Positions 1 to 20,462 of a DNA stretch of 20,462 bases are shown piece by piece. The stretch spans positions 1 to 20,462 of the IMG/VR virus record IMGVR_UViG_3300044612_003084. One strand, written 5' to 3'. Numbering within the stretch: position 1 is the stretch's first letter; the number at the start of each line of letters is the position of its first letter. The stretch is from a virus. The translations under genes and the position numbers were made by a program. A model generated the notes under the pieces. That model was not told the origin of the DNA. It worked only from the letters and a program-made list of their open reading frames with translations, and did no database searches.

Positions 1-1
1 A

Positions 2-379
2 TCGAGTGATAATAAAATAGATGTGTATGGTAATGTTTATAATCCTATAACATACAAATTAGAAGGTTTAAGAGATTACCGTTATCATTTTGCTATAGAA
101 AACTGCAAGAAAGATTTTTGGTTTACTGAAAAACTTATTGACTGTTTAAACACAGGCACTATACCTATTTACTGGGGCTGTCCTTCAATTCATAAATATT
201 TCAATACAGAAGGTTTTATTATTTTTGACACACTGCCTGAATTAAAAGAAAAACTTAAATTATGTACTCCAGAATACTACGAAAGTAGATTACCTTTTAT
301 AAAAGAAAATTTCGAACGAGCACAGAATTTTATTTTAGCAGAAGATTGGATATATAAAAATAAACTTTATTTAATTTAA
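2..379 (+). CDS. GT10-family (alpha-1,3-fucosyltransferase-like) glycosyltransferase, 3' part
   Basis: This is the C-terminal part of a gene that begins before the window; the frame is open from base 2 with no obvious true start. The visible protein carries the GT10 donor-binding signature: HFAIENCKKDFWFTEKL followed by GTIPIYWGCPSI and then FIIFD. In the family the Glu-Asn and the TEKL segment bind the GDP part of GDP-fucose, and the enzymes move L-fucose (or a related GDP-6-deoxysugar) onto a sugar acceptor. It stops 13 bases before a GDP-fucose-synthase-type gene on the same strand, which fits a shared donor sugar. The acceptor is unknown: a host surface glycan or a glycosylated virion protein are both possible. 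The GT10 call is firm; fucose as the transferred sugar is inference, since the neighbouring ColD-like gene makes colitose an alternative. Confidence 0.85.
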   Translation, partial: SSDNKIDVYGNVYNPITYKLEGLRDYRYHFAIENCKKDFWFTEKLIDCLNTGTIPIYWGCPSIHKYFNTEGFIIFDTLPELKEKLKLCTPEYYESRLPFIKENFERAQNFILAEDWIYKNKLYLI

Positions 380-392
380 AATTAAATATAAC

Positions 393-1319
393 ATGCAAAC
401 TAAAATTTTAGTTACTGGTGGTACAGGCATGGTAGGTCGCCATTTAAGAGATTTAGGTCTTTCTGCAATTTATGTAGGCTCTAAACAAGCAGACTTAACA
501 AAATATAATGAAGTAGATGAATTATTTAATTTTATCAGGCCCACTACTGTAGTGCATTTAGCTGCAAAAGTGGGTGGTATATTAGATAATATTAAAAACC
601 CTATAAGTTTTTACGAAAACAATATAGATATTAATACAAATGTAGTTAAATGCGCCTACAAGTATGGGTGTACACGTTTTGTCGGGGTGCTCAGTACTTG
701 TATATACCCCGATAACTTAAATCCAGACTGCTACCCTTTAACAGAAGATAAAATACATGACGGACCTCCAACTATAACTAATTTTTCATATGGTTACGCT
801 AAACGTTGTTTAGATGTACATCTTAAGTGTTATCAAAAACAACATAATTTGCAGTATAATAGTTTAATACCATGTAATCTTTATTCAGAGTACGATCATT
901 TTGAAGGGGATAAAGCTCATTTCGTGACTAGTCTTGTACGTAAAATAGCCTTAGCGAAAATCAATAAAAAAGATAGTATAGAACTGTACGGTACGGGTAA
1001 GCCTTTAAGACAATTCATGCATGCTGAAGATTTTGCAAGAGCAATTATACAGTATACAAAAGGGGAATATTATGCGGATTTAAACATAGCAACACCTGAA
1101 GTTTATACTATTAAACAAATAGCTGAAATAGCTCTTGAAGCATGTGATGCAACTTCTTTAAAAATTAACTGGGATAGGTCTAAGCCTGACGGGCAACACA
1201 GAAAAGATGTCACTGATAATAAGTTTAAACAATTTTTTCCACACTTTAAATATACTACTTTAAAGGATGGTATAAAGAGAACTTTTGATAATTATTATCA
1301 TGGTATGGTTATTAAATGA
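393..1319 (+). CDS. fcl: GDP-L-fucose synthase family epimerase/reductase (Fcl/WcaG or ColC type)
   Basis: This is a short-chain dehydrogenase/reductase of 308 residues, close to the roughly 320 of E. coli WcaG. The N-terminal VTGGTGMVG (7-15) is the NADP(H)-binding Rossmann loop. The GDP-fucose-synthase catalytic set is present: Ser101 and Cys103 in STCIYP, Tyr133 and Lys137 (YxxxK), and His176 in DKAHFV. In the family, the enzyme epimerises C3 and C5 of GDP-4-keto-6-deoxy-D-mannose and reduces C4 to give GDP-L-fucose. The next gene overlaps its end by 20 bases and encodes a 3-dehydratase acting on the same type of intermediate, so a ColC-like role (C5 epimerisation and C4 reduction to GDP-L-colitose) is a real alternative. 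The GDP-mannose 4,6-dehydratase needed to supply the substrate is not in the window. No Shine-Dalgarno sequence precedes the ATG. Confidence 0.88.
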   Translation: MQTKILVTGGTGMVGRHLRDLGLSAIYVGSKQADLTKYNEVDELFNFIRPTTVVHLAAKVGGILDNIKNPISFYENNIDINTNVVKCAYKYGCTRFVGVLSTCIYPDNLNPDCYPLTEDKIHDGPPTITNFSYGYAKRCLDVHLKCYQKQHNLQYNSLIPCNLYSEYDHFEGDKAHFVTSLVRKIALAKINKKDSIELYGTGKPLRQFMHAEDFARAIIQYTKGEYYADLNIATPEVYTIKQIAEIALEACDATSLKINWDRSKPDGQHRKDVTDNKFKQFFPHFKYTTLKDGIKRTFDNYYHGMVIK

Positions 1320-2478
1320 ATCTAATTTTACTTGGAAGGACCGTCTTAAGATTTGCGCGTTCTTCTTAAACAAAAAGAAATTCTGGACAATGGCAGATGA
1401 GGTCTCAAAATTTGAGACTAGAATGGCTGAGTATGTTGGCAGTAAATATGCTATTTTTGTATCGAGTGGCTCAACTGCGAACACTTTAATAGCTATGCAC
1501 TTAAAAGATAGGTTAAGGGCAGAAGGAAAAAATATCGTTATTTTTCCTTCTACTACATGGATTACTTCAGTTTCCCCGTTTCTTAGAGAAGGCTTTACCC
1601 CGCACTTTATAGATATTACTTTAAAAGACTTAAGTTTAGATTTAGAAAAACTCGAAGAATATTTAAAACTTAACTGCAATAAAGTTGCATGTGTATTTGT
1701 AACGAGCTTATTAGGTTTCAGTCCAAATATAGATAAACTTTATGATTTAAGTGTAAAATATGGAGTCAAAATAATGTTAGACAACTGCGAGTCTACTTTC
1801 ACTCGTTATAAAGAACGTAATATTTCTTTTTATTTTACCTCTACTACTAGTACATATTTTGGTCATCAAATACAAAGTGTAGAGGGCGGTTTTGTGTTTA
1901 CAAACTGCAAAAAAGAAAGGGATTACTTTCTTATGGCCAGAAATCACGGAATGGTACGCAGTCTTTCTACGGAAGAAGATAAAATTCCTTTCCGCAATCT
2001 AGATGTTGATAGTCGTTTTGATTTTAATTTATTAGGAAATAATTTTAGAAATACTAATATTAACGCATACATTGGTCAGTTAGACATTAAAAGAGCAACC
2101 AAATATACTAAAAAAAGAAAAGAATTGTATAGTTTTTATTTAGATAAAGTAAAAAATATTTCCCTTTTACAAACAATTGAAATGAGAACAGGATTATACG
2201 AAGATGTACCTTTTTCTTTTCCTATAATTTTTACCGAAGGTGGAATAAAAAAAGATATTGAAACCCGGGTACTCGGTGCAGATATTGAAACTAGGCCTAT
2301 TATTTCAGGCAATCTTTTAAGACAAACTTGTCTTAAAGAAATTGCAGATGCTAGGTCTTTTCCAGTAAGCGATTTTATACATAAAAATGGTTTTTATGTA
2401 GGGCTACATAATAGAGTTACTAAAAAACACGTTACTGAGCTTGTAGAAATTCTAAAAACCGGCCTGTCATATTTTTAA
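1300..2478 (+). CDS. ColD-like PLP-dependent GDP-4-keto-6-deoxyhexose 3-dehydratase (DegT fold)
   Basis: The protein has 392 residues in the DegT/DnrJ/EryC1 aminotransferase fold, close to the 388 of E. coli ColD. SSGSTAN (about 55-61) is the phosphate-binding loop, and Asp161 in LDNCES is the residue that pairs with the PLP pyridine nitrogen. At the position of the Schiff-base lysine it has His189, in FGHQIQSVEGG; ColD has His188 there in a nearly identical motif. That replacement converts the fold from transamination to C3 deoxygenation, so I call it a dehydratase and not an aminotransferase. ColD makes GDP-4-keto-3,6-dideoxymannose on the way to L-colitose. I chose ATG 1300 because the family N-terminus starts near it; an upstream TTG at 1285 would add five residues. 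It overlaps the preceding epimerase by 20 bases, which suggests coupled expression. The 3' end overlaps the convergent GT11 gene by 12 bases. Confidence 0.82.
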   Translation: MVWLLNESNFTWKDRLKICAFFLNKKKFWTMADEVSKFETRMAEYVGSKYAIFVSSGSTANTLIAMHLKDRLRAEGKNIVIFPSTTWITSVSPFLREGFTPHFIDITLKDLSLDLEKLEEYLKLNCNKVACVFVTSLLGFSPNIDKLYDLSVKYGVKIMLDNCESTFTRYKERNISFYFTSTTSTYFGHQIQSVEGGFVFTNCKKERDYFLMARNHGMVRSLSTEEDKIPFRNLDVDSRFDFNLLGNNFRNTNINAYIGQLDIKRATKYTKKRKELYSFYLDKVKNISLLQTIEMRTGLYEDVPFSFPIIFTEGGIKKDIETRVLGADIETRPIISGNLLRQTCLKEIADARSFPVSDFIHKNGFYVGLHNRVTKKHVTELVEILKTGLSYF

Positions 2479-3282
2479 CCAACTCTCTGGTATTACATCT
2501 TTGGGATCAATAACACCTTCATAGGCAGGTCCAAACCATTTTTTAGGCCCGACCACTATTTTTTTAGGGTTAATATTTAACCAAGCAGCCCACCAGCTAA
2601 ATGAACTGTTAGCTATTATGTTATGCGCGCACATACTCATTGCACACATATCTTCAAAAGGATTAGTAAGCGTAGAAAAAAATACTCTTGAATCTTGTGC
2701 AAAAGCTTGTTTGCACCATTCAATATCATCAGAGAAAATTAAATAATATTTAGTTTTAATTGACTTACAAGCTTTTATATAATACTCCTGCGGCATAAGT
2801 GGGTGATGTTCTTGTTTATGTACGTAATCCCCTCTACGTAAATGTAAGGAGGTCGTATTTTCAGGCTCTATATTTAACTGCTTAAACAATTGCACAGCTT
2901 GTTCCTTAATTTCAGGCTTGAATTGAAAATTGTCTATAATGTAATTTTTATTATGAATGAAATATTTTTCACTTTGAAAATAGCCAGCTAAATCAGTATT
3001 ATCAGGCTGTTCTAGTACTTTACTATCATAATGAAACCAGCGCTCATTATAAACGTTTAATTTCATCTGGCCTAGTTCTTCTATAGTTATAGAAGGAGTT
3101 TTAATAATAAAACCTTCTGCTATAGATCTGTTCATACAATTATAATTAATATCAAAGTATGAAGGCCTTAAAGGAATTCTTACTTCATACCCTTTACTTT
3201 TACCTAAAGATAATAAAGCCGCGTACTGAAACATAGAATTGCCTATGTTACCGTGCACCCCCAATTTAGAGTATGTTATCAT
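2467..3282 (-). CDS. GT11-family (alpha-1,2-fucosyltransferase-like) glycosyltransferase
   Basis: The protein has 271 residues. Typical GT11 blocks are visible: GVHGNIGNSMFQYA at 8-21, HLRRGDYV at about 147-154 (the GDP-sugar-binding HxRRxD motif), YLIFSDDIEW, and NSSFSWWAAWLN near the C-terminus. GT11 enzymes transfer fucose from GDP-fucose to O2 of a hexose, usually galactose. Some relatives in O-antigen loci may use GDP-colitose instead, which is plausible here because a ColD-like gene converges on it. I start it at ATG 3282, where the conserved N-terminus begins; a longer frame opens at a TTG at 3312 and would run into the gene upstream. It lies 11 bases downstream of another glycosyltransferase on the same strand, so the two probably form a small operon. 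No ribosome-binding site is seen. Confidence 0.85.
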   Translation of the reverse strand: MITYSKLGVHGNIGNSMFQYAALLSLGKSKGYEVRIPLRPSYFDINYNCMNRSIAEGFIIKTPSITIEELGQMKLNVYNERWFHYDSKVLEQPDNTDLAGYFQSEKYFIHNKNYIIDNFQFKPEIKEQAVQLFKQLNIEPENTTSLHLRRGDYVHKQEHHPLMPQEYYIKACKSIKTKYYLIFSDDIEWCKQAFAQDSRVFFSTLTNPFEDMCAMSMCAHNIIANSSFSWWAAWLNINPKKIVVGPKKWFGPAYEGVIDPKDVIPESWLKI

Positions 3283-3293
3283 TTTAAAAAAAA

Positions 3294-4046
3294 TTATTCT
3301 ATCCAATTCCAATTTTTAATTTCTTGTTTTAATTCTTCTTTAGTTAATTTTGAAACTCTGTTGTATTCATTTAAGTTAGAAGCAATATATGGATTGTGGT
3401 TATAAGAAGTATCTTTTCTTTCATGAGTTAAGTGCAATAAAGGATCTGAGACTCTACCAAACTTATAACCAAGTCGGCTGAATCTTGTATAAATTTCATT
3501 ATCTTCATACCCCAGCCCTTTAAAGTTTTCGTTGGCGCCACCGCCCTCCCAAAAAACAGAAGCATTAAAAAAGACCGCTCCACCAACTGAATGCGGGTTA
3601 AATAAAGTGCAATGCTCTAAAGTAACATGTTCTGTACTTGCTGTACTTTTAATTTTTTCATGAAATTGTTTAGGTACATCGTAAAACCGACCATCATATG
3701 GATAAACAATATCAGCATCCTTATTCATAATAATTTTTGTAGCTTTTTTAAGCTGGTTAGGAGTAAACAAAACGTCTGCATCATAATGCGCGATTATAGA
3801 GGTTTTCGCGTATTTTGCAGCTAAATTTACACCCCGTTGCCTATTAAAAAATTCTTCTGTTTTACAAAAAACGTACCCGCAGTTGTATTTATTTGCTAAT
3901 TTAGGGGATACGTCTTGCTCACAAAGCACAATATTTGTGTCAAAGTTGGTTTGCAAATATGGGATAGTAATATCTAAATTTTTAACTCTATCTTCACTAT
4001 CTACTTTAATTGCAATTAAAAATGTAACGTTTTTTAAGTCTACCAT
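3294..4046 (-). CDS. GT-A glycosyltransferase (GT2/GT7-like) with DxD motif
   Basis: This protein of about 250 residues has a GT-A nucleotide-sugar-binding layout. VTFLIAIKVDSEDR near the N-terminus matches the first strand of GT2-type enzymes. HYDADVLF holds the metal-binding Asp-x-Asp (about 89-91). A later block, VGGAVFF followed by ANENFKGLGYEDNEIYTR, resembles the galactosyltransferase GWGGEDDD region of GT7 and chondroitin-synthase-type domains. The donor and acceptor cannot be told from sequence. ATG 4046 is preferred because homology starts just after it; longer in-frame starts at 4094 and 4109 would overlap the divergent gp46 gene. With the GT11 gene after it, it forms a two-gene - strand unit facing away from the replication genes. 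Confidence 0.7.
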   Translation of the reverse strand: MVDLKNVTFLIAIKVDSEDRVKNLDITIPYLQTNFDTNIVLCEQDVSPKLANKYNCGYVFCKTEEFFNRQRGVNLAAKYAKTSIIAHYDADVLFTPNQLKKATKIIMNKDADIVYPYDGRFYDVPKQFHEKIKSTASTEHVTLEHCTLFNPHSVGGAVFFNASVFWEGGGANENFKGLGYEDNEIYTRFSRLGYKFGRVSDPLLHLTHERKDTSYNHNPYIASNLNEYNRVSKLTKEELKQEIKNWNWIE

Positions 4047-4076
4047 ATTTTTATTTACAGTAGATTTAAAATTATT

Positions 4077-4094
4077 ACACTCTAATATTAGCAT
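4077..4094 (+). promoter_or_regulatory. Possible promoter with ACACTCTAAT motif before gp46
   Basis: ACACTCTAAT lies eight bases before the gp46 ATG. The same core with TATAAT, ACACTATAAT, precedes the genes at 12817 and 14357 at nearly the same distance. It sits in the short divergent gap between the - strand glycosyltransferase and gp46, where a promoter is needed for the + strand block. No clear -35 element is seen. If it is a -10 box the transcript would start at or almost at the ATG. Confidence 0.4.
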
Positions 4095-5918
4095 ATGCGG
4101 TATATTCATTTTAAGAGGCTTAAAGCTACTAATTTTCTTTCTATTGGTAAGAAGCCTGTTGAAGTTGTATTCCGTCCCGGTCTTAATATTATTACCGGCC
4201 GTAATTTTGATAAAGCTGATCGAGCTAACGGAGTAGGCAAATCAACTATTGCAGATGCAATGCATTTTGCATTGTATGGAAGCACCATAAGAGAACTAAA
4301 GAAAGAAAACATAGTAAATGATCAAGCCCCGGATAGTCTTTGTGAAGTAGAACTCGAGTTTGTTTGCATACAAGGAGAAACTAGTAACACTTATAAGATA
4401 GTAAGAACGCTCAATCCAACCAAATGTTATCTCTTTATGAACGATCAAGAAATAACTCGTTCAGGGGTACCGCAAACTACTGAGTATATTGTTGATATAA
4501 TTAAAACTTCTTCTGAAGTTTTCCAGAATAGTGTAGTAATGACTATTAACAACACTGTACCTTTTATGGCGCAGAAAAAAGTTGAAAAGCGCAAATTCAT
4601 TGAAGGCATACTCGGGCTTGAAGTGTTCGGTAATATGCTGCTTTTTGCACGTCATGACTACAATGAAACCAAACGTAATCTAGAAGTAGAAACAACTAAA
4701 TTTGAAGAGATAAATCGCTCTTTACAGGATAATATAAAACAAAAAGAACTTTACGACGCAAACAAAGAAAAGAGACTTGAAACGCTTAAAGTACGTCAAA
4801 CTAATAATAGTAATGAGCTTTTTCTGCTTAAAGAAAAATTAGATAAGTTTGAGCCGGTAGATAGTGAAGCTAAAGCAAAACTAGAAGAAGAGCTTAAAAA
4901 TTTTACTAATGCTAAAAAAATATTAGCCGGAAATTTGCTAGAAACGGAAAGACTTATTACCGAGGCTAACACCCATATTAAAATTAATACCGATCGTAAT
5001 AAAAAAATAAAAAAAGTAAACAGTCTATGCCCCCATTGCGGAAAAGATTTGGCCGAAGCTGTCAATACTCAATACGAAAAAGATAAAAATGATTGTATAA
5101 GAGAAATTGAAAAGTACGAAGAAGTACTAAAAACTAATACCCCTAAACACAAGGATATTACTAGTAAAATTAGTAAATTAGAAGAAAATTTAATTAAACT
5201 GCAAAACAGGTTTAACGAGTTTGTTATACGCAAAAAAGAAATAGAAAATATAAATTCAAGAATTACCCAGTTAGACGCATGGCAACAGCAACTATCTATA
5301 GATATAGACAATCTTAATAAGGATTCAAATAATTTTGAAAAGATTATTCTAGATATAACGTCCCGCATAAACGAAACCAAAACTGGTATAACCGCTTTGC
5401 AGACACGTATTGAAATAATTGAAAACGCTAAACTAATAGTTTCAGAAGAAGGAGTAAAATCCTATATAGTTAAGAAGATTATTGAAGTATTAAACACTAG
5501 ATTAGGGTTCTACTTGAAAAAACTTGAAAGTAACAGTATTGTGCGTTTTAATGAGTTTTTTGAAGAAATTATTACTAACGAGCGAGGCAAAGAATGTAGC
5601 TATTTTAATTTTTCAGGAGCTGAGCGTAAGGCTATAGATCTAGCCATGCTTTTTACTTTTCAGGATATAAGAAGAGCACAGGCTCAAGTATGTCTTAATT
5701 TATCTATGTTTGACGAGCTTTTTGACTCGTCTTTGGATGAAAAAGGTATTGAGTTAGTACTTGATATTCTTAAAGAAAGAGTAGATAACTATAATGAAGC
5801 TATTTATATTATTTCTCACCGTAAAGAAAGTAAAAAGTACTGTATAGGCGGAGAAATAATCTTCTTAGTAAAGAAAAACGGCATTACCACACGAACAACT
5901 AACTATGACTTATCCTAA
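4095..5918 (+). CDS. 46: gp46-like recombination endonuclease subunit (SbcC/Rad50 family)
   Basis: This protein of 607 residues is an ABC-type ATPase of the SMC/Rad50 group. The N-terminal lobe has ITGRN followed by NGVGKST (Walker A, to residue 51). A long charged coiled-coil region (about 190-450) is broken by the zinc hook CPHCGK (Cys312, Cys315). The C-terminal lobe has the ABC signature FSGAERKA (506-513), Walker B LSMFDELFD (536-544) and ISHR (about 573-576). In T4, gp46 with the nuclease gp47 resects double-strand ends for recombination-dependent replication and host DNA degradation. Gene 47 normally sits just upstream, but here that place is taken by sugar genes on the other strand, so gp47 must lie elsewhere. 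The Walker A loop carries an odd insertion. The end overlaps the next gene by 14 bases. Confidence 0.93.
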   Translation: MRYIHFKRLKATNFLSIGKKPVEVVFRPGLNIITGRNFDKADRANGVGKSTIADAMHFALYGSTIRELKKENIVNDQAPDSLCEVELEFVCIQGETSNTYKIVRTLNPTKCYLFMNDQEITRSGVPQTTEYIVDIIKTSSEVFQNSVVMTINNTVPFMAQKKVEKRKFIEGILGLEVFGNMLLFARHDYNETKRNLEVETTKFEEINRSLQDNIKQKELYDANKEKRLETLKVRQTNNSNELFLLKEKLDKFEPVDSEAKAKLEEELKNFTNAKKILAGNLLETERLITEANTHIKINTDRNKKIKKVNSLCPHCGKDLAEAVNTQYEKDKNDCIREIEKYEEVLKTNTPKHKDITSKISKLEENLIKLQNRFNEFVIRKKEIENINSRITQLDAWQQQLSIDIDNLNKDSNNFEKIILDITSRINETKTGITALQTRIEIIENAKLIVSEEGVKSYIVKKIIEVLNTRLGFYLKKLESNSIVRFNEFFEEIITNERGKECSYFNFSGAERKAIDLAMLFTFQDIRRAQAQVCLNLSMFDELFDSSLDEKGIELVLDILKERVDNYNEAIYIISHRKESKKYCIGGEIIFLVKKNGITTRTTNYDLS

Positions 5919-7080
5919 TTTCGGCAATGTATTTGGAGCTCCGCAACTACCATTTGGCGTACCAGCTGTCGGTAACCCTATGGTCAACGCAGCACCTCAA
6001 CAGGTTATGCAACACGGTGGGATGCCTAACGGCTTAGATCGAGCTATTAGTTTTGCTGCCGACCATCAAGGTTGCGGGTTCTGGAGAATGCATTGGCCGG
6101 AATTACTAATTAACGGGCAGCAACTTGGAATTATTAACAATAATAATTTCATGATTTTGCAAGAGAACTTTTATGGTGGTATTAAGAGCGTACGTGTTCA
6201 AAGACAGGTAACCCCTACTCAGCTGCAATTTGTAAAGTTTTTAAGAGAGCTTTCTAATAAAACTAACAAATTTAAAATTTATTACGAAATTGATGATGTT
6301 ATTTTTCCAGAAGATATTCCTGTGTATAACAAGGCTCGAGAGGCATTTGTAGACCCAGTTATAGGGGCTACAGCTATAGAAATAATGAAACATTGCGATA
6401 TGATTACTACCCCGACTGCCTACATGTCTCAGTATTATCAAAAAAGAAGCGGGGTACCTGCAATAGTACTACCTAATTATATACCTAAGTTTTGGCTAGA
6501 TAGATTTTATACAAAATCTAAAATAGTTGAAAATTTTGATAGAAATAGAAAGCGGCCACGGGTAGGTTATGTCGGTAGCCCTACTCATTTCAATATTGCA
6601 AAATTACCCGGGGTTCAAGATGACTTTAAAGGTATTGTAGAAGTTATTATTAAAACAGTAAAAAACTTTAAATGGGTGTTGATGGGGGGTCTCCCACAAG
6701 AACTTGAACACTATGTGCGTACCGGAGAAATTGAATACCAGCCCTGGGCTCGTATTTTTGATTACCCTTCAGTCTATGATAGTTTGAATCTTAATGTAGC
6801 TATTGCACCTATTCAAAATAATCCTTTTAATCTGGCAAAAGCTAATATTAAATACATTGAAGCAGGGGCGTTAGGTATCCCGTGTGTATGTCAAGATCTC
6901 GAGCCGTATAAAATTGCTCCTTTGCGTTTTAACACAGGGGATGAAATGATTGATAAAATTAAAAAATTGACTTCTGATAGAAAAACTTACCTCACCGAAT
7001 CTGATAATGCCCGCAAAGTTGCATGTAAATACTGGCTGGAAGATCATATTGATGAGTACGTAAAGCTATATTTTACTTGA
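5905..7080 (+). CDS. GT-B fold glycosyltransferase (GT4-like) with low-complexity N-terminus
   Basis: The protein has 391 residues. The first 45 or so are rich in Gly, Pro, Asn, Met and Gln with no clear fold. The body looks like a GT-B enzyme: FWRMHWPELLI, then KIYYEIDDVIF (124-134), CDMITTPTAYM, a linker to the donor domain at VGYVGSPTHF (220-229), and KANIKYIEAGALGIPCV (312-328), the usual C-terminal donor-binding helix with a conserved Glu319. Substrates are unknown. It is wedged between gp46 and DNA polymerase and overlaps gp46 by 14 bases, away from the sugar island but in the replication operon. T4 encodes DNA glucosyltransferases, so a DNA-base target is conceivable; glycosylation of surface sugars or virion proteins is at least as likely. 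Confidence 0.75.
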   Translation: MTYPNFGNVFGAPQLPFGVPAVGNPMVNAAPQQVMQHGGMPNGLDRAISFAADHQGCGFWRMHWPELLINGQQLGIINNNNFMILQENFYGGIKSVRVQRQVTPTQLQFVKFLRELSNKTNKFKIYYEIDDVIFPEDIPVYNKAREAFVDPVIGATAIEIMKHCDMITTPTAYMSQYYQKRSGVPAIVLPNYIPKFWLDRFYTKSKIVENFDRNRKRPRVGYVGSPTHFNIAKLPGVQDDFKGIVEVIIKTVKNFKWVLMGGLPQELEHYVRTGEIEYQPWARIFDYPSVYDSLNLNVAIAPIQNNPFNLAKANIKYIEAGALGIPCVCQDLEPYKIAPLRFNTGDEMIDKIKKLTSDRKTYLTESDNARKVACKYWLEDHIDEYVKLYFT

Positions 7081-7090
7081 ACTTTATGTA

Positions 7091-7112
7091 AGGTCATACG
7101 ACAATATGACCT
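7091..7112 (+). promoter_or_regulatory. Hairpin abutting the gp43 start codon, possible translational operator
   Basis: AGGTCATA (7091-7098) and TATGACCT (7105-7112) are perfect 8-base inverted repeats around the loop CGACAA, and the gp43 ATG follows at once. The only Shine-Dalgarno-like bases in the leader (AAGG, 7090-7093) run into the 5' arm and would be hidden when the stem forms. In T4 and RB69, gp43 represses its own synthesis by binding an RNA hairpin at this place; the sequence here is different, so an equivalent role is inference. Confidence 0.55.
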
Positions 7113-9677
7113 ATGTACCGTAACGTTTATTATAGCTCTCGAGACGGGTTGATCCATCTCTTTACTTGGAATGATAAAGGAGAGCGAGTTATCAAGAAGA
7201 TGGCATTTCAGCCGTATTTTTACGTTGAGACGAATTCTGATAACGTAGACGCTGTATCTATCTTTAATACTAAACTAAAGAAAAAGGTTTTTCGCAATAG
7301 TTTTGATCGTAATAAAGCTGCGCAAGATGGAGCTATCAAGCGGCTTTACCATAATATTCAAGTAGAGCAGCAATTTTTAATAGATCAATTTAGTGAACAA
7401 TACGATAAACCCGAATTTACTGCTAACCCTATTAAGGTGTGTTTTCTGGATATCGAAGTATTCAGCCCTGATGAATTTCCGGAAGCTAAAGATGCAAAGC
7501 ACCCTATCAATCTAATTACCATCTATGATAATTTATCTAAAACGTTTTACACATGGGGAACTAAGCCGTATACCTCTAAGCGTCAAAATGTAGTATATAC
7601 AGAATGCTCGAGCGAAGCCGATCTTCTAGAAAAGTTTTTAGAGTTTTGGGAGAATGGGTATTACCCGGACATTCTATCAGGGTGGAATACGGACTTTTTC
7701 GATTTTCCGTATTTAATTAACCGTATTACTAACTTACTCGGGGAAGATGCCGCAAAGCGGTTATCCCCGCTTAAGAGTCTGTGGTGCCGGAAAGGTATTT
7801 TTGTAAAGGGTCAAGAACTAGACCGCTGGTATATTCATGGCCTTGCAGCTATGGACTATCTTGAAGTCTACAAAGGTTTCGCTCGCGGGTTGCTTGAGTC
7901 ATATGCTCTCAACTTTGTTGCGCAGCACGAGCTAGGAGAAGGTAAGTTGGCTATTAACGCAACTAATCTAGCTACTCTTTCAGAGTCTGATTGGAATAAT
8001 TTTGTAGATTATAACATTCAAGACGTTGACCTACTTGTGCGTATGGAGAACAAGCTTCAATTCTTTAAGATTATACGTATGTTAGCGTATAAGGGATTAA
8101 CTAATTTCGAAAGCGCGCTTGGTAAAGTCTCTATTGTAACTGGCTGCGTCTCCCTAGAAGCCCGTAAACATGGTATGGTTATACCTACGTTTGTAGAAGG
8201 GCCCACAAGAGAAGCTATTGAAGGAGGTTATGTAAGAGATCCTGAACGAGGTCTTAAGACTGCTGTAGTTAGCTACGATGCTAACTCACTATATCCTAAT
8301 ACTATCATTACTCTTAATATCTCCCCCGAAACTAAGGTAGGTAAAATTGTTAGTAGAGATAATGAAAATACCAACATACTTTTAACGAGTGGTAAAGAGT
8401 ATAAATTACCTAATGCTAAGTTTGAACAATTTGTAGCTTTGGAAAAACTGGCTATTTCTAAGGCTAATGTGTTATACACTCAAAAGAAGAAAGGGGTTGT
8501 GCCTTCTCTTATTGACGGGCTATATGCAGAACGAGTTGCTAACAAAAATCAGTACGTAGAGTATAAGAAAAAACTCAGTAAGTTAATTCCAGATACTGAT
8601 GATTATAGAGCGTGTAAGACTTTTATGGAAAGAGCGGATACTATTCAATACGTTATCAAAATTTTGCTTAATTCTATTTATGGTGTTTTTGCTAATAAAT
8701 TTTCTCCTATTTGCGATAGTGATCATGCTGGGAGTATTACTCTCACGGGGCAATCTGTGGTTAAACAAGCAAGTGTTATCCTGGATGAATATGCTAAAAC
8801 AAGACATAGTATTGGGACTTCTCTTACTATTTACGGGGATACTGACAGTACTCACATTACTATACAGCCTATACTCGATAAGTTAAAATTAAAAATATTT
8901 CAGAATAATAAAGTTACGCCTGAAGGGTTAGATCTTATTGATAAAGATATGGGGACATATCTTAATGATGAGATTAAAAAGTGGTCTGCTTCAGAGTTCA
9001 AATCAGTCGATCCTCGTTATTTCTTTAAACGAGAATCAATTTGTGATGTAGGGGTGTACCTAGAAAAGAAGCGCTATATTATTCACGTACTCAATGATGA
9101 AGGGGCAGACGTAAATAAGTTTAAATACGTAGGTGTCGAGATTGCTCGTTCTACCACACCTAAAAAAGCTAAAGAACTTATTAAGAAAGTAATTGAAACG
9201 TCCCTAGTAATGCAGGACCAGATTAATGCTAATAACCTTTACAAGCAAACCTACGAAAGCTTTAAGAAATTACAAATTGATGATATAGCTATTAGAGGGG
9301 GGTTAAGTGATTTAGAAAAGTATGAGAGTAAATGTGAGTACCCTTTTAAAATTGCTAAAGGCACTCCTAATCACGTAAAAGGTGCAATTTACTTTAATCA
9401 CCTACTTAGAAAGATGGGTTTAGATACAAAATACGAAAAAATTACTTCAGGGGGTAAGGTTAAAAAGATTTACGTTGCTCCTAATCGTTACCAAATCGAT
9501 ACGCTTTGCTATACCGCAACCTACCCAGTAGAATTTACTGAGTTTCAGGTAGATTATATTGAAATGTTTGATACACTTATTAAACCGCCTATCTTAGCAG
9601 TTTATGAGGCTATTGGTTGGCGACTGCCCGATGTTGTTAATGAATCTGAAACCGATCTTTTTTCTTTATTCTCATGA
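7113..9677 (+). CDS. 43: gp43-like family B replicative DNA polymerase
   Basis: The protein has 854 residues, slightly shorter than T4 gp43 (898). The 3'-5' exonuclease motifs are intact: Asp113 and Glu115 in FLDIEVF, Asp194/Asp197 in GWNTDFFDFPY, and Tyr300/Asp304 in YNIQDVD. The polymerase motifs follow: A, YDANSLYP (Asp389); B, KILLNSIYG (516-524); and C, YGDTDST with Asp576 and Asp578. The last residues, DLFSLFS, resemble the C-terminal sliding-clamp-binding tail of T4 gp43, and a gp45 clamp is encoded further on. The enzyme copies the phage genome with proofreading. The gene begins right after a perfect hairpin and its stop overlaps the start of the DpdA-like gene (ATGA), tying synthesis of the polymerase to a probable DNA-modification enzyme. 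Confidence 0.97.
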   Translation: MYRNVYYSSRDGLIHLFTWNDKGERVIKKMAFQPYFYVETNSDNVDAVSIFNTKLKKKVFRNSFDRNKAAQDGAIKRLYHNIQVEQQFLIDQFSEQYDKPEFTANPIKVCFLDIEVFSPDEFPEAKDAKHPINLITIYDNLSKTFYTWGTKPYTSKRQNVVYTECSSEADLLEKFLEFWENGYYPDILSGWNTDFFDFPYLINRITNLLGEDAAKRLSPLKSLWCRKGIFVKGQELDRWYIHGLAAMDYLEVYKGFARGLLESYALNFVAQHELGEGKLAINATNLATLSESDWNNFVDYNIQDVDLLVRMENKLQFFKIIRMLAYKGLTNFESALGKVSIVTGCVSLEARKHGMVIPTFVEGPTREAIEGGYVRDPERGLKTAVVSYDANSLYPNTIITLNISPETKVGKIVSRDNENTNILLTSGKEYKLPNAKFEQFVALEKLAISKANVLYTQKKKGVVPSLIDGLYAERVANKNQYVEYKKKLSKLIPDTDDYRACKTFMERADTIQYVIKILLNSIYGVFANKFSPICDSDHAGSITLTGQSVVKQASVILDEYAKTRHSIGTSLTIYGDTDSTHITIQPILDKLKLKIFQNNKVTPEGLDLIDKDMGTYLNDEIKKWSASEFKSVDPRYFFKRESICDVGVYLEKKRYIIHVLNDEGADVNKFKYVGVEIARSTTPKKAKELIKKVIETSLVMQDQINANNLYKQTYESFKKLQIDDIAIRGGLSDLEKYESKCEYPFKIAKGTPNHVKGAIYFNHLLRKMGLDTKYEKITSGGKVKKIYVAPNRYQIDTLCYTATYPVEFTEFQVDYIEMFDTLIKPPILAVYEAIGWRLPDVVNESETDLFSLFS

Positions 9678-10483
9678 TTAAAATCTCACACGAATCCCCT
9701 CTTAGTATGCTTGAGATCTCTCGGACATACAACGATTATGACTATGCTCTGGTACATCTTTTCGAGACTAACCCTGAGTATTTTTCTTTTTTTAAAGAAA
9801 GTTTAAAGTTAAACCGAACTGTTCTTCTAGATAATTCTATTTTTGAACTCGGTGTTGCTTTCGAAACAAAAAAATATATTAATTGGATTAATAATTTGGA
9901 GCCTACAGAGTATATTATACCCGACGTACTTGAAAATTGCGATAAAACCATTCAAGAAGCAAAATACTGGATGGGTGGTGCAATTTTTTCTTGTTATAGT
10001 GATTCTGTACCGATCGGAGTTATACAAGGTAAGACCTATGCAGAATTTGTTAAATGCTACACTGCTTTAGATTATTTAGGGGTAGAGAAACTAGCTATTT
10101 CCTTTGATTATAGTTACTATTTAACGGTTTTTCCGCATCCTAATAAATGGGTAAGTTATGCCATGGGAAGAGTGATGACTCTAAAAAGACTTTTGGACGA
10201 TGGTGTCATTAATACCAAGAAGCCACACCACCTACTTGGCTGCGCACATCCTCGCGAATATAGTTTTTATAACGATCCCTCTTTTAATTGGATCAAGACT
10301 TTAGATACTTCATCTCCTATTGTACACGGTATTAAGAAAGTAGGTTATGGAGATCTTTTTGCAAACTGGACAAAAGAAAAAACTAAACTCGTCGACCTAC
10401 TAGATTGTGTTCCCGATGAAGAGCAAGAACAATGGATAGCAGAAAATATAAGAGACTTTAGAAAGTTTGTCCATAATGGATAA
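9674..10483 (+). CDS. TGT-fold base-exchange enzyme, probable DpdA-like DNA 7-deazaguanine transglycosylase
   Basis: The 269-residue protein follows the tRNA-guanine transglycosylase motif order. LLDNSIFELG (Asp53) matches the TDSGGFQ block, IIPDVLE (Asp84) the substrate-recognition Asp, GVIQGKTYAEF (Gln118) the GIVQGG block, HHLLGCAHPREY the LMGVGxPED block, and TLDTSSP (Asp211) the catalytic nucleophile region. TGTs swap guanine for a 7-deazaguanine. Bacterial tRNA TGTs are about 370 residues and carry a CxCxxC...H zinc site; I see none here, and the protein is much shorter. Phage DpdA proteins are TGT-family members that act on DNA. Its position, overlapping the polymerase stop codon and three genes before QueF, supports a DNA role. 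A tRNA or nucleotide substrate cannot be excluded. The assignment is by motif order, not by alignment. Confidence 0.72.
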   Translation: MIKISHESPLSMLEISRTYNDYDYALVHLFETNPEYFSFFKESLKLNRTVLLDNSIFELGVAFETKKYINWINNLEPTEYIIPDVLENCDKTIQEAKYWMGGAIFSCYSDSVPIGVIQGKTYAEFVKCYTALDYLGVEKLAISFDYSYYLTVFPHPNKWVSYAMGRVMTLKRLLDDGVINTKKPHHLLGCAHPREYSFYNDPSFNWIKTLDTSSPIVHGIKKVGYGDLFANWTKEKTKLVDLLDCVPDEEQEQWIAENIRDFRKFVHNG

Positions 10484-10709
10484 GACGATTGAAACTTTAA
10501 CTGAAATTGTACGAATTAATTATCCACATTTATTAGACGGAGATACAAAAATAATCGACTATTGCTTTTGGAACGCAACAAGCAATAAAGAATTACCCGT
10601 CAAAAAACTAGAAAATGTTAAATCCTATAAACTTACCCATGACAATTTTGATTTAGTGCTTGTAATTTTTTTCAGTGATAATACAATAGGTTTTAGATTA
10701 AAAATATGA
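10476..10709 (+). CDS. Small protein of unknown function in the modification cluster
   Basis: This is a 77-residue protein I do not recognise. It begins with an acidic helical stretch (DKTIETLTEIVRINYPHLL) and ends with alternating hydrophobic residues (LVLVIFFSDNTIGFRLKI) that look like beta strands; no signal peptide or clear membrane segment is evident. ATG 10476 is used because it overlaps the DpdA-like gene by eight bases; a TTG three codons earlier is in frame. Its last codons overlap the formyltransferase start (ATGA). Reality as a gene rests on the tight fit between two recognisable genes. A role as an accessory factor of the base-modification genes is only a guess from position. Confidence 0.6.
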   Translation: MDKTIETLTEIVRINYPHLLDGDTKIIDYCFWNATSNKELPVKKLENVKSYKLTHDNFDLVLVIFFSDNTIGFRLKI

Positions 10710-11299
10710 AAAAAGACTTTTACTGGAAAGCGCTTTTTTCTCAAAGCGGGTCTGAGATACTAGAGGTTTCAACTCGAGTTGGGCGCTTCCCGAATGCAAT
10801 TATTACTAACAAGCCTTTAGAAGATATGGATCGTATTAATCCTAGACTTCTAGAGTTAGCTTTTGATCGGTTTATTTTTATTTCTCAAAAGCCATCGATA
10901 GAGGAATACAAAGAATCTATTAGACGGGCTGATATGGTAACATTACACGGTTTTTTACGTATTTTACCTTCTCAAATTTGTGGCCGTTATAGGATTTTTA
11001 ATGGTCACCCAGGCCTTATTACTAAGTTTCCTGCGCTTAAAGGTAAAGATCCTCAGAAAAAAGTTTGGGATAACTATGCAAATACACCATACAAGCTTCA
11101 TGGACATGTTATACATGAAGTTATACCTGAAGTAGATGCTGGTAAGGTTGTTTCTGAAAAACAGTTTTATAGCGAAAACATCTATACCGATTTTAATAAT
11201 ATCGATTCTTATATTGCTAAGCTGCACAGTCTGGCAATTGAAAATTGGGTTGAGTTTATTAAAAAACGTATTATACTAAATAATTCTTATGCGAAATAA
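10706..11299 (+). CDS. PurN-like formyltransferase
   Basis: The 197-residue protein matches the formyltransferase fold of phosphoribosylglycinamide formyltransferase (PurN, about 212). FSQSGSEI near the N-terminus takes the place of the SGNGSN loop. ADMVTLHGFLRILP is the central strand, followed by Asn99 and His101 in FNGHPGLI, then HGHVIHEV and Asp144 in EVDAGKVV. Asn, His and Asp are the catalytic triad in PurN (N106, H108, D144), and the fold uses 10-formyl-tetrahydrofolate. The PurN phosphate-binding SGNGSN loop is changed here, so the acceptor need not be glycinamide ribonucleotide. It is part of an overlapping chain between the DpdA-like gene and a kinase followed by QueF. It may serve phage purine synthesis, as in some cyanophages, or formylate an amine such as preQ1 in the modified base; the latter is speculative. 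Confidence 0.78.
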   Translation: MKKDFYWKALFSQSGSEILEVSTRVGRFPNAIITNKPLEDMDRINPRLLELAFDRFIFISQKPSIEEYKESIRRADMVTLHGFLRILPSQICGRYRIFNGHPGLITKFPALKGKDPQKKVWDNYANTPYKLHGHVIHEVIPEVDAGKVVSEKQFYSENIYTDFNNIDSYIAKLHSLAIENWVEFIKKRIILNNSYAK

Positions 11300-11858
11300 T
11301 TACAAAGCATGTATTTGTGGTGCGCATTCTCAAGGTAAAACTACATTAGTTAATGCTCTTAAAAAAGAAACTTTTTTAACGAGTGAATGTCATTTTTCCT
11401 TTCGTACCAATCTTACAAGGGGTTTGAAAGACTTAAACATACCTATTAATGAGAACGGCACGTCTTTGACACAATACTTAGTCATGGCAAGGCATTTAGA
11501 ATATGCTACTGCTCCAGGTAATTGGATTTTAGATCGCGGAGCTTTAGATGGCATTGCTTATACGGGGTATTTTTACGAAAAAGAACAAGTAAAAAAGGAA
11601 GTATATGAAGCTGCTGTAGAAATATATAGAGATGTAATTAAGTTGTATGACAAGATTTTTTATATTGTACCTGAGTTAAATCTAGAAGATGATGGGGTAC
11701 GTAGTACAAATAAAGAGTTTTTTGAAAGCGTGGTTAAGCAGTTTGAGTTCTACGTTAAGCATAACTCTATGCCTTCTGACAAATTTAAATTCGTTATGGG
11801 CTCTAAACAAGAGCGAGTAGAAACTGTAATTAATGAAATTAAAAAAGACTTTCAATGA
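11289..11858 (+). CDS. P-loop kinase/ATPase (AAA_28, NadR or nucleotide kinase-like)
   Basis: The protein has 189 residues. GAHSQGKT (11-18) is a clean Walker A motif after a short first strand. WILDRGALDGIAYTGYF (79-95) has the Asp-Arg-x-x-x-Asp pattern found in small nucleoside and nucleotide kinases, and the C-terminus has the strand KIFYIVPE followed by an arginine and helices that could form a lid. It resembles phage proteins often annotated as NadR-like or AAA_28 ATPases. The substrate is not evident; a deoxynucleotide, an NAD precursor or a modification intermediate are all possible. It overlaps the formyltransferase by 11 bases and the QueF gene by four (ATGA), so it is probably made together with them. 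Confidence 0.72.
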   Translation: MRNNYKACICGAHSQGKTTLVNALKKETFLTSECHFSFRTNLTRGLKDLNIPINENGTSLTQYLVMARHLEYATAPGNWILDRGALDGIAYTGYFYEKEQVKKEVYEAAVEIYRDVIKLYDKIFYIVPELNLEDDGVRSTNKEFFESVVKQFEFYVKHNSMPSDKFKFVMGSKQERVETVINEIKKDFQ

Positions 11859-12781
11859 ATACTAATAATATCGATAAAGTACTCGGTCAAAGAGTAGATT
11901 CTCCTACTACCTATACGCCCGATATTCTCGTACGAGAAGAGCGTCAACGTAACCGTACATATCTTAATATCCAGAATCAAAACCTGCCATTCGTGGGTTA
12001 TGATATATGGAATGGTTATGAGTGTAGTGCAATGACTGAAAACGGATTGCCTGTCGCGTGCGTAGCTAAAGTTGTTTATACTGCAACTAATCCTTATATC
12101 GTCGAATCTAAGTCAATGAAGCTATATTGGAACGGTTTTAACATGCAGCCTATGGGTAAAACTGTAAAGGAAGTTCTTAAAAATATTAAGACTACTGCAG
12201 AAAAAGATCTTAGCGCTCTTCTAGAGACTGACGTAAAAGTCCAGTTGTTCTCTCAAGTACTCAACGATAATATTACTGAAGATTACGTATCATCTAGAGC
12301 TCGCTGGGAAATTAAATATACCAACGACTGTTGGGGTACTCTTGAAACTCTGCCCGGCGCGGATAAAATTAAGTTTGAGGTTTTTAACGAAGATTCTAAC
12401 TTACTTGAAGTTTACTCTGAGGAAAAAGAAGGGTTCGATTATTTTAGAAGCTCCTTACTTCGCTCTAATTGCAAGATTACTAAGCAGCCTGACTCAGGAG
12501 ACATTTATATCTATTATAAGGGTAATTACAAGATAACCCCTTACTCTCTTCTTAAGTGGATCGTTTCATTTCGGAATGAATGTCACTTTCACGAAGAAAT
12601 TTGTGAAGCAGCGTATAAGCGTCTCTGGGATGTATTGCACCCTAAGGAACTTCTTGTAACTTGTTTCTATGCCCGGCGTGGTGGTTGGGATATTGTACCG
12701 ACTCGTGCTAATAAAAAGAGTCTGCTTGATAAAGACCTTATTAACCCCAAGTCTCCTTATTTTAAGTTCCCTCGTCAATAA
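11855..12781 (+). CDS. queF: QueF, NADPH-dependent 7-cyano-7-deazaguanine (preQ0) reductase
   Basis: The 308-residue protein matches the bimodular (E. coli-type, 282 residues) QueF. The N-terminal module has YDIWNGYECS (49-58) and the QueF motif ESKSMKLYWNGFN (84-96). The C-terminal module has the nucleophile Cys206 in LLRSNCKITKQPD, Asp213, ISFRNECHFHEE with His246 and Glu247, and FYARRGGWDIVPTRA. QueF reduces the nitrile of preQ0 to the aminomethyl group of preQ1 with two NADPH, through a thioimide on the Cys. In bacteria this supplies queuosine for tRNA. In this phage the gene is joined by overlapping reading frames to a DpdA-like enzyme behind DNA polymerase, so I infer the product is meant for DNA. 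All catalytic residues seem intact, which argues against the related amidinotransferase QueF-L. Confidence 0.93.
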   Translation: MNTNNIDKVLGQRVDSPTTYTPDILVREERQRNRTYLNIQNQNLPFVGYDIWNGYECSAMTENGLPVACVAKVVYTATNPYIVESKSMKLYWNGFNMQPMGKTVKEVLKNIKTTAEKDLSALLETDVKVQLFSQVLNDNITEDYVSSRARWEIKYTNDCWGTLETLPGADKIKFEVFNEDSNLLEVYSEEKEGFDYFRSSLLRSNCKITKQPDSGDIYIYYKGNYKITPYSLLKWIVSFRNECHFHEEICEAAYKRLWDVLHPKELLVTCFYARRGGWDIVPTRANKKSLLDKDLINPKSPYFKFPRQ

Positions 12782-12798
12782 CTTGATATTAACTAAAA

Positions 12799-12816
12799 AC
12801 ACTATAATATAACTAT
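12799..12816 (+). promoter_or_regulatory. Probable promoter, ACACTATAAT before the 12817 gene
   Basis: TATAAT (12803-12808) within ACACTATAAT stands eight bases before the ATG at 12817, in one of the few real intergenic gaps (35 bases). TTGATA (12783-12788) lies 14 bases upstream, short for a sigma70 spacer. It would drive the small gene and uvsX. The same ten bases recur before gp41. Confidence 0.55.
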
Positions 12817-13164
12817 ATGGACAATAAAATCATTGTATTTCTTGATAATATTCAGCGTACTATCGTAGCCACGCTTGTATCTGATAATGGTACTAGTATT
12901 ACCGTTACTAAGCCTGCTATTCTTAATGTGAGCCCTACCCCTGAAAAGAAGCTCCAGGTGCAGCTGTATCCAGTTATCTTTAGAGAGTTTCTGAAGGATA
13001 GAGATGTTTTTCCTACCTGGACTTACAGCAAGACTGCGGTTACTACAACCGACAGCCTAGATCTCGAGCCTAACTTGATTCTTCAGTATAATGAGATGTT
13101 TAAGGTAGTTAAGAACGAGCCTGCTCCTACTATCAAGCTGTTCGACGCAGACGAGAACAACTAA
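12817..13164 (+). CDS. Small beta-rich protein upstream of uvsX, unknown function
   Basis: This 115-residue protein has no motif I can assign. It starts with short strands (KIIVFLDNIQRTIVATLV, then SITVTKPAILNV, then KLQVQLYPVIFREFL) that suggest a small beta barrel of the Sm or OB type, and ends acidic (FDADENN). My recollection is that similar proteins occur next to uvsX in marine T4-like phages, but I cannot verify this here. It has its own likely promoter just upstream and is followed by uvsX after one base, so it is the first gene of a uvsX unit. A role in recombination or RNA binding is possible but not shown. Confidence 0.75.
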   Translation: MDNKIIVFLDNIQRTIVATLVSDNGTSITVTKPAILNVSPTPEKKLQVQLYPVIFREFLKDRDVFPTWTYSKTAVTTTDSLDLEPNLILQYNEMFKVVKNEPAPTIKLFDADENN

Positions 13165-13165
13165 T

Positions 13166-14302
13166 ATGGCTCGTAAAAGCAATAACGAAGAAACCAAGGT
13201 CTCCAGCCTCAAGGACATCTTTGAGGCTGTAGATGCTTTAAATGCTGATGCATCTTTACTTTCAGAAGAAAATTCTCTATCTATTGTTAATGATTGGATA
13301 GACACCGGTTCATATGCTCTCAATGCTATATTTTCTGGCTCACTCTACGGCGGAGTACCTGTCGGTCGTATTACTGGGTTTTCTGGCCCTTCTGGGGCTG
13401 GAAAGACACTTATCATTAACAAAATCATCGCTAATGCTCAAAAGAAGGGCTATTTTGCGGCTATATGGGATACCGAAGCAGCTGTCGATCGTCAATCTGC
13501 TGAAGGTGTTGGTATTGACGCTAAAAGAGTCAAGTATTATCCTGTTGAAACCGTAGAAGATTGTCGCAACCAAATTGCGACTTTTCTAGATAAAATCATT
13601 GCTGCAAAAGATCCTAATCTCAAAGTTATTATTGCTATTGATAGTCTAGGTAATCTTGCCAGCGCTAAAGAGCTACGAGATGTAACTGAAGGTAAGGACG
13701 CAGCAGATATGGGCACAAAGGCAAAAGCGATGAAATCTATGATGCGCGCTCTTACCTTTAAAGCAGCTAAGGCACGCGTGCCTATTCTGTTTACTAATCA
13801 TATCTACGATAATCCTACATCTATGTACCCTGAACTAGTTAAAAAACAGTCTGGTGGTTCAGGTCCAGTCTATCTTGCATCTCTTCTTGTACAGTTAGCC
13901 ACACGTAATGAAAAGATTGATAAGAACGAAGATCAGGAAGCTATCGGAGTTGCACATAATGTTAGTGGTGTAACGCTATCAGCAATGACAGTAAAGAACC
14001 GATTCGTGCCTCCCTTTCTCAAGGCTGAACTTTATAACAATTTCCGTACCGGCCTATCCCGTTATGCAGGATTGGCTGATATGGCGATTGCTATGGGAGT
14101 CGTGACCGGAGATAAAACCTATACTCTAGGTACTGATAAGATCGGTTATAGAAAAAACTGGGAAAACGACACAGAGTTTTGGGACAAAAAAGCGCTACCT
14201 CTCCTTGAAAAAGCTTTCAAGGAGAAAGTTTGCTACGGTAACGCTGCTATTGACAGTACGGACGAAACGTTAGAAGCGGAACCAGAAGAAACAAATACCT
14301 AA
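13166..14302 (+). CDS. uvsX: UvsX-like RecA-family recombinase
   Basis: The 378-residue protein is close in length to T4 UvsX (391). It has the RecA core: Walker A GPSGAGKT (74-81), IWDTEAAVD with the acidic residue after the first beta strand, Walker B VIIAIDSLGNL (about 155-165) and ILFTNHIYDNP. The tail is acidic (STDETLEAEPEETN), like that of RecA proteins. UvsX forms filaments on single-stranded DNA and catalyses strand exchange for recombination-dependent replication and repair, together with gp32, gp41 and the gp46/47 nuclease, three of which are encoded here. It starts one base after the 12817 gene and ends just before a clear terminator. Codon usage looks less AT-rich than in the sugar island, suggesting strong expression. 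Confidence 0.95.
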   Translation: MARKSNNEETKVSSLKDIFEAVDALNADASLLSEENSLSIVNDWIDTGSYALNAIFSGSLYGGVPVGRITGFSGPSGAGKTLIINKIIANAQKKGYFAAIWDTEAAVDRQSAEGVGIDAKRVKYYPVETVEDCRNQIATFLDKIIAAKDPNLKVIIAIDSLGNLASAKELRDVTEGKDAADMGTKAKAMKSMMRALTFKAAKARVPILFTNHIYDNPTSMYPELVKKQSGGSGPVYLASLLVQLATRNEKIDKNEDQEAIGVAHNVSGVTLSAMTVKNRFVPPFLKAELYNNFRTGLSRYAGLADMAIAMGVVTGDKTYTLGTDKIGYRKNWENDTEFWDKKALPLLEKAFKEKVCYGNAAIDSTDETLEAEPEETNT

Positions 14303-14305
14303 AAT

Positions 14306-14333
14306 AAAAGCTAAGGGCAACCTTAGCTTTTTT
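14306..14333 (+). terminator. Rho-independent terminator after uvsX
   Basis: AAAAGCTAAGG (14306-14316) pairs perfectly with CCTTAGCTTTT (14321-14331) around a GNRA-type GCAA tetraloop, followed by further T. It begins four bases after the uvsX stop and lies just before the promoter-like motif of gp41, so it separates the uvsX and gp41 transcription units. It is the only clear terminator I find. Confidence 0.9.
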
Positions 14334-14340
14334 AGTTTAT

Positions 14341-14356
14341 ACACTATAATAATGCT
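14341..14356 (+). promoter_or_regulatory. Probable promoter, ACACTATAAT before gp41
   Basis: ACACTATAAT occupies 14341-14350 with TATAAT at 14345-14350, only six bases before the gp41 ATG. Right after a terminator, a new promoter is expected here. No -35 hexamer is visible at 17 bases. A start 6-7 bases after the box would put the first base of the mRNA at the start codon, making a leaderless message. Confidence 0.55.
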
Positions 14357-15700
14357 ATGAAGAAAGAAACCCTTCGAGTTAATACTGATTTCTTTGAGAA
14401 CATCGTGGCATGTCAGTGTTTAACTAATTCGTACTATGCATCTTTAGTTTTTGACCATCTTAACCCAGAAAATTTTAAAAACGCGGGTAACAAACTAGTA
14501 ATTACTATTATTAAAGATTTTTTCGGTAAACGTAGAACTTTACCTACTCTTACCGAAATTAAGACTTATCTATCAAAGCAGGAAGACCTTAAACTTTTTA
14601 AAGAAACGGTAACTACCTATAAGCAATACGACACTAATGTCAATATTGACGAGCTTATTGCTAATACTGAAATTTTCTTTAAAGAAAGAGCGGTTTATAA
14701 TACAGTACTTAAAATAGTAGATGATGTTACTAATGAACGTTCAGACTATGGTAAATTCTTAAGCTGGTTTGAACGAGCCTGTAATATTACTCTAGTAAAT
14801 GATATTGGGCTAGATTTTTACGGAGATTACGAAAGAGTAATCAGAGAGCTGAGTGTACAAAACGAAGTAATACCAACAGGCTGGAACTTTATAGACAGTA
14901 AAATCGGAGGAGGGCTAATGAAGAACGGACGCGCTCTTTATTTATTTCTTGGTCCTACCAACGTAGGTAAGAGTATATTTTTAGGTAATGTAGCTAGTAA
15001 TATGGCTCAAAGAGGTCTTACTACCGTGCTTATTTCCCTTGAAATGCCTGAAATGATGTATGCAAAAAGAATTAGTAGCCACCTTTCAAAAATACCAATT
15101 AATAATATACAAGAGCAGACTTCTTCACTAGAAACCTTCTTTAAAGAGAACGTAGAGACTCATAAACGTAAGCTTATTATTAAAGAGTTTCCGCCTAAAA
15201 GCGTTACAGTCGGAGGTATTAAAGCATATATAGAGTCTCTTGTAAAAGCAGGTATAAAGCCTGAGGTGTTAGTAATTGATTATTTGGGTCTTATCAAATC
15301 CAATGACGGAGATAATTCATACTCGCAAGGTAAAGCTGCAGCAGAAGAGCTTAGAGCATTGTCATATTATTTTAATATGCCAGTAGTAAGCGCTATACAG
15401 ACTAACAGAGAAGGTATGGAGAATCCAAGCCTAGATACAGTGTCAGAGTCTTTAGGTGTAGCATTTACTGCAGATGTGGTGTGGTCTATTCATCAAGAAG
15501 AAGGAGATCAAGAACTGGGCATAATTAAAGTCGGAGGTATTAAGAACCGTTTAGGACCTAAACATGGGGCCACAGCAATGCGTATTGATTATACTACTCT
15601 TTCGCTTTCTGAAGAAAAAGATTATATAGGATTAACCAAGAACGGGGAAGATTCTAATGAAATATCTAATTTAGAAGCAAAACTGGAAAAACTTTCGTAA
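14357..15700 (+). CDS. 41: gp41-like replicative DNA helicase (DnaB family)
   Basis: The protein has 447 residues (T4 gp41: 475). The N-terminal helical domain leads to a RecA-like C-terminal domain with GWNFIDSKIGGG, Walker A GPTNVGKS (199-206), ISLEM, Walker B VLVIDYLGLIK (304-314) and SAIQTNREG carrying the arginine region of DnaB-type helicases. It forms a hexamer on the lagging strand, unwinds the fork and recruits the primase gp61; no primase gene is seen in this window. It follows uvsX as in T4, although separated by a terminator and its own promoter-like motif. The start ATG has no Shine-Dalgarno sequence. Confidence 0.95.
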   Translation: MKKETLRVNTDFFENIVACQCLTNSYYASLVFDHLNPENFKNAGNKLVITIIKDFFGKRRTLPTLTEIKTYLSKQEDLKLFKETVTTYKQYDTNVNIDELIANTEIFFKERAVYNTVLKIVDDVTNERSDYGKFLSWFERACNITLVNDIGLDFYGDYERVIRELSVQNEVIPTGWNFIDSKIGGGLMKNGRALYLFLGPTNVGKSIFLGNVASNMAQRGLTTVLISLEMPEMMYAKRISSHLSKIPINNIQEQTSSLETFFKENVETHKRKLIIKEFPPKSVTVGGIKAYIESLVKAGIKPEVLVIDYLGLIKSNDGDNSYSQGKAAAEELRALSYYFNMPVVSAIQTNREGMENPSLDTVSESLGVAFTADVVWSIHQEEGDQELGIIKVGGIKNRLGPKHGATAMRIDYTTLSLSEEKDYIGLTKNGEDSNEISNLEAKLEKLS

Positions 15701-15716
15701 CTAGCTAAATAGACAA

Positions 15717-16628
15717 GTGGATCCAAAGAAGATATTTGTTTTTACAGACTCCGACTTAGACGGAGCGGCCAGTCTTTTAACCTTACACTGGGCTCTAAAA
15801 GCCAACCCTGGCGATATAAAATTCCATACAGTTACAGTTTCAAATTTTAGAAAAGAATTTTTACTTTGGGCAGCAGAGAACAGTATAGAGAACTACGATG
15901 CGGTATATTTTTTGGATCTAGATACAAGTACAAGTTTTGACTTAATTGATAGCAAAAAGTCTATTATTATAGATCACCACGAAACACACGATACAAGCAA
16001 ATATAAAAATGCTACAACTAATGTTGTGGTTACGTCCTCTTGTGCGAAGTTACTCTATTTACATTTTAAAGACAAACTAACGTCTTTAAATAACGAGCAA
16101 AAATATTTAATAGCGTTAGCTAATGACTATGACAGTTATGCCTTTAAACTGCCTGAGTCATATAATCTTAACTGTGCCTTTTCAAACTCTCAAAAAACAC
16201 TAGGTAAGAACAAGACCTACAAATTTTTAGAACGTTTTTATAATGGTTTTACCGGGTTTACCTCATTAGAAAACAATATTATAAAAGAATATGTAACCGG
16301 TAGAGATGCAGCTATATCTACTTTACAAATCTATTCAGGCAATGTACCTATAAGCAAGCAAAACTTACAGATTACCGGGACAATGGGTACCAAATATATA
16401 AACGATATTTGCGACCATCTTCTTAAAACTTATAATTCAGATATCGTATTTTTTGTTAACACAAATAGTTCTCACGTTTCTTTTAGAAAAAAGAAAACTT
16501 GTAATGTAAATTTAGCTAAACTAGCTGAGTTTTTATGTGGTGGTGGCGGCCACGAATACGCAGCTGGTGGAAAGATCACGGAAAAATTTATGAATTTTTC
16601 TAAACAATTGTCCCTAATTACAGCTTAA
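15717..16628 (+). CDS. DHH/DHHA1 phosphoesterase (NrnA/RecJ-like nuclease)
   Basis: The 303-residue protein has the DHH-DHHA1 layout. VFTDSDLDGAAS (8-19) gives the first metal-binding aspartates, FLDLD (65-69) the next, and IIIDHHETHD (83-92) the DHH motif. The C-terminal DHHA1 domain has SHVSFRKKK and CGGGGHEYAAGGKI, the substrate-binding GGGH loop. Its length suits NrnA-type nanoRNases and phosphatases better than full RecJ exonuclease (about 570). It lies where T4 has rnh and dsbA, just before the 33/59/32-like genes, so a primer- or oligonucleotide-clearing role at the fork is a fair inference. It starts with GTG: an in-frame stop at 15702 excludes a more upstream start. No ribosome-binding site is evident. 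Confidence 0.85.
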   Translation: MDPKKIFVFTDSDLDGAASLLTLHWALKANPGDIKFHTVTVSNFRKEFLLWAAENSIENYDAVYFLDLDTSTSFDLIDSKKSIIIDHHETHDTSKYKNATTNVVVTSSCAKLLYLHFKDKLTSLNNEQKYLIALANDYDSYAFKLPESYNLNCAFSNSQKTLGKNKTYKFLERFYNGFTGFTSLENNIIKEYVTGRDAAISTLQIYSGNVPISKQNLQITGTMGTKYINDICDHLLKTYNSDIVFFVNTNSSHVSFRKKKTCNVNLAKLAEFLCGGGGHEYAAGGKITEKFMNFSKQLSLITA

Positions 16629-16629
16629 C

Positions 16630-16926
16630 ATGTCTGGAGTAATTGGAGCATTAGAACAAGCTGTTGTAGATAATCCTTTAGATAGTCTAACTAAGGATGA
16701 AACAGAATATGAAATTTTAAAATTTTGTTCTTTTTGCTCTATATTGCATAACAAAAAATTAAACAACGTCACCGTGTTCACTCTTATTGTCAAGAACAAT
16801 ATCTACAAAAAGATATTCATGAAACTAATACAAGTTGACAATGAAAAAGAAGCGTTTATTGTGTTTTTAAAGTATAATTCAAATTTATGCCGTAGCAAAG
16901 TTGTACGAGAGGTATTAAAATCATGA
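16630..16926 (+). CDS. Unknown protein at the gene 33 position
   Basis: This is a 98-residue protein without a motif I recognise. It has an acidic N-terminal third (DNPLDSLTKDETEYEI), two adjacent cysteines in FCSFCS, and a basic C-terminus (CRSKVVREVLKS). T4 order in this region is rnh, dsbA, 33, 59, 32, and here a DHH nuclease, this gene, a gp59-like gene and gp32 follow one another, so it holds the place of gp33, the late-transcription coactivator (112 residues). The clamp-binding C-terminal tail of T4 gp33 (LDFLL) is missing, so I do not call it gp33. It begins one base after the DHH gene stop. Confidence 0.6.
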   Translation: MSGVIGALEQAVVDNPLDSLTKDETEYEILKFCSFCSILHNKKLNNVTVFTLIVKNNIYKKIFMKLIQVDNEKEAFIVFLKYNSNLCRSKVVREVLKS

Positions 16927-16932
16927 AGGCTA

Positions 16933-17574
16933 ATGAACGCACCTTACATTTACAATACCTACTTAAGCGTATCGCGAGGGCTTCAGAACAAGCCATGGCG
17001 TGCTCGTAAAGATTTTGACGGGTTTGATATTACAATCGACGGAGTAGCTTGTAAAAAATTAGAACTTTTTTTCAAGAAATTTCCGCAGATAGACGTAAAA
17101 GAGTTTTTTAATGCTCCTTATCTCATCTATAAAGACGAGCAGCATTTTCCTTTAAAATTTTACACAACCCAGAAAGCAATCGCGGTATATTCAGCAGTAC
17201 AAAAGCAAAAATTAGAAGAATCCCCTGACACTCAAAATCAGATTGATAATATTAAGAAAAGCCTCAAACATATTGGGTTGACATGTTTAGAGCGTAAAAT
17301 AGCCTTCGATAGATACTGCTTCGAGAAAAACGGATACACGTATACCCCGATTATTGATTACAGTAATAAACTAATTAACATTTACGTACTGATTAAGTTG
17401 CCTTCTTTCGATAGTATGATAAACTCTTTTAACCTTCAAGATAAGGAGCTTTACCTAAAAAACATACACAATAGCATTGGTAAGTTTAAACTGCGATTGA
17501 ATATGTCTACTAGAGCAAAGAACCTAATTGACGAAGGTTTCAAAATACTAACCAAAAATACTCAAAATTACTAA
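16933..17574 (+). CDS. Probable gp59-like helicase loader
   Basis: The protein has 213 residues, against 217 for T4 gp59, and sits immediately before gp32 exactly as gene 59 does. Sequence support is weak but present: an N-terminal IYNTYLSVSRGL like the YKLYLMIK helix of gp59, a middle segment KLELFFKKFPQIDVKEFF, and a C-terminal MSTRAKNLIDEGFKIL resembling the last helix of T4 gp59 (IDSQKAKNVFIETV). gp59 binds fork DNA and gp32 and loads the gp41 helicase, both encoded here. It is rich in Lys and aromatic residues, suiting DNA binding. GAAGG three bases before the ATG is one of the rare Shine-Dalgarno-like sequences in the window, though the spacing is short. A remote-homology comparison is needed for certainty. 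Confidence 0.55.
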   Translation: MNAPYIYNTYLSVSRGLQNKPWRARKDFDGFDITIDGVACKKLELFFKKFPQIDVKEFFNAPYLIYKDEQHFPLKFYTTQKAIAVYSAVQKQKLEESPDTQNQIDNIKKSLKHIGLTCLERKIAFDRYCFEKNGYTYTPIIDYSNKLINIYVLIKLPSFDSMINSFNLQDKELYLKNIHNSIGKFKLRLNMSTRAKNLIDEGFKILTKNTQNY

Positions 17575-17576
17575 TT

Positions 17577-18521
17577 ATGAAACCTACATTTAATACCAAT
17601 ATGTTCGAAAGCATTAAGAGCGCGCTCGAAAATGCTAAAAATAAGCAAGGAGACGGCGCTAGTTATAAGAATATTCTGCAAATTGCAGCACCTGCTACTT
17701 ACGTGGTGCGTTTGCTTCCTAACGTTAAGAACCCTGCTGAGACGTTTTTGCATTATTATCATCACGGCTGGAATAGTATCTCCACTGGCAAGTACTTTAG
17801 TGTAACTTCTCCGTCGACTTGGGGAGAGCGGTGCCCTGTAAGCGAGCTTTACTTTAAGATCCTTCGCGAGGGCAGTGATGAAGAGAAGAACCGTGCTAAG
17901 GAACATCTTAAGCGTAAGGAAAACTGGATGGTTAATGTTTATGTTGTAAGCGATCCCAAAAACCCTGATAATAATGGTACTGTTAAGGTTCTTCGTTATG
18001 GCCGCCAACTCAATAAGATTATTGAAGCGGCTATCAATGGAGATGATGCGGCGGAGTACGGCGCTAAGATTTTTGATCTTAGCGAGAATGGATGCAGTCT
18101 ACGTATTAAAGCTGAGCTTGTTTCGGACAAGCCAGGTGCCCCTAAGTACCCTACGTATACCGCGTCTAAGTTTCTTAGCCCTGCTGCTATCGATGGTATT
18201 GATGAAGACAAGATCAATGAGGTCTATAATAACATCTACGATCTACAGACCTTTTTGGATCACAAATCAGCTGATGAGTTGAAAGAGGTTATTAATGTAC
18301 ACTTCTACGGTCAGGAGGCTGCTGCAGCGGCACCAGCGCCTGAGGTTAAGGCTACAGAAGACGTAGAGGAAGATGTCCCTTATGAAGCTCCTAAGCCTGT
18401 TGTTAAGCCTGTAGCAGCTACTCCCAGTCCAGTTAAGGCTGCCCCTAAGACTGAAGTAAAGAGCACTAAGTCGAATGATGAAGCAGTAATGGCTATTCTC
18501 AACGGCTTGGAAGATCTTTAA
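17577..18521 (+). CDS. 32: gp32-like single-stranded DNA-binding protein
   Basis: The protein has 314 residues (T4: 301). The basic N-terminal region (to about 30) mediates cooperativity in T4. The OB-fold core contains TYVVRLLPNV, FLHYYHHGWNS, WGERCPVSELYF and NWMVNVYVVSDPKNPDN followed by VLRYGRQL, all typical of gp32. Of the T4 zinc ligands (one His, three Cys) only Cys86 is plainly kept, next to a Ser where T4 has the next Cys. A long Ala/Pro/Lys linker (about 240-300) leads to the C-terminal AILNGLEDL, the tail that recruits partners. Codons look less AT-rich than in most neighbours, fitting the heavy expression of gp32. It follows the gp59-like gene by two bases and precedes the unknown 18525 gene by three. 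Confidence 0.93.
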   Translation: MKPTFNTNMFESIKSALENAKNKQGDGASYKNILQIAAPATYVVRLLPNVKNPAETFLHYYHHGWNSISTGKYFSVTSPSTWGERCPVSELYFKILREGSDEEKNRAKEHLKRKENWMVNVYVVSDPKNPDNNGTVKVLRYGRQLNKIIEAAINGDDAAEYGAKIFDLSENGCSLRIKAELVSDKPGAPKYPTYTASKFLSPAAIDGIDEDKINEVYNNIYDLQTFLDHKSADELKEVINVHFYGQEAAAAAPAPEVKATEDVEEDVPYEAPKPVVKPVAATPSPVKAAPKTEVKSTKSNDEAVMAILNGLEDL

Positions 18522-18524
18522 GAT

Positions 18525-19052
18525 ATGACTGAACAGCAAAGAAGAGAACAAATTATGAAAATGAGGCAGCAGGCGCAAGGGCCTGCTGCGCCCTCTCTTT
18601 CTGATGCTGATGCTATGAAAATGGCAGGCAGCACCAACGGGCTCACGCAAGAGCAAATGATTGCTATTGCTATGTTTGGCAAAGTGGTGCAAAATGATGT
18701 AAACACAATTAAAAAAGCTGGATTGGGTGATATGAAAGTCAGTGATGTGGATATGTCTAAAGTCATGCCTTCAGGTATTGCTAAAGCTGCCGGTATGGTT
18801 ATTCCTCAAATACCGGCAGCTATGCCTGTTAATCCGCCTGTAGTACCAGTAATGCCGCAAATGGCTTTACCTTTAGTGAGTCAGCCTGTTGCAGCTAATT
18901 CCGACTCTCAATTAGAGTTTAATTTTGACAAAAAAGCTCGTTACGAAGATATTATTGAACATATTGAAAAACTAGAAAAAAAGCTTATTATGGTTAATGA
19001 AAAGCTTGATCTTCTTCTAGAAGATAAAAAAAAATTAGTAACGAACCCATAA
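18525..19052 (+). CDS. Unknown protein between gp32 and gp45 with a clamp-binding-like motif
   Basis: The 175-residue protein is not one I recognise. The N-terminus is polar and helical with many Met and Gln (QQRREQIMKMRQQ), then comes a helix LTQEQMIAIAMFGKVVQNDV, a Pro/Met/Val-rich low-complexity stretch (about 92-122), the motif QLEFNF (129-134), and a C-terminal coiled coil (about 139-170) with heptad Leu/Ile. QLEFNF resembles the QLxLF type of peptides that bind beta or gp45 sliding clamps, and the next gene two bases on encodes the clamp, so a clamp partner is plausible. The coiled coil suggests oligomers. Two strong hairpins fall inside its coding sequence. Confidence 0.75.
   Translation: MTEQQRREQIMKMRQQAQGPAAPSLSDADAMKMAGSTNGLTQEQMIAIAMFGKVVQNDVNTIKKAGLGDMKVSDVDMSKVMPSGIAKAAGMVIPQIPAAMPVNPPVVPVMPQMALPLVSQPVAANSDSQLEFNFDKKARYEDIIEHIEKLEKKLIMVNEKLDLLLEDKKKLVTNP
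18566..18589 (+). repeat. GC-rich hairpin inside the 18525 gene
   Basis: GCAGCAGGC (18566-18574) and GCCTGCTGC (18581-18589) form a perfect 9-base stem with a GCAAGG loop, about 40 bases into the gene after gp32. It is GC-rich in an AT-rich genome. No T-run follows, so it is not a standard terminator; an mRNA-stabilising or attenuating element for the gp32 message is possible. Confidence 0.45.
18785..18821 (+). repeat. Long perfect inverted repeat inside the 18525 gene
   Basis: AGCTGCCGGTAT (18785-18796) and ATACCGGCAGCT (18810-18821) are perfect 12-base inverted repeats around a 13-base loop. It codes for an Ala/Gly/Pro-rich stretch, so protein constraint may explain part of it. No T-run follows. 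Confidence 0.45.
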
Positions 19053-19053
19053 T

Positions 19054-19788
19054 ATGGAACTTAAACTGGTTAAGAAAGATTTTGCAGATAACTTCTTAAA
19101 TGTTATTAGCAAAACAGTCGACATTGCTTCTATTAAAGCAAATTCAAACGGTATTTATACGGTTTGTAATAAACCCGATACTAGTATTATCCTTCTTGGC
19201 AAATACAATACTCCCTTAGATCTTACTGAAGAGGTTACTCTTAATATAGGAGATATTAAAAAACTATTAAGAGTGGTAGATTGTATTGAAGACGAAAATG
19301 TTGTATTTAAGATTAATAGTAATAATCTTACCTACAAATCCCCCAGTGTCCAGTTTAAGTACCACTTTTTAGATGATTCTATTGTACCTAAAGTTTCTCT
19401 TAAAAAAGAGAAAATAGAAAATCTAGAGCTTGATACTTTCTTTGATCTTGACTATAAAAAGTTTCAAGAGATTCTTAAGGCTAGTTCATTTACTACTGAT
19501 ACTAATAAAATTTATATTTTCGGTCAACCTGATGGTTGCTATTGCGAACTAGGAGACAAAGAAAAAAGCAATACCGATAGCATTGTACTTAAGATTTGTG
19601 ATACAATAGAAGGACAGCCTTTGTCTCACGTAATACCGTTTAATCTTGATATTTTTAGAGTGATATCTGGTATACGCTTCGAGAGAGCGCGTATCGGTAT
19701 TAATCTTAAGTTTAAAGTGCTTTCTTTTTTTATTAAACCAACTAACGAGACAGAATTTAAATTTATTATTTCGGGTCTAGTTAAGTAA
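19054..19788 (+). CDS. 45: gp45-like sliding clamp
   Basis: The protein has 244 residues against 228 in T4 gp45, and shows the alternating beta-strand pattern of the clamp fold in two similar halves. Recognisable family features include LNIGDIKKLLRVVDCI (about 64-80), VQFKYHFLDDSIVP, the FQEILKASSF helix (about 136-146) and the C-terminal EFKFIISGLVK. As a trimer it rings DNA, holds gp43 on the template and, in T4, also activates late transcription with gp33 and gp55. In T4 genes 44 and 62 (clamp loader) follow at once; here a small unknown gene and FolE follow, so the loader genes have been moved. The stop overlaps the next ATG by one base. Confidence 0.88.
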   Translation: MELKLVKKDFADNFLNVISKTVDIASIKANSNGIYTVCNKPDTSIILLGKYNTPLDLTEEVTLNIGDIKKLLRVVDCIEDENVVFKINSNNLTYKSPSVQFKYHFLDDSIVPKVSLKKEKIENLELDTFFDLDYKKFQEILKASSFTTDTNKIYIFGQPDGCYCELGDKEKSNTDSIVLKICDTIEGQPLSHVIPFNLDIFRVISGIRFERARIGINLKFKVLSFFIKPTNETEFKFIISGLVK

Positions 19789-20126
19789 TGGCTAATAAAA
19801 TTACAACACAGAGTTATTTTATAAAACGACTTAAAGATAGCGGTTATGTCGTTTATAAAATATTTGACGAGTATAATGAAGCTGATCCCCGCTCGTGGAC
19901 TGTTATGATTGATCCAGGTAATGCATCTATTTTTTGTACTTGTTACGTGAACGATCAATCTATGTTTGGAGAGACTTATTTTGAAATCTACGATGGTGGT
20001 CAATATATACCTGAAAAGTTTAAGTTGAAGACAGATTCAATTGAGGTTATAATAAGCTATTTAGTTAAACATGGAATCAATAACAAATCAGACAACTACA
20101 ACAGCAAGTCGAATTCAAACATATAA
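19788..20126 (+). CDS. Small protein of unknown function after gp45
   Basis: This 112-residue protein has no family I can name. The first 75 or so residues look compact, with SYFIKRLKDSGYVVYKIF (helix and strand), WTVMIDPGNASIFCTCYVN and TYFEIYDGGQYIP; the last 20 are Asn/Ser/Lys-rich and probably disordered, and they overlap a possible upstream start of FolE. It overlaps the gp45 stop by one base, so coupled translation is likely. The position after the clamp is where T4 has gene 44, but the size and sequence exclude the clamp loader. Confidence 0.7.
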   Translation: MANKITTQSYFIKRLKDSGYVVYKIFDEYNEADPRSWTVMIDPGNASIFCTCYVNDQSMFGETYFEIYDGGQYIPEKFKLKTDSIEVIISYLVKHGINNKSDNYNSKSNSNI

Positions 20127-20136
20127 TTTTACCAAT

Positions 20137-20462
20137 ATGAGCAAAAACGGTCTACAACACCCCCTTCTGCCTACTGCTAATAGTAGTATGCTTGTTAGTG
20201 ATAGCGAGAAGAAGGAGATTATTGAAAAAGCGGCTATAGCTTATGAAGGCTTTCTTGATGCTCTACGCATAGACTGGCGCAACGATGTAAATAGTGCGGA
20301 CACACCTCGTCGTGTCGCTAAGTCTTATGTTTGCGATCTTATTAAGGGCTGCTATGAAGGACCCCCTAAGATCACTACATTTCCTTCTGATGGATATGAC
20401 GGTATTGTAAGTCAAATGAATATCCCGGTTACGTCTATGTGCTCTCATCACCATCTTGCTTT
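20137..20462 (+). CDS. folE: FolE, GTP cyclohydrolase I, 5' part
   Basis: The gene runs off the end of the window, with about 108 residues visible. The family pattern is clear: TPRRVAKSYVCDLIKGCYE (the TPxRVAK helix), FPSDGYDGIVSQMNIPVTSMCSHHHLAF, where Cys and His of the CSHHH block are zinc and catalytic residues in FolE. The enzyme opens GTP to dihydroneopterin triphosphate, the first step to folate and, via QueD, QueE and QueC, to preQ0. Together with QueF and the DpdA-like gene, it points to deazaguanine synthesis. ATG 20137 is chosen because it lies ten bases after the previous stop; an in-frame ATG at 20071 would add 22 polar residues and overlap the gene before it by 56 bases. Confidence 0.88.
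   Translation, partial: MSKNGLQHPLLPTANSSMLVSDSEKKEIIEKAAIAYEGFLDALRIDWRNDVNSADTPRRVAKSYVCDLIKGCYEGPPKITTFPSDGYDGIVSQMNIPVTSMCSHHHLA

Follow-up and report, generated by a model that had tools for sequence, protein, structure and literature searches.

A predicted pathway for formylated 7-deazaguanine DNA in a T4-like environmental phage, with a kinase gene linked to its DpdA3-type transglycosylase

The window analyzed here, the whole 20,462-nt stretch of virus record IMGVR_UViG_3300044612_003084, derives from a T4-like tailed phage from environmental DNA, and sequence comparison identified a 119.8-kb contig that matches it at 20,452 of the 20,462 bases. A series of overlapping genes on the plus strand begins with a family B DNA polymerase (7113..9677, 854 aa; PHROG_262 DNA polymerase, 5.1e-186) and continues through a predicted TGT-fold guanine transglycosylase (9674..10483, 269 aa), a small ORF with no function assigned (10467..10709, 80 aa, TTG start uncertain), a PurN-like formyltransferase (10706..11299, 197 aa), a P-loop nucleoside/nucleotide kinase (11289..11858, 189 aa) and a bimodular QueF, the preQ0 reductase (11855..12781, 308 aa). 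A gene for FolE (GTP cyclohydrolase I) on the same strand is cut by the window end (20071..20462, likely start 20137). A preliminary description of this DNA had assigned the TGT-like gene, QueF and FolE to one 7-deazaguanine pathway; these genes stood up to further analysis, but the formyltransferase and the kinase between TGT and QueF had been missed.

There is a 4-bp overlap between the ATG of the TGT-like gene and the stop codon of the polymerase; that the two overlap was already part of the original description. The gene product matched nothing in Pfam at E values of up to 1 or in NCBIfam at E values of up to 10, and in PHROGs it matched only families without an assigned function. When the protein and its profile were compared with the PDB by sequence alone, nothing significant was returned (best E values of 1.3 and 0.045, to unrelated proteins, with the DpdA structure 7ui4 at 0.27), so the fold assignment rests on a structural model. 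The AlphaFold2 model (pLDDT 95.0, pTM 0.92) matched the TGT barrel in Foldseek with a best E value of 1.2e-8; among the best 50 matches listed, ranks 1-48 were TGTs and rank 49 was 7ui4, the 'DNA preQ0 insertase DpdA'. VIA-align of the model against a TGT gave a Z score of 17.9 over 231 residues (rmsd 3.1 A), and all 50 matches listed were TGT entries. The predicted structure thereby places the protein inside the TGT/DpdA superfamily. In TGT numbering the catalytic Asp pair is D102 and D280, and the base is recognized by D156 and Q203. The window protein has D53, D84, Q118, H186-x-L-G189 and D211 in the same order as the TGT active site, an equivalence judged from strand order and motif and not from a residue-level structure alignment. 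D53, D84 and D211 were each present in 56/56 aligned relatives, while position 118 was occupied by Q in 54 relatives and by H in the other 2. The TGT fold with Asp53, Gln118 and Asp211 in order, as first proposed, was therefore borne out by the model, the structure matches and this alignment.

The protein was 48% identical to a protein annotated DpdA of Flavobacterium phage vB_FspM_immuto_2-6A (immuto) and 39.5-41.0% identical to proteins of the Campylobacter CP220 group (39.5%, E 2e-37, for CP220; 40.5%, E 3e-38, for CPt10). We take the TGT group made up of the immuto and CP220-group proteins to be DpdA3. As judged by sequence, the window protein groups with these relatives and probably outside the DpdA1 and DpdA2 groups; the suggestion that it is a DpdA-type TGT homologue holds for the superfamily, but probably not for the DpdA1/DpdA2 group. 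When the DpdA3 family was compared with DpdA1/DpdA2 profiles using hhalign, the probabilities were 1.0% (A6) and 16.6% (A7), too distant for a reliable profile match, and no gene was matched by DpdA3 and DpdA1/2 profiles together at 1e-5. Immuto shares the order TGT, small ORF at the equivalent position, PurN, kinase and QueF, and its cluster carries annotations for DpdA, QueF, QueC/D/E and FolE. The two loci differ in that the polymerase of immuto is of family A and lies downstream, whereas in the window the family B polymerase lies directly upstream of the TGT gene, and in that a MazG/PRA-PH-type pyrophosphohydrolase and QueD/QueE/FolE are immediately upstream in immuto, whereas in the window phage FolE is 7 kb off and QueC/D/E are in a separate operon. 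Gene sets of this type for a modified guanine had previously been described in a small number of phage isolates, and the window adds a new phage member.

The genes for preQ0 and preQ1 synthesis were then accounted for between the window and the longer contig. QueF gave Pfam matches above cut-off to both QueF_N (93.1 bits) and QueF (60.6 bits), carries C206, D213, H246 and E247, and aligned over residues 9-289 to QueF structures (3bp1, E 2.9e-33), in agreement with its earlier reading as a complete bimodular enzyme; its score against the NCBIfam equivalog TIGR03138 was 214.2 bits, below the cut-off of 293.45. The truncated FolE scored 29.7 bits against PF01227, narrowly above the cut-off of 27. 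Its identification stood; the frame begins at an ATG at 20071, and the internal ATG at 20137, where the start was first placed, is plausible as the start. The complete gene on the longer contig (L023:351-1079) encodes a protein of 242 aa (220 aa if translation begins at the internal ATG) and matched PHROG_2197 at 2.4e-60. QueC, QueD and QueE were absent from the 20,462-nt window, as previously stated, and all three were found on the near-identical 119.8-kb contig: QueC at 206.9 bits, QueD at 63.6 bits, and QueE by PHROG (PHROG_2076, 1.2e-40) and NCBIfam models, although the generic radical-SAM Pfam model missed it. Together with the fold and residues of the TGT-like protein, these results bear out the fit of the genes to one 7-deazaguanine pathway.

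The PurN-like protein matched PF00551 (Formyl_trans_N) at 31.7 bits, above the cut-off of 26.1, aligned with GAR transformylases of solved structure (best E value 1.2e-5), contains the catalytic-type residues N99, H101 and D144, and is 40.7% identical to its immuto counterpart; we consider it a candidate preQ1 formyltransferase (DpdN-like). The adjacent kinase matched PF13521 at 43.2 bits, and its AlphaFold2 model (pLDDT 92.8) matched NadR kinase (Z 17.2), human deoxyguanosine kinase (Z 16.3) and human thymidylate kinase (Z 15.9). The modeled fold is of the NadR-kinase/dNK/thymidylate-kinase type, as in deoxynucleoside and nucleotide kinases.

The neighborhoods of 180 DpdA3 genes (178 loci, some of them one contig twice, and 135 distinct proteins) were compared with those of DpdA1/2 genes. 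The DpdA3 genes were drawn from the best 80 of 545 and the best 80 of 239 scan matches, scans of 7 and 4, eight isolate regions and the window (a scan for relatives with A3 gave no match), and clustering at 70% identity produced 49 clusters, 44 of which had three genes on either side. The controls were 95 DpdA1/2 genes in 49 clusters, 43 of them usable, mostly from small phages. A small nucleoside/nucleotide kinase gene was found within three genes of the TGT gene in 38/44 DpdA3 clusters vs 0/43 DpdA1/DpdA2 clusters, clusters within these counts not being independent of one another, as a Fisher p-value would take them to be. Since the kinase family models had been seeded from DpdA3 neighbors, a family-blind test for Walker A was also run, and gave 37/44 vs 0/43. 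With coarser clusters the counts were 16/20 vs 0/13 at 50% identity and 4/6 vs 0/6 at 40%. Controls from larger phages numbered three; these phages have QueF and either another TGT-like gene or no recognized one, and in none of them did a small P-loop gene lie up to three annotated genes away; in pf16 a kinase-like gene lies five genes beyond the TGT-like gene. Several dissimilar kinase groups occupy the kinase position in DpdA3 neighborhoods. No kinase was present within three genes in L111, L114, L130, L123 and both L155 genes, although an annotated dNMP kinase lies ~6 kb downstream in L111 and, in L114, a kinase-like gene is located seven genes upstream. DpdA1/DpdA2 systems (9g, CAjan, Rosebush-like, nt-1 and Dp-1) resemble the window in combining a preQ0 pathway with a TGT-fold DNA transglycosylase, but differ from it in lacking the adjacent kinase and also purN (0/38 neighborhoods). 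A non-exhaustive literature search found no published link between the kinase and a DpdA3-type TGT in those parts of the sources that were available.

Other neighbor genes were less informative. A phosphoribosyltransferase (guanine salvage) link was dropped (9/33 DpdA3 vs 18/38 DpdA1/2, with a promiscuous model), polymerase proximity did not discriminate (10/33 vs 22/38), and a MazG link was weak (9/33 vs 2/38). HD hydrolases exceeded the cut-off in 2/15 DpdA3 records. No match to MazG (PF03819), PRA-PH (PF01503) or HD (PF01966) was found on the 119.8-kb contig, which may be incomplete, so that no dGTP-clearing enzyme of a known family was seen on it.

From the genes, their order, folds and active-site residues, we infer a complete phage pathway that, leaving aside the site of exchange, quite probably replaces DNA guanine by a 7-deazaguanine of the fdPreQ1 class. 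FolE, QueD, QueE and QueC would convert GTP to preQ0, QueF would convert preQ0 to preQ1, and the DpdA3-type TGT would exchange guanine for preQ1, whose aminomethyl group the PurN-type formyltransferase would cap to give 7-(formylamino)methyl-7-deazaguanine (fdPreQ1), the base predicted in the DNA of the window phage.

As for where the exchange occurs, the most likely route, to which we would give about an even chance and which the preliminary description had not considered, has DpdA3 using dGMP or deoxyguanosine as its substrate. The adjacent kinase would then carry the modified nucleotide on in the direction of the triphosphate, for incorporation by the polymerase. To our knowledge TGTs act on polynucleotides, and a TGT-fold enzyme acting on a free nucleotide would be the first known. 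Exchange on free deoxynucleotides is favored because of the kinase linkage and because dADG replaces 100% of dG in Campylobacter phages CP220 and CPt10 (PMC8306585). Both phages encode the same TGT family adjoining a homologous kinase, as in the window; unlike in the window, neither QueF nor PurN occurs within 8 kb in CP220, and its reported base is dADG and not a preQ1 derivative. Other DpdA phages carry 70,628 (CAjan) and 96,530 (Rosebush) dPreQ0 per million nt, by our own arithmetic ~32% and ~28% of G. For Campylobacter phages, a modified dGTP has been proposed, as noted by Hutinet et al. 2019. In the dZ pathway, PurZ directs dGMP to dZMP, after which kinases and polymerase act (PMC12783734); the logic would be analogous if DpdA3 acts on dGMP, although enzymes and base differ. 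A more specific version, with DpdA3 as a mononucleotide/nucleoside transglycosylase, the PurN-like enzyme formylating at the nucleotide level, the kinase working towards the triphosphate and the polymerase building the genome, is tentative and falls just short of an even chance. The kinase linkage does have exceptions, and the kinase-free clade described below, the lack of a dGTP-clearing enzyme match and the action of known TGTs on polynucleotides count against a nucleotide-level route.

A strong competitor, though one we hold somewhat below even, is that DpdA3 exchanges guanine within DNA after replication, as DpdA1/DpdA2 probably do, a lower sequence specificity leading to full replacement, with the kinase belonging to ordinary nucleotide metabolism nearby. 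The protein shares its fold with polynucleotide-acting TGTs and with a DNA preQ0 insertase; one clade (L155, L181, L142, L175, L143 and L145) has DpdA3, purN and queF without a kinase between; and the kinase family also occurs in Streptomyces phages (35/53 records match, at 26-28% identity among the matches listed), where the one neighborhood examined had no deazaguanine gene. DpdA3 reportedly permits complete guanine replacement. Later papers place DpdA action at the nucleic-acid level, and for DpdA3 systems Cui et al. 2023 reportedly concluded that insertion is post-replicative. The kinase linkage points the opposite way, as do its absence near the TGT-like or QueF genes of the three larger phages and the shorter, more acidic DpdA3 proteins (median pI 5.50 vs 6.50 for DpdA1/2, 48 clusters each).

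Formyl-preQ1 is a likelier product than preQ1, since a PurN-type gene lies between TGT and QueF and since, among 33 DpdA3 clusters for which 4 kb or more was available on either side, purN-type genes occurred solely with queF (16/17 queF clusters vs 0/16 clusters without it). Immuto shares the TGT-to-QueF order, and formylated preQ1 is therefore the likeliest product. DpdN is said to be a dPreQ1 formyltransferase, and fdPreQ1 has reportedly been published. That the gene instead serves ordinary purine biosynthesis or another substrate, leaving plain dPreQ1 in the DNA, appears unlikely given this linkage, even though the best named NCBIfam match was phosphoribosylglycinamide formyltransferase PurN (37.4 bits, under the cut-off of 150.1) and a single DpdA3 cluster has queF and a kinase but no purN. 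The preliminary description had proposed preQ1 or a derivative; the derivative is favored and plain preQ1 is not. Synthesis of preQ1 for host or phage tRNA queuosine is highly improbable: FolE, QueD, QueE, QueC and QueF normally supply the precursor of queuosine and TGT is a tRNA enzyme, but the genes lie within a replisome operon, the CxCxxC zinc motif that is part of bacterial TGT occurs in 0/48 DpdA3 clusters, and substitution is complete in the DNA of the relatives CP220 and CPt10.

If no more than the membership holds, T4-like environmental phages join those predicted to have formyl-preQ1 in their genomes; such DNA would be expected to withstand many restriction enzymes and to be difficult to sequence or amplify. 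If our reading of the kinase is true, some phages would achieve total guanine replacement through the nucleotide pool and not on DNA, a mononucleotide-acting DpdA3 would account for the 100% replacement, and the DpdA3 phages would represent a second system of purine replacement in the nucleotide pool beside the diaminopurine (dZ) phages.

Within the window, a virus record of 20,462 bases, the right half is a T4-like region of replication genes, which encode an SbcC-like subunit, a family B polymerase, a UvsX-like recombinase, a DnaB-like helicase and a single-strand binding protein. The TGT-like gene (9674-10483), QueF (11855-12781) and FolE (from 20137), named in the preliminary description as parts of one 7-deazaguanine pathway, were all present at these positions, and the interval between the first two was found to hold three genes which that description had overlooked: an 80 amino acid ORF, a PurN-like formyltransferase (10706-11299) and a P-loop kinase (11289-11858). 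From the polymerase through the TGT-like gene, the 80 amino acid ORF, the PurN-like gene and the kinase to QueF, successive genes overlap by 4, 17, 4, 11 and 4 bp. Another gene of the replication operon encodes a DHH/DHHA1 phosphoesterase (15717-16628); the helicase gene flanks it on one side and a small ORF on the other.

The 269 amino acid product of 9674-10483 had no match in Pfam or NCBIfam and matched PHROG_19058, a family of unknown function, at 1e-45. Its AlphaFold2 model, for which 56 proteins of the window and of viral contigs were aligned, has eight barrel strands (pLDDT 95.0, pTM 0.92). A structure search, chosen beforehand as the test capable of refuting placement in the TGT superfamily, returned TGTs: Foldseek put tRNA-guanine transglycosylases at the top (E 1.2e-8), with the DNA preQ0 insertase DpdA (7ui4) at rank 49 among the matches listed, and VIA-align reached Z 17.9 with 231 residues aligned at rmsd 3.1, the 50 matches listed all being TGT entries. 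In the model D53 ends strand 50-53, D84 comes after strand 79-81 and Q118 after strand 112-117, while strand 185-188 carries an H-x-L-G motif and strand 207-212 carries D211, which is the order of D102, D156, Q203, the LMGVG motif and D280 in TGT. Residues D53, D84, G119, H186, L188, G189 and D211 are conserved in all 56 aligned proteins, Q118 in 54 and R166 in 55. Given the fold matches and the order and conservation of these residues, the TGT reading therefore stands.

QueF has each of the two Pfam domains as well as the catalytic residues, and scores below the NCBIfam equivalog cut-off. The window is contained, with 20,452 of 20,462 positions identical, in a viral contig that is 119,783 bases long, and profile searches showed that this contig encodes a complete FolE together with QueC, QueD and QueE, the three genes that had been proposed for a wider search. 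The QueE matched its PHROG at 1.2e-40, and its best NCBIfam matches were QueE models, under cut-off. The same phage therefore encodes the preQ0 genes, in another operon. Also encoded in that operon is a second kinase (L022:9430-10140, minus strand), which shares its Pfam family (AAA_28) with the window kinase and lies between QueC and QueE, near a thymidylate synthase. A run of about 28 glycines in the ORF at L022:5856-6704 is possibly an assembly or low-complexity artefact.

The PurN-like protein scored above the Pfam cut-off, could be aligned to solved GAR transformylases and keeps the Asn, His and Asp. Among 33 clusters of its TGT family (here DpdA3) with at least 4 kb on either side, purN was present in 16 of the 17 that have queF and in none of the 16 that lack it. 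On the simplest reading, the amine made by QueF would be the substrate formylated by the PurN-like enzyme, giving fdPreQ1, a base reportedly described, with its enzyme DpdN, by Cui and colleagues in 2023. PurN itself adds a formyl group to the amine of a small ribonucleotide, in keeping with formylation at the nucleotide level.

The gene set belongs to a known kind and is near that of Flavobacterium phage immuto, which shares the order TGT (annotated DpdA), small ORF, PurN, thymidylate kinase and QueF, with QueC, QueD, QueE and FolE close by. A tblastn search of 50,697 phage records with the TGT gave 33 matching at E ≤1, named for Campylobacter (15), Cellulophaga (5), Bacillus (5), Flavobacterium (4), Brevundimonas (2), Weizmannia (1) and Chryseobacterium (1). 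Relatives of 35-47% identity were also seen on five contigs from bacterial MAGs (L293-L297, genome_contigs), which may be of phage origin, and a 144 amino acid protein with no Pfam match lies directly upstream of DpdA3 in five clusters (L075:5570-6004 and four relatives).

In 38 of 44 DpdA3 clusters (70% identity; genes gathered partly from the best 80 of 545 and best 80 of 239 scan matches) the TGT had a kinase at most three genes away, versus 0 of 43 DpdA1/DpdA2 clusters, and a family-blind Walker A test gave 37 of 44 versus 0 of 43. Coarser clustering gave 16/20 versus 0/13 and 4/6 versus 0/6. Seven of eight isolate regions had the kinase within three genes; in the remaining one, StAshley, a gene annotated as a dNMP kinase is located about 6 kb downstream. 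In three larger-phage controls with QueF and without DpdA3 (pf16, Vibrio 6E35.1a and Vibrio 2.275.O), the three annotated genes on either side of the TGT-like gene or QueF included no small P-loop gene; in pf16 a kinase-like gene stands five genes past the TGT-like one. In KVP40, DpdA2, QueF and QueC have consecutive gene numbers according to PMC8056088. The linked kinases form at least three groups kept apart by models: PHROG_2107-like (window, immuto, CP220, CC_R7), PHROG_761-like (BSTP8, Youna2) and PHROG_19196-like (phiST, MA9V-3). The model of the window kinase (pLDDT 92.8) most resembled three enzymes whose scores are tied or nearly so, namely NadR nicotinamide-riboside kinase (Z 17.2), human deoxyguanosine kinase (16.3) and thymidylate kinase (15.9), and its substrate may thus be a nucleoside or a nucleotide. 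The family-wide linkage may already be in print; it is not stated in the passages of the literature covered.

What the data show is the genes, their order, the folds, the residues and the linkage; the reactions are predicted. FolE, QueD, QueE and QueC would make preQ0, which QueF would reduce to preQ1; DpdA3 would exchange guanine for preQ1, and the PurN-like enzyme would add the formyl group. That DpdA3 makes the exchange in DNA after replication is a serious possibility, falling a little short of an even chance. Several observations count against exchange on free nucleotides. The long contig has no MazG, PRA-PH or HD family member able to clear dGTP, DNA is named as the DpdA substrate in later papers, and the kinase family is also present in Streptomyces phages, where the one region inspected had no annotated deazaguanine gene. 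A clade in which DpdA3, purN and queF occur together lacks a kinase between these genes; in two of its loci, L155 and L150, none lies between DpdA3 and QueF, and a second DpdA3 copy adjoins the first (6001-6798 and 6791-7660 in L155). The second L155 copy lacks D53 (N), D211 (I), Q118 and H186, so that the catalytic Asp positions are gone, and the pair resembles the catalytic and non-catalytic pair of eukaryotic TGT.

The TGT family, with a homologous kinase adjoining, is shared by the Campylobacter phages CP220 and CPt10, in which dADG replaces 100% of dG according to PMC8306585. In Hutinet et al. 2019, Campylobacter phages are classed as without DpdA and a modified dGTP proposal for them is mentioned, and the table gives only partial replacement in phages with other DpdA types (dPreQ0 per million nucleotides, 70,628 in CAjan and 96,530 in Rosebush; dPreQ1 about 1.7% of G in Dp-1). 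We rate somewhat above exchange in DNA, and as evenly balanced in itself, the proposal that DpdA3 would swap guanine on dGMP or deoxyguanosine, with the kinase and then the polymerase acting afterwards.
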